Positions 1-64,000 of a stretch of 64,000 nucleotides of DNA are shown here, piece after piece. A program made the position numbers and the translations under genes. The notes beneath the pieces were generated by a model. The model saw nothing but the letters and a program-made list of their open reading frames with translations. It ran no database searches and had not been told where the DNA came from. Origin of the DNA: Ailurus styani (lineage: Eukaryota > Chordata > Mammalia > Carnivora > Ailuridae); the NCBI GenBank assembly GCA_002007465.1, contig LNAC01001227.1:248-64247 (forward strand). Direction: 5' to 3'. Each line of letters starts with the position of its first letter. The first letter of the stretch is position 1.

Positions 1-178
1 GTTAAAGCCTCTGCCTTCGGCTCAGGGCATGATCTCAGGGTCCTGGGATCGAGGCCCGCATCGGGCTCTCTGCTCGGTGGGGAGCCTGCTTCCTCCTCTC
101 TCTCTGCCTGCCTCTCTGCCTACTTGTAATCCCTCTCTGTCAAATAAATAAATAAAATCTTTTAAAAAAATAAAAAAT
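1..178 (+). mobile_element. CAN-SINE, head cut by window edge
   Basis: Starts inside the tRNA-like head (GTTAAAGCCTCTGCC), then CCTCTCTGCCTACTTGTAATC and the AAATAAATAAATAAAATC tail. Confidence 0.95.
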
Positions 179-799
179 GCTGTTATGACCTCAGTTGGTA
201 TACTCGGGAGTGAATGAAAGTCCTGACCCAAGTCCTTCTCACAAAAGGCCTAATGGGATGGGTTTTTTTTTTTCCAACATTCAGCTTTTCCTAATACAAT
301 TAGTTATTATTATGAAAACCTTCACCTCTGTTCAGTTCCCCAGACTGGAACCTTAGTTCCCAACTCCTCCTCACTCCTACATCCCATCAGTTACTAAATT
401 GTAACTGAACCTTTCTTGTTCATTGTTTAAAATAATTTGTTATATAACATTCAATACAAAGAACACATTTAACATGTAATTTACAAAGCACAGTAATGAA
501 ATTCATTCCCTTCAATGGTCACAATCAGAACGTTATCAGTAACATTGAAACTGTGCTTCTGGTCTGTTTTCTCTCCTTGACTTTTCTTCAGAAGTAACCA
601 CTATCCCTTCTACAAAAATACTTCTTATCACATACGCATCCTTCCCTAAACAATAGTGCATTTATTTTGGAGTTTTCTAAAAATGGTTTTTATTCTGTTG
701 AAGTTTCCTGGGATCTGCTTTTATTCATTTAACATTGTATATCAGATTCATTTGTATTTCAATATAACAGCTGCAGTTTACAAGTATACCACAGATTAT
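179..799. other. no gene seen; AT-rich, possibly old L1
   Basis: No coding signature or clear repeat boundary. The right part grades into old L1 sequence. Confidence 0.4.
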
Positions 800-1819
800 T
801 TCATTCTTCTGTTGGTTAACACTTTGGTTGTTTCTACTTTTGGCTATAATGAGCAAATCATTGCTTAAGTATTCTTATAGCTGTCTCCTCGTGCACATAT
901 GCCAGTGATTTTGGGTATGTGCCAAGAAGTAGAATTGTGAGTGTTTAATTTACAAGGTAATGCTGAATTGTTTCAAAAGTGAGTGTGCCAATTTCCATTC
1001 CATCATATACACCTGTCAGTGTGTCTAAGAATTCCTGTTGATCTACATCATTCCCACACTTTGGATTGTTGGATTCCAACTTGTTCTCTAACTTGGTGTT
1101 GTTAGACATTAATTTTTACATTACAGTGACTTCAAAATAGTATTGCATTGTGATTTTTAATTTGTATTTCTCTGATTAATAAAAAGAGATTGCACATCCT
1201 TCCATGTTTACTGGCCATTCGTATTTCCCATTCTGTGAATCGCCCAATTAATGTTTATTGTACATTTTCCCATGGCTGTCTTTTTATTTCTGATTTTAAA
1301 GAAGATATTCTGGAGACTAACCCATATGTATTACAAAAAAACTTCTCACAGGTTGTAGCTTGTCTTTTCACTAACATTCTGGTATCTTTGATTAGCAGAA
1401 GTTCTTAACTTTAATGTAGTTGAATTTCTCATTCTTTTAGAAAAATGAGTAGTGCTTTCTGTGTGTAAATAACAAGGTCTACAAATATCCTATATAGTAT
1501 TCTGTAAATGCTAATGCTTTGATTGTCACGTTTGAAACTTTAACCCTCTCAAACTGATTTTTTTACATATTGTGTGAGGTAAAGACCCAATTAATTTTTT
1601 TCCTATTTGGATAATTAATTACTCCAGCACTCCAGAACCTACATTGAGCAACTTCTTTTTTCTAGTGATTTACAATACTTCCCCTAGTCATCTCTTCAGA
1701 GCCCATGTACATGTGGATCTATTTCCGCCTTTCTATTCAGTTTCATTTATCTTTTCATTTATCCCTATGCCAAGACTGCTTGCCTTCATTAACCAACTTT
1801 GTCATAGTCTTTGTTTATT

Positions 1820-2024
1820 TTATTTTTTTTAAAGATTTTATTTATTTATTTGACACAGAGAGAGAGATTACAAATAGCCAGAGAGGCAGGCAGAGAGACA
1901 GGGAGAGGAGGAAGCAGGCTCCCCGCTGAGCAGAGAGCCTGATGTGGGCCTCGATCCCAGGACGCTGAGATCATGACCTGAGCCGAAAGCAGAGGCTTTA
2001 ACCCACTGAGCCACCCAGGCGCCC
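1820..2024 (-). mobile_element. CAN-SINE, first of a tandem pair
   Basis: T-rich tail with TTTAAAGATTTTATTTATTTATTTGACACAG, head end CACCCAGGCGCCC. It abuts the next SINE through TGTTTC. Confidence 0.95.
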
Positions 2025-2027
2025 TGT

Positions 2028-2223
2028 TTCTTTTTTTAATAAAGATTTTTATTTATTTATTTGACACAGAGAGAGATCACAAGTAGGCAGATGGGGAGGC
2101 AGAGAGAGAGGGGGAAGCAGGCTTCCTGCTGAGCAGAGAGCCCGATGCGGGCCTCGATCCCAGGACCCTGGGATCATGACCTGAGCCGAAGGCAGAGGCT
2201 TTAACCCACTGAGCCACCCAGGC
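2028..2223 (-). mobile_element. CAN-SINE, second of a tandem pair
   Basis: Same orientation as its neighbour, head end CCACCCAGGC. The outer flanks of the pair share TCATAGTCTTT (1,802-1,812 and 2,225-2,235). Confidence 0.94.
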
Positions 2224-2312
2224 TCATAGTCTTTATTTCTTTCAGAGAAAGTCTCTTCTCTCAGTTTATTCATTTTAAAAGTTTTTTAAACACAAATTCT
2301 TGAGACTTTGCT

Positions 2313-2395
2313 TATATATATAATATATATATTTATTTTACATTATTTATATATTATATATTATATGTATATTTATTATATAATGTATATATGAA
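2313..2395. repeat. AT microsatellite
   Basis: Imperfect TA/TTA-rich tract (TATATATAATATATATATTT and similar). Confidence 0.85.
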
Positions 2396-2898
2396 GAGTT
2401 TATACACTTCCACAAAAAAGCCTATTGAGATTTTAACTGGGATTGCATTTAATTTGTAGATCAATTTTGGGAGAGCTGCCATCTTTATGATGATTCTTTT
2501 GTGAAACTTACAGAACTAAAACTTTCAGTTTTACCTAGATCTTTGTTATTATTTTAATGTAAAGTTTTAGAATTGTTAGATTTGTTTCTAGGTACTTGTG
2601 ATTATTTTGGCTATTGTTTTTGTCTTTATTAAATTATGTGTTAAAATTGTTTATTTCTGGTGTATGAAAATGCAGTGGATTTTTTTGTATATGAACTTAT
2701 ATCCAGTTGTCAAATTCTCTTATGAAATCAGTAGGTTTAATTAATCTGATAGTATATTCTTTTAGATCATAGACAATCATATCATGTAAAATCAATGACC
2801 TTTTTATTTCTTCCTCTTCAATCCACATAATTACTTTCTTATCATACTGTACTACCTAGAGTCTCCAGTAGAATATTAAATAAAAGAGTTTGTTCTTG

Positions 2899-3002
2899 GG
2901 GCACCTGGCTGGCTCAGTCAGTAGACCATGTGACTCTTGATTTTGGGGTTGTAAGTTCAAGCCCCCCATTGGGTTAGAGATTACTTAAAAATAAAATCTT
3001 AA
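2899..3002 (+). mobile_element. CAN-SINE, short form
   Basis: GGGGCACCTGGCTGGCTCAGTCAG head, GGGGTTGTAAGTTCAAGCC, AAAATAAAATCTTA tail; no CT tract. Confidence 0.9.
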
Positions 3003-3216
3003 AGGGGGGACTGGGTGGCTCTGTCAGTTAAGTGTCTGCCTTCAGCTCAGGTCATGATCCTGGGGTCCTGGGATTGAGCGCTGAGTCCACCTGGGTCCCT
3101 GCTCAGCAGGGAGTCTGCTTCTCCCTCTCCCTCTGCCCTGCCTCCACTGGCCCTCCTTCACTGCTTGTGCACCCTCTTTCTCTCACTCAAATAAGTATAC
3201 AAAATCTTAAAAAAAG
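3003..3216 (+). mobile_element. CAN-SINE
   Basis: Head GACTGGGTGGCTCTGTCAG, CT-rich middle, AAATAAGTATACAAAATC tail. Directly follows the previous SINE. Confidence 0.92.
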
Positions 3217-3429
3217 TCTTGGGAGAATAGTCTGGTGGGACAATCCTTCATCCCCTCATCAGTGCCTGCAACCTTTGCTCCCTCACCTACTCCTGTGGTC
3301 AGCAGGGGTCTGAATGACCTGTTTAAACTCTCCCTGGGAATAGGCATGGCACCTGGAGTATATGTGGCTCCTAAGGCTGTCTTGCTGCCTGCAGGAAAAG
3401 CTAAAGGCTTGGAGATTTCTGGGAACCCA

Positions 3430-3770
3430 ACTTTCGTATCAAGATGGATGGGACTGGAGGAGATGACGCCGAGTGAAATAAGTCAGGTGGAGAAAGTCAA
3501 TTATCATACGGTTTCACTTGTGGAACATAAGGAATAAAATGGAGGACATTAGGAGAAAGAAAGGAAAAGTGAATTGGGGTAAATTGGAGGGAGAGAGGAG
3601 CCATGAGAGACTGTGGATTCTGAGAAACAAACAGGGTTATGGAGGGGAAGCGGGCTGGGGGGCTGGGTGAGCCTGGTGGTGGGTATTGAGGAGGGCACGT
3701 ATTGCACGGAGCACTGTGTGTGGTGCATAAACAATGACTCTTAGAACACTGAAAATAAAAAAAAATAAAC
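3430..3770 (+). mobile_element. LINE-1 3' end fragment
   Basis: Starts with ORF2-tail-like ATGGATGGGACTGGAGGAGATGACGCCGAGTGAAATAAGTCA, then a 3'UTR with GAGAGACTGTGGATTCTGAGAAACAAACAGGG and a poly(A) near 3,755. Confidence 0.82.
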
Positions 3771-4087
3771 AGTATGCTGTGATTTTTTTGGTAAAGACAA
3801 TTTCAGTTTACAGAGGCTTCCTCGTTTGCTGAGAGATTTTTTTTTAAATTGTGAATGTTACATTTAAAAAACATGAATAGGTATCAAATTTAATGACTTT
3901 AGGAATCTTTAAATAAATATAGACTCTTAGCTAATTATTACCATATTGTATTATTCCAAAGTTCTAAAGTCATTTTGGGATTTTAGGAATTATATCGAAA
4001 CTAGCTTCAATGAACAATATAATTACTGTCAATCTGAATTTATCAGAGAAATGTGGCAACTTAAAATTGTACTCAGATTGTGGATGT

Positions 4088-4295
4088 CGGGGCTCCTGGG
4101 AGGCTCAGTGGGTTAAAGCCTCTGCCCTCAGCTCAGGTCATGATCCCAGGGTCCTGGGTTCGAGCCCCACATTGCATTGGGGGGGGTCCCTGCTCAGCGG
4201 GGAGCCTGTTTCCTCCTCTCTCTCTGCCTGCCTCTCTGCCTATTTGTGATCTCTCTCTCTCTGTCAAATAAATAATTAAAAATCTTTAAAAAAAA
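4088..4295 (+). mobile_element. CAN-SINE
   Basis: Typical full element. Target duplication AGATTGTGGATGT at 4,075-4,087 and 4,296-4,308. Confidence 0.96.
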
Positions 4296-4308
4296 AGATT
4301 GTGGATGT

Positions 4309-5400
4309 AAGGTAACTTTGCAGTCTATATAATTTGTACGAATGACTAAGATTAAGAAAACCCTTTATTAAAGATATTATCTCAATTATTAAATTTAAAT
4401 ATTAATTACATAAAATTATTCAAACAACCATTTACATATATACGTTTACATGCTGTTAAATAATGTCAAAGGTAACAACTTAATCTCTAAAACAAGTGTA
4501 CGTAATTCAGTAGGTTTCATTTAATCTAGCCTTTTAGAAAGAAAAATCCAAAGTCTTACATAAACTCAAATGCCACATTTGCTGTTTTATTTTATACTGT
4601 GGGAAAAATTGGATGAACATGTATAGAAATCTTGTATATCTGAAATTCACATACCAGTTTCTTTAATCCAAGGGAACTTGTATTAAAATTTAATTCCCAT
4701 ATTTATTTTTGCCATCATAACTTCTATTTTTGGGTTTTTAAGATCTTAGGATCCCAACAAGAAAGTTTTCAATAAAATATCTTTCAATTTTTACTAATAC
4801 ATTTGAAAGGAGTTTAGCCCTGGAATCTCCAAAGTTTCTTCTGGCTGGTTTTATTCAAATTACCTATTTATTTTCTACAAACATGTACAGCAGACACTCC
4901 TTCTGAATCAAAGGTTGGGGTTCCCTTGGGATCCTGAAGTCATCTTGGGTTCTTTACTCAACATCTTTCAGTTTTCTCGGACACACATATAGGAAAGCAA
5001 ATCTTTACTTGTTGTTTGGTCATGCAGATATTCACAATAGGTTTGTATTTCAAAGAAAGGAAAAGAAAAGAAATAATAGAATCGGGGGAAAACCCCATCC
5101 CCAATCTCAGAATAGAACACATAAAACAGCTTGTTCTAGGATTTCCGGCAAACAATACATTTATTCTATCTTCTAAGGCAGTTGGTCCCTTGTCTTGATG
5201 AAGGGCTGGAACTGGGGCCCTATCTTCTTCTTCTCTAATTGCTACCCTAGCAAAAGTTTTCTGGTAGCCTGGGAACTCTTATCCACTGATCCCTGCTGAA
5301 TGGCTTAATCTCAAGTGTCACAAAGAAAGAAACTGTTTGTCTCCAGTTGGGTTAATATCTATCTAAATCGATAAAATTTTCAAATAATTGCCAAAATTTC
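4309..5400. other. no gene or recognised repeat
   Basis: AT-rich non-repetitive sequence by eye. It contains 5,071-5,150, the source of the block duplicated at 10,857. Confidence 0.5.
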
Positions 5401-5419
5401 CAAGAGGACAGAGTTTAAA

Positions 5420-5601
5420 GGTTTATTTATTTATTAGAGAAGGGGGAGGAGCAGGCAGAGACAGAAAGGGAGAACGAATCTCCAGCAGACTCCCCACTGA
5501 GTATGGAGCCTGTTGCAGGACAGGATCTCATGACCCTGAGACCATGACCTGAAGGAAACCAAGAATCAGATGCTTAACCAACTGAGCCACCCAGGTGCCC
5601 C
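5420..5601 (-). mobile_element. CAN-SINE (older)
   Basis: Minus orientation. Perfect target duplication CAAGAGGACAGAGTTTAAA at 5,401-5,419 and 5,602-5,620. Confidence 0.95.
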
Positions 5602-6182
5602 CAAGAGGACAGAGTTTAAATTACTTTTCCTTTAATTTGGACTACATAGGCCTTATCAGTTAAAAAAATTCCTGTGCTGACTCCACTAACAGCATCTGGC
5701 AGCCACTAGTATGCAGCAAAAACTACTACTACCACTATTACATATTGAAATTCTCTTACATTCTGCTGATTCTCAGCTCAAGTTACCCTAAGTTGTTTGG
5801 ATCATGTTAGCTGAAAGCACAAGTCATTCCCAAGATTCAAAGGGAGGTGAACTCACCCTGGAGTCCTCATTCTCTGCCCTTTACCTCTTTTTTTTAAAAT
5901 TTTTTTATTTTTTATTTTTTTATTTATTTTTATTCTTTGCCCAAGGGGTACAGGTCTGTGAATCATCAGGCTTACATCTTTCACAGCATTTACCAAGGCA
6001 CAAACCCTCCCCAATGTCCATAACCCATCCACCCTATCCCTACCCTCCCACCCCCCAGTAACCCTCAGTTTGTTTTGTGAGATCAGGAGTCTCTTATGGT
6101 TTGTGTCCTTCCCCATCCCATCTTGTTTCATTATTTTTCCCTCCCTACCCCCCACGACCCCCCACCCTGCCCCTCAAGTTCC

Positions 6183-9100
6183 TCATATCAGAGAGATCAT
6201 ATGATAATTGTCTTTCTCTGATTGACTTATTTCGCTCAGCATAATACCCTCCAGTTCCATCCATGTCGTTGCGAATGGCAAGATTTCGTTTCTTTTGATA
6301 GCTGCATAATATTCCATTGTATATATATACCACATCTTCTTTATCCATTCATCTGTTGATGGACATCTAGGTTCTTTCCATAGTTTGGCTATTGTGGACA
6401 TTGCTGCTATAAACATTCGGGTGCACGTGCCCCTGAGGAACACTACCTTTGTGTCTTTAGGATAAATACCCAGTAGTGCGATTGCTGGGTCGTAGGGTAG
6501 CTCCATTTTCAACTTTTTGAGGAATCTCCATACTGTTTTCCAGAGTGGCTGCACCAGTTTGCATTCCCACCAACAGTGTAGGAGGGTTCCCCTTTCTCCG
6601 CAACCTCGCCAACATCTGTCATTTCCTGACTTGTTGATTTTAGCCATTCTGACTGGTGTAAGGTGGTATCTCGCTGTGGTTTTAATTTGTATTTCTCTGA
6701 TGCCGAGTGATGTTGAGCACTTTCTCATGTGTCTGTTGGCCATTTGGATGTCTTCTTTGGAGAAATGTCTGTTCATGTCTTCTGCCCATTTCTTGACTGG
6801 GTTATTTGTTTTATGGGTGTTGAGTTTGAGAAGCTCTTTATAGATTTTGGATACTAGCCCTTTATCTGATATGTCATTTGCAAATATCTTCTCCCATTCT
6901 GTCAGTTGTCTTTTGGTTTTGTTGACTGTTTCCTTTGCTGTGCAAAAGCTTTTAATCTTGATGAAGTCCCAATAGTTCATTTTTGCCCTTGCTTCCCTTG
7001 CCTTTGGTGAGGTTCCTAGGAAGAAGTTGCTGCGGTTGAGGTCGAAGAGGTTGCTGCCTGTGTTCTCCTCGAGGATTTTGATGGATTCCTTTCTCACATT
7101 GAGGTCTTTTATCCATTTTGAGTCTATTTTTGTGTGTGGTGTCAGGAAATGATCCAGTTTCATTTTTCTGCATGTGGCTGACCAGTTTTCCCAACACCAT
7201 TTGTTGAAGAGACTGTCTTTTTCCCACTGGACATTCTTTCCTGCTTTGTCGAAGATTAGTTGACCATAGAGTTGAGGGTCCATTTTTGGGTTCTCTATTC
7301 TGTTCCACTGGTCTATGTGTCTGTTTTTGTGCCAGTACCATACTGTCTTGATGATGACGGCTTTGTAATAGAGCTTGAAATCTGGAATTGTGATGCCGCC
7401 AACTTTGCTTTTTTTTTTCAACATTCCTTTGGCTATTCGGGGTCTTTTCTGGTTCCATATAAATTTTAGGATTATTTGTTCCATTTCTTTGAAGTAAATT
7501 GCTGGTATTTTGATGGGGATTGCATTAAATGTGTAGATTGCTCTAGGTAGCATAGACATTTTCACAATATTTATTCTACCCATCCATGAGCATGGAATGT
7601 TTTTCCACTTCTTTGTGTCTTCCTCAATTTCTTTCATGAGTACTTTATAGTTTTCTGAATACAGATTCTTTGCCTCTTTGGTTAGGTTTATTCCTAGGTA
7701 TCTTATGGTTTTGGGTGCAATTGTAAATGGGATTGACTCTTTAATTTCTCTTTCTTCTGTTTTGTTGTTGGTATATAGAAATGCAACTGATTTCTGTGCA
7801 TTGATTTTATATCCTGACACTTGACTGAATTCCTGTATGAGTGCTAGCAGTTTTGGAGTGGAGTCCTTTGGGTTTTCCACATAAAGTATCATATCATCTG
7901 CAAAGAGTGAGAGTTTGACCTCTTCCTTGCCGATTTGGATGCCTTTTATTTCTTTTTGTTGTCTGATTGCTGAGGCTAGGACTTCTAGTACTATGTTGAA
8001 TAGCAGTGGTGATAGTGGACAGCCTTGCCGTGTTCCTGACTTTAGGGGAAAAGCTCTCAGTTTTTCTCCATTGAGAATGATATTCGCTGTGGGTTTTTCG
8101 TAGATGGCTTTGATGATATTGAGGTATGTACCCTCTATGCCTACACTATGAAGAGTTTTGATTAAGAAAGGGTGCTGTACTTTGTCAAATGCTTTTTCAG
8201 CATCTATTGAGAGGATCATATGGTTCTTGTTCTTTCTTTTATTAATGTCTTGTATCACATTGATTGATTTGCGAATGTTAAACCAACCTTGCATCCCAGG
8301 AATAAATCCCACTTGGTCGTGGTGAATAATCCTTTTTATGTGCTGCTGGATCCTATTGGCTAGTATTTTGTTGAGGATTTTTGCATCCGTATTCATCAAA
8401 GATATTGGTCTGTAATTCTCCTTCTTGATGGGGTCTTTGCCTGGTTTGGGGATCAAGGTAATGCTGGCCTCATAAAAGGAGTTTGGAAGTTTTCCTTCCA
8501 ATTCTATTTTTTGGAACAGTTTCAGGAGAATAGGTATTAATTCTTCTTTAAATGTTTGGTAGAATTCCCCTGGGAAGCCGTCTGGCCCTGGGCTCTTGTT
8601 CGTTGGGAGATTTTTGATGACTGCTTCAATCTCCTTACTGGTGATGGGTCTATTCAGGTCTTCAGTTTCTTCCTGGTTCAGTTTTGGTAGTTTATATTTC
8701 TCTAAGAATGCATCCATTTCTTCCAGATTGTCAAATTTGCTGGTGTAGAGTTGCTCATAATATGTTCTTAGAATTGTTTGTATTTCTTTGGTGTTGGTTG
8801 TGATCTCTCCTCTTTCATTCATGATTTTATTAATTTGAGTCCTTTCTCTTTTCTTTTGGATAAGTCTGGCCAGGGGTTTATCAATCTTATTAATTCTTTC
8901 AAAGAACCAGCTCCTAGTTTCATTGATTTGTTCCACTGTTCTTTTGGTTTCTATTTCATTGATTTCTGCTCTGATCTTTATGATTTCTCTTCTCCTGCTG
9001 GGTGTAGCCTTTCTTTGCTGTTCTTTCTCTAGCTTTTGTAGGTGTAGAGTTAGGTTGTGTACTTGAGACCTTTCTTGTTTCTTGAGAAAGGCTTGTATTG

Positions 9101-9997
9101 CTATATACTTTCCTCTTAGGACTGCTTTTGCTGTGTCCCAAAGATTTTGAACAGTTGTGTTTTCATTTTCATTTGTTTCCATGAATTTTTTTAATTCTTC
9201 TTTAATTTCCTGGTTGACCCATTCATTCTTGAGTAGGGTGTTCTTTAGCCTCCATGTATTTGAGTTCTTTCCAACTTTCCTCTTGTGGTTGAGTTCTAGT
9301 TTCAGAGCATTATGGTCTGAAAATATGCAGGGAATGATCCCAATCTTTTGGTACCTGTTGAGACCTGATTTGTGACCCAGAATATGGTCTATTCTGGAGA
9401 ATGTTCCATGTGCACTGGAGAAGAATGTGTATTCTGTTGTTTTGGGATGGAATGTTCTGAATATATCTGTGATGTCCAACTGGTCCAGGGTGTCATTTAA
9501 AGCCTTTATTTCCTTGTTGATCTTTTGCTTTGATGATCTGTCCATTTCAGTAAGGGGGGTGTTCAAGTCCCCTACTAATATTGTATTCTTGTCAATGTGT
9601 TTCTTTGATTTTGTTATTAATTGGTTTATATAATTGGCTGCTCCCATGTTAGGGGCATAGATATTTATGATTGTTAGATCTTCTTGTTGGACAGATCCTT
9701 TTAGTATGATATAGTGTCCTTCTTCATCTCTTATGATATTCTTTGCCTTAAAGTCTAGTTTATCTGATATAAGGATTGCCACTCCAGCTTTCTTTTGCTG
9801 TCCATTGGCATGGTAAATTGTTTTCCACCCCCTCACTTTAAATCTGGAGGTGTCTTTGTGTGTAAGATGAGTTTCTTGTAGACAGCATATCAATGGGTCT
9901 TGTTTTTTATCCATTCTGATACCCTGTGTCTTTTAGTTGGGGCATTTAGTCCATTTATATTCAGAGTAACTATTGAGAGATATACATTTGGAGCCAT
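6183..9997 (-). pseudogene. L1-A ORF2 (endonuclease / reverse transcriptase), one frameshift
   Basis: ORF2 encodes the protein that nicks target DNA and reverse-transcribes L1 RNA. The reading frame from ATG 9,997 gives the usual N-terminus ([21 protein letters not shown]). It is then broken at an A-run (T-run 9,903-9,908 on the + strand), which holds six rather than the seven A residues needed for EWIKKQDP. Downstream, 1,243 codons are open to the stop. Visible motifs are the endonuclease QETHL and SDHNALKLE, the reverse-transcriptase [10 protein letters not shown] catalytic box, and the C-terminal cysteine motif [18 protein letters not shown]. One base therefore separates this copy from an uninterrupted ORF2. 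A sequencing or assembly error in the homopolymer is a fair alternative. This is a retrotransposon protein, not a host gene. Confidence 0.93.
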
Positions 9998-10076
9998 TGT
10001 ATTGCCTGTAAGGTGACTGTTACTGTATATCGTGCTTCTTCCTTTCTGGTCTATGTTTCTTTAAGGTTCTCTTTGC

Positions 10077-11004
10077 TTAGAGGACCCCTTTCAATATTTC
10101 CTGTAGGGCTGGCTTGGTGTTTGCAAATTCCTTGAGTTTTTGTTTGTCCTGGAAGATTTTTATCTCTCGTTCTATTTTCAGTGAGAGCCTAGCTGGATAT
10201 AGTATTGTTGGCTGCATATTTTTCTCATTTAGTGCTTTGAATATATCATGCCAGCTCTTTCTGGCCTGCCAGGTCTCTGTGGATAGATCTTCTGTCATCC
10301 TAATATTTCTACCATTGTATGTTATAGACCACTTGTCCCAAGCTGCTTTCAGCATTTTCTCTTTGTCACTAAGACTTGTAAGTTTTACTATTAGATGACA
10401 GGGTGTGGACCTATTTTTATTGATTTTGAGGGGGGTTCTCTGTGCCTCCTGGATTTTGTTGCTTGTTGCCTTTGCCAGATTAGGGAAATTCTGTATTAAG
10501 ATCTGCTCCAATATACCTTCTGGCCCTCTCTCTTTCTCTTCCTCTTCTGGGATCCCAATTTTTCTAATATTGTTTTGTCTTACAGTATCACTTATCTCTC
10601 GAATTCTCCCCTCCTTGTCCAGTGGTTGTTTGCCTCTCTTTTCATCCTCTTCTTTATTCTCTGACATTGTGTCTTCTAAATCACTATTTCTGTCTTCTGG
10701 TTCATTTATCCTAGCAGTAAGAGCCTCCATTTTCAATTGCACCTCATTAATAGCTTTTTTGATTTCAGCTTGGTTAGATTTTAGTTCTTTTATTTCTCCA
10801 GAAAGGATTTTTATTTCTCTANNNNNNNNNNNNNNNNNNNNNNNNNNNNNNNNNNNAAATAATAGAATCGGGGGAAAACCCCATCCCCAATCTCAGAATA
10901 GAACACATAAAACAGCTTGTTCTAGGATTTCCGGCANCATGTCCCTAGCCATCATTACTGCCTCTTGTTCTTTTTCTTTGTGTTGATTTTTTCTGCCTTG
11001 TCAT
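10077..11004 (-). pseudogene. L1-A ORF1 (RNA-binding chaperone), interrupted by a gap
   Basis: From ATG 11,004 (MTRQKKSTQRKRT-like) to a stop near 10,077. The C-terminal 221 codons are open. They contain the coiled-coil to RNA-recognition region (NIRKIGIPEEEE) and the C-terminal domain (ARLSLKIEREIKIFQDKQKLKEF). In the N-terminal third, 35 N, an 80-base foreign block and one further N replace part of the coiled coil (10,822-10,937), so the true state of the ORF cannot be judged. Confidence 0.88.
10822..10937. other. assembly gap with misplaced 80-base block
   Basis: 35 N (10,822-10,856), then 80 bases (10,857-10,936) identical to 5,071-5,150, then a single N. L1 sequence resumes directly after. 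The block has no place in an L1 ORF1. Confidence 0.95.
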
Positions 11005-12568
11005 TTTATGCAGATAAGAATAGATGGATGAGAGAACAAAATACTAAAGGGTAGCAATGACCCCAGAGAAATATACACTAATCTACTCAGAAGAGACCTG
11101 GAAATGGGGAGAAAAGAAAGAGGGAAAAAACCAAAAAACAAACAAAAAAACCAAAATCATAGAAACAAAAATAAATAAAACAAAATCCTATATCTATATC
11201 TATATTATCTATTTCTGTTTCTATATCTATCTCTGTCTCTGACTCTATCTCTATATATCTCTATATCTATCTATATCTATATCTATTAGACTGGTGAATT
11301 GAACAGACCCTCTATGTATACAAAAAATAAGGTTAAATACAATGAAGGGATAAAATATGATTATAACAATGAAAATTTAAAAAGATTAAAAAGTGTTGAT
11401 AAGATATAGTAGTTAAAAACGTTAAGATAGGAAAAAGGAAAAAATCTAAAAGAAAAAAGTAAGAAAAAAATTCAAAGAATTTAACTTTGGACAACTAAAG
11501 AATCATGGGGAAAAAGCCATTAATTCTCTACGTTGCTTTCCCCTAGCTCCGGAGTTCCACAATTCTCAGCAATCTCGAACTTGACTTTGGCTGGATGTTT
11601 TGTTTGTTTGTTTGTTTCNTGAGGGGCCTGTTGCTGTGATTCTCAGGTGTCTCTGCCCAAGGCAGATTCGCACCGCCTTAGCCAGGGGCCAGGCTAAGTC
11701 ATCAGCTTGTTTTGCTAAGTCATTTGCTCTTGGGAGCTTTTGTTCCCTAAACGCTTTCCATAGGGCTTTGGAGGACAGGACTGAAAATGGTGGCTCCCAG
11801 TCTCTGACCCAGAGGAGCCGAGAGCTCGGGGCCTCACTCCTCAGTGCGCCTCAGAGAAAAGCAGTCCCTCTGGTCTCCTGGTCTCCGGCTGCGCTCCGAG
11901 CTCACCCGGCCTGTGACTGAGTGTCTCTGTCTCTGGCACGCGGCCCTGTTTAGAATCTCTGAACCTGGAAGATTCCTGCAGCTGCTCCCACGCCGCTGCT
12001 CCCGGAGAAGGAAGAAGGGGTCTCTCCAAGTCTGCCGCCCATGGGGTCCCCGCTCACAGAGCAGTGGCCTGACCGTGCTTCAGATCCCAGCCCAAGGTAA
12101 CCCCGAGCTGAGAGACACCTCAGCTCAGCTCCGTCTCTCCTGTTGGCTTCTCTCTGATACCTGGGAGCTCAGTTGCGCTCAGACACCCCTGGTCTCTCTG
12201 TGTCCCCGCGGGTCCTGACACCACACTGTCCCCACGAGGGGTTCACCCCCCGCTTGGCCTCTGGGGTGACGACCCTCAGTGGAGCCGACTTCTAACAGTT
12301 CCGAGTCTGTGCTCCGCTGCTCGCTCCCTTGCCGGGAGCTGGCCCCTCCCCCCGGGTCTATCTTCCCGTCGCCTCAGATTCATTTCTCCGCACGGCCTAC
12401 CTTCCGGAACGTGGTCGATTTCTGTTCCAAGAATCGCTGCTCTTCTTCTCTTTGATCTCCTATAGAATTTGTAGGTGTTCAGAATAGTTTGATAGCTCTC
12501 TGGGTGAATTTCTGGGACCTGATGATAATCGGTCTCCTACTCCTCTGCCATCTTGCCGCTTCTCGCTT
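11005..12568 (-). promoter_or_regulatory. L1-A 5'UTR (internal promoter region)
   Basis: About 1.5 kb upstream of ORF1, reading on the minus strand. The outer kilobase (11.5-12.56 kb) is GC- and CpG-rich, unlike all its surroundings. The inner part has a simple TATC/TATA tract (about 11,190-11,290). It is homologous to 17,225-18,230, the 5'UTR of the plus-strand L1-B. Mammalian L1 5'UTRs carry the sense promoter. One N is at 11,619. Confidence 0.85.
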
Positions 12569-12853
12569 CTTCTCATTTTAAACAGCTAGCTCAAGGCACC
12601 ACTTTTTGTTTGTTTGCTTGTCTAAAAAAGAACCAAATACTCTTAATCGCTTTGTTTGAATAAATGACCGAACAGGAGAAGAAAACATTATATGCAGATG
12701 TTCCAGTAAGAAGAAGAAACAGCTAATATGTGAATCCAAACCACTTGGTATTGCCAACCCTGAGCCAACAGCAGAGGGAGCCAAAGGACTTTCCATGATC
12801 TTAACCATAGGGATTTTTCCTTCTCCTTTGAGGACTACAGCTTTCTTTAAAAA
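12569..12853. other. no gene seen
   Basis: Non-repetitive sequence between L1-A and a SINE. Confidence 0.4.
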
Positions 12854-12864
12854 CATGTATGCTG

Positions 12865-13072
12865 GGGCACCTGGGTGGCTCAGTGGGTTAAAGCCGCTGC
12901 CTTCGGCTCAGGTCATGATCCCAGGGTCCTGGGATCGAGGCCCACATCGGGCTCTCTGCTTAGCAGGGAGCCTGCTTCCTCCTCTCTCCTCTCTCTCTGC
13001 CTATTTGTAATCTCTCTCTCTGTGTCAAATGAATAAAAAAATAAAATCTTAAAAAAAAAAACAAAAAAAAAC
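12865..13072 (+). mobile_element. CAN-SINE
   Basis: Full plus-strand element with A-rich tail. CATGTATGCTG duplicated at 12,854-12,864 and 13,073-13,083. Confidence 0.95.
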
Positions 13073-13448
13073 CATGTATGCTGTTTGTTGTGAACATCTT
13101 GATGGGCTTTCTCTTCTATTATTTCTAGTGGAGAAAATTCTGCAGGCATCATTCCAGTAAATTCACATAATAAATGGTTCTGGATTTCTAGTTGGATTCT
13201 AGAAACTACTCTCTTCTGTGTTTCAATATCTTGATCATTTCTTCACCCATGCAATTCCTTTTTCTCTGAGAATTTATTTTTAGCACCATGACTGTTTATA
13301 CGGAATCTATTTGACACTCCTCCTTCCCCACCAAGTACCATTTTGCTAACAGTTTGGGTGGCACAATGGTGTATTCTTTGGTATTTTCTTTTGAGTGCTT
13401 TGACCCAGTAAACTGGTTTCTTGTTGTTATTTTACTGTTTACCCATCT

Positions 13449-13504
13449 TGGAAAAGCCAACATGGAAAAGCCAATGTGGAAAAGCCAACGTGGAAAAGCC
13501 ATCA
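13449..13504 (+). repeat. 14-bp minisatellite, four units
   Basis: Four consecutive copies of TGGAAAAGCCAAYR with variation only in the last few bases. Confidence 0.95.
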
Positions 13505-13902
13505 TGCCTTATAACAATTGGAAAGCTATGTGACCCTTCATTTTCAAAAAGAACCCAAACTTCTTATAGTTGGATATGAGCACCTGTGACATCCACAGGA
13601 TGGAAGAGATCATCTATTAACTTTTCTATACTGTTGCCCCTTTTCTCTACAGAGTCTTACTCACATGGGTGCAGTTAAATCCCAATTTCTTGGTTTTCTT
13701 CCATACTTTCTTTTGATTCCTTTTCTTCCCTCCTTACTGAGTGCCAACCACAGATGGCACAGAGAGGGGCCAGATGGCACAGGTGTTCAGGTGACATCCT
13801 GCCACATTACTGGAGCTGGTGGGTAATATGTAGTAACAGGTTTGAGGATGACCATTCCATTTCATTTTTGAATGACTAGTTTCTTTCTACTTCAGGTGGA
13901 AA

Positions 13903-13938
13903 GAAACTTACTAGCTGTAAGAAACTTACTAGCTGTAA
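13903..13938 (+). repeat. 18-bp perfect tandem duplication
   Basis: GAAACTTACTAGCTGTAA twice in direct succession, followed by GTTTC so that a small stem is also possible. Confidence 0.95.
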
Positions 13939-14559
13939 GTTTCAGGTCAGGAAGGATCAGACTTGTTGAGCCGCTGAACTCATAGAAATCTGTGAGGCAC
14001 ACACATCCCCCACTCCTGCAGTCTGATCTTCTGGCTCCTCTTCTCTCTATCTGTTGTTACTCCTATTGGTAGTTTACTTTATTGTGCAGAACAATTTAGT
14101 TGCCTTGGTCTTTACAATATCCTTCAAGATCAGCTCAAGAGGACTTTCCTTTGAAGATGTGGAAGACTAAGCTGTTTGCATAAGCAAAAGAAGTCTTTCT
14201 GTACCTCATATCATATCTGTACCTTATATCATATAAACAGTATTGCAGAACGTTTTTAGTAATATTCTTCTCTTCCTGTTATATTCCTGTGTGGTTTTAC
14301 TTGCAAAGCAGCCAAATGATAAATACATATGTAAATACCCTGTCTCTTCCGTTGTATCTGATTAAGATGTAATAAGTTTCCACCTGTTAGTATGTTGTGG
14401 TTTGTCCTGTGTATCTTTGGAGACAGAAAGATGGCAGCATTTGCTGCTAATGATACATTCGTGAGTGATAAGCTGCTTCTGTTCTTAAATTTGGCATTTA
14501 TTAATTGCTGAAATCTTATGCCCTCGAAGCTAAGATACCCTATTTTTTTAGGATATTAG

Positions 14560-14720
14560 ATAATACTAGGTATAATATTATTATACCTATTATAAATTAA
14601 AATTATAAAAATGCGTATTATATATTTATATATAACATATAAAATATATTATAATTTACAAATATATAATTATAAATATTAATAGGCATTAACATTAATT
14701 AGGATATTAGGCAACATTAG
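14560..14720. repeat. AT-rich low-complexity tract
   Basis: TATTATACC, TATATATTTATATATAACATATAAAATATATT and related runs. Confidence 0.85.
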
Positions 14721-16099
14721 AATATTACCTAAGTAATATTCTCAAAAAGAGCTCTTTTTACACAAGATCATTTCTCTTAAGGGTACAACACAGTGTTACT
14801 CACTCAATAAACATTAGTTGAGCATCTAGTAAGTTATAGATGTTGGAAATACAGAGACACTCCCCTCCAAATCTAGTTAGGAGGTGAAGTGGCACATAAA
14901 TAAATGAGTTAAAAATTTCAGGCACTCAGGTAGCAGTACCTTGGAGGTAAAATAGGGAATAGACTTTACCCCAATCTTTGGCCCTACAGGACCTCGGCAG
15001 ATATCTGTAGCCTGCAGGGGCCTTAGTTATCATGCCCAGATAGGGAAGGATTCAAAGATAAAGAAAAGAGAGCCTGTTTACAGACTTTTTAGATGTTAAA
15101 AGGAAGAAGAAATTTTGCTGTATTTTCAGTGTTTTCAAGCAGGTCTGCAGGCAGGACTTTAAGCTGCACCAAAGCTCCATGTACAGCAGAGCACCCATGT
15201 GTGTAGCACCTAGCTTCGAGGTCTGAGTGCCAACCACAGATGGCTCAGATGCCCAGATTCTGCTCTTCTTTTATTTGATTTTGAAATGTCTTCCAGTTGG
15301 AGAGCAAACTGTCCTAGCAGTGACCTTGGGTTTAAGTGGCTTAAGAATCACCACCCATAAGAACTCAAATTGCTCTGGACTGGCTAATTACCTAAGCTCT
15401 GAGCAGAGGTGTATTAATCACAAAGCTAATAAAGCCTAACTTCCTGGCCTCACAATGTTCAGGCCCTTCCAAGGCTCTGGGAGGGGCCACGCCCATGCTC
15501 ACGACGGCATATGCTTTGCATGTGCCATGTAATAGGGCTTGAGGGTTGAGGAAAAGAAGCAATTTGGGGGAAGTTATTTCTTACCCAAAGGCCTCGAACG
15601 TAATTAAACCCTGAGCGTGGAGCACTAAATCCAGGAATCAGGTTCACTCAGGAAACCAAGAAGCAACGGAAGAGGTTTAAAACACACACTGCCTTTTCAT
15701 TAGTAGGGGAATGTGAGAGGATAAAAATAAAGTCAAAAGGGATAAATTGAGTAACTCCAGAGGGAAGGAGAGATGGTTAAGGATTAAAGTCAAGATGTTG
15801 AGAGACGAAAGCAGGGAAATGGGGTGTGACTATTAGCACAGACTGAGGTAAAAGGAGAAAGGAGATGCAGCCAAGTCCAGTTGCTCTTAAAAGGGGATTG
15901 TCGATCTAGTTGTCAGTAAATCAGAAACACTAACTGGGAACCAACAGTCCAACAGAGGAAGCACGCTGAAATCTGACAAAGCAGCTTGAAATGAAGACCC
16001 AGGATGAAGCCTGGATGCAGGAAACTATGAAGAAACACCTTCTTCACGTGGCAGATTCGATCTTCTTTCCAAATCTTCTTTCTCCTTAAGACCAGTCAG

Positions 16100-16154
16100 A
16101 ACAGACTACATTATGCTGCTGGAACAAGTTAACACAGAAGTCTTAGTAGTTCAC

Positions 16155-16209
<55 letters not shown>

Positions 16210-16520
16210 ATTTATTTGCTAAATTCTACTGTGGTCAGTGGAGGGCTCTGCCCTCCTTAGTAACTTAGTAATCAGGGATGCAGGCTGACTGGGACATCTT
16301 GTTGATGTCCCATCTGGAACATTCTGGAACATGCAGCTTCCGGGGCAAGAAATTGAGAGACTCGAGAGTCATACTTGGGCTCCTCACTGCCTCCACTGGG
16401 AAGGTACACACGTGATACCTACCTGCATTTCATTGGCCAGAACTAGTCATTAGTGCCTAGAACAGGGAATATTTGAGGGTTATTTACTGCCTATGCCACA
16501 CCCTTCAATCAAACTTTTGA
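16100..16520. repeat. old interspersed repeat, name uncertain, with internal (CA)n
   Basis: CTACATTATGCTGCTGGAACAAG ... AACTCTACTGTGG-like text has the look of a degraded dispersed element, interrupted by the CA run. I cannot name the family. Confidence 0.35.
16157..16205 (+). repeat. (CA)n microsatellite
   Basis: About 24 uninterrupted CA units. Confidence 0.98.
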
Positions 16521-16794
16521 TAGCAATGCTGTCAAAGCATTGCGAGGAGCTTGCTGGGAAAGCTTGTGAGGTACAGCTTTTGTGTAGAAATTGAACACAT
16601 TTGAACTTCCCCAGAGTGGGTGTTGAAGACATTTTATATATGATTCCTCTGATTGGTGGATCTCTGACTCCTTACCTCTGCTTTATTCTGTGCTGAATGT
16701 GATTAGTCAGATTTGAGTCTTCCTTGTTTCCTAGCTCCCATGTGGTTATGAACTGCAGGGTTTTTTCATCCTTTCTTCGTGCATCCATTTCTTT

Positions 16795-16981
16795 CTTTCT
16801 TTAAAGATTTTGTTATTTATTTATTTGAGGGAGAGCACAAGCACAGGGAGTAGGAGAGGGAGAGGGAGAAGCAGACTTCCTTCTGAGCAGGAAACTGGAT
16901 GTGGGGCTGGATCTTTGGAGCCTGTGATCATGTCCTGAGCTAAAAGCAGACACTTAACTGACTGAGCCACCCAGATGCCCC
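16795..16981 (-). mobile_element. CAN-SINE (older)
   Basis: TTTAAAGATTTTGTTATTTATTTATTTGAGGGAG to GCCACCCAGATGCCCC; TCCATTTCTTT flanks both sides. Confidence 0.92.
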
Positions 16982-17207
16982 TCCATTTCTTTATCCAATA
17001 TTTATTAAGCTCTTACTTATGCATGTTTACTTGGCCCTAAAGAGACATTAAAGAGTAAGACACAGTCCCTGCTCTCAAGAAGTTTCCAATGTGGAGACAG
17101 TAAACACATTTGTACAGATTAAGTAGTCACAGCCGTGATTTCTGGCTGGAAGGATCAGAAAGTGCTTCATAGAGATGATAGCTCAGAGCATATGTAAATT
17201 CAGAAAT

Positions 17208-17224
17208 AGACCTAAATGTGAGAG
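17208..17224 (+). repeat. target-site duplication, left copy, of L1-B
   Basis: AGACCTAAATGTGAGAG, repeated exactly at 25,424-25,440. It flanks the 5' start and 3' tail of L1-B. Confidence 0.93.
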
Positions 17225-18458
17225 GAAGAGCAAGATGGTGGAGGAGTAGGAGACCTAATATCATCGGGTCCCAGGAATTCAGCTTGATAGTTATCAAACC
17301 ATTCCGAACACCTACAAACTCAATAAAAGGTTGAAGGAACAGAAAAGTGACCACTTTCTGGAAGGTAGGATGTGTGGAGAAGTGAATCTGAGGCAACATA
17401 TGGGACGATAGACCACAGGGGGAGGGGCCAGCTCCCCACAAGCGGTAGAGCAGCAGAGCACAAAATCAGAACTTTTAGAAGTCTGCTTCAATGAGGGACA
17501 TAGTACCAGAGGCTAAGTGGGTAGTGGAGCCCTGGAGGGGACAGTGTGGTCTCAGGACCCTCAGGGTCACAGAAAGACCAGCGGTGTCTGAGTGCAGCAG
17601 AGCTCCCAGGTATCAGAGCAGGGAAGCCAGCTGCAGAGATGGAGCCAAGCCGAACAGTGGGCTCTCAGCTTGGGGTTACCTTAAACTGTGATCCAAGGCA
17701 CAGTCGGGCCATTACTCTTTGAGCAGGGACCCCATAAGCAGCAGATCCAGGGAGACTCACCTTCCTCCTCCAGGAGGAGTGGTGCAGGAGCATGCTGCAG
17801 GAATCTGGAGACTCCAAACAGGGCCACGCCCCAGAGATAGAAACACTCAGTCACAGGCTGGGTGAGCTTGGAGTGCAGCTGGAGACCAGGGAGAGGGGAG
17901 GGACTGACTGCTTTTCTCTGAGGGCACTAAGGAGTGAGGTCCTGAACTCTCTGCTCTTCTGGGTCGGAGACTGGGAGCCGTCATTGTCAGTCCCGTCCTC
18001 TAACGGGGTACGGAAAGTGTCAGGGAACAAAAGCTCCGAGAGAGAACCCAAGCTGATTACTTAGCCTGGCTCCTGGAGAGGGCGGTGCAATTCCGCCTCG
18101 GGCAAAGACACTTGAGAATCACAGCAACAGGCCCCTCCTCCAGAAGATTAGCAAGAACATCCAATCAAGACCAAGTTTGCCCATCAGTGAGAACCACAGA
18201 ACTCCAGAGCTAGGGGAATACAGCACATAGAATTCATGGTTTTTTCCCCATGATTCTTTGGTCTTTTAAAGTTAAAGTTTTAAAATTTTCATTATTGTTT
18301 CCTTTTTCTATTTTTTGAATACTTCCTCTTTCCTATTTTAACCTATTTTAACTATTTTATCAATATCTTTTAAAAGATCTTTTTAATTTTCATTTTTATA
18401 GTCATATTCTATCCCTTCATTGTATTTAACCTTATTTTTATATACATATGTTTTTCTT

Positions 18459-18655
18459 TCCTTTTTTTTAAAGATTTTATCTATTTATTTGACACAGAGA
18501 GAGAGATCACAAGTAGGCAGAGAGGCAGGCAGAGAGAGGGGGAAGCAGGGTCTCTGCTGAGCAGAGAGCCCAATGCGGGGCTCGATCCCAGGACCCTGAG
18601 ACCATGACCTGAGCCAAAGGCAGAGGCTTTAACCCACTGAGCCACCCAGGTGCCC
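18459..18655 (-). mobile_element. CAN-SINE in the L1-B 5'UTR
   Basis: Minus-orientation SINE: A-tail as TTTTTTTTAAAGATTTTATC, head ending GCCACCCAGGTGCCC. Flanking duplication ATACATATGTTTTTCTTTC lies on both sides (about 18,440 and 18,657). Confidence 0.95.
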
Positions 18656-19110
18656 TATACATATGTTTTTCTTTCTTTAAAATTTTGGGATACAGTTTCT
18701 TCTAACAGACAAAAACACACCCTAAATCTAGCATATGGCTTTATTCTAGTCTCCAGCCTGATCACAGTCTCTCAGTTTTTTTTTTCTTTTTCCAACCAAC
18801 CTCTTATCAATTTCTTTTTAAAAAAATCTTTTAAAAATTTTATCTTTACAGTCATAATCCATCCCTTCATCGTGTTTACCCTTATTTTTGTAAATATATA
18901 AGTTTTCTTTCTTTAAAAATTTGGAAGGCAGTTTCTTCTAACAAAACAAAATACCACCCAAATCAAGTGTGTGGCTCTGTTCTATTACCACCCTAATCAT
19001 ACTTTCCCCCCCCTTTCTTCTTTGGGTCTCTTCTGATTTGATTAGTGTATATTTTGATGGGGTTGTTGTTACCCTTTTATCATTTTTGTTCTCTCATTCT
19101 TCTATTCTTC

Positions 19111-20005
19111 TATGGACAAAATGACAAGGTGGAAAACTCACCTTAAAAAAAAGGACAAGGGGCAGTACTGATGGCTAAGGACCTAATCAATATGGACATC
19201 TGTAAGATGTCAGAACTAGAGTTCAGAATGACGATTATAAAGATGCTAGCTGGGCTTGAAAAAAGCATCAAAGATACTAAAGAATTCCTTTCTGAAGAAA
19301 TAAAATCTCTTTCTGGAGAAGTAAAAAAAGTAAAATCTAACCAAGTAAAAAAAAAAAGCTACTAATGAGGTGCAATAAAAAATGGAGGCTCTTAGTGCTA
19401 GGATAAATGAGGCAGAAGAGAGAATTAGTGATATAGAAAACCAAATGATGGAGAATAAAGGAGCTGAGAAAAGGAGAGAGAAACAACTACTGGGTCATGA
19501 GGGGAGAATTTGAGAAATAAGTGATACCACAAGATGAAACAATATTAGAATAATTGGGATCCCAGAAGAAGAAGAAAGAGAGAGAGGGGGGCAGAAGGTA
19601 TATTGGTGCAAATTATAGCAGAGGAACCCCCCTCCTTTAAAATCAATAAATATAGTTCAACACCTCGGCATCTAATAGTAAAACTTACAAGTCTCAGAGA
19701 AAAAGAGAAAATCCTGAAAGCAGCTTGGGACAAGAGGTCTGTAACATACAATATTAGAAATATTAGATTGGCAGCAGACCTATCCACAGAGACCTGGCTG
19801 CCAGAAAGGATGGCCATGATATACTCAGAGCACTAAACAAGAAAAAAAATGCAGCCAAGTATATTATATCCAGCTAGGCTGTCACTGAAAATAGAAGGAG
19901 AAATAAAAAGGTTCCAGGACAAACAAAAACTAAAAGAATTTGCAAATACCAAAGCAGCCCTACAGGAAATATTGAAAGGGTCCTCTAAGCAAAGAGAGTG
20001 CCTAA
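19111..20005 (+). pseudogene. L1-B ORF1 remnant
   Basis: Starts near ATGACAAGGTGGAAAACTCACC (19,120). It contains the coiled-coil segment (KMSELEFRMTIIKMLAGLEKSI) and the C-terminal domain pieces RLAADLSTETW and ARLSLKIEGEIKRFQDKQKLKEFANTKAALQEIL. The frame is broken several times (for example at 19,360 and 19,512), so no functional ORF1 protein is possible. Confidence 0.85.
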
Positions 20006-20294
20006 AAGTAACAGACCAGAAAGGAACAGAGACAATATACAGTAACAGTCACCTTACAGGCAATACAATGACACTAAATTCTTATCTTTCAATAGTTACC
20101 CTGAATGTAAATGGGCCTAATGTCCCAATCAAAAGACACAGGGTATCAGAATGGATATAAAAAACAAGACCCATCGATATGCTGCTGCAAGAAACTGATT
20201 TTAGACCCAAACACAACCAGATTTAAAGTGAGGCGGTGGAAAACAATTTACCATGCTAATGGACATCAAAAGAAAGCTGGGGTGGCAATCCTTA

Positions 20295-20314
20295 TATCAG
20301 ATAAATTAGATTTT
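20295..20314 (+). repeat. target-site duplication, left copy, of nested L1-C
   Basis: TATCAGATAAATTAGATTTT, 20 bases, repeated exactly at 21,263-21,282 where the L1-B sequence resumes. Confidence 0.95.
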
Positions 20315-21262
20315 TTTTTAATTTTATTTTTATTATTTGCCCAAGGGGTACAGGTCTGTGAATCATCAGGCTTACATCTTTCACAGCATTCACCAAAGCA
20401 CAAACCCTCCCCAATGTCCATAACCCATCCACCCTATCCCTACCCTCCCACCCCCCAGTAACCCTCAGTTTGTTTTATGAGATTAGAAGTCTCTTATGGT
20501 TTGTCTCCTTCCCCATCCCATCTTGTTTCATTATTTTTCCCTCCCTACCCCCCACAACCCCCCACCCTGCCCCTCAAGTTCCTCATATCAGAGAGATCAT
20601 ATGATAATTGTCTTTCTCTGATTGACTTATTTCGCTCAGCATAATACCCTCCAGTTCCATCCATGTCGTTGCGAATGGCAAGATTTCGTTTCTTTTGATA
20701 GCTGCATAATATTCCATTGTATATATATACCACATCTTCTTTATCCATTCATCTGTTGATGGACATCTAGGTTCTTTCCATAGTTTGGCTATTGTGGACA
20801 TTGCTGCTATAAACATTCGGGTGCACGTGCCCCTGAGGATCACTACCTTTGTGTCTTTAGGATAAATACCCAGTAGTGCGATTGCTGGGTCGTAGGGTAG
20901 CTCCATTTTCAACTTTTTGAGGAATCTCCATACTGTTTTCCAGAGTGGCTGCACCAGTTTGCATTCCCACCAACAGTGTAGGAGGGTTCCCCTTTCTCCG
21001 CAACCTCGCCAACATCTGTCATTTCCTGACTTGTTGATTTTAGCCATTCTGACTGGTGTAAGGTGGTATCTCGCTGTGGTTTTAATTTGTATTTCTCTGA
21101 TGCCGAGTGATGTTGAGCACTTTCTCATGTGTCTGTTGGCCATTTGGATGTCTTCTTTGGAGAAATGTCTGTTCATGTCTTCTGCCCATTTCTTGACTGG
21201 GTTATTTGTTTTATGGGTGTTGAGTTTGAGAAGCTCTTTATAGATTTTGGATACTAGCCCTT
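20315..21262 (-). mobile_element. 5'-truncated young LINE-1 nested in L1-B (L1-C)
   Basis: About 948 bases on the minus strand: poly(A) seen as T-rich sequence at 20,315-20,337, the 3'UTR, then the last ~197 codons of ORF2 (from [11 protein letters not shown] to [10 protein letters not shown]). It is colinear without gaps with 5,915-6,862 of L1-A. I count about ten differences overall, and only one in the ORF2 part. It lies inside ORF2 of L1-B in the opposite orientation. Confidence 0.96.
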
Positions 21263-21444
21263 TATCAGATAAATTAGATTTTAAGCCAAAGACTATAATA
21301 AGATATGAGGAAGGACAATATCACATTCTGGGTCACAAATCAGGTATCAACTGGTATCAAAAGATTGGGATCATTCCCTGCATATTTTCAAACCATAGTG
21401 CTTTGAAACTGGAACTCAACCACAAGAGGAAAGCTGGAAAGAGG

Positions 21445-21648
21445 GCGTCTGGGTGGCTCAATTGGTTAAGCAACTGCTTTTGGCTTAGGTCATGATCCCA
21501 GAGTCCCGGGGTTGAGTCCCGCATCAGGCTCCCAGCTCTGTGGGGGGGGTCCACTTCTCCCTCTGACCTTTTCCCCTCTCATGCTCTCTCTCTCTCTCTT
21601 TCCCCCCCTCTCTTAAATAAGTAATAATAATACTAATACTAATACTAA
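21445..21648 (+). mobile_element. CAN-SINE in L1-B ORF2
   Basis: Plus-strand head GGCGTCTGGGTGGCTCAATTGG, CT-rich tract, and a TAATAATAATACTAATACT tail. The target duplication GAAAGCTGGAAAGAG / GAAAGTTGGAAAGAG flanks it. Confidence 0.93.
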
Positions 21649-22764
21649 AAGAAAGTTGGAAAGAGCTCAAATACATGGAGGCTAAAGAACATCCTACTAA
21701 AGAATGAATGGGTCAACCAGGAAATTAAAGAAGAATATACAAATTCAGGGAAACAAATGAAAATGAAAACACAACTGTCCAAAATCTTTGAGATTCAGCA
21801 AAGGTGGTCCTGAGAGGAAAGTATATAGGAATACGAGCCTTTCTCAAGAAACAAGAAAGTTCTCAAATACACAACCTAGCCCTATACCTAAAGGACCTGG
21901 AGAAAGAACAGCAAAGAAAGCCTAAACCCAGCAGGAGAAGAGAAATAATAAAGATCAGAGCAGAAATCAATGAAATAGAAACCAAAAGAACAGAAGAACA
22001 GGTCAACAAAACTAGGAGCTGGTTCTTTGAAAGAATTAATAAGATTAATAAACCCCTGGCCAGACTTATCAAAAGGAAAAGAGAGAGGACCCAAATTAAT
22101 GAAATCATGAATGAAAGAGGAGAGATCACAACCAACACCAAAGAAATACAAACAATTTTAAAAACATACCATGAGAAACTATACAGCAGCAAATTTGACA
22201 ATCTGTGTGAAATGGATGCATTCCTAGAGACAAAACTGAAACTCAAAACTGAACCAGGAAGAAATAGAAAACCTGAACAGACCTATAACCAGTAAGGAGA
22301 TTGAAGCAGTCATCAGAAATCTCCCAACAAACAAGAGCCCAGGGCCAGATGGCTTCCCAGGGGAATTCTACCAAATATTTAAAGAAGAATTAATACCTAT
22401 TCTCCTGAAACTGTTCCAAAAAAATAGAAATGGAAGGAAAACTTCCAAACTCATTTTATGAGGCCAGCATTACCTTGATCCCAAAACCAGACAAAGACCC
22501 CACCAAAAAGAATTACAGACCAATATCCCTGATGAACATGGCTGCAAAAATTCTCACCAAAATACTCGCCAATGGGATCCAACAGTACATTAAAGGGATT
22601 AATCACCACAACCAAATGGGATTTATTCCTGGGCTGCAAGGTTGATTCAACTTCTGCAAATCAATCAATGTGATACAATACCTTAATAAAGGAAAGAACA
22701 AGAACCATATGATATTCTCAATAGATGCTGAAAAAGCATTTGACAAAGTACAACATCCTTTCTT

Positions 22765-23160
22765 TTTTTTTTAAGATTTTATTTATTTATTTGACACAGA
22801 GAGAGAGATCACGAGCAGGCAGAGGCAGGCAGAGAGAGAGGGGGAAGTAGGCTCCCTGCTGAGCAGAGAGCCCGATGCGGGCCTCGATCCCAGGACCCTG
22901 AGATCATGACCTGAGCTGAAGGCAGAGGCTTTANNNNNNNNNNNNNNNNNNNNNNNNNNNNNNNNNNNNNNNNNNNNNNNNNNNNNNNNNNNNNNNNNNN
23001 NNNNNNNNNNNNNNNNNNNNNNNNNNNNNNNNNNNNNNNNNNNNNNNNNNNNNNNNNNNNNNNNNNNNNNNNNNNNNNNNNNNNNNNNNNNNNNNNNNNN
23101 NNNNNNNNNNNNNNNNNNNNAAGGCAGAGGCTTTAACCCACTGAGCCATCCAGGTGCCCC
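22765..23160 (-). mobile_element. CAN-SINE in L1-B ORF2, with a 187-N gap
   Basis: Minus-orientation SINE from its T-rich tail to GCCATCCAGGTGCCCC, with perfect target duplication ACAACATCCTTTCTT at 22,750-22,764 and 23,161-23,175. N fill 22,934-23,120. The bases AAGGCAGAGGCTTTA occur on both edges of the N run, so the SINE would be complete without it. Confidence 0.92.
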
Positions 23161-25423
23161 ACAACATCCTTTCTTGATCAAAACTCTTCACAGTGTAGGG
23201 ATAGAAGGATACATGCCTCAATATCATCAGAGCCATCTATGAAAAACCCACAGAGAATTTCATTCTTAATGGGGAAAAAACTGAGAGCTTTTCTCCTAAG
23301 GTCAGGAACATGGCAGGGCTGTCCACTATCACCACTGCTATTCAACGTAGTTCTAGAAGTCCTAGCCTCAGCAATCAGACAATGAAAAGAAATAAAAGGC
23401 ATCCGAGGTGGCAAAGAAAAAGTTAAACTCTCACTCTTTAGATGATATGATACTTCATGTGGAAAACCCAAAAGACTCCACTCCAAAACTGCTAGAACTC
23501 ATACAGGAATTTAGTAAAGTGTCAGGATATAAAATCAATGCACAGATATCAGTTGCATTTCTATATACCAACAAGACAGAAGAAAGAGAAATTAAGGAGT
23601 CGATCCCATTTACAATTGCACCCAAAACCATAAGATACCTAGGAATAAATCTAACCAAAGAGGCAAAGAATCTGTACTCAGAAAACTATAAAGTACTCAT
23701 GAAAGAAATTGAGGAAGACACAAATAAATGGAAAAACTTTCCATGCTCATGGATTGGAAGAACAAATATTATAAAAATGTCTATGCTAACTAGAGCAAGC
23801 TACACATTTAATGTAATCCTTATCAAAATATCGTCAACTTATTTTTCAAAGAAATGGAACAAATAATCCTAAAATTTATATGGAACCAGAAAAGATCCCC
23901 ACTAGCCAGAGGAATGTTGAAAAAGAAAACCAAAGTTGGTGGCATCACAATTCCAGACTTCAAGCTCTGTTACAAAGCTGTAATCATCAAGAGAGTATGA
24001 TAGTGGCACAAAAACAGACACATAAATCAATGAAACAGAATAGAGCCCAGAAATGGGCCCTCAACTCTATGGTCAACTAATCTTCAACAAAGCAGGAAAG
24101 AATGTCCAATGGAAAAAAGACAGTGTCTTCAACAAATGGTGTTGGGGAAATTGGACAACCACATGCAGAATGAAACTGGACTATTTCCTTACACCACACA
24201 CAAAATAGATGCCAAGTGGATGAAAGACCTCAATGTGAGAAAGGAATCCATCAAAACCCTTGAGGAGAACACAGGCAGCAACCTCTTCGACCTCAGCCAA
24301 AGCAACTTCTTCCTAGTAACATCACCAAAGGTAAGGGAAGCAAGAGCAAAAATGAACTATTGGGACTTCATCAAGATCAAAAGCTTTTGCACAGCAAAGG
24401 AAACAGTCAACAAAACCAAAAGACAACTGACAGAATGGGAGAAGATATTTGCAAATGACATATCAGATAAAGGGCTAGTATCCAAAATCTATAAAGAGCT
24501 TCTCAAACTCAACACCCATNTAACACCAGAAGAACAAATAACCCAGTCAAGAAATGGGCAGAAGACATGAACAGACATTTCTGCCAAGAAGACATCTAAA
24601 TGGCCAACAGAAACATGAGAAAGTGCTCCATGTCACTCGGCATTAGGGAAGTACAAATCAAAACCACATGGGATACCACCTCACCCCAGACAGAATGGCT
24701 AAAATTAACAAGTCAGGAAATGACAGATGTTGGCAAGGATGTGGAGAAAGGGGAACCCTCCTACACTGTTGGTGGGAATGCAAGCTGGTGCAGCCATTCT
24801 GGAAAACAGTATGGAGGTCCCTCAAAAATTTTAAAATAGAGCTACCTTATGACCTAGCAATCGCCCTACTGGGTACTTACCCTAAAGATACAAATGTAGT
24901 GATCTGAATGGGCATGTGCACCTGAGTGTTTAAAGCAGCAATGTTCACAACAGCCAAACTATGGAAAGAGCCTAGACATCCATTAACAGATGGATGGACA
25001 AAGAAGATGTGGTATATATATATACAATGGAATACCATGCAGCCACCAAAAATGCTGAAATCTTGCCATTTGCAACAATGTGGATGGAACTAGAGGGTAT
25101 TATTATGTTATGTGTAATAAGTCAATAAGAGAGAGACAATTATATCTCACTGATATCAGGAATCTGAGAAATAAGACAGACTATCATAGGGGAAGGGAGG
25201 GAAAAATGGAACAGGATGAAACCAAAGAGAGAGACAACCCATAAGAGATTCATAATAGCAGGAAACAAACTGAGGGTTACTGGGGGGTAGGGGGGATTGG
25301 GTGGCGGGGTGATGGACATTGGGGAGGGTATGTGCTATGGGGAGTGTTGTGAACTGTATAAGACTGATGAATCACAGACCTGTACCCCTGAAACAAATAA
25401 TACATTATATGTTAATTTAAAAA

Positions 25424-26690
25424 AGACCTAAATGTGAGAGCTGAAATTGTAAAATTCCTCAAAGAGAGCACAGACAGTGATCTCTTTCAGTTCAGGCATA
25501 GCAACATTTTTCTAGATATGTCTCCTGAGTCAAGGGAAAAAAAGCAAAAATAAACTGTTGGGACTACATCAAAATAAAAAGTTTCTGAACAGCAAAGGAA
25601 ACAGTCAAAAATGAAAGACAACCTACTGAAGGGGAGAAGATATTTGTAAATGACGTATCAGTTAGAGGATTAATATCCAAAAAATATAAAGAAGTGATAC
25701 AGCTATATAACCCCAAAACAAATAATCCAATTAAAAACAGGCAGAAGACATGAATAGATATTTCTCCAAAGAAGATATACAGATGGTCAGCACACATGTG
25801 AAAAGATGCTCAGCATCACTCATCGCCAGGGAAATGCACATCATAACTACAGTGGGAGGGGCACCTGGCTGGCTCTGTGAGTAAATCATATGACTCTTGA
25901 TCTCAGGGTTGTGAGCTCAAGCCCCACATTGGATATAGAGCTTACTAAAACAAACAAACAAACAAAAACAAACAAGCAACAAAACAAAAACCACAATGAG
26001 ATATCACCGCAAATCTTTCAGAATGGCTTAAATAAAAAACAAGAAACAACAAATGTTGGTGAGGATGCAGAGAAAGAGGAACCCTCGTGCACTGTTGGTG
26101 GGAATGCAGACTGGTGCAGCCACTGTGGAAATGGAGGTACCTCAAAAAATTAAAAAAAGAACTAGCCTATAATCCAGGAATCACAATTCTGGGTATTTAT
26201 CCCCCAAATACAAAAAACCTAATGTAAAGGGATACATGCATCCTTATGTTGATAACAGCATAATTTCGATAATGAAATCATGGAAGCGGCTCAATGTCCA
26301 TGGATAGATGAATGGATAAAGAAGGTGTGGTATATCTACACAATGGAATATTAATCAGCCATAAAAACAATGAAACCTTGTCATTTGCAACAATATGGAT
26401 AGAACTAGAGAGTATATTGCTATATGAAATACATCAGTCAGAGAACTCCAGGTGAATACCATATTATCTCACTCGTGTGGAATTTCAGGAACAAAACAAG
26501 TGAGCAAAGGAAAAAGAAAGAGAGAGAGAGGGAGAGACAAACCAAGAAACAGACTCTTAACTATAGAGAACACACGCTGGTTACCAGAGGGGAGGTGTGT
26601 GTGTGGGAATGCGGGAAAAGGGAATTAAAGAGTACACTTGTCATGATGGAAAAAAAGGAATAAAAAAACTTGGGAAGATTTGGGAATTAT
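25424..26690 (+). mobile_element. older 5'-truncated LINE-1 (host of the L1-B insertion)
   Basis: A plus-strand ORF2 C-terminal relic ([35 protein letters not shown]) and 3'UTR with many stops. The short piece just left of 17,208 is probably its severed 5' part, because L1-B inserted into it. A SINE at 25,857 interrupts it. Confidence 0.8.
25857..25975 (+). mobile_element. CAN-SINE (short form) with AAAC-rich tail
   Basis: GGGGCACCTGGCTGGCTCTGTGAG head, CTCTTGATCTCAGGGTTGTGAGCTC middle, then AAACAAACAAAC. It lacks the long CT tract. Confidence 0.88.
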
Positions 26691-27409
26691 CTATCTACAG
26701 TGGACTTGAGAATGTCCTCTAGAGCTCAAATACGCACAAATGTAGTATTTTATATTTTTGTAACTGATTTCATCTTGCTCACTGGCAAGGGGCATTTGTG
26801 CAGATTAAAAATTTCCATGAAGGTAACTCATACTCTCCATTTAAAATGTGTTCTTTAAGTTCGCTCAGGTTCAGTGCAAATAAACACTTTGCCAATTCTA
26901 AATGGAGACTCTCGGTTGGAGTTGGCTTTCTTTTTTCAGGAAGAATTTCCTCTGTTTTTCCTTTCAAAACTAGGGGGACTTATTTTAAAGGCAGTGTTCT
27001 CCACTTAGTGTCTGGTTGTCTTCGATTTAATAGGTTTGATCTGATCTGGTTCCTGGGCAGCATGCACTGGATTTGTGGAGAAGTGAATGAGGCCTATTCA
27101 GAGCTGAGCTCCTTGCTAGCCATAGACTTCAACAGGCTGAATAAGCATGGGTTGGACCTGAGCCCACTCATGCCTCTGGTCCCTTGAAACAAAATGGGTT
27201 TTGCTAAAGGAGCCTTACCTAACCCTGAAACCATCCATGTAAGGAATACAGATGAATGAGGTGGATCTCCAATGCCTGGGTCAAACAACTCAATTAATAA
27301 TCTCTTCTTAAGGTTGTATAGATCTTTTTTAATTCAGAAGGAATATTTTATTTTTTTCATAAGGAATATTTTATATCATAGTGGCAATATTTTGTATCTT
27401 GCTCATTCT
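26691..27409. other. no gene or recognised repeat
   Basis: Single-copy-looking sequence. Short open frames here show no family signature. Confidence 0.4.
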
Positions 27410-27424
27410 ATTTCTGATAGCTCT

Positions 27425-27622
27425 TTTTTTAAATAAACATTTTATTTATTTATTTGTCAGAGAGAGACACAACGAGAGAGGAAACACAAGGAGGGGGAGT
27501 GGGAGAGAGAGAAGCAGGCTTTCCGCAGAGCTGAGAGCCCGACATGGGGTTTGATACCCGGACCCTGGGTTCATGACCTGAACTGAAGGCAGACGCTTAA
27601 TGACTGAGCCACCCAGGTGTCC
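27425..27622 (-). mobile_element. CAN-SINE (older)
   Basis: T-rich tail to GCCACCCAGGTGTCCC. Duplication TTTCTGATAGCTCTT on both sides. Confidence 0.95.
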
Positions 27623-27637
27623 CTCTTTCTGATAGCT

Positions 27638-28542
27638 CTTGATGAACTATCTCTCATGCAAGAATGTTTAATTACTAACTTTCCAGAAAAAAGATTTCTT
27701 AACCTCTTAGCCACTTTCTCACGGGCCAGTTGGGCATTATAAAACAATGTTACAATACTGTTGTAACATACTGCTTTGTTTTACAATCCATAAGGACAAT
27801 CAAACAGGTATCCTAAGTAAAAACCCAAAATTCTTTCTACTCTTTACTTCTATATTTTGCATTCAATATAGAAGATGCTGAATTAATATTTTTTATAATA
27901 ACATTTTCTCCCTGTTACAGTTGTGTGTGGTTTTAATTGGAAATGTGTCAAACGATAAATATGTAACATCCTGTCAACTTACCCCTATCTGATTAAGGCT
28001 AGAGTAAGAGCCTTCATGGTCTTCACCTGTCAATGTTGCAGTTTGTCTTCTGTATCTCGGGGTATGCAGAGAAACCTGCAGCATCTGTATATTTTGAAAC
28101 TGGCAGTCTTATCACTGCTGGGGCAATGGGGCTGCATTGGTTTCTGGAATTTGGAACTGACGGCATTCATTGCAGAAACATTGCATTGTTTGAACCCTCG
28201 CTCATACTATTTAATGGCATTGTACAAAATATAGTAATAGAATAGCCTTTACTGCTATTGGACTATCATTCCATCAAGTGATATAATTTGCATTGTGATG
28301 TGAAGCTGTCGTGACATTGAGTTGAATGATAGTCTTGAAACAGTTCTCTTTTGTTGAGATGATTTGTGTAAAATACCTGCCCAAGTGCCATTTTATTTAT
28401 TCATTCCTTTAATAGATATAATTTGGATTCTTTAATAGCCAGGCTTTGAGGATCTAGAGATAAATTAGACATCAGAAATTTTACCCAGCACATTGGACCT
28501 TAGGAAGTTAAATGGGCAGGTAACTAAAGCAATTAATGAAAG
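27638..28542. other. no gene; contains block related to 14.28-14.45 kb
   Basis: 27,912-28,092 resembles 14,278-14,450 in the same orientation. Otherwise nothing recognised. Confidence 0.45.
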
Positions 28543-28553
28543 TGTTGTAGATG

Positions 28554-28724
28554 CGGGCCGACCTGATCTTGGGATCCTGGGATCCAGCGCTTCATTGGGC
28601 TCCCTGCTCAGCAGGGAGTATCCTTCTTCCTCTCTCTCTGCCCCTCACGTGGGCTTGCTCTCTCTCTCTCTCTCCCAAATAAATAAATAAAATCTAAGAA
28701 AAAAAGAAAAAAAAGAAAAGAAAG
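28554..28724 (+). mobile_element. 5'-truncated CAN-SINE
   Basis: Begins mid-head (CCTGATCTTGGGATCCTGG), has the CT tract and AAATAAATAAATAAAATC tail. GTTGTAGATGC is duplicated around it. Confidence 0.92.
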
Positions 28725-28974
28725 GGTTGTAGATGCTAAGGTACAATTTCATGATCAGTAGAACAGGAGCACAAAAGACAGGGGTCAGCTGCAGGAGGCT
28801 CACGAATCTGAGTGGCATCAATTGTCAGTACATCATCGAGCCACCAACGTGGTTCCATAATGGATTTTTGACAGGCTAGGGGTAAAATAATTTAATTACA
28901 CGTTCTAAAGTCCTGTGATTCCTGGGGTAGAGGTATGGGGGGTGGGAGATGCCCAAATACTATGTCTCCACTAC

Positions 28975-29130
28975 TCCCATGTACTACTACGAGCTGGCAC
29001 TTACAATATCATTTACTAATGCTGACTCATTTCATCCTTACCAAAACCCTATTCCCCAGGCACAGTAGTTCCCCTCATTTCATAGATGGGGCAACTGAGG
29101 CACAGAGAGTTTAAGAAACCCATTCATGGT
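28975..29130 (+). mobile_element. MIR-like ancient SINE
   Basis: ATTTCATAGATGGGGCAACTGAGGCACAGAGAGTTTAAG is the typical MIR core. Confidence 0.85.
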
Positions 29131-29300
29131 GTTAAGAAATCTAGTAAATTTGAAGATTGAATTAGCTTTATTAGATGATTCATGAATTGGGCACAGTCCC
29201 ACTTAGCAAGCACAGGAGCTCTGAGGAGTTGTACAGAATGGAGCGTTTTTATAGGAATGAGGGAGGGGTAAGAAAGTTACTAGCAAAAGAAAACGGTTGT

Positions 29301-29502
29301 GGGCGCCTGGGTGGCTCAGTGGGTTAAAAGCCTCTGCTTTCGGCTCAGGTCATGATCTCAGCGTCCTGGGATCGAGGCCCGCATCGGGCTCTCTGCTCGG
29401 CAGGGAGCCTGCTTCCTCCTCTCCCTGTCTCTCTGCCTGCCTCTCTGCCTACTTGTAATCTCTCTCTCTGTGTCAAATAAATAAATAAAATCTTTAAAAA
29501 NA
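29301..29502 (+). mobile_element. CAN-SINE
   Basis: Full young element. AAAAGAAAACGGTTGT is duplicated on both sides. One N at 29,501 in the A-tail. Confidence 0.96.
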
Positions 29503-29759
29503 AAAAAAGAAAACGGTTGTTCCAGGCAAGGTAGTTTTTGCATAGGGGAATGAGCAGGGGGAATTTATGCAGATTTCCTCATCTTCCTGTTGGGGATGGA
29601 GAAGGTCCCTGTGGCAGACTCATTGGCCCTGATCAGAAAATTCCTGACTGGCCAGTTAAGACTGCATTTCCTTTCTAGGGGTGGTTGAGACTGCAATTAG
29701 ATTAGCTGTTAAGTCCCAGTTTGGGTACTTGGCCTAAGGGATGCCATTTTGGGCGTCTG

Positions 29760-29995
29760 GTTGTTTTCTTTCTTTTCTTTTTTTCTCTTCTTTTCTTTTC
29801 TCTTTTCTTTGCTTTCTTTTTCTTTCTTTCTTTCTTTCCTTCCTTCCTTCTTTCTTTCTTTCTTTCTTTCCTTCCTTCTTTCTTTCCTTCCTTCTTTCTC
29901 TTTCTTTCTTTCTTTCTTTCCTTCCTTCCTTCCTTCCTTCCTTCCATCCTTCCTTCCTTCCTTTCCTTCTTCCTTTTTCTTTATTTTTCTCTGTC
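29760..29995 (+). repeat. (TTTC/TTCC)n microsatellite
   Basis: About 235 bases of mixed TTTC and TTCC units. It adjoins the T-rich tail of a SINE, the usual source of such tracts. Confidence 0.97.
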
Positions 29996-30049
29996 TTTCA
30001 AAATTTTATTTGTTTGAGAGGGACAGCAGAGTGAGCAAGAGAGCAGAGT

Positions 30050-30098
<49 letters not shown>

Positions 30099-30226
30099 TG
30101 AGCTGAGGGGAGAGGTGAAGGGAGAGGGAGAACCTGCTGAGCAGGGAGCCTGACTTGGGACTTGATCCCAGGACCCTGTGATCTTGATCTTGACCAAAGG
30201 TGGAGGCTTAACTACCTGAACTATCC
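29996..30226 (-). mobile_element. CAN-SINE with expanded (GA)n
   Basis: AAATTTTATTTGTTTGAGAGGG start, a GA run at about 30,052-30,095, and CCCAGGACCCTGTGATCTTGATC. The head is degraded. Confidence 0.88.
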
Positions 30227-31612
30227 TGTGGTTTTCTTTTTAACAAAGGTCACACATAGAGTATGTGTCAGAGCAGTGAGTCAAGATCTGGTGGTCTGCC
30301 TCTGGAGTCTGTTCCCTGGACCACTGCTTTGTACTCTGCCAAGTTCACAGTGGGATCCAGCTGGATTGGTAGCCTCTCAAATTTTCCTCCCTTTCATCTT
30401 TGATTAGATTGTACACTGATATTTCCTTATGTGTCAAAGAAGAGCTTATCTTTATCGGAGGGCTAATAGACATATGTTGACCCTGTACCTTAAGCTCTCT
30501 AGTACAGGGCACTACGTGGAGACAGCATGCCAGCCCTGAGTTGAGCTCCTCATTTCCAGCTCATTACTCCCTAGAAGAGGGTCTGGAGCCCAGAACAGTG
30601 CTTTCTCTCTGAGAACTCAGTGCTGAGGGAAGTGAGACCCTATGAAACTGGTTACAGTAAATGCATGCGTGTTATCCTATGGGAAGGGATGGTTGGACTC
30701 CAGCAAGCATACCAGGTACTGTGTTCCAGGTGTCGGGGTGAAGGGTTTCTCGTGAGGATGTAGAGGCTCAACCTGGGGAAGGAATGGTAAATCTGGGCTC
30801 CAGACGGAGGATAGCATCAACTCTGAGTGACCAGATCCTCACCCTAGCTGCGTCACCTGAGATCAAATCCTGTTTCTGAGATTTATAATCAGTTATTATC
30901 ATTAGAATGTTAAGATGACAGACATAGGAGAAGACAGGGCTTATGTGTAGCCATGGGCCTTAGGAGTGGGAGAAACAGATGACAAGTAAGTGATGCTTGG
31001 GAAAGTAATATGTAGCTATTGGAATATTTAGGGGAGATGTACATGTGTTCAATTGTTTTTTTTCTCTCTTTTAATTTACCTAAGTCTCAAGGACAAAGAA
31101 TGGGCATGGTAGGGACAGAGAACCTATATTTACTGATCTGGATGAGATGGGTCCTTCTAGTGGAGAACGTGACAAGGCTATGGACTGACTCACACAGTGT
31201 TTGTCCCACTGAGAACTTCCTGTGTAGGATGGGGCGGGGCATGAAGCTGTCTCTGAGGTTGGGGGTATTCTGTGGATGGGGAAGTCACAAAATGCTTCCT
31301 TCCATATCTGTGTGCTTAATTGTTGAGGGCCATGGTGAGGGGGCCACAGGGTGGGTTTGTGTGTACTGCAGGGGTGCATTATGGGAACTCTGAGCTCGAG
31401 GGGGGTGTGAAGAATGGGGTGGTAGTGTGTGTTACCAAGGTTGAATTTTGAAGTGGGAGGCTATATTTTGCAATTCCTTACTGCCCATCTCACTCTCTAC
31501 CTACCCTGGGGGAACATGTGGGAACATCTCTGATCAATGGGAACCAGAGTAAGGCAGCAATGGCTAAGTTGGGCACAAGCCCCATCTGCTTTTGGCTTTC
31601 TCCTCAACCCAT
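30227..31612. other. no gene or recognised repeat
   Basis: Single-copy-looking sequence. The 124-codon frame at 31,019 shows no recognisable domain. Confidence 0.45.
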
Positions 31613-31627
31613 CTGGGCATTCATTTT

Positions 31628-31653
31628 TTTAAAAGACATTTATTTATTTATTT

Positions 31654-31699
<46 letters not shown>

Positions 31700-31847
31700 A
31701 CAAGTAGGCTGAGAGCAGGCAGAGAGAGAGGAGGAAGCAGGCTCCCGGCTGAGCAGGGAGCCCGATGCGGGCCTCGATCCCAGGACCCTGAGATCATGAC
31801 CTGAGCTGAAAGCAGAGGCTTTAACCCCCTGAGCCACCCAGGCACCC
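31628..31847 (-). mobile_element. CAN-SINE with (GA)n run
   Basis: Minus element with GA repeat at about 31,657-31,697. TGGGCATTCATTTTT is duplicated on both sides. Confidence 0.96.
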
Positions 31848-31867
31848 TGGGCATTCATTTTTGCCCC

Positions 31868-33460
31868 CACCTTTCCTCTTGGCCTTAGATCTAAGGAGGT
31901 GGGGCGGGGGTCATGGGTGCTTTTAGGTGGCATTTTCCCTCTTCTCTTTTCTGTTTCACATGCCTCTCCCTTGACCCTTACCCCTTGCAGCCACCTCCTT
32001 GCAAAAGACTTTCTCCTCTTTCTGTCTGGGGCAGTTCCCTTAAATTATATTTTATGTCTTCCTTAGCTGTAGTTTATGATGCAACTGTGTTCTGATAGGA
32101 ACCAAACCAAACTCTTAATATATAAGAGGGAAACATTTGAAGTTTAGAGAACCACAGTTTTTCGAAACTATTTTCTTTTTCAGACCTAAAAATCTTATTT
32201 CAGAGGGCTAGAGTTGAACAGTGACTCCTCCTTTCTCTATCTGCTGTTAATAACAGTCTCTTTCTCACCTGAAGATCATTTGGTGACTAGCTGAAAGTGA
32301 TAGTTCACATAAAAGGAAATGCAATAAAAGAAAAGGGTGGCATAATTAAAAAGCCCCTTATGTCTAGATATTGCATCCATCTGGCTATCTATCATCTGTC
32401 TATATGTGTGTGTGTGTGTGTGTGTGTGTTTGTATGTATGTATGTATGTATCTATCTATCATCTATCTATGTATCATTGATCACCATCACCAACATCATC
32501 AATCATACTATATATCTAATCCATTTCTTTAGTGTCTATGTTTCTATCTTCATTAATTTCTTTCAGAGTTCGAACAGTGGAACTTTGAGATCTTAGTCAA
32601 TAGACCATTCTAGGACATTTGAATATGACATAGATATTGTGATCTTTTTGAAAAACAAGTGATGACATTTGACTTAGCTCCATCTGCTTCCAATACTTGT
32701 CATTCCCAGCTCTGCCATCTTGTGGAGGTCCTAGAACTGCCACACTTGAAACCAGGAAATGGGCACCCGCGCAGAAGCTGATGTTCTCACATGTTGGACA
32801 AGTACACTGATACAGGGAGTGGATTACAGTTTGACTTGAACATTTCTTTGTAAAAATTAATCATTTAAGTATTTTCAACTCAGAAGCCCAGAACCCAATG
32901 AAAGCTATGTAAGGATTCCATGTCCAGGTGAAGAGAGGCTGGGCAGTGAGACTTGGGGGTCGTCGACACATCTGTGCCTGGAATGCTCCCCATTCCAGTC
33001 ACTCTTAGAAGATATAGTGACTTAGACATGGAGTGGGATGAAGGAGATAAATTTGTTTCTTTCTCCTCCTTCAAGAAGTTTGGGTGATTTAGAGAATGGA
33101 AGGATTTCCAGGTACTTCAATGGCGATATGATAAGAAACTATATTTTTGTTATTTAACTAATAGTTTTGTTACTTAACTAATAATAAATTGCTCTTCTAC
33201 AAATATAAAATAATACACTTTCTGGGCATTATTACACACAAATAATCTGAAGTGTGGACAAATTTATGTGAAAAGATTTTTATGATAACATTAAAGTTAG
33301 ATGATAATGAATACGTAGAATTTTTCTTTTCCACCTTCCTCGTTATCCTCAGTTTTTTCTTCCTTTTCCTCGTTGATGATTATTGATAAATCATTATCAT
33401 TAAAAGAGCTGTTTTTTTTAGTTAAAAGAGCTGTTAATGTGTTTTTATTTTCAAGAAGAT
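31868..33460. other. no gene; microsatellite near 32.4 kb
   Basis: No coding signature. 32,404-32,470 is a TG, then TATG, then ATCT microsatellite. Confidence 0.45.
32404..32470 (+). repeat. compound (TG)n(TATG)n(ATCT)n microsatellite
   Basis: TGTGTG run, GTATGTATGTATGTA, then CTATCTATCATCTATC. Confidence 0.95.
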
Positions 33461-33467
33461 TTGTCTA

Positions 33468-34338
33468 CTTGAACAAACATTTCTCCAAAGAAGACATCCA
33501 AATGGCCAACAGACACATGAGAAAGCACTCAACATCACTCAGCATCAGGGAAATAAAAATCAAAACCACAGTGAGATACCACCTCACACCAGTCAGAAGG
33601 GCTAAAATCAACAAGTCAGGAAACGACAGATGTTGGCGAGGATGCGGAGAAAGGGGAGCCCTCCTACACTGTTGGTAGGAATGCAAGCTGGTACAGCCAC
33701 TCTGGAAAACAGTATGGAGGTTCCTCAAATAGTTGAAAATAGAGCTACCCTATGACCCAGCAATTGCACTACTGGGTATTTACCCTAAAGATACAAAGGT
33801 AGTGATCCTCAGGGGCACGTGCACCTGAATGTTTATAGCAGCAATGTCCACAATAGCCAAACTATGGAAAGAACCTAGATGTCCATCAACAGATGAATGG
33901 ATAAAGAAGATGTGGTATATATATACGATGGAATACTATGCAGCTATCAAAAGAAATGAAATCTTGCCATTTGCAACGATGTGGATGGAACTAGAGGGTA
34001 TCGTAATGAGTGAAATAAGTCAATCAGAGAAAGACAATATCATATGATCTCTCTGATATGAGGAACTTGAGGGTCAGCGCAGGGGGTTGTTGGGGGTAGG
34101 GAGGGAAAATAATGAAACAAGATGGGATGGGGAAGGAGACAAACCATAAGAGACTCCTAATCTCACAAAATAAACTGAAGGTTACTGGGGGGTGGGAGGG
34201 TAGGGATAGGGTGGATGGGTTATGGACATTGGGGAGGTTTTGTGCTTTGGTGAATGCTGTGAAAGGTGTAAGCCTGATGATTCACAGGCCTGTACCCCTT
34301 GGGCAAATAATAATAATAATAATAAAATAAAATAAAAT
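33468..34338 (+). mobile_element. 5'-truncated young LINE-1
   Basis: ORF2 C-terminus ([55 protein letters not shown]), 3'UTR and an AATAATAATAAAATAAAATAAAA tail. A premature stop and a shift after LLHCW break the frame. Confidence 0.95.
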
Positions 34339-35090
34339 TTAAGTCAGAATACCATTTTTATTCATTTACAATGGGAAATGTAACTATCACATTAGCTGGA
34401 TGTTACCGGAATATGAGCAAACATCTTCTGCCTGTAACCTCTGGGTGGGGGAGGGCTTGCTATGAGATGATTGAAAACTTAGTTAATGAATAGAGGAAGC
34501 TAGATATTTAGGTGGAAGCTTTAATGGCCTCAAGCTCTGCAAACTGACAAGCCCACCTTTCCAACAAAGAGGGATGGCACTTCTATTCCAACAAAACAAT
34601 GGCATAGCCACTGCTTCTTTTTGACAGCACTCGTATGCTTCTGGAGTAGAATGTTAAAACTGAAATCGCCGCTGAGACATCAAAATGTAATAGAAATTCT
34701 GAAGCCAGACAGCTAAATGCAGATTTGCGAAGGTAATGTATTAGATATGGTTCCCTGGCACTTGGCCCCATTAAGCAGATTATGGATACAAAAGAGATCA
34801 TAGTGTCAAGAGAGGAGGAACTTTTGAAGGAGGATTTGGACATCCTTTGTGCCTCTGTGCTGAAGCTAGGTATTTGTCCTCAGTCCAAGGCAGGCATCCC
34901 TTGCCCAAAAGGTACTGGGGTCTCCTATCCCCTCAGAGAAACGTGAGGCTGGAAAGCTAGGTTTGGAACATGGCCTTGAGGGGAGAGCCAGCCTGAGGTC
35001 TGTCTGTCTGCTCTTCTAATTCCCACACGTCCATACAGCACAGGGCCTGGCTTGTGAGTAAATATTTTCAGTCCAGCCTATATGTCCCTG
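34339..35090. other. no gene or recognised repeat
   Basis: Nothing recognisable on either strand, including the 86-codon minus frame at 34,583-34,843. Confidence 0.4.
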
Positions 35091-35094
35091 CTTC

Positions 35095-35275
35095 TTATAA
35101 CCTGGGGCTTCTCAAATCTTGATGTGCATAAGAATAACCTGGAAAGTTTGTGATAACCAGATTTTGATTTAGTAGATCTGTGTGTGGAAATTTTCATTTC
35201 TACCCAACTCCCAGGTGATGCTGACACAGTCTGTGGGTGGGCGGACCATACTTTGAGGAGCCCTTGCCTAAATTG
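35095..35275 (+). mobile_element. MER5A-like hAT DNA transposon relic
   Basis: GGGGCTTCTCAAATCTTGATGTGCATAAGAATAACCTGG ... CCCAGGTGATGCTGACAC ... ACCATACTTTGAGGAGCCCTTGCC matches MER5A from memory, with both termini. Confidence 0.82.
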
Positions 35276-36049
35276 CACCCCTACTTCCACAGCAAAAACC
35301 AGGCCTTCTCAGGGCTGGGATTGCTTACTCTTTGTCCACTCTTGGGAGGATGTGTTGGGAAAAGGTCGATGCAGGTCTAGGAGCAGGATGGGCTCCATTT
35401 GGGCAGGGAATTGCTGGTTCTGAGAACCCAGAGGTGGTCTAGTAGGGGACAGCATGGACTCTGTCTTGGTGGGGATATTCACTTACCCCATGAACTCTCC
35501 TCTCTGTAGAAAGGGGCTGGGTGGGGGACAGTCAGAGCCAGAGCAGTGTCCTAAAAAGTGCAGGATCCTCCAGACTGAGTCTAAGGGAGTTCTGCCTGAA
35601 CCTGGTCTAATTACGGCACTGAGCTTGTGTTTTGTGACTTAAAGTGACTTTGGACTTGCCTTACTTAGTAGTGAGAAGTCCTGGGATCTGCCATGGGGGC
35701 AGGGAAAACTTTCCCTCTGAATTAATTTTAAGAAATGAGTCAAGTAAAAAAATTTTCATTTCTTCATCTGTTGTGTTTGCTCAATATTCCATTTATGTTC
35801 CATGGCTGACTAATCTTCTTTCTTAATGATGTGGTCTTTACTAGGATTCATTCAACTTGTCCATTAGGAAACCATGACATTCTGATTTATAAGAAATATG
35901 TATTTGGTCACTCAGATGGCTCAGATGGTCATCTGAGTGACCAAATACATATTTTCATATATATTTCTTTTTAATCTGCAGTTTCTGGCTCACAGCTCCC
36001 AAAACCGTTGGGATGAGTTTCATAAAGTGATAAAGGCATCTTTTATTGT
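35276..36049. other. no gene; hairpin at 35.9 kb
   Basis: Nothing recognised except the inverted repeat listed separately. Confidence 0.4.
35894..35954. repeat. perfect 25-bp inverted repeat (hairpin), 11-nt loop
   Basis: Left arm 35,894-35,918 is the exact reverse complement of 35,930-35,954. The loop is GCTCAGATGGT. Confidence 0.96.
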
Positions 36050-37165
36050 GTGAATGAGGTGACTTTGGGAAAGCACCTAAGATGGGAACTGGTTTCCAGT
36101 GGAGAAAACCATTATGTTTAGAGGGTCAGAACTTTCAGTTCCATCCCCTGACATCTGAGGGGAGGAGAGGAGCTGGAGGTTGAATCAATCGCCAATGGAC
36201 AATGATATAATCAATCATGACTGTGTAACGAAGTCTCCATGAAGCCTGTTAAATTTAAAGAAACAAAACTGCCACTTATTCTACTAGCAAAAGATGGTTT
36301 ATTCAGGAGTAACATAGAATCATAATCCGGGACAAGGAACCTACAGCAAAACCACAGGGAAGTCTGTCTGACAAAAGAGAGGAATGCTCTTTTACAGAAG
36401 ACGGTGGGAAGTTAGGAGGGAGTTATTAACAAAAAGTCCATTGGAGTAAACTGGGGGTTCTAAGTATAGTGGCTTTTCATTGGCTGAACTGTGACAGTCT
36501 CTCATTGGCTGGGCTGTTGCTGTGGGGAGGAAGAAGACTTCCTTTTTCCTGTTGGGACAGTAAAGTAATATGCAAGTGTAAGATCTGTTCTTGCTGTTGG
36601 GTCTGCAGTTGACTACTGGTGGTAGGGCTTGAAAGCTCCCCCTGCAGAACCCCCCAACTCCATTTTAGCGAGTTTTCCCTATATGAGCTTTACGAACCCA
36701 AGAGAACTGGGTTCAGAGAGCTTCTGGTCTGGTGAACACATAGAGGTGCAGGGAGAGGGGCCTATCTGGAGAAGACCATGGAAACTCTGCATCCCTTCTC
36801 CCATCCCCTGGCCCATGCATCTCTTCCACCTGGCTGTTCCTGAGCTGTATTCTTTTGTAATAAACTGGTGCTCTAATAAGCAAAATGTTTCTCTGAGCTC
36901 TGTGAGTTGCTCTAGCAAATTAAACGAACCCTGGGGAGGAGGTCCTGTAAACCTCCATCTGTAGCTGGACTGTCAGGAGCTCAGGTAACAAACTGGGCTT
37001 GGGACTGGGTATGTGTTGGGTGGGGGGAGAGGGAGGGGTGAGGTCTTGTAGGACTGAACCCTTAACCTTTGTGATCTGATGCTCTCTCTGGGTAGATTGT
37101 GTCAGAATTGAGTTGAATTCTTAGACATCCTGTTAGTGTCGGAGAAATGTTTGGTGTTACGTGGG
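36050..37165 (+). mobile_element. LTR-like ancient repeat with later insert
   Basis: Resembles a mammalian endogenous-retrovirus LTR: AGGGTCAGAACTTTCAGTTCC, a poly(A) signal in TTGTAATAAACTGG (about 36,856), GTTTCTCTGAGCTCTGTGAGTTGCTCTAGC, then AATTGAGTTGAATTC..GACA. About 36,250-36,690 looks like a separate later insert. Only LTR-type sequence is seen, with no internal genes. The family name is not certain. Confidence 0.6.
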
Positions 37166-39900
37166 AAGCCCTCCCCTCCTCCCCACAACCCCCTGTTAGA
37201 ATTGAGTCCAAGAACCCAAAAGAGGAACTTTGGCACTTATCATGGCACCTATCATGAATAGGGCATGCCCCTATCCGTCCCCTTGTCTTTTCTTACTCTT
37301 CTTAACTTTTGGAAATGCACTCCAAACCCCAAGCACCTGATGTAAGCTGAGCTAGAGAGATTAGCTCATTCTTCTGAGCACAGGTCCAGGAATGGGCATA
37401 AGACTTAAGCCAGGCCATCCAGTGTCTTCTTCTGGGTTTGTCCAACTGCAGCTAGAAGGAGAGACCCCTTTGCCTCTTGGGGATAAGAACAGGATAGAGT
37501 TGGTCTACAGTAGAAAAGAATGGAACCAGGCAAGAAGAGCAGAGCTGAGAGTTCAATGTAGAGACTCCTGGCAGTGGGTGGTCCCAGTTTCCATACCTAG
37601 AGGCTCTTCCTTTGGTTCAATGGCTCAATGAACTGCTTCAGGCCTTTTCAATAAATTTTGTATTTGTTTCGTCAATAGGTGGGTTTCTGGGTTTCTAACT
37701 CTGAAAGTTCAGCGTTCTAACAGATAAATGAAATAATGTAATTTGAATAATAATGCAGTTCTTATCAGGTGCAATCGCAAACTTGCTTCTCTCTCTAAAC
37801 CTTTTATGAACCACTTCCTTCCTTCCAGTAGTTCGGTCTTCTATTTCACTGAGAGAAATAATCAATGATTTAATACATTATCTTCTCCCTTCACTATAAG
37901 TGTTAGCAGCACCAGTGCTTATTCATCCCTTTTTTCCGAAAGACCAGAGTCATTTCCTCTCAGCTCAAGGCCCGTCTCTCTGCTCCTGTTCTATATCTCA
38001 ATCCCTTCAAGAACCAAATGAGGAAATGGGCCTAACCGAGTGCCATCTACTCCACAGAGGTAAGGAGCAGAATGTTCTTAGGGCTGTGTGGACTGTCTGT
38101 ATCCCATCTAGATGTGAACTGACCCTGAATAGGAGTTTTTACAAAGTCCTGAGAATTTTCACATCTGCCACTAAACCTGATGTTGTAGCTTTACTGTATT
38201 CCTCTCCTGACTGAGTGTAGAGAAAATGGCTGCCAAAGAAAAATGGTTGACCATGGAAGTGAGTAGTTAGGACTTTCTATACTGGATGGAAGTGAAGGTG
38301 GTAGGTCTCACCTTAACTCCGTGGGCCAGCAGCAGAGGAAAGGCTAGGACTGCTGCCTGACTTCCCACGGGTCTTTCTGCCTTTGATCCAGGCTTGACCA
38401 TGAGCCCCTGCAGGCCTGGCTCAGTGGCTTTAGAAGTTTCTAGATTAATAGCAGTTAACACCGGTGAATAAAGATTGAGAGGCAGCTGTGGGGAAGTGGT
38501 GGAGTGTTGAGGAAGGGTCCAGCTAGAACTGGTGTCACAGGAAGTAACTGTTTAATCCCAGAGGATGTAGGCTGACCCCTGAGTTCATGGCCAGATACTG
38601 GCACATGAGAGGATGAACAATGGGTCCTAGCTTCAGAGCTACCAGTGTAGGGGGTCCTGAACTGATGGATCTTTGGTCTGAGGTTAAGAAGACTCTTTGA
38701 ATAGCATGGGTACAATATTAGGGTGCCACTCATACTCTGTGGGTGACAGGGAGGACAAAATAATCAATGAAGTGTGAGCTGGAGCAAGAGGGTGGAGTTG
38801 TCAACCTGTTGGCTGGGGTGCAAAGATTCTGTGTGATTGGGAAATTGCATCAAATAATGCCGAAGGGAAGAGAAGCAGTGAATTTGAACCCTGCTTGATG
38901 GGAAGCTTCCTTTTCTTTTGCTTTGATGCCTGCCAGGTAGATGAAGCATAGCTTCTCGTAATAGTGGTACCTGTTGACTATTAAGTAATATCAGTGGACC
39001 AGCTTGACTGAGTTCATTCTGCTGTGAATCTTCAGGCTGTAGGGAGTAGTCTGCACTTCTTCCATCAAGCAGAATTCCATTATCTATTTTTTAATTCTAG
39101 ACTTACTGTACAGATTTTACAACTGTCTTTGTCCTCTGTAGTAGTTTCTGACTCAACCTGAGAGTTTCATGTGTTTTCTCCCAAACTTTAGGCTCTTACT
39201 GGTTAGAGCTTCCTAAATCTCCAGTCCCATGACTGCATCGAAGCATTGCTCTATGGGAGGTCATGTTTTACAATAAAACATGAACATAGTAGGGCCAGTT
39301 AAGTAGCTTTGCACTTTGTGGCATTTTACACATTTGAAGAATATGGTAGCATCACTGTCCCTCTTGCTCTGGTTCACTGTTCCCCACAAATTAAGTAATA
39401 TCAGCTTAGTTCTTTCAAACTTTGAGTCCCCTGGGGCCTTGCTCTACATCTTTATGCCACAGTCAACTCATATATGCCTCTCGGTGATCTAATCTTTAGT
39501 TCTTTCTCCAGCTCTTGGTGCATTCTATCTCAAGTAGAACAAGAGATTCAAAGGAGGAGAGGGGTTGAGGTGAAGGACAGGTGTGGTTGAAATAAGACGA
39601 AGAACCATAAGAAGAGAATTTCAGTATGTAAACATTCTGAATCTGAAAGGGAGTGATTACCAGCAATGGCAGGGTCTAGAGAGGGGCCATGAGGCTTGAG
39701 TTGAGGGACTTGACTTTTCTGGTAAACTCCAACTCCTTCATTTGTATCAGCCGAAATATCCCTTCCAGAGAGAAGCTTCCCCTGGTGAGAGTAGGCTTCT
39801 CCACAGCCTCCACATTGTAACCTTCTATTACTCACAGGATTTTTTCATTATAGACTTTTCACATCTTTGTGAAGGAATTTCATGTACACTTAGTCTGTTT
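37166..39900. other. no gene; one unnamed old repeat candidate
   Basis: 37.3-37.7 kb reads like a degraded transposon relic (TTAAGCCAGGCCATCCAGTG, AATAAATTTTGTATTTG). The rest looks single copy. No coding signature. Confidence 0.4.
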
Positions 39901-39904
39901 AACA

Positions 39905-40010
39905 TATTTGATGACCAGCTAGACTCTGAACCCTGTGAGCACAGGGATAGTGTCTGTCCTGTCCATTTTTTTATTCTGAGCCTATGGCACAGGGTTTATC
40001 TGTGATGGTG
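39905..40010 (+). mobile_element. L2-like 3' end
   Basis: TAGACTCTGAACCCTGTGAGCACAGGGATAGTGTCTGTCC ... AGCCTATGGCACAG has the typical LINE-2 tail pattern. Confidence 0.75.
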
Positions 40011-41164
40011 TAGAGAGGATGTTAGTAAATTCTAGCTGATGGTGTGTTATGTGCAATGCCCAGTTACTCACAAGTTTTACCTCAGTGAGCACTCATACTT
40101 TCTGAGTGCTTCTTGGTTCTGTCTCCTCTTGTTTCTTTTTCTGGTGTGACTAAGAGTAAAACCATTAAAAATGAAAGGAGTGAATATGTGTATTAGGGAT
40201 AGCAAGGATAAGAGGGATTCAGGGTTCAACTTCACATTACACCAAAGTAGGAATTTAGAGAGATTCCAAAAGGGTGTGTGTGTGGGGGGGGAGATTGGGA
40301 GATGGAAGAAGAAAAATGGTGCAAGCGGGTCAGTCATTTGGCTGGAGCATATGGAAAAGTGAGGGATGCCCAAGGACTGGTTAGGAATGAAGAAGTGGTT
40401 GCAGGGGACATAGAGGCCATGTGCTCTGAGCCCCAGGCACCAGCCCGGCTCTCTAGAAGATTGGGTCTTTAAATACCCTGTAGATTATAGTCCCTCCTCA
40501 TCCCATAAAGGAGAATTTAGCCCCAGATGACAGGTGTAGGCAAGGCAGAGTGGTTTTAAAGGCCAAGAAAGATCCCTAAGGGGGAAAAGTTAGATTCTGT
40601 CAAAGTCCCTTGTTATAATGAGCCTCTCTGTGCTCCAGGACCCCAGTCTCCAGATTGCTCTGAGCAGGGAAGAAAGACCAATAATCACACCTCCTCCACT
40701 TATTTCCCATCTCACCCCTCCATATTCACCTGTGAATATGCTGCTGGTCCTCATTTTCTGCTGGCTTATCTGAGATTTATTCTTGTATTTCAAACCTCCT
40801 TGTGGTTCTCTGTTTCAGCCATGAGCTAAGACGCAGGGAAGAACAATGCTCGATTGCACCAAAAGCTTCCTCTCTTGGGCCAAATGGTAACCGATCGCGG
40901 CTCCCTGACCCTCAAAGATTTCAGTCTGCCACCAGCAGCCAGAACCCTTAGGGGAGAGAAAACCACTCATGCTTTTTGATATAACTTTTCTACTTCAGCC
41001 CCCATGATGCGGGCCTGGTTCTCAGAGACCTAAGGAAACATGATGTCAAAAGGCCATGTTGTTCATATAAGGAGATTTTGGAGATTCAGAATCTAATTGG
41101 TGTTTGAGCTTCAGAAAGTGGCAGATGAGGTCTCCGATTGCATCTTAAATGGCAAAGTGTGTCT
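40011..41164. other. intergenic sequence upstream of the WC1-like gene
   Basis: No repeat recognised. It could hold an upstream non-coding or short leader exon, but I could not identify one. Confidence 0.4.
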
Positions 41165-41209
41165 CTATTGGCTCTCAGTAGGGAGGATGTCAGAAGATGT
41201 GTTTATATT
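41165..41209 (+). promoter_or_regulatory. candidate CCAAT/TATA-type promoter of the WC1-like gene
   Basis: An inverted CCAAT box (CTATTGGCTC, 41165-41174) and a TATA-like TTTATATT (41202-41209) lie about 90 bases upstream of the leader ATG. Spacing and order are reasonable for a short-5'UTR promoter. Such motifs are common in AT-rich DNA, so this is only a candidate. Confidence 0.2.
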
Positions 41210-41295
41210 CTCCCCTCCCATCACTGTAGACCTTGTTGGTGTCCTGATACCTCCTCGCAGGGTTATTTTGCAGCTGGGACTGTGACCTTGATGAC

Positions 41296-41371
41296 ATGGG
41301 AGTCAGGATGACTTTGAATCTCCCTCTTCAGGGACTCTGTTTCTTCCTCAGCACCATGGTGGCTGCTCAAA
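41296..41371 (+). CDS. WC1: WC1-like gene, leader exon (signal peptide)
   Basis: A short open exon that starts at ATG 41296 (G at -3 and G at +4) or at the in-frame ATG 41308 (A at -3). It ends after one base of a codon at a consensus donor, GTGAGT, at 41372. The 25-residue peptide has a hydrophobic core and ends GLCFFLSTMVAAQ, with a V-A-A signal-peptidase-like site. From memory this closely resembles the end of the bovine WC1 leader (GLC..L..TMVGGQ). The phase-1 end fits the phase-1 start of the SRCR exon at 54,620, and joining them gives AAQ-I-TELRL, parallel to bovine GGQ-A-LELRL. A pyrimidine-rich AG lies just before GGA at 41332 (CTCCCTCTTCAG). The leader could therefore be split, with its first residues in an unidentified upstream exon and only 41332-41371 coding here. 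No cDNA was available to choose between the two models. Confidence 0.72.
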
Positions 41372-42949
41372 GTGAGTTTCCTGGGATCAACAGGAAGGGG
41401 TGAAGGGAAAGGTTTCTGGAGTGAGGGAGCCAAAGCCTCAGTGGAAACCATGTGTTTTTGACCAAAAAGGAACCACGCTGACTGAATACTGGTTCTTCTC
41501 CTAGGGGATGTCAACTGGTCATGGTGGCAGCTTTGGTAAGAAATGATATTGAACCCAGACTGAGATAAGTCAGTGACAGTCTGAGTCAATGTGTCCCATG
41601 TTTTCAGGGAGTGTTTGGTTTTTCCTGGTGGCTCCCTGTGTGTGGGAAGGACCATCGACCGACCTCAGCTATATCTTTGGGGTCCTTGCACACTGCATTT
41701 GTCCACTCTGCAGAGGACTATCTCATCAGGATTTCCATGTTTATGTGACTGTAGGCTCTGTGCTTGTATGTGGGTATGAGGGGGTGTGAGGAGTGTGTGT
41801 GGGCTGTCTGTGTGGGAGGAACAGGCCTGCTGAGAAGCAACTGAGTCGGTTGCTCTGTGAAGCCCACGGTGCCCACACCATTGGGAGTGCCATGTCCCGT
41901 ATGTACCCAGATCATAGATAATCTCACACCTGCCTCTCCTCTTTAGCACCTCTCCTTCAGTCCCACCGCCTTCTCTCTGCTTGACTGTGGTGTTTGCCCC
42001 GCACTGGATTCTGGGAGAGGCTTTGCCTCCTGGCCTCCCCTATTCCTACCAAGTGCCTGTCGCAGAGCAGAGGGACCTGCAGCCATGACAGGACGCTTCT
42101 TGTTAATAGAGATTAACTGATGCACAGCTTAGTTATATTAAGTCTCCTGAGTCCCTGCCCCAGTCCCTGTGAATCATTTCCTGACTTACTGGGATCCTGG
42201 ACTGGTGCTTTCTGAATTCTGGAGGGTACATTGTTTCTCTCGTGCATTCTTCTATCCCTCTCTGTAAGCTGGTTCCCATTGAGCTTTGGACTCAGAGGAC
42301 TTCGGGGTCAGGGATAGGGCTGCAAAAAACCCAGCCTTCAGCCTGGAGGAGGCAGCTCTTTCAGATTTGTGTGCCGGCCCAGGCTGAGACCACTTACATC
42401 TTTGACTGCTCTCAGTGTCATTGTCATCCTTCTAGAGCTAAGTCTCTGTCCCTCCCCGATTCTCCTTGGGAAACCGCATCCCTCCAAGTTTCTGTTCCTG
42501 GAGTGTTGGCCAGGTGCTAGTGACGATTCTTCTTTTGATGACTCTGAGGTGCAGATGGGGTTTTGGTCAATGAGGGCGAGAGACAACGAGTGTTCTCATA
42601 TAAGGCCCCCTCTTCTTACTAGGAAAACTATAGGAAATTTCTTCAGTAGTAACCTAAGTTGCAAGAACATTTCACCAAAGCAAGCATTCTTTTTATTTTC
42701 CTAGAACCAGCACCATTCAGTATAGCCTCCTAAAAATTTATTCTGTTTCATACAACATTGGCCTTGCTCTTTGTGAAACAATAGTCCTGGCCTTTCCAAG
42801 CATTTGATGATTTCTGTGTTGGGCACACACTACAGGAGTCTCCACTGTGAATTCCATGACGGGCATTGGCAAAAGAGTATCCTTTGAAACACAGTTTATG
42901 GCATTATACACAGAAACATAGATCCTCAAGGATTGGATAACTCAGTAGT

Positions 42950-43560
42950 TGTTAGTTTGTAAACTCTTTTCAAAAGTAACAATATATTTTGGACATCTTG
43001 TCATTCTTTTTTACACACTAAAAATGTTTTATGGTAGTATGGCAAACAAATGGACTATTTCAGGGTATTGTGGAAAATTTTAGTTGCTTCCAATTATTTC
43101 AATATATTGAAATGCAATATACTCACCTAATCACTTGCTTTGGTCATTTAGTTGTTTTCAGTGTTTTGACTTTTATGAAACATGTTGTTCTGAATTTCCT
43201 TTCATTTAAATGTAAATCATGGTTGTTTTTCTTAATAACATTCTAAAAGTGGAATTGCTGTTTTATAGGCTGTGAATTCCTTCAGAGCTTTTGATACATG
43301 AAGAGCCATTGTCTGCCAGAAATGTTTGCACTAAATTTTTATTCCCACCAACATTGTATGAGAGTGTTAGTTTCCATAGCTCCTCACCAACATTGGCTTT
43401 TTATTAAGTTTTAAAAACTGGGCCAGTTTAATAAACAAAAACCGGTATATATTAGCTAATTTAATCCTTCACTTGTGAATTACTTGCTAATGACGTCTGA
43501 TCTTTTAATCTTGGGGTATTTGTCATTTTTGTCATGATTTATATTGGCGCTCTTTATACT
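42950..43560 (-). mobile_element. ancient LINE-1 relic
   Basis: Minus-strand pattern: TTTTTATTCCCACCAACATTGTATGAGAGTGTTAG ... CTCCTCACCAACATTGGC. Confidence 0.75.
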
Positions 43561-43589
43561 ATTTCTACCACGATGATTGTGACTATGAT

Positions 43590-43790
43590 TATCGACACCA
43601 GACACCACATTCACTTCTGTGAACTCACGTGAGTGCAGAACAAACCTACAAGGCAAACGATGTTTTTATCTCAAAAAATAGATCAGAAAACTGAAGGAAA
43701 GTGAAGTTCAATCACGTGCTTAAGATGCGACAGGTTTAAGTAGTAGAGGCAGGGTTCGAACCCAGGCAACCAGGGTCCACAATCATTGTC
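43590..43790 (+). mobile_element. MIR-like ancient SINE
   Basis: AACTGAAGGAAAGTGAAG..CACGTGCTTAAGATGCGACAGG..GGCAGGGTTCGAACCCAGGCAACC matches the MIR core and 3' part. Confidence 0.85.
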
Positions 43791-44035
43791 CCTATTGAAT
43801 TTTCCCATTTACAGGCTGCAAATATTTCCCCCAGCTTATTTTCATTTTATTGTTCCTATGTTTTGGGGTGCAAGGAAAAGTCTAATGTTAATAGTCAAAT
43901 CTATAAAAATTTCCTCCCTGCCCCCACTTTCAGAGCCTTGTTAAGAAAGCTCTTCTCTGTTGCAACTTTAAATAGATTACTTCATCTTTATTCTAATAAT
44001 TCTGTGAATGTATTTAAGCATATGTCAGTGCTAGA

Positions 44036-44250
44036 GAGTGTTTGGGTGTCTCAGTCAGTTCAGGACCTGACTCTTGATTTTGGCTCAGGTCATGATCTCT
44101 GGGTCCTGGGACTGAGCCCGGAGTCAGGTTCTGTGTTCAGTATAGAGTCTATTTGAGATTCTCTCTCTTCCTCTCTCTCTGCCTTTCTCCCTGCTTGGCT
44201 GCTCACTCTTTCTAAATCCATCAATCAATCAATCTTTAAAAAACCTGAAA
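44036..44250 (+). mobile_element. CAN-SINE (older)
   Basis: GTTTGGGTGTCTCAGTCAG head, GTCATGATCTCTGGGTCCTGGGACTGAGCC, CT tract, ATCAATCAATCAATCTTTAAA tail. Confidence 0.92.
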
Positions 44251-44897
44251 AAATATATGTCAATACTAGTTAACTGCATAAGTTATTTTGCTGAATGATA
44301 TGAAGTGATATCTAACAGATTTTTATTCTTTCCAATGTTATTTCCTGAATTCTGTTTTTGTCTTTTGTCACTGATTGAATGCCACTTTAAAAACATGCTA
44401 AATCACACCATGGCCCTTCCATTATATCCTTTTTGGATCTATTTAGACTTTAACTCTGCAATTGTTTATTGAGTTTAAGGTGGGCTGGAGGGGTATTAAG
44501 TCGATATATCCCCTTTGCAGTGCATTAGGTGCGGAGGCCCTAGTGGGGATGAAGGAGGCATTCCCTGGCCTCTGAAGCTAACAGTCCAGAGAGGATGGGC
44601 ACCAAAATGAGAATTTATAATTTATAATAAACTCTGTTTTTCATAGTGGCTGCACCAATTTACATTCCCACCAACAATGCACAAGGGTTCTCCTTTCTCC
44701 ACATTCTCGCCAACATTTATTATCTCCTGTCTTTTTGATAATAACCATTCTGTGGTTTTCTCATTGTGGTTTTATTTGCATTTCCCTGATGTTTAGTGAT
44801 ATTGAGCACCTTTCATGTACTTGTTGGCCATTTGTATGCCTTCTTTCCAAAAAAGTCTATTCAAGTTTTTTGCCCATTTTTTAATTAAAAAAATTTT

Positions 44898-45060
44898 TTT
44901 TCGGGATGCCTGGATGATGCAGATGGTTAAGCATCTGTCTTGGCTCCGGTTGTTATCTGGGGGTCCTGGATTGGAAGGGGGGGATCCCTGCACAGTGGGG
45001 TGCCCTTGCTTATGTTCTCTCACTCTCTCTGTCAAACAAATAAATAAAATTTTTAAAAAA
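44898..45060 (+). mobile_element. CAN-SINE (degraded)
   Basis: GGGATGCCTGGATGATGCAGATGG head, GTCAAACAAATAAATAAAATTTTT tail. Confidence 0.88.
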
Positions 45061-45061
45061 T

Positions 45062-45250
45062 TTTCTAAGTTAAATTCTACGTAGCTAACATATAGTGTAA
45101 TATTGGTTTCAGGTATAGAACTTAGTGATTCATCACTTACATACAACACCCAGCACTCATCACATGTGCCTTCCTTAATGCTCATTTAGGTCATCCCCCA
45201 CCACCTCCCTCCAGCAACCCTCAGTTTGTTGTCTATAGTTAAGAGTCTCT
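45062..45250 (-). mobile_element. LINE-1 3'UTR fragment nested in older L1
   Basis: GTTAAATTCTACGTAGCTAACATATAGTGTAATATTGGTTTCAGG ... CAACCCTCAGTTTGTTGTCTATAGTTAAGAGTCTCTTATAG is a different, younger L1 3'UTR type on the minus strand. It is followed by a CT-rich tract to about 45,325. Confidence 0.82.
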
Positions 45251-46971
45251 TATAGTTTAATTAAATTAGATTATTTTCTTCCTTCCTTTCTTTCCTCTCT
45301 TTCTCTCTCTCTCCTCTCTTTTTCTGTTGATTTGTATGAGTTCCTTATATATTTTGGATATTAACCCCTTATCATATAGATGGCTTGCAAATATTTCCTC
45401 CCATTCCATATGTTCCCTTTCCACTTTGGTGACCATTTCTTTTGCTCTTCAGAAGATTTTTAGTTAAGCATATTCTTAGTTGTTTCTTTTTGTGTCTTTT
45501 GCTTGTGCTTTTGATGTCATATCTATAAAATCATTGTCAAGACCAATGTCAAGATTTCCCCATATATTTTCTTCTAGGAGTTTTATAGTTTCAGTTATTA
45601 CATTTAAATCTTTAGTCCCTTTTGAGTTAATTTCTGTGAGCAGTGTAAGGTAGTGGTCCACTTTCATTCTATGCATGTAAACATCCAGTTTTCCTAACAC
45701 TATTTATTGAAAAGACTATCCTTTCCCCTTTGAGTATCCTTGACTTTCTTGTCAAATATTAGTTGACCATATTGCATTGTTTTTTGTTTTAGGCTTTTGA
45801 TTCTTTTCCAAAGCCCATGTGTTTATTTTCATGCCAGTATCACAGTATAGCTTTGTAGTACAGTCTGAAAGTGATACCGTCCGCTTTGTTTGTTTTTCTC
45901 AAGATTGATTTGGCTGCTTAGTGTCTCTTGTGGTTCCATACAAATTTTAAGATTTTTTTCTCTTTCTCTGAAAAATGTGATTGGAATTGATAGAAATTGT
46001 ATTTAATCTATAGATGACTGTGGGTAGCATGGATATTTTAACAATATTAATTCTTCCAATCATGAACAAGTTATATCTTTCCATTTATTTGTGTCTTCTT
46101 CAATATTTTAAAATCAAAATCTTATAGTTTTCAATGTCCAGAACTTTCCCTCCTTGGTTAAGTTTATTCCAAAGAATTTTATTCTTTTGATGCTATTGTA
46201 AATGAGGTGGGTTTTTAAAATTTCTATTTCATATATTTCATTGCATATAGATACACAACTGATTTCTGTATGTTGATTTTATATCTGGCAACTTTACTGA
46301 ACTCATTGATTAGATAGCTTTTCAGTCAAGTCTTTAGGATTTTCTATATGTAAAGTCATCTGCAAATGGAGATAATATTATTTCTTCCTTTGTGCTTTGG
46401 ATCAGGTCTTTTACTCTCTGTCATTTCTTTTTCTTGCCTGATTGCTCTGGTTGGGACTTACTGTACTATGTGGAATAAAAGTGGTGAGAGTGGACATCTT
46501 TACTTGTTCCTGATCTTAGAGGAAAAACTTTCAACCTTTCACCATTGAGTATGATATTAAGTGGGCTTCTTATCTATGGCTTATATTATGTTGAGGTGTG
46601 TTTCTTCTATACCCAATTTTTGGAGAGATTTGATCATATAAGCATGTTGAGTTTTGCCACCTTTTCTAATCTATTGAGATGATCATCTGATTTTTATTTT
46701 TCATCTTATATATGTGATGTTTTATATTTGTTGACTTGATGCATTGAACCATTCTTGCATCTCAGTGATAAATACCACTTCATCATGGTATATGATCTTT
46801 TTAATGTACTGTTCAATTCAGTTTGTTAATATTTTGCTGCAAATTTCTATATCTATGTTCACTGGGGACATTGGCCTCTGCATTTCTTTTTTGTAGTGTA
46901 CTAATGTAGTTTCAGTGTCATGTTTATGTTGATACTGTAAAATGATTTTGGGAGTGTCCTTTCCCTTCAGT

Positions 46972-47165
46972 TTTTAAAAAAGATTTTATTTTTTTTTATT
47001 TGAGAGAGAGATAGTGGAGAAGGGCAGCGGGGAAGCGAGAAGGAGAAAGAATCTGAAGCAGACTCCACACTGAGCATTGAGCCTGATTCAGGGCTTAATC
47101 CCCTAAATGTGAGATCATGACCTGATCTGAAACTAAGTCAGATGCTCAACTGACTGAGCCATCCT
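46972..47165 (-). mobile_element. CAN-SINE (older)
   Basis: AAAAAAGATTTTATTTTTTTTTATTTGAGAGAG to CTGAGCCATCC. Confidence 0.9.
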
Positions 47166-48659
47166 TTCCTCTTCAATATTATGGAAGAGTTTAAGAAGGA
47201 TTAATGTTAATTTTTCTTTTAAAGTTTTGTCAATTTTGTTTATCTTTTCAAAATACCAGCTCTTACTTTGGTTAATCTTTTCTCTTGTTTGTCTGGTTTG
47301 TATTTCATTTATTTCTGCTCTGATCTTCGTTATTTCCTTCCGTCTGATGCTAACTTTGGCTTGGTTTGGCTTAGTTATTTGAGGTATAAGGTTAGGTTTT
47401 CAATTTTAGATCTTTAGTTTTTTGTAATGTAAGTGTTGATTGCCATAAACTTCTCTCTTAGAACTGTTTTGGTATTCCTTAGGTTTTAATATGTTGTCTT
47501 TCCATTTTTATTTGTTTCAAGATACTTTTTTGAAATCCCTTTGAGTTTTTCTTTGACTCACTGGTTGTTTAAGTGTTTTGTTTAATGTCCACATTATTGC
47601 CAATTTTCCAGCTTTCTTCCTTTTATTGATTTTTAGTTTCATACCATTGTGATTGGAAGAGATAGTTGTTATGGTGTTAGTCTTCTTAAATTTGTTGAGC
47701 TGTTTTGTTACCTGTCATGAGATTTATTCTCGAGAATTTTCCATGTGTGCTTGGTAAGAATATGTTCTGCTTCTTTTGGATGGAATTCTCTGTTTATGTT
47801 TCTTAGGTTCATTTGGTTTAAAGTATGGTTCAAGTCCAATGTTTCCTCCTTGATTTTTTGCATGGATGGTCCACCCACTGTTGGAATGGTATTTTAAAGA
47901 ATCCTACTTACTATTTTATTGTTTTCTAGTTCTGTCTCTGGAACTGTTAGTGTTTACTTAATATATTTAGTGCTCCAATGTTGGCAGCATATATTTACAA
48001 TTGTTATATCCTCTGGATGAATTGACCACTTAATCATTAAATAATGGCCTTATTTTTCTCTTTTACAGCTTTTGACTGAAGTCTATTTTGTCTTTTACAA
48101 GTATGGTTATCCCTACTTTCTTTTGGTTTCCATTTCCATGGACTATCTCTTTCAATCCTTTCACTTTCATTCTGGGTGTACTTAAAGCTGAGGTGAGTAT
48201 CTTGTAGGCAGCATATATCTAGTTTTTTTGTTTTTATCCTTTCAGCTACTCTACGTCTTTTGATTGGAGAGTGCAGTCCATTTACATTTAGAGAAATTAT
48301 TAATCTGTAGGCCTTTAGTAATGCCATCTTATTGTTTTCTGGCTGTTGTATAGTTTTCTTATTCCTTTCTTCCTCTTGCTGCCTTCCTTTGTAAATTGAT
48401 GATTTTTCATAGTGGTATGATTTGACTCTTATCTTTATCTTTTGTGAATCTACTATAGGTTTTCTCTCTGTGGTTACCATGAGCTTACATAAAACACCTT
48501 AATATAAAACAGTGTACTTTACACTGGTAATAATTTAACTTTTATCTCATATAAAACTCTACCCTTTTACACTTCCTCTTTTATGTTTTTGATATTACAA
48601 TTTACATCATTTTATATTGTACATCCATTAACAAATTGTTTTAGCTAAAGTTTTTTGTT

Positions 48660-48862
48660 TTTGTTTTTTTTTAGAGACAAAGAGAGATAGCGCATGATCA
48701 TGAGTGGGGATGGGGCTGAGGGAGAGGGAGAGAGAGAATCTTAAGCAGGCTCCACACCCAGCACAGAGCCTGATGTTGGGCTTGACCTCACAACCCTGAG
48801 ATCATGACCTGAACTAAAATCAGGAGTCAGACATTTAGCCAACTGAGCCACCCAGGCATCCC
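48660..48862 (-). mobile_element. CAN-SINE (older)
   Basis: TTTTTTTTTAGAGACAAAGAGAG to GCCACCCAGGCATCCC. Confidence 0.9.
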
Positions 48863-49704
48863 TTAACTGTAGTTATTTTTTATACTTATATCCTTTAAGT
48901 TTTATGCTGGAGTTAAGTAGTTAATACAGCACCATATTATAGTGTTTGAGTGTTCTGAATCTGATTATGTTCTTTACCAGTGTGTTATATATTTTCTTAT
49001 GTTCTCATGTTACTAATTAAAGTTTTTCCATTTCAGCTTGCTTTTGTAATACAGGTCTAGTGGTGATGAGTTTTCTTGGCTTCTATTTGTTAACAAAATT
49101 CTTTATCTTTCCATCATTTCTGAAGGACAACATGTTGGGTAAAGCATTCTTGATTGGAAGTTTTTTTATTTTTAGCACTTTGAATGTATCGTATTATACT
49201 CTCCTGGCTTGCAATACCTCTGCTAAGAAATCTACTGATTGTCTTATGAGGATTTCCTTGTATTAAAATTTTTTTCTCTTGATGCCTTTAAAACTCTCTC
49301 CTTATGTTTGATTTTAGGCAGTTTTATCATAGTTTGGCTTGGATGAGATGATTTTGGATTGAAATTTTGCAATGACCTATTAGCTTTGTGAACTTGGATG
49401 TCTAAATCTCTTCCCCACTTTAAGAACTTCTTAGGCATTATTTCTTTAAATAAGGTTTCTACCCCATTCTCTCTCCCTTCTTCTGTGGCTCTGGTGATTC
49501 TTTTGATGGTGTCCTCTAAATTTGATAGGCTTTCTTCATGCCTTTTTCTCTTTTTCTTTTGTTCATCGGATTGGCTGATTTCAATTAATTTGTCGTTTAG
49601 CTCACTGATTCTTTCTTCTGTTTTGTTAAGACTGCTGTGGAAGGTCTTTATTGAATTCTTCATTTCAGTCATTGTATTCTTCAGCTCCAAAATGTCTGTT
49701 TTGT

Positions 49705-49924
49705 TCTTTTTTTTTTTTTTTTTTTTTAAAGATTTTTATTTATTTATTTGACACAGAGAGAGAGATTACAAGTCGGCAGAGAGGCAGGCAGAGAGAGAGG
49801 AGAGAGGAGGAAGCAGGCTCCCCGCTGAGCAGAGAGCCCGATGCGGGCCTCGATCCCAGGACCCTGGGATCATGACCTGAGCCGAAGGCAGCGGCTTTAA
49901 CCCACTGAGCCACCCAGGCGCCCT
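49705..49924 (-). mobile_element. CAN-SINE (young)
   Basis: Long T tail, TTGACACAGAGAGAGAGATTACAAG to GCCACCCAGGCGCCC. TGTTTTGTTCTTTTT flanks both sides. Confidence 0.96.
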
Positions 49925-50084
49925 GTTTTGTTCTTTTTTATGTTTTCTATTTCTTTGTTGATATTCTCATTTTGTTTGTGTATTGTTTTCCTAATATCAC
50001 TATATTGTTTATATTTGTTTCTTGTAGTTCTTTGAGCATCTTTAGAACATTTATTTTGCATCTTTTTTTGGGTAATTTCTTTTT

Positions 50085-50278
50085 TTTCCTTTTAAAGATT
50101 TTATTTATTTATTTGACAGAGACACAGCAAGAGAGGGAACACAAGCAGGGGGAGTGGGAGAGGGAGAAGCAGGCTTCCCACTGAGCAGGGAGCCCGATGT
50201 GGGGCTCGATCCCAGGATTCTGGGATCATGATTGGAGCCGAAGGCAGACACCTAATGACTGAGCCATCCAAGCACCCT
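50085..50278 (-). mobile_element. CAN-SINE
   Basis: TTTTAAAGATTTTATTTATTTATTTGACAGAGACAC to GAGCCATCCAAGCACCC. Confidence 0.94.
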
Positions 50279-50965
50279 TTGTTGGATAATTTATGTATCT
50301 CCATTTCTCTGGGACCATGTAGTGGAGGTTTACTCTATTCCTTTGGTGGAATCATTTTGCGTTGATTCTTCTTGATTCCTGTAGCTCTGCATAGGTGTCT
50401 GTGCATTTGTAGGAGCAGTAACCTCTTCCAGCTTTTATAGACTGGCTTTTGTAGTGGAAGATCTTCACCTGTGAGTGAGGGCACACTGTAGCTTGCTGTG
50501 ACCTGAGTGTAGTGAGGCAGGGTGCCAAGTGCAGGGGTGTGTGGCAGCACTGGATCTGGGGAACATGATGTCTCTTCAGCTCAGATTGATGAGGTCCACA
50601 GCTCTGACAACTAGGGACCTTGATAAGCACTGGAGGGGGTCTTCAGTGGCTGCAAACACTGTTGGGGTCCTCAGCAGTGACTCTAGGGCTTATGGCTAGG
50701 GACCAGGGTAGGCAGAAGTAGGACTGGAAGGGAATTCTTTCTAGCTAGGAAGTTCCTTCTTTGTACTGAGCAATACTGGCTTGAGGGATGGGATGATGCT
50801 GGCAAAACACACACAGTCTTCATGTTGCTAAAATTTCTCAAGTGGACTCCCAAGCTTTCCCAGAGTGCCTTTGTTCATGGAAAGCTATCCAATTACTGAT
50901 CATTTTGTGGGATGGTGGGATGGAGTCCAGTGTCTCCTACTTTGCCATTTTGGTGATGTCATTTA

Positions 50966-52127
50966 AATAGAGTATTTTTGAGTATAGAAATTTAGATTGG
51001 CAATTTGTTTCTCTTTTGGATCATCTAAGACTTCTCTACTCTATACTAGCATCTCTTGTTGTTTTGGGGACTTAAATATTCATATAGATGTTGCTCAGTT
51101 GGAAGTGATATGTACCAATTCTATCTTAAAATTTTTTTGTCAGTTTTCTGCTGTTTCTCATCATTTTAACAAGAATAATTAATAATAGAGTAATAATATA
51201 TATTACTACATAATAATATAGTATATTATATAGTAATAATATAGTAATAAATAACCCAAATTTCAGAAGATTAAATAAACTGAATTAATTCTCTTCAGTT
51301 TGGCAGGGCCTCTGTTTATGATCATTCTACTTCTTAAGTTTTTGAATGCCTCCCTCTCTTATGCCACTACTTTAACACGAGGTTGTAGGATTTACTGTGG
51401 TAGATGCATGAGTGGCTTTTATATATTTCTATCTGGAAGTGCTACACGTCATTTGTTCTCAAACTTCATTCAATAAAGCAGATCATGAAGTCATGCTTAA
51501 CTTCAAAGAGGCAAGGAAGGATTGATATTTCTGTGTGCCCTGAGAGGGTGAAATATTGCTGAAAACTGTCGTATCTACCATATTCATTATGTGTCTACAA
51601 ATAAAATTTTTTTTATATGGCTTGCTTGAGTTTTGTTGGGCTTATTCACTTTAAGGATTAGTGTCTTTCATGAGTTCTGGAAATACTGCTTCTGCTCAAT
51701 TCTCTTTCTTTCTGTGTGTGTGTCTTTCTGTCTCCCACTCTTCCTTCCCATATTTTGATTTAATTTACTATAAACCTTCTTGTTCCACTTTATGTCTCTG
51801 ATCCTCTTTTCTGTATTTTTTATTCTTTCATTTCTCTGTGCAGCATTCTAGATAATTTCTTCTAACTTATTGTTCACTTCAATAATTCTTTTTATCTGAA
51901 TTTAATCTGATGAAAAAATTCTATTTTCAGCAGAGAGATAAATTCAACTAACCAAACTTACTGCTACTAAGAAAGTCTCCTGGAACTCTTCAGAGCAATG
52001 GAATCATCTCTTTGCTTTTGTCACCAACTAGACACAAGCTACCTGCAGGCAAGAACATTGTCTAATTATTTTCTGTGTTTACAGCATTAAACACAGGACC
52101 TGCCTCTTCAATCCATTATTTTATTAT
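50966..52127. other. no gene; AT tract and an L2-like tail
   Basis: AT-rich run at 51,180-51,250. 52,030-52,110 resembles an L2 tail (CTACCTGCAGGCAAGAACATTGTCT). The remainder is not recognised. Confidence 0.4.
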
Positions 52128-52317
52128 TATTATTATTATTTTAAAAGATTTTATTTATTTGAGGAGGGGGAGGGGCAGAGGGAGAGAGAGACTCTTAAGC
52201 AGGCTCCACACCCAGTACACAGCCCAATGTGGGGCTTGATCTCACGACCCTGACATCATGACCTGAGCTGAAATCAAGAGTCAGACGCTCAACTGACAGA
52301 ACCACCTATGTGTCCCT
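52128..52317 (-). mobile_element. CAN-SINE (older)
   Basis: ATTATTATTTTAAAAGATTTTATTTATTTGAGG to ACCACCTATGTGTCCC. Confidence 0.92.
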
Positions 52318-52535
52318 TGATGATTTCATTATTGTTATTATTATTTTGATGATTTTACTATTAATAGTAGTTTCTTATGCACTTTTAGGATCTCATTTCA
52401 ATCTTTTACTCTTATCTCAATGTTAGACTTTAACAAAACTGAGTAAACTTGACAGGATGTCTCTCTTCTTCCACTGTACCCTTTACCTTTTTCCCATTTA
52501 TCTTTATTTTCTTCCTAGAATGGACCTCCCCAGGT

Positions 52536-52932
52536 GCTATGGATTGAATTGTGTCCCTTCAAAAGTCCTTTGTTGAAGCCCTAGCTCCCATTGTGACTGT
52601 TTTCAGAGATAGGGTCTTTTAGGAGATAATAAAGGTTAAATGAAATCATAAGGGTGGGAACCTAATCCAGTAGGATTGGTAGCCTTATAAGAGGAGAAAG
52701 AGTCATCTCTCTTCATTTCTCCCCGTGTACACATACTGAGAAAAGCCACATGAGCACACAATGAAACGGTAGTGGCTTACAAGCCAAGAGAAGAGGTCTC
52801 AGAATGAAAACTGACTTGACATCGCCTTGATCTTGGACTTTCCAGGCTTCAGAACTGTGATAAATAAGTTTATATTTAAGCCAATTCCACTTAGTCCATG
52901 GTATTTTTCTTATGGCAGCCTGCCTGAACAGA
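52536..52932 (+). mobile_element. MLT1/MaLR-like LTR
   Basis: TGCTATGGATTGAATTGTGTCCC ... AACCTAATCCAGTAGG ... CCTTGATCTTGGACTTTCCAGGCTTCAGAACTGTGA ... TTATGGCAGCCTGCCTGAACAGAGTA reads as a complete solo LTR of the mammalian MaLR type. Confidence 0.8.
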
Positions 52933-53384
52933 GTAGCACACTAGGATTCTTTCCAAGTTCAGTATCTTCTCAGATGTTTCCCTTCTTGATGTGTCACATC
53001 TGACTTCCAGAATGGAAGCATATGGAGCCAGGTATAGACCTGAGTGGTGTGAGTGGGTACCCCAGGAACCCAGTTTTGATTATATTAAAAGAAAAAAAAT
53101 TCTCATTTTGCTAACCCCAATGCAAAGCTATGGAGATGACTCTAGAACTTTAGGAAATCCACTTTGCTGTTCTGGACAGGAGAGCTGGAACCTATTCCAC
53201 TGGATAAGATGCTGATATGACAAGAAAGAGGTGGTTTAGGTCTCAGTTCCAGGTTGGACCAACATCACATAATTGGCCATTTAGGAAGAAGTCTTATTTG
53301 GATGAAGCAATTAAGCCACTCATATATATCTCTAACTTGTCTAACTTGCTGTTTTCTGACTCTGGAGGGAACGCCTAAATTAAT

Positions 53385-54178
53385 AATACATTGCTGTACA
53401 GCAAATTACTTCCAAACTCAGCTGCTTAAAACAGCAACTATCTACTATCTCACAGTTTTGGGGGGCCAGGAATCTGGGCATAGCTTCTCTGGGTCCTCTG
53501 ATTCCTGATATCTCACAAGGTTGCAATTATCTTAAGGTTCAAATGGGATTGAATACCATCCAAGCTTATTTACCTGGTTGTTGGCAGCGTTCAGGCCCTG
53601 GTGGACTGTTTAACTAAGAACCTCAGTTCCTTGCTGGCTCTTGACTAGAGGCCTCAGGTTCTTGTCATGTGGATTTCTCCACATGGAGCCACAGGATGGC
53701 AGCTGGCTTCACTGGAGCAAGCAAATGAGAGAGCAAGACTTGTCAACAAGAGAAACTAGAGTTGTCCTGAAACCTATTTTTTTTGCCCATTTTTAAAAAA
53801 TCAACATATAATGTATTATTTGCTTCATGGGTACAGGTCTGTGAATCATCAGTCTTACACAATTCACAGCACTCGCCATAGCACATACCCTCCCCAAATG
53901 TCCATCACCCAGCCACCCCAGACCTCCCACCCCACCCCCAGAAACCCTCAGTTTGTTTCCTGATATTAAGAGTCTCTTATGGTTTGTCTCTCTCTCTGGT
54001 TTCATCTTATTGAAACCTGATTTTTAAAGTGACATTGCATCACTTTTACCAAATTCCACTGTTAGATGAATGTTACTGGGTTTAGGCCACATTCACGTGC
54101 GAGGAAGATTTCCTAAGAATGTGAATATCAGGAAGCAGGAATAATCAGGACATTTTTGAGGCTGCTTACCACAGTTAT
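53385..54178 (+). mobile_element. ancient dispersed repeat, interrupted, family name uncertain
   Basis: GCTTAAAACAGCAACTATCTACTATCTCACAG ... CAGGAATCTGGGCATAGCTTC ... CATGTGGATTTCTCCACATGG, then resuming after an L1 insertion with GGAGGCTGCTTACCACAG-like sequence. This is a common mammalian dispersed element, but I do not recall its name with certainty. Confidence 0.6.
53785..54010 (-). mobile_element. LINE-1 3'UTR fragment
   Basis: TTTGCTTCATGGGTACAGGTCTGTGAATCATCAG ... CTCAGTTTGTTTCCTGATATTAAGAGTCTCTTATGG. Flanks share TGAAACCTATTTTT / TGAAACCTGATTTTT. Confidence 0.92.
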
Positions 54179-54619
54179 CTCTTCCAAAGCTAGATAAGAG
54201 TAGTCCCTGTGGGACGGAGAAGGAATGGGACTATTCCTCCACTGATTTCATGGGTCATGAACTATAAGTGAGATGGGGGAATTTGGGCCTCTACCAGCCT
54301 TATGCATATCTTCTGAGAAGGCAGCAGCTAGAATCATCTGAAGGCCTGTCCTTAATGGTATGCATGGAGCTGAGTCTTATCTGCTTGTGAGAAGTAACTG
54401 TGTGAATCTCTTCTCAACTCCGTGTTCAGTGATGCCACAGGTTTAGCTTAAAATTGACAAGAGTGGGAATATTGATACCACAGAAATCAACAAATGCTAT
54501 ACATGAGAGGTTTTTCTTTCCTCCCCCAGAGAGCTCATTTTTTAAGACTTACCAACATATCACTAAGATCCTAAAATCTCTCCTGTGTCCTGTGTTCTGT
54601 GTCTGTGTCTTTCTTACAG

Positions 54620-54940
54620 TTACGGAGCTGAGGCTGGTGAATGGGAACCACCACTGTGAGGGGAGAGTAGAAGTGAAATACAAAGGAAAATGGGGCACGG
54701 TGTTTGGTTACTATTGGAACTTGATGAATGCAGATGTGGTGTGCAGACAGTTGAAATGTGGACGTGCTATTGATGCTCCCATAGGGGCTCATTTTGGACC
54801 AGGGTTTGGGCCCATTTGGCTCAGAAGAACTGTTTGTGAAGGGACAGAATCAACTCTCAATGGCTGTCGTCGTCCTCCTATAATAGACTACAATAAACTA
54901 GGCTTCTCCCATAATTGGGACGCTGGAGTAGTCTGCTCAG
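54620..54940 (+). CDS. WC1: WC1-like gene, SRCR domain a exon (N-terminal domain)
   Basis: A 321-nt exon with acceptor TTCTTACAG at 54619 and donor GTAAGG at 54941, phase 1 at both ends as in SRCR-family genes. It encodes one group B-type SRCR domain, running from TELRLVNG to DAGVVCSG. Visible motifs are CEGRVEVKYKGKWGTV, DVVCRQLKCG, FGPGFGPIWL and CEGTES. It has six cysteines. The usual second cysteine (WGTVCDD is WGTVFGY here) and seventh cysteine (expected near GFSHNWDAG) are both absent, so exactly one disulfide partner pair is missing. As I recall it, bovine WC1 domain a lacks the same pair. In WC1 this membrane-distal domain helps define receptor subtype and ligand binding on gamma-delta T cells. 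No stop codon or frameshift is present. CD163L1, the nearest relative, starts with a fully eight-cysteine domain and fits less well. Confidence 0.88.
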
Positions 54941-55734
54941 GTAAGGCCTGTCTGATCTATCGAGGAGATGCCCAGTAGGAATAGCCCTGGTTTCATTCCC
55001 AGAATAACTAACAGAATCACATACTTGGGTGAAGACCCCAGTCACACAGTGACTCCTAGAGTATTAGGTGCTCAAGGAAGCATAAAGACTTGCTTGGCTC
55101 TAGACAGTGAAGGATCTAAACCTCTGGATCACTGGGCCCTTCAGATCTCTGTGGTGTGTCATAAAAGGTGGGAAGGTGGGGGTCAAGTGTTTCACACAGG
55201 TGCAACTGCTGGGTTGTCCCTGTATGAAATAATTTTCATCATGATAGCTGTTTTGTTTTCTTTCATGAGATGGTCAGTCAGATGCAGCCACAAGAGGGGA
55301 CATGGGAAAGATTCAGGGAAACCAAGTTATCATACTTATAAGTCCTAGAGAGATGGAGAGATGGAGACATGGAGTCACTTAATGTTTCAAGGGGGCCACA
55401 TGGAAGAAGTGCCAAGGGAACAGGCTTAACCAAGCAGTTAGAGAGCCAAGAAAGAGAGTAAAGACCTGTGGGTAAATGACCATATTGGGGGTCAAGGGGG
55501 AGTACTCAAGCAAAGGGCATAAGGGATTTCATTGATAAATTTGAATGTTACTAGGTCATAGTCAGGAGAGGGAAAGAAGGGGGACTGGTGGCAGATGTCA
55601 GTCTTATCTCATTGGTACACCTGGTCACCTGGGTAGTGTGATCACAGCCTGTTTGTGAAGACATTGCTTTAAAATTGAAAAAAAAAAGACATTGAGGCAG
55701 TAGGAAAATATGAAAAAATTGTTTTAATTATTTT

Positions 55735-55895
55735 ATTTATTTTTAAAAGATTTTATTTATTAGAGAGAGAGAGATTATGAGCAGTGGGGAGGGGCAGAGG
55801 GAGAGGAAGAAGCAGACTCCCTGCTGAGTAGGAAACCTGACCTGGGGCTCAGTCCCAGGACTTTGGGATCATGATCTGAGCCAAGGAATACAATA
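55735..55895 (-). mobile_element. CAN-SINE, head truncated
   Basis: TTTTTAAAAGATTTTATTTATTAGAGAGAGAG to ATCATGATCTGAGCCAAGG; the final head bases are absent. Confidence 0.88.
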
Positions 55896-56131
55896 GCTGG
55901 AGCAAAGGAAATACTAAGGGCAATGAGGCCAAGAGAACCTGAGGGGGCACATAAGAAGTGCTCAGTGCCATCTAAGTGTATTCGGCCTGTGCCAAAGTGG
56001 AGGCAGTAAAGATGGCAATGAAACTAGAGTGTGAATGGGTGGGTGTCTGTATTTGCCAAAGATGTTTTCAGTAGTTACCACAATGATTGATGAAAAGTCC
56101 ATCACTAATATCATCAGAACAGTTTGACCTG

Positions 56132-56310
56132 GGGCACCTGGGTGGCTCAGTCAGTTAAGTGTCTGCCTTCAGCTCAGGTCATGATCCCAGGGTCCTGGGA
56201 TTAAGCCCTGATTGGACTCCCTGCTCAGTGAGGAGCCTGCTTCTCCTCTCCCTCTGCCCCTCCCCCTGCTTGTGCCCTCTGTCTGTCAAATAAAATCCTT
56301 TAAAAAAAAC
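56132..56310 (+). mobile_element. CAN-SINE
   Basis: GGGGCACCTGGGTGGCTCAGTCAG head, GTCAAATAAAATCCTTTAAAAAAAACC tail. Confidence 0.95.
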
Positions 56311-56404
56311 CAAACAAACCTTTTGATTTGAGGAAGATGTTATCAGATATCACAATGAATTCCCTGAGGTAGGAAGTTGGGTCTTAAAAAAGGGCCACCC
56401 CAAG

Positions 56405-56613
56405 GGGCACCTGGGTGGCTCAGTTGTTAAGCGTCTGCCTTTGGTTCAGGTCATGATCCCAGAGTCCTGGGATCAAGCCCAGCATTGAGCCCTGCATCGG
56501 ACTCCTTGCTCAGCGGGAAGCCTGCTTCTCCCTCTCTCCCACTCCCCTTGCTTGTGTTCCCTCTCTCGCCGTGTCTTTCTCTGTAAAATAAATAATATCT
56601 TAAAAAAAAAAGG
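56405..56613 (+). mobile_element. CAN-SINE
   Basis: GGGGCACCTGGGTGGCTCAGTTG head, AAATAAATAATATCTTAAAA tail. GGCCACCCC / GGCCATCCC flanks. Confidence 0.94.
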
Positions 56614-56814
56614 CCATCCCGTCTGATGGGGTGGTGGGACAGGTGGAGCCCCAAGAATATTTGACTAGGTCTATAGCAACCTAACAGTATGATCCTACAG
56701 CCAGTCAGCATTTTTATGATCTGCATGAAGAAGATCACTGGAAAAATGATCTTTTCAAGTTGTAACTTCAGTAGATCTTTGATGATACTAATTCAGGTCC
56801 CTAAAAACACAATT

Positions 56815-57000
56815 ATTTTCTTTTTTGAGAGTTATTCTATTGAGGTATGATTGACCATGCCAAAACCTGTATGTATTTAATGTATACAACTTGATGAATT
56901 TAGAGGTAAGTATACATCTGTGAAATCATCAGGATTATCCGTGCTATAGAGCTATCTATCATCTCAGAAGTCTCCTCCCATCCTCTTTATTATTATTTAA
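56815..57000 (-). mobile_element. old LINE-1 3'UTR-like fragment
   Basis: TTATTCTATTGAGGTATGATTGACC ... GTATACAACTTGATGAATTTAG has the shape of an old L1 tail. Confidence 0.6.
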
Positions 57001-57989
57001 AATATAATTATTTTCAAGGGGCATTTGAGTTGGGATTTTTTAAAGAAAACTTGTTTTCTGACATTTCAGGTAGCATTCCTTATTGTCATGATGTCTTAAT
57101 CATGGGTATCAACTGAAGATAAACTTGTGGAAACACTACAGGGACCTGCCTTATTTTGATAAATCAATAGCTGAGTAAAAATGGAGTGTGTGATGTTGGA
57201 ACTTCTATTATAATCTTAAGAAAATTGATGCTTTTGATTAATTCCAATGAAAGTACATGTAAAGATAAAGAGTCTGAGAGTGGTATGGCATCTAAACTTT
57301 GGTTTTGTTTTTTACTCCCTGATTACCATTACTGTTGTTTTAACTTAAATTCTCATATTTTAGTGAACTGTATCGGTTTTCATTGACCAATTTCTTCATC
57401 ATCAGTTTCTACTCTCCAGTCTGTTTCTATATTTTCCAGAACATGTTTTAATGAGTAAAGGGAAGTCAAAGTGGTGGTGATGTAGCATTGATAAGAATAG
57501 GAAACCACGCCTTTTGCAAAAATTTAAGTTGAATTCTTGGAATTCCTTTCTTTCAATTTTAGGAAAGGGGTATGAAAGAGAAATTTCAGCTTCTAGTAGA
57601 TTGTTAGAAATACTGTGTTTAGCAGAAACCCAGAGGTAGAAAGAATGATCTGTGAAGAGTATAGAGGAGCTTGTTTGAAATAAAGGGGGGATTTCAGAGG
57701 CTTCTGGGAAAAAGATTGGGGAGGGGCTTCACAAATTGTGAAGGGCTACAGCACTGAGGTGCAAAATGGCAAGAGGATGAAGATGCAGTTAACTTCAGGA
57801 GGGGAGGCTGGGGACCGAAGATCCATGTTAATTCATATATTGACTACAGCTACTGTTTTAGACTGCTTGTTCTCATTTCTTCTCTCTCTTCCTCTATGTT
57901 AATGAGGGAGTTGTTTTTGAGCTCCACAGGTATTTGAAGCTTGCAATTTTCTTTGTGGGAAGTTTTTATAATATGAGTTCTATTTCTTT

Positions 57990-58206
57990 TCTTTTTCTTT
58001 TTTTTTAAAGATTTTATTTATTTATTTGAGAGAGAGAATGAGAGAGTGTGAGTGCGCAGGAGCTAGGGGGTAAGGTCATAGGGAGAGGGAGAAGAAAGCT
58101 CCCTTCCCAGCAAGGAACCCAACAAGGTGCTTGATTCCAGGACCCCTGGACCACGACCTGAGCCCTGAGCTGAAGATGTTTAACCAACTGAGCCACCTAG
58201 GCACCC
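57990..58206 (-). mobile_element. CAN-SINE (older)
   Basis: TTTTTTTTTAAAGATTTTATTTATTTATTTGAGAG to GCCACCTAGGCACCC. TAATATGAGTTCTATTTCTTT on both sides. Confidence 0.95.
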
Positions 58207-58721
58207 TAATATAATATGAGTTCTATTTCTTTAACAAATATAGGAACACTTAGATTTTTCCATTTATTTTTGTATTAGTTTTTGATAAATTGTGTTTTTC
58301 AAGTAATTAGTTTTCAAGGACTCATCCTATTATAAATAAAATTTTCAAATTAGGACAAAATTTGTTCATATCTTATATCTTTTACCTATTGATAGGACCC
58401 ATAATGATAACCCCCTTTTCATCCCTGATATTGTTAATTTGTGTATTTTCTCATTTTTTTCTTGATCAGGTCTACTAGAAGATTATCAGTTTTACTATTC
58501 TTTTTTGGATATGATTTGGATATGATTTACTGTTATTTTTGTAGATTTTTGAGTTGGAATCTTAGATAATTTATATTTAACTTTTCTTTCATATTCTAAT
58601 GTATGCACCAAGGAAGTGTCAAGGCTCTAGATTTTCTTCTAAGCACTGATTTAGCTGTATCCCACTAATTTTGATATTACATGATTTCTTTTGTATTTTA
58701 TCATCATGAAATGTTTCTTCT

Positions 58722-58921
58722 TTATTTTTTTTAAAGATTTATTTATTTATTTATTTGACAGACATAGCTTACAAGTAGGCAGAGAGGCAGGCAGAGAGAG
58801 AGAGGAGAAAGCAGGCTCCCTGCTGAGTAGGGAGCCTGAAGCGGGACTTGATCCCAGGACCCTGAGATCATGACCTGAGCCGAAGGCAGAGGCCTTAACC
58901 CACTGAGCCACCCAGGCGCCC
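58722..58921 (-). mobile_element. CAN-SINE (young)
   Basis: TTTTTTTTAAAGATTTATTTATTTATTTATTTGACAGAC to GCCACCCAGGCGCCCC. Confidence 0.95.
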
Positions 58922-59059
58922 CTGTTTCTTATTTTTGAATATATTCCTTGTCCTATGGTCTTAGTTTGTCTGATATTTAACATAGATAACAATAGTTTTC
59001 TTAGATTATTGCTTGCATGATTTATCTTTTCTGACACTTTTATTATGTTTCTGTGGGTT

Positions 59060-59253
59060 TTTTTTACTTTAATTTTATTTTGGAGAGAGAGAGGGAGGGG
59101 GGAGGGGTAGAGGGAGAGGGGGAGAAAATCTTAAGCAGGTTCCACTGTCAGCATGGAGTTGGATGCGGGGCTTATTCTCACAACCCTGAGATCATGACCT
59201 GTGCTGAAATCATGAGTCAGATGCTTAACTGACTGAGGCACCCAGGCGCCCCT
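59060..59253 (-). mobile_element. CAN-SINE (older)
   Basis: TTTTTTTTACTTTAATTTTATTTTGGAGAGAG to GGCACCCAGGCGCCCC. TGTTTCTGTG on both sides. Confidence 0.93.
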
Positions 59254-60287
59254 GTTTCTGTGTTTATATTTAATGTATATATGTTTTTGTGGACATCATA
59301 TTGTGTGCCTTACTCTTTTCCCCTAGTTATAATATTGAGATATAATTGAAGTGGTGTCTTATTTCTATTCAGTATGATTATCTTGCTTTTATTTGGAGTA
59401 TTTAAATGATTTCAACTTAATGTAATTGTTGATATGCTTGGGTTTAAGTCTACTAACTTACAGTTGTCTTATGTATTCTTTATTCCTATTTTAATCTTTG
59501 AGTATTTTTAGTATTCTATTTTATTTACTCTATTGGTTTATTAGATGTATTGCTTTGCTTAGAGTTTACCATAATGTTGAAATTACTACTCTGTAATCCC
59601 ATTTTTACCTTCAAATGATATTATATCACCATAAATAATATAAGACCTTACACGGTATACTTCCATTCCTTCTTCTTGTCATTTGTGCTATTGTTGTCAT
59701 ACATTTTACTTATAAATGTATTATAAATCTTATAACGCATTGCTGTTACATTTGCCTTAAATATTCTATTATTTTAAAAATGAGACAAAGTTTTTTATAT
59801 TAACCCAAAGATTTATCATTTATGGTAGTCTTTACAGCTTTGGGTAGATTGACGTTTTCATTTGTTACTATTTTCCTTTAGCTTGAACTTTCTGTAACAG
59901 TTTAGTGTAATGCAGTTCTGGTGGCCTCAAATTCTATCAATTTTTATTTATAGGAAAATGTTTTTATTTTCATTTAGTTTTGAAATACATTTTCAAAGGT
60001 GATTTTTCTATCTTTTCTCTCTTTGTGCCTCAGAGAGAAAGCTTCTACTGTTTTGTTTTTAATTTCATAATTCTTTTGTTCTATAGTGTTTAATATTTTA
60101 AGTTAATCTAGATAATTTTTCATTCTAGTTACTGTATTAAAATTTTTAGTTTTAGAAGTTCCATTTGGGTTTTCCTAGTTTTTAAAAAGCTGCTTTATGT
60201 TTCATTAAGCACATTTATATAAATGGTTTAAAGACTTTGTCAGCTAATTCAGTCATCTAATTTCTGCGTATTTTTAATGCTTAGTCT

Positions 60288-60496
60288 TTTATTTTTTTTT
60301 TAAAGATTTTGTTTATTTATTTGACAGAGAGAGAGAGAGAGAGACAGTGAGAGACGGAACAAGCAGGGGCAGAGGGAGAAGGAGAAGTGGGCTTCCTGCC
60401 AAACAGGGAGCCCGATGTGGGGCTTGATCCCAGGACCCTGTGATCATGACCTGAATAGAAGGCAGATGCTTAACGACTGAGCCACCCAGTCGCCCC
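60288..60496 (-). mobile_element. CAN-SINE
   Basis: TTTTTTTTTTAAAGATTTTGTTTATTTATTTGACAGAG to GCCACCCAGTCGCCCC. TTAATGCTTAGTCTTTTA / TTAATGCTTGCTCTTTTA flanks. Confidence 0.95.
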
Positions 60497-60514
60497 TTAA
60501 TGCTTGCTCTTTTA

Positions 60515-60605
60515 AAAATTAAAAAATTTATGAAGAAAATGAAAGAATATACAAATAAATGGAAAAGTTATCTTGTGTTCATGGATTGGAAGGTGGCTAT
60601 TCTTA
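60515..60605 (+). mobile_element. small LINE-1 ORF2 scrap
   Basis: AAGAATATACAAATAAATGGAAAAGTTATCTTGTGTTCATGGATTGGAAG is L1 ORF2 sense sequence, opposite to the neighbouring L1. Confidence 0.75.
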
Positions 60606-61341
60606 TATCCTAGGGTTTCAAGAGAGATGGTTTGAACCACACCCTTCCTCTCCTGACTCTCTGAGCTTTCTTAACATCCAGACTCATGTTCTTTCCCACT
60701 TAGGTCACCTAAGAAGTTCATGGAATATTTTGGCATAAAAAATTATCAGATAGGTAATATTTGGAATCACAACTATGGATTAGTTATAATGTCTGTATTT
60801 CTAATATCCAGCCATCAGTCTGTCTGTAGGCTGTCATGCATTCGTGGATATAGATCTCCTGGTTTTCCCTATCCTCAGTCATTTGAGGGTTGGCTCCTGG
60901 GGAAGAAAGCTGACCAGAATTTGAGCCTCACAGGTCTCAGGATGACTTTATAACCTTATCTGGCTGATAGAGCTCTACCCTGTCATAGCCCATGTCCCTC
61001 TGGGTTGGTTCTGTTCTTTATACCTCTACAGTCAAGTTTGAATGCCTACATAATACGTGGTTTCCTTGGGCTTGGGTGAGGAATTAGCTTCTCTAACCAA
61101 CGCCAAAATATATTTTCCTAGTATTCAGCTACTCCAAATAGTCTGTCTTCAGAAACTGACTTGTGGAGGTCCCATTCCGATACCAACTGTTAAGTCTTCT
61201 CCCCCTTCCCAATGCTGGAATAAGAAACACTTTTATCTATGACATGTAATGGTCATATACCATTGTCCATGACATGCTACTTCTAATCCCCAAACCAGAA
61301 TCATGAACACTTACTTGGTTTAGTTTTCTTTTTTCTTTTAG

Positions 61342-61644
61342 GATTTGTGCGTCTAGCTGGAGGAGATGGACCCTGCTTAGGGAGGGTAGAAGTGCATTCT
61401 GGAAAAGACTGGCTTCCACTGTCCTACGGGAACTTTACATTACTCACTGCCCAGGTCATCTGTGCAGAGTTGGGGTGTGGCAAAGCTGTGTCTTTTCTGG
61501 AGGATGTGTCCTTCAGAGAGTCAGATAGAGTCTGGCCTAAAGAATACCAGTGTAAGGGTCACGAACCTGAGCTCTGGTTTTGCCACAGTGAGTCCTGTCC
61601 AGGAGATGCTTGCTACCATGGGGCTGTTCAAGTTTTCTGTTCAG
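61342..61644 (+). CDS. WC1: WC1-like gene, SRCR domain b exon
   Basis: A 303-nt exon with a long pyrimidine tract and TTTTAG acceptor at 61341 and donor GTGAGA at 61645, phase 1/1. It encodes an SRCR domain starting G-FVRLAGGDGPC and ending VQVFCSG. Recognisable segments are GRVEVHSGKDW, GNFTLLTAQVICAELGCGKAVS, FRESD and CKGHEPELWFC. The second SRCR cysteine is replaced (WLPLSYG), and an extra cysteine sits in the SESCPGDAC segment, keeping eight cysteines in total. I recall both peculiarities in bovine WC1 domain b. One N-glycosylation sequon, NFT, is present. It lies 6.4 kb downstream of domain a and only 93 bp upstream of the next exon. The reading frame is intact. Confidence 0.9.
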
Positions 61645-61737
61645 GTGAGATGCAGAGTGGGACTTCAACCTCACCACATACTCTCTTGGGGTAAAAAAGA
61701 CATGAGATTTGGCTGAAATCTTGTCTTTTCCTGCTAG
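61645..61737 (+). other. WC1: WC1-like gene, 93-bp intron between SRCR b and c
   Basis: A very short intron with donor GTGAGA, a pyrimidine-rich TTGTCTTTTCCTGC tract and acceptor TAG. In-frame stops within it (for example TAA in GGGGTAAAAAAG) confirm that it must be removed. Confidence 0.85.
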
Positions 61738-62055
61738 TGTACACAGAAGTCCGGCTCACGAAAAATGGCATCTCTCAGTGTGAGGGACAAGTGGAGATGC
61801 ATATTTCTGGACAGTGGAAAATGCTCTGCGCCTCCCACTGGAATATGGCCAATGCCAATGTTGTTTGTCAACAGCTGGGCTGTGGAGTTGCCATCTCTAC
61901 TCCAGAAGGAGCATACTTTGTGGAAGGAGATGATGAAATTTGGAGAGCTCGATTTCACTGCTCAGGGGCTGAGTCTTTTTTGTGGAATTGCCATGTGACT
62001 GCCCTGGGCATTCCTGGTTGTACCCATAGAAACACAGCCTCAGTGATCTGCTCAG
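61738..62055 (+). CDS. WC1: WC1-like gene, SRCR domain c exon
   Basis: A 318-nt exon with acceptor CCTGCTAG at 61737 and donor GTGAGA at 62056, phase 1/1. The domain begins V-YTEVRLTKNG and ends NTASVICSG. Motifs are QCEGQVEM, SGQWKMLCASHW, NVVCQQLGCGVAIS, FHCSGAESFLWNC and VTALG.PGC. All eight group B cysteines are present. The sequence closely follows bovine WC1 domain c as I remember it (CEGQVEMNISG, LCASHW, GVAISTP). CD163L1 has a homologous domain, but it diverges more. The next expected exon (domain d, RLRLVDGGGPC-like) is not seen in the remaining 1.9 kb, so the gene continues beyond the window. Confidence 0.9.
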
Positions 62056-62454
62056 GTGAGAGAGAGGGAAGGGCTAACTGGTACTCAGAATGCTCCTTAG
62101 GTGAAATGTCCCTAAGAGCAGAGAGTGTGGAAAAGTTATTTTAAAAATGAGATAATCCATGATAAAATACGGTTCTTTTCATTGTTCTTTTGCCTTTCAG
62201 TTCAAGGCAAGGAATGTTAAGAGGAATATCTTTTAAAATTAACACTATTATTTAAATATATCTGAGTATTATTTGAAGAGAAAGTATGTAAGTAGTTAAG
62301 TATGTAATTCAAAGAATCATAATAACATGAATACTGTGTAACCCTTACCCAGATTGACAAAGAGATCATTAGCAGCACCCTAGTAGCCACATTCATACCC
62401 TACCGGTCACTATGCCCACCCTTCTGTCTGAAGAAAACCTGTCTCTTCACTTCT

Positions 62455-62658
62455 TTTTTTTTTTTTTTTTAAAGATTTTATTTATTTATTTCACAGAGGG
62501 AGAGAGATCACAAGGAGGCAGAGGCAAGCAGAGAGAGAGGGGGAAGCAGGCTCCCCGCCGAGCAGGGAGCCCGATGCGGGCCTCGATCTCAGGACCCTGA
62601 GATCATGACCTGAGCCGAAAGCAGAGGCTTTTAACCCACTGAGCCACCCAGGCGCCCT
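62455..62658 (-). mobile_element. CAN-SINE in the intron after SRCR c
   Basis: Long T tail, TTTCACAGAGGGAGAGAGATCACAAG to GCCACCCAGGCGCCC. CCTGTCTCTTCACTTCT on both sides. Confidence 0.96.
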
Positions 62659-62689
62659 GTCTCTTCACTTCTATTCTATAGAATAGTTT

Positions 62690-63550
62690 TTTTCTGTTTT
62701 GAACTTCATATAAAATCATATAGTATATTTCATTTTGCATCTGACTTCTTTGATTCCATACTATATGTGCGACTCATGCATGTAGTTGTTTATAGCTTTG
62801 CTTCACTCATTTTTATTATTGTGAAGTGTCCCACTGAATGACCATGTGACCAGGTATTGATCCATCAACTGATGGTGGAGTTTTGATTTATTTCCAGTAC
62901 TTAATAATCACAAATAGTGATGTTACAGATAGCTATGACAGTGACTCATGTTACAAATATGTATGTATTTATTTTGGGTGTTTAACTCTTGCCCATTCAT
63001 TTTTACTCTCTTAATGGTGTTCGTTGATAAGCCAAGTTCTTCACTTTAACAAGGTTCAGTTTATCAACTTTTTTTTTCACATACTGCTTCTTACTTCCTT
63101 TGAAGAGAACTTTGTCTACTCTATGATTCTGAAAATATTCCTCTGTGGTTTAGTTATCTTTATTTCAGATATTATTGTATAGTCCTGGCATTGATTTTCA
63201 TATGTGATAAACATCAAATTTCATACTTTTATATGAATATCCAATAGACTCAGAATTCTTCCTTAAAAAGACACTTTGCCTGACTGCAGTGCCACCTTTG
63301 TCACAATGAGTCTATAGAATGTCTGAGTTATCTTCTGGACTCTAATCTCTTCTATTGTATCATTGTCTATTCTGGCACCAATGCCCGAGTTCAGTAATTA
63401 TTATAACTTTGTAGTATGTCTTGATATGTGATAAAGTTATACCTCTAATTTCATTGTTTTTCTTCTCAAGATCATTGTTGATCAGTGTCGATCATTTTGG
63501 CTTTTTCCATATAAATTTTAGAATTAGCTTGTTATTTTTCACCAAAAAGA
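62690..63550 (-). mobile_element. ancient LINE-1 relic
   Basis: Minus-strand pattern CATTTTTATTATTGTGAAGTGTCCCACTGAATGACC ... TATTGATCCATCAACTGATGG ... ATGGTGTTCGTTGATAAGCCAAG. Confidence 0.72.
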
Positions 63551-63559
63551 GCTTGATGA

Positions 63560-63640
63560 TCTAGTCCAAGATGGTGACATAAGAGACTCCTGAGCTTACC
63601 ACCTCCTACAAACACACTTTTCCAACTCTTAAAGTGAGGT
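63560..63640 (+). mobile_element. LINE-1 5'UTR-like fragment
   Basis: GTCCAAGATGGTGACATAAGAGACTCCTGAGCTTACCACCTCC looks like the start of a carnivore L1 5'UTR in the plus orientation. Confidence 0.6.
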
Positions 63641-64000
63641 AGGAATTATTCTTTCTCTCCCTTTTTTTTAATTCTTTGGAAGACTGGGTGTTAATTCTTT
63701 TTTTCCTTTGTATTAAACTTTTTATTTTTAAACAAACACGAACTTACAGAAAAGTTGCAAGAATCATGTAAATATCAGAAAGGACCCATAAATATAAAAA
63801 TCTGACTGGTAGGTTCGAAGAAAGGTGAATTACAGACCACTTCTTCTCTATGGATTCAGAATTCATGAAGTAAATTTTAGCAAATTAAATCCAGAGATGT
63901 AAAAAAAATTAATATACCACAACCAAATAGAGTTTGTCCCAGAAATACAGTTAGTATAAGATGTACCAATTACCCAAACCAAACAACAAAAGGAACCGTG
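63641..64000. other. no gene seen; within the WC1-like gene body
   Basis: AT-rich, possibly old repeat. No SRCR exon in the last 1.9 kb of the window. Confidence 0.4.

Follow-up and report, generated by a model that had tools for sequence, protein, structure and literature searches.

A leader exon and three SRCR exons lie on the forward strand of the stretch of carnivore DNA analyzed here (64,000 bases, below called the window). This raises the question, "to which SRCR receptor do they belong, and is the gene that they begin an intact one?" From the sequence, the window very probably holds the 5′ half of the WC1 gene (antigen WC1.1) of a caniform carnivore, with the leader and domains a, b, and c intact.

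The four exons were placed exactly where the first-pass annotation had put them. The leader exon (41296 to 41371, + strand) encodes the signal peptide MGVRMTLNLPLQGLCFFLSTMVAAQ and ends in phase 1; over 25 residues, tblastn gave 92% identity to the fur seal WC1.1 leader and 88% to that of panda WC1 (P0121; E 2e-7). A 13,248-base intron 1 (41372 to 54619, +; GTGAGT...TTACAG), in which tblastn with nine SRCR proteins found no extra SRCR exon, separates it from the exon for SRCR domain a (54620 to 54940, +). This is a WC1-type first domain with six cysteines; cysteines 2 and 7 of the usual eight, placed by eye, are missing. Beyond intron 2 (54941 to 61341, +; 6,401 bases, GTAAGG...TTTTAG) lies the exon for domain b (61342 to 61644, +), which carries FVRLAGGDGPC and eight cysteines, and beyond the 93-base intron 3 (61645 to 61737, +; GTGAGA...CTGCTAG) lies that for domain c (61738 to 62055, +), which carries CEGQVEM and eight cysteines and is the last coding part inside the window. 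Identity to the harbour seal is 72% in domain a and 91% in domain b, and domain c is 91% identical to those of stoat (P0136) and panda (P0121). All three introns read GT...AG and all three are in phase 1, and the joined exons give 339 residues with zero stops and cysteine counts of 6, 8, and 8, bearing out the phase-1 junctions with good splice sites, the stop-free frame, and the six-cysteine first domain of the earlier description.

The Pfam SRCR model matched the joined product in three stretches at 238.6 bits, which puts the SRCR exons far beyond chance. Open length by itself proves nothing, because segments of at least 107 codons number 51 among the 6,786 that run from stop to stop in the window; the Pfam match and the solved CD163 chains together already make the SRCR fold plain. 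With panda WC1 (P0121) as the tblastn query, domain a was recovered at E 2e-43 and domains b and c together at E 4e-112. A tblastn search with nine SRCR proteins turned up no further SRCR exon in the 64-kb window (best nonoverlapping match, E 0.076), and Rfam returned nothing at gathering scores across the 64 kb. The remaining bases (62056 to 64000, +) form the start of intron 4, in which no coding part was recognized: c-exon overhangs aside, the best tblastn match to nine full-length proteins had an E value of 7.6, and no NQTQVLPQC-like linker was seen by eye in three frames. The linker exon, domains d, e, and d′, the membrane span, and the tail would fall to the right of the window end. Since the window extends just 1,945 bases beyond the c exon, the earlier description of an apparently intact copy stands for the 5′ half only.

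Homologue searches within a shorter length range gave carnivore WC1 proteins at 69 to 83% identity (best 120 of 3,628 matches), with two Mustela isoforms (P0226 and P0234) in which domain c is absent by eye at 61%. Among these best 120, at least 17 carnivore species carry a WC1-type protein, 14 of them under the label antigen WC1.1 or WC1.1-like (panda, badger, fur seal, European mink, harbour seal, monk seal, golden jackal, fox, stoat, sea otter, dingo, cheetah, meerkat, and black-footed ferret); the American mink, lynx, and lion proteins among the matches listed are labelled merely SRCR domain-containing. Proteins of the American black bear (P0194 and P0211) and cat (P0212), at 40 to 43% identity, were treated as other SRCR proteins and left uncounted, P0194 and P0212 being judged by eye and P0211 by identity alone. 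Antigen WC1.1 of panda (P0121), badger (P0123), fur seal (P0124), European mink (P0125), and harbour seal (P0126) is 82 to 83% identical to the window product over 93 to 100% of the 339 residues and resembles it in the order a-b-c, the six-cysteine domain a, and, where the model has one, the leader. No identity above 83% occurred for the carnivore proteins among the best 120, and the differences lie mainly in domain a.

A wide length range, which admits 11-domain forms, placed antigen WC1.1 and WC1.1-like proteins of hippopotamus, cattle, and sheep near the top, most of them at 65 to 68% identity (best 120 of 4,149). Bovine WC1, represented by the WC1-8 protein precursor (P0175, six SRCR stretches) and the WC1/BoWC1.1 precursor (P0011, 11 stretches), is 67 to 68% identical to the window product and likewise has a leader, the order a-b-c, and a first domain in the type-a clade. 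It differs in belonging to a family described as having 16 genes (PMC12235456) and including 11-domain forms, whereas the gene in the window is presumed to have six domains, as in panda.

Domain trees were used to place the window among these proteins. The tree of b and c together held 36 rows, 27 of them WC1-type (window included) and nine CD163; it was drawn from 39 representatives, of which cattle P0011, guinea pig, tenrec, and sea turtle were dropped because in these the best b domain does not neighbor the best c domain. The b tree held 37 rows, including one, matched to chain 6k0o_A, that we take to be SRCR8 of human CD163L1 (M160). The a tree held 46 rows, and a smaller a tree 19. Inside WC1, the b+c tree resolved the carnivores into feliforms, canids, and arctoids and grouped the window with mink, badger, and sea otter at 83/81, within an enclosing arctoid set of eight rows (99/94, starred). 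In the b tree the window joined the mustelids at 93/86. In the a tree its row, flagged as a long branch, joined badger and mink at 86/71 within a 20-row type-a clade (100/99) that comprises the first domains of carnivores, bat, armadillo, cattle, and sheep and one of the two pig ones; the 19-row tree left the position inside the arctoids undecided. The first-pass annotation had favored WC1 over CD163L1 and proposed a phylogeny for each domain. Run on b+c, b, and a, that phylogeny sided with it: the window sits inside Carnivora WC1, closest to the mustelids with moderate support. Judged from this one gene, the animal is a caniform carnivore, probably a musteloid near the sampled mustelids but not one of them. 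A type-a N-terminal SRCR domain has been described as diagnostic of WC1 (PMC2906472), and the window has one, in the order a-b-c behind a short leader.

Identification as CD163L1, CD163, or SCART1 (CD163c-alpha) instead is scarcely credible, for all the kinship among these receptors. The b-c domain pair is common to all of them and WC1, human CD163 can be aligned over the entire a-b-c stretch, human CD163L1 and CD163 (M130) have homologous b and c domains (b alone having been compared for CD163L1), and in the a tree the first CD163 domain forms the nearest clade outside type a (93/93). CD163 is nevertheless rejected by the b+c split between the 27 WC1-type rows, the window among them, and the nine CD163 rows (100/100) and by the corresponding split in the b tree (100/99), with the b and c domains of the window clustering with WC1. 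The sole CD163L1 domain compared, human SRCR8, falls on the CD163 side of the b tree (100/99), opposite the window, whose b domain does not cluster with it; CD163L1 (CD163b) is rejected on this ground, although the SRCR8 row was flagged as a long branch whose position is uncertain. SCART1 is described as sharing the b-c and d-e-d′ cassettes and a tail tyrosine motif with WC1 but as starting m-l-b-c, so that b is preceded by m and l (PMC2906472); a domain n comes after its c. The window has a single type-a SRCR exon before b and no m-l pair, its part after c lying beyond the window end, and SCART1 is rejected by this exon order only; no row named SCART1 occurred among the homologue matches listed (best 120 per search).

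The remaining alternatives concern which WC1 gene this is and its state. It would be a pseudogene only if the damage lay outside the window, where the 3′ half is; the terminal branch of the window in the b+c tree (0.08, versus 0.010 to 0.029 for mink, badger, and three seals) and a domain a that differs at 27 to 46% of sites from those of 13 other carnivores could be taken in that sense. We consider this very unlikely. The 339 codons run free of stops and frameshifts between canonical splice sites, all 22 of the cysteines invariant among 13 carnivore WC1 proteins are kept, and only 4 of 167 otherwise invariant sites are altered, and the sea otter branch is likewise longer (0.056). The corresponding leave-one-out count in the other 13 species ranges from 0 (of 163) to 12 (of 175, in meerkat); this comparison used one protein per species and left out American mink, stoat, dingo, black-footed ferret, and further isoforms. 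The kept cysteines and few changed invariant sites fit what would be expected of a gene under constraint. A second, diverged WC1 paralogue in place of the main orthologue is also unlikely. Cattle are reported to have 16 WC1 genes (PMC12235456). Between the lion and lynx models, 36 of 107 residues differ in domain a and 7 of 515 in b to d′, a pattern of very different a domains on near-identical remainders which suggests that some carnivores may have additional copies or a exons. Against a paralogue, the b+c tree, with one sequence sampled per species, matches the carnivore species order, and tblastn with nine SRCR proteins found no other SRCR exon in the 64 kb. The main WC1 orthologue, intact in its 5′ half, is the reading adopted below.

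WC1 in this carnivore is an already known kind of gene. The first-pass annotation had implied that its presence was a surprise; this fell away, as the gene is already annotated across Carnivora and is listed as a marker of gamma-delta T cells in the dog. In 2010, cattle, sheep, and pigs were given as the species in which WC1 had so far been identified, chicken and platypus were credited with orthologues, and a canine protein was noted for a tail that groups with WC1 (PMC2906472); WC1 has also been described as general among mammals (PMC12235456). The window adds the exact WC1 exon borders for one more species. Among the matches listed were WC1-type proteins of rodents (grey and red squirrels, marmot, ground squirrels, guinea pig, degu, and beaver) and of strepsirrhines (galago, mouse lemur, and Prolemur simus), which run against the published generalization about the spread of WC1. 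The b+c domains of grey squirrel, galago, and mouse lemur fall inside the eutherian WC1 clade (100/100). First domains with six cysteines were found in galago (P0186), Prolemur (P0209), and Urocitellus (P0215), and those of grey squirrel (P0034) and mouse lemur (P0220), with 10 and 8 cysteines, lie outside the usual a pattern.

Domain a is the fast-changing part of the receptor. Among 13 carnivores the mean site difference is 32% in domain a and 17, 11, 9, 12, and 8% in b, c, d, e, and d′, respectively, 1.8 to 4.3 times more in a than in the other five SRCR domains; the linker (18%) and tail (21%, from 66 of 78 pairs) are variable too. Per-site entropy in domain a exceeded that of each other SRCR domain by Mann-Whitney test across the 13 species taken together (p ≤9.1e-5), with the lion removed (p ≤5.1e-4), and in nine caniforms (p ≤7.2e-4), values that serve as a guide only, as the sites share a history. 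Domain 1 is likewise described as the most variable in cattle WC1 (PMC2681482). The large lion-lynx gap in domain a would be explained as well by an a exon that is misannotated or duplicated in either model as by selection, and the a tree did not reject a clade of lion, lynx, and cheetah (p 0.22). We tentatively raise the possibility, which we would not yet favor, that carnivores, in which WC1 may be a single gene, gain between-species recognition diversity through fast change of domain a alone, perhaps with exchange of entire a exons. Were this so, carnivore WC1 would be a pathogen-driven sensor whose domain a is under diversifying selection, in the same domain that is most variable among the cattle paralogues. 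In dogs, ferrets, and mink, domain a would be the place to start for work on ligand specificity or antibodies.

The rest of the receptor can be sketched from relatives. In carnivore relatives the SRCR order is a-b-c-d-e-d′; panda P0121 has six SRCR stretches, and its downstream half comprises a membrane span and a YEEI motif in addition to d, e, and d′. The motif occurs in 12 of the 13 carnivore proteins, the exception being the sea otter model, and two dingo models (P0142 and P0144) have no YEEI in their last 260 residues. The unread part of the present gene would accordingly encode d, e, and d′ together with a membrane span and a tail bearing the YEEI form of the YEEL/YEEI tyrosine motif that characterizes WC1. 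By analogy with cattle WC1, on whose described function this proposal is based (PMC8356672, PMC2906472), the receptor would be displayed on gamma-delta T cells, where its SRCR domains would engage ligands from microbes or the host, specificity being most likely determined by domain a, and phosphorylation of the tail tyrosine would boost T-cell-receptor signalling. A cattle-like role is likely here because of the orthology and the presence of the motif in relatives.

Reports on the dog gene LOC611565 (antigen WC1.1-like) bear on expression. A preprint blood atlas of canine leishmaniosis lists it, with RHEX and GATA3, as marking a gamma-delta T-cell cluster (PMC12724653). In blood mononuclear cells of obese dogs it was reported as 4.4-fold up by RNA-seq, and RT-PCR was reported to give no difference (PMC8251507). 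The primer table of the latter study prints one pair for two different genes and may contain errors. The printed LOC611565 reverse primer lies in the b exon of the window with 1 of 23 bases mismatched, and the best spliced-frame site of the forward primer starts at 54816, in the a exon, with 8 of 23 mismatched. The forward primer fits three other places in the window with six to seven mismatches, so the a-exon site is unremarkable by mismatches alone and counts only because of the amplicon length, the reverse primer, and the codons together: these codons spell WLAYVVC, which by eye matches the a domains of jackal and dingo, and the primer-to-primer distance is 6,649 bases unspliced and 248 bases spliced, the latter equal to the printed dog amplicon.

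In the lion WC1 models P0156 and P0157, domain a, the first SRCR domain, contains seven cysteines and is very unlike its counterparts in lynx (P0150) and cheetah (P0152), differing from the lynx sequence at 36 of 107 sites; outside domain a, the lion models are nearly identical to those of lynx and cheetah. Either an a exon has been duplicated or exchanged, or the gene model is wrong.

The first SRCR domains of two proteins annotated as WC1, P0179 from Przewalski horse and P0223 from pig, have eight cysteines and are placed by the domain tree among the d-type domains, a class of later SRCR domains, outside the clade of the usual six-cysteine form, type a. Type a is present in a different pig protein, P0162. 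The WC1 model of American mink, P0129 (labelled Neovison vison), probably has an incorrect N-terminus in the database, since by eye its starting residues match translated intron of the window at about 54500 to 54620, immediately 5′ of the a exon.

To the left of the WC1 gene lie several L1 copies that resemble one another, recognized as L1-like by eye. A minus-strand open frame of 1,249 codons (6186-9932) reads by eye as LINE-1 ORF2 and, together with the accompanying ORF1-like frame at 10080-10892, which includes a run of N, constitutes a long L1 copy. Two nearly identical plus-strand frames of 80 codons, at 5962-6201 and 20362-20601, each adjoin L1-like frames. Also on this side, TTTC is repeated in tandem about 59 times at 29765-29999, next to an AG repeat at 30038-30096.
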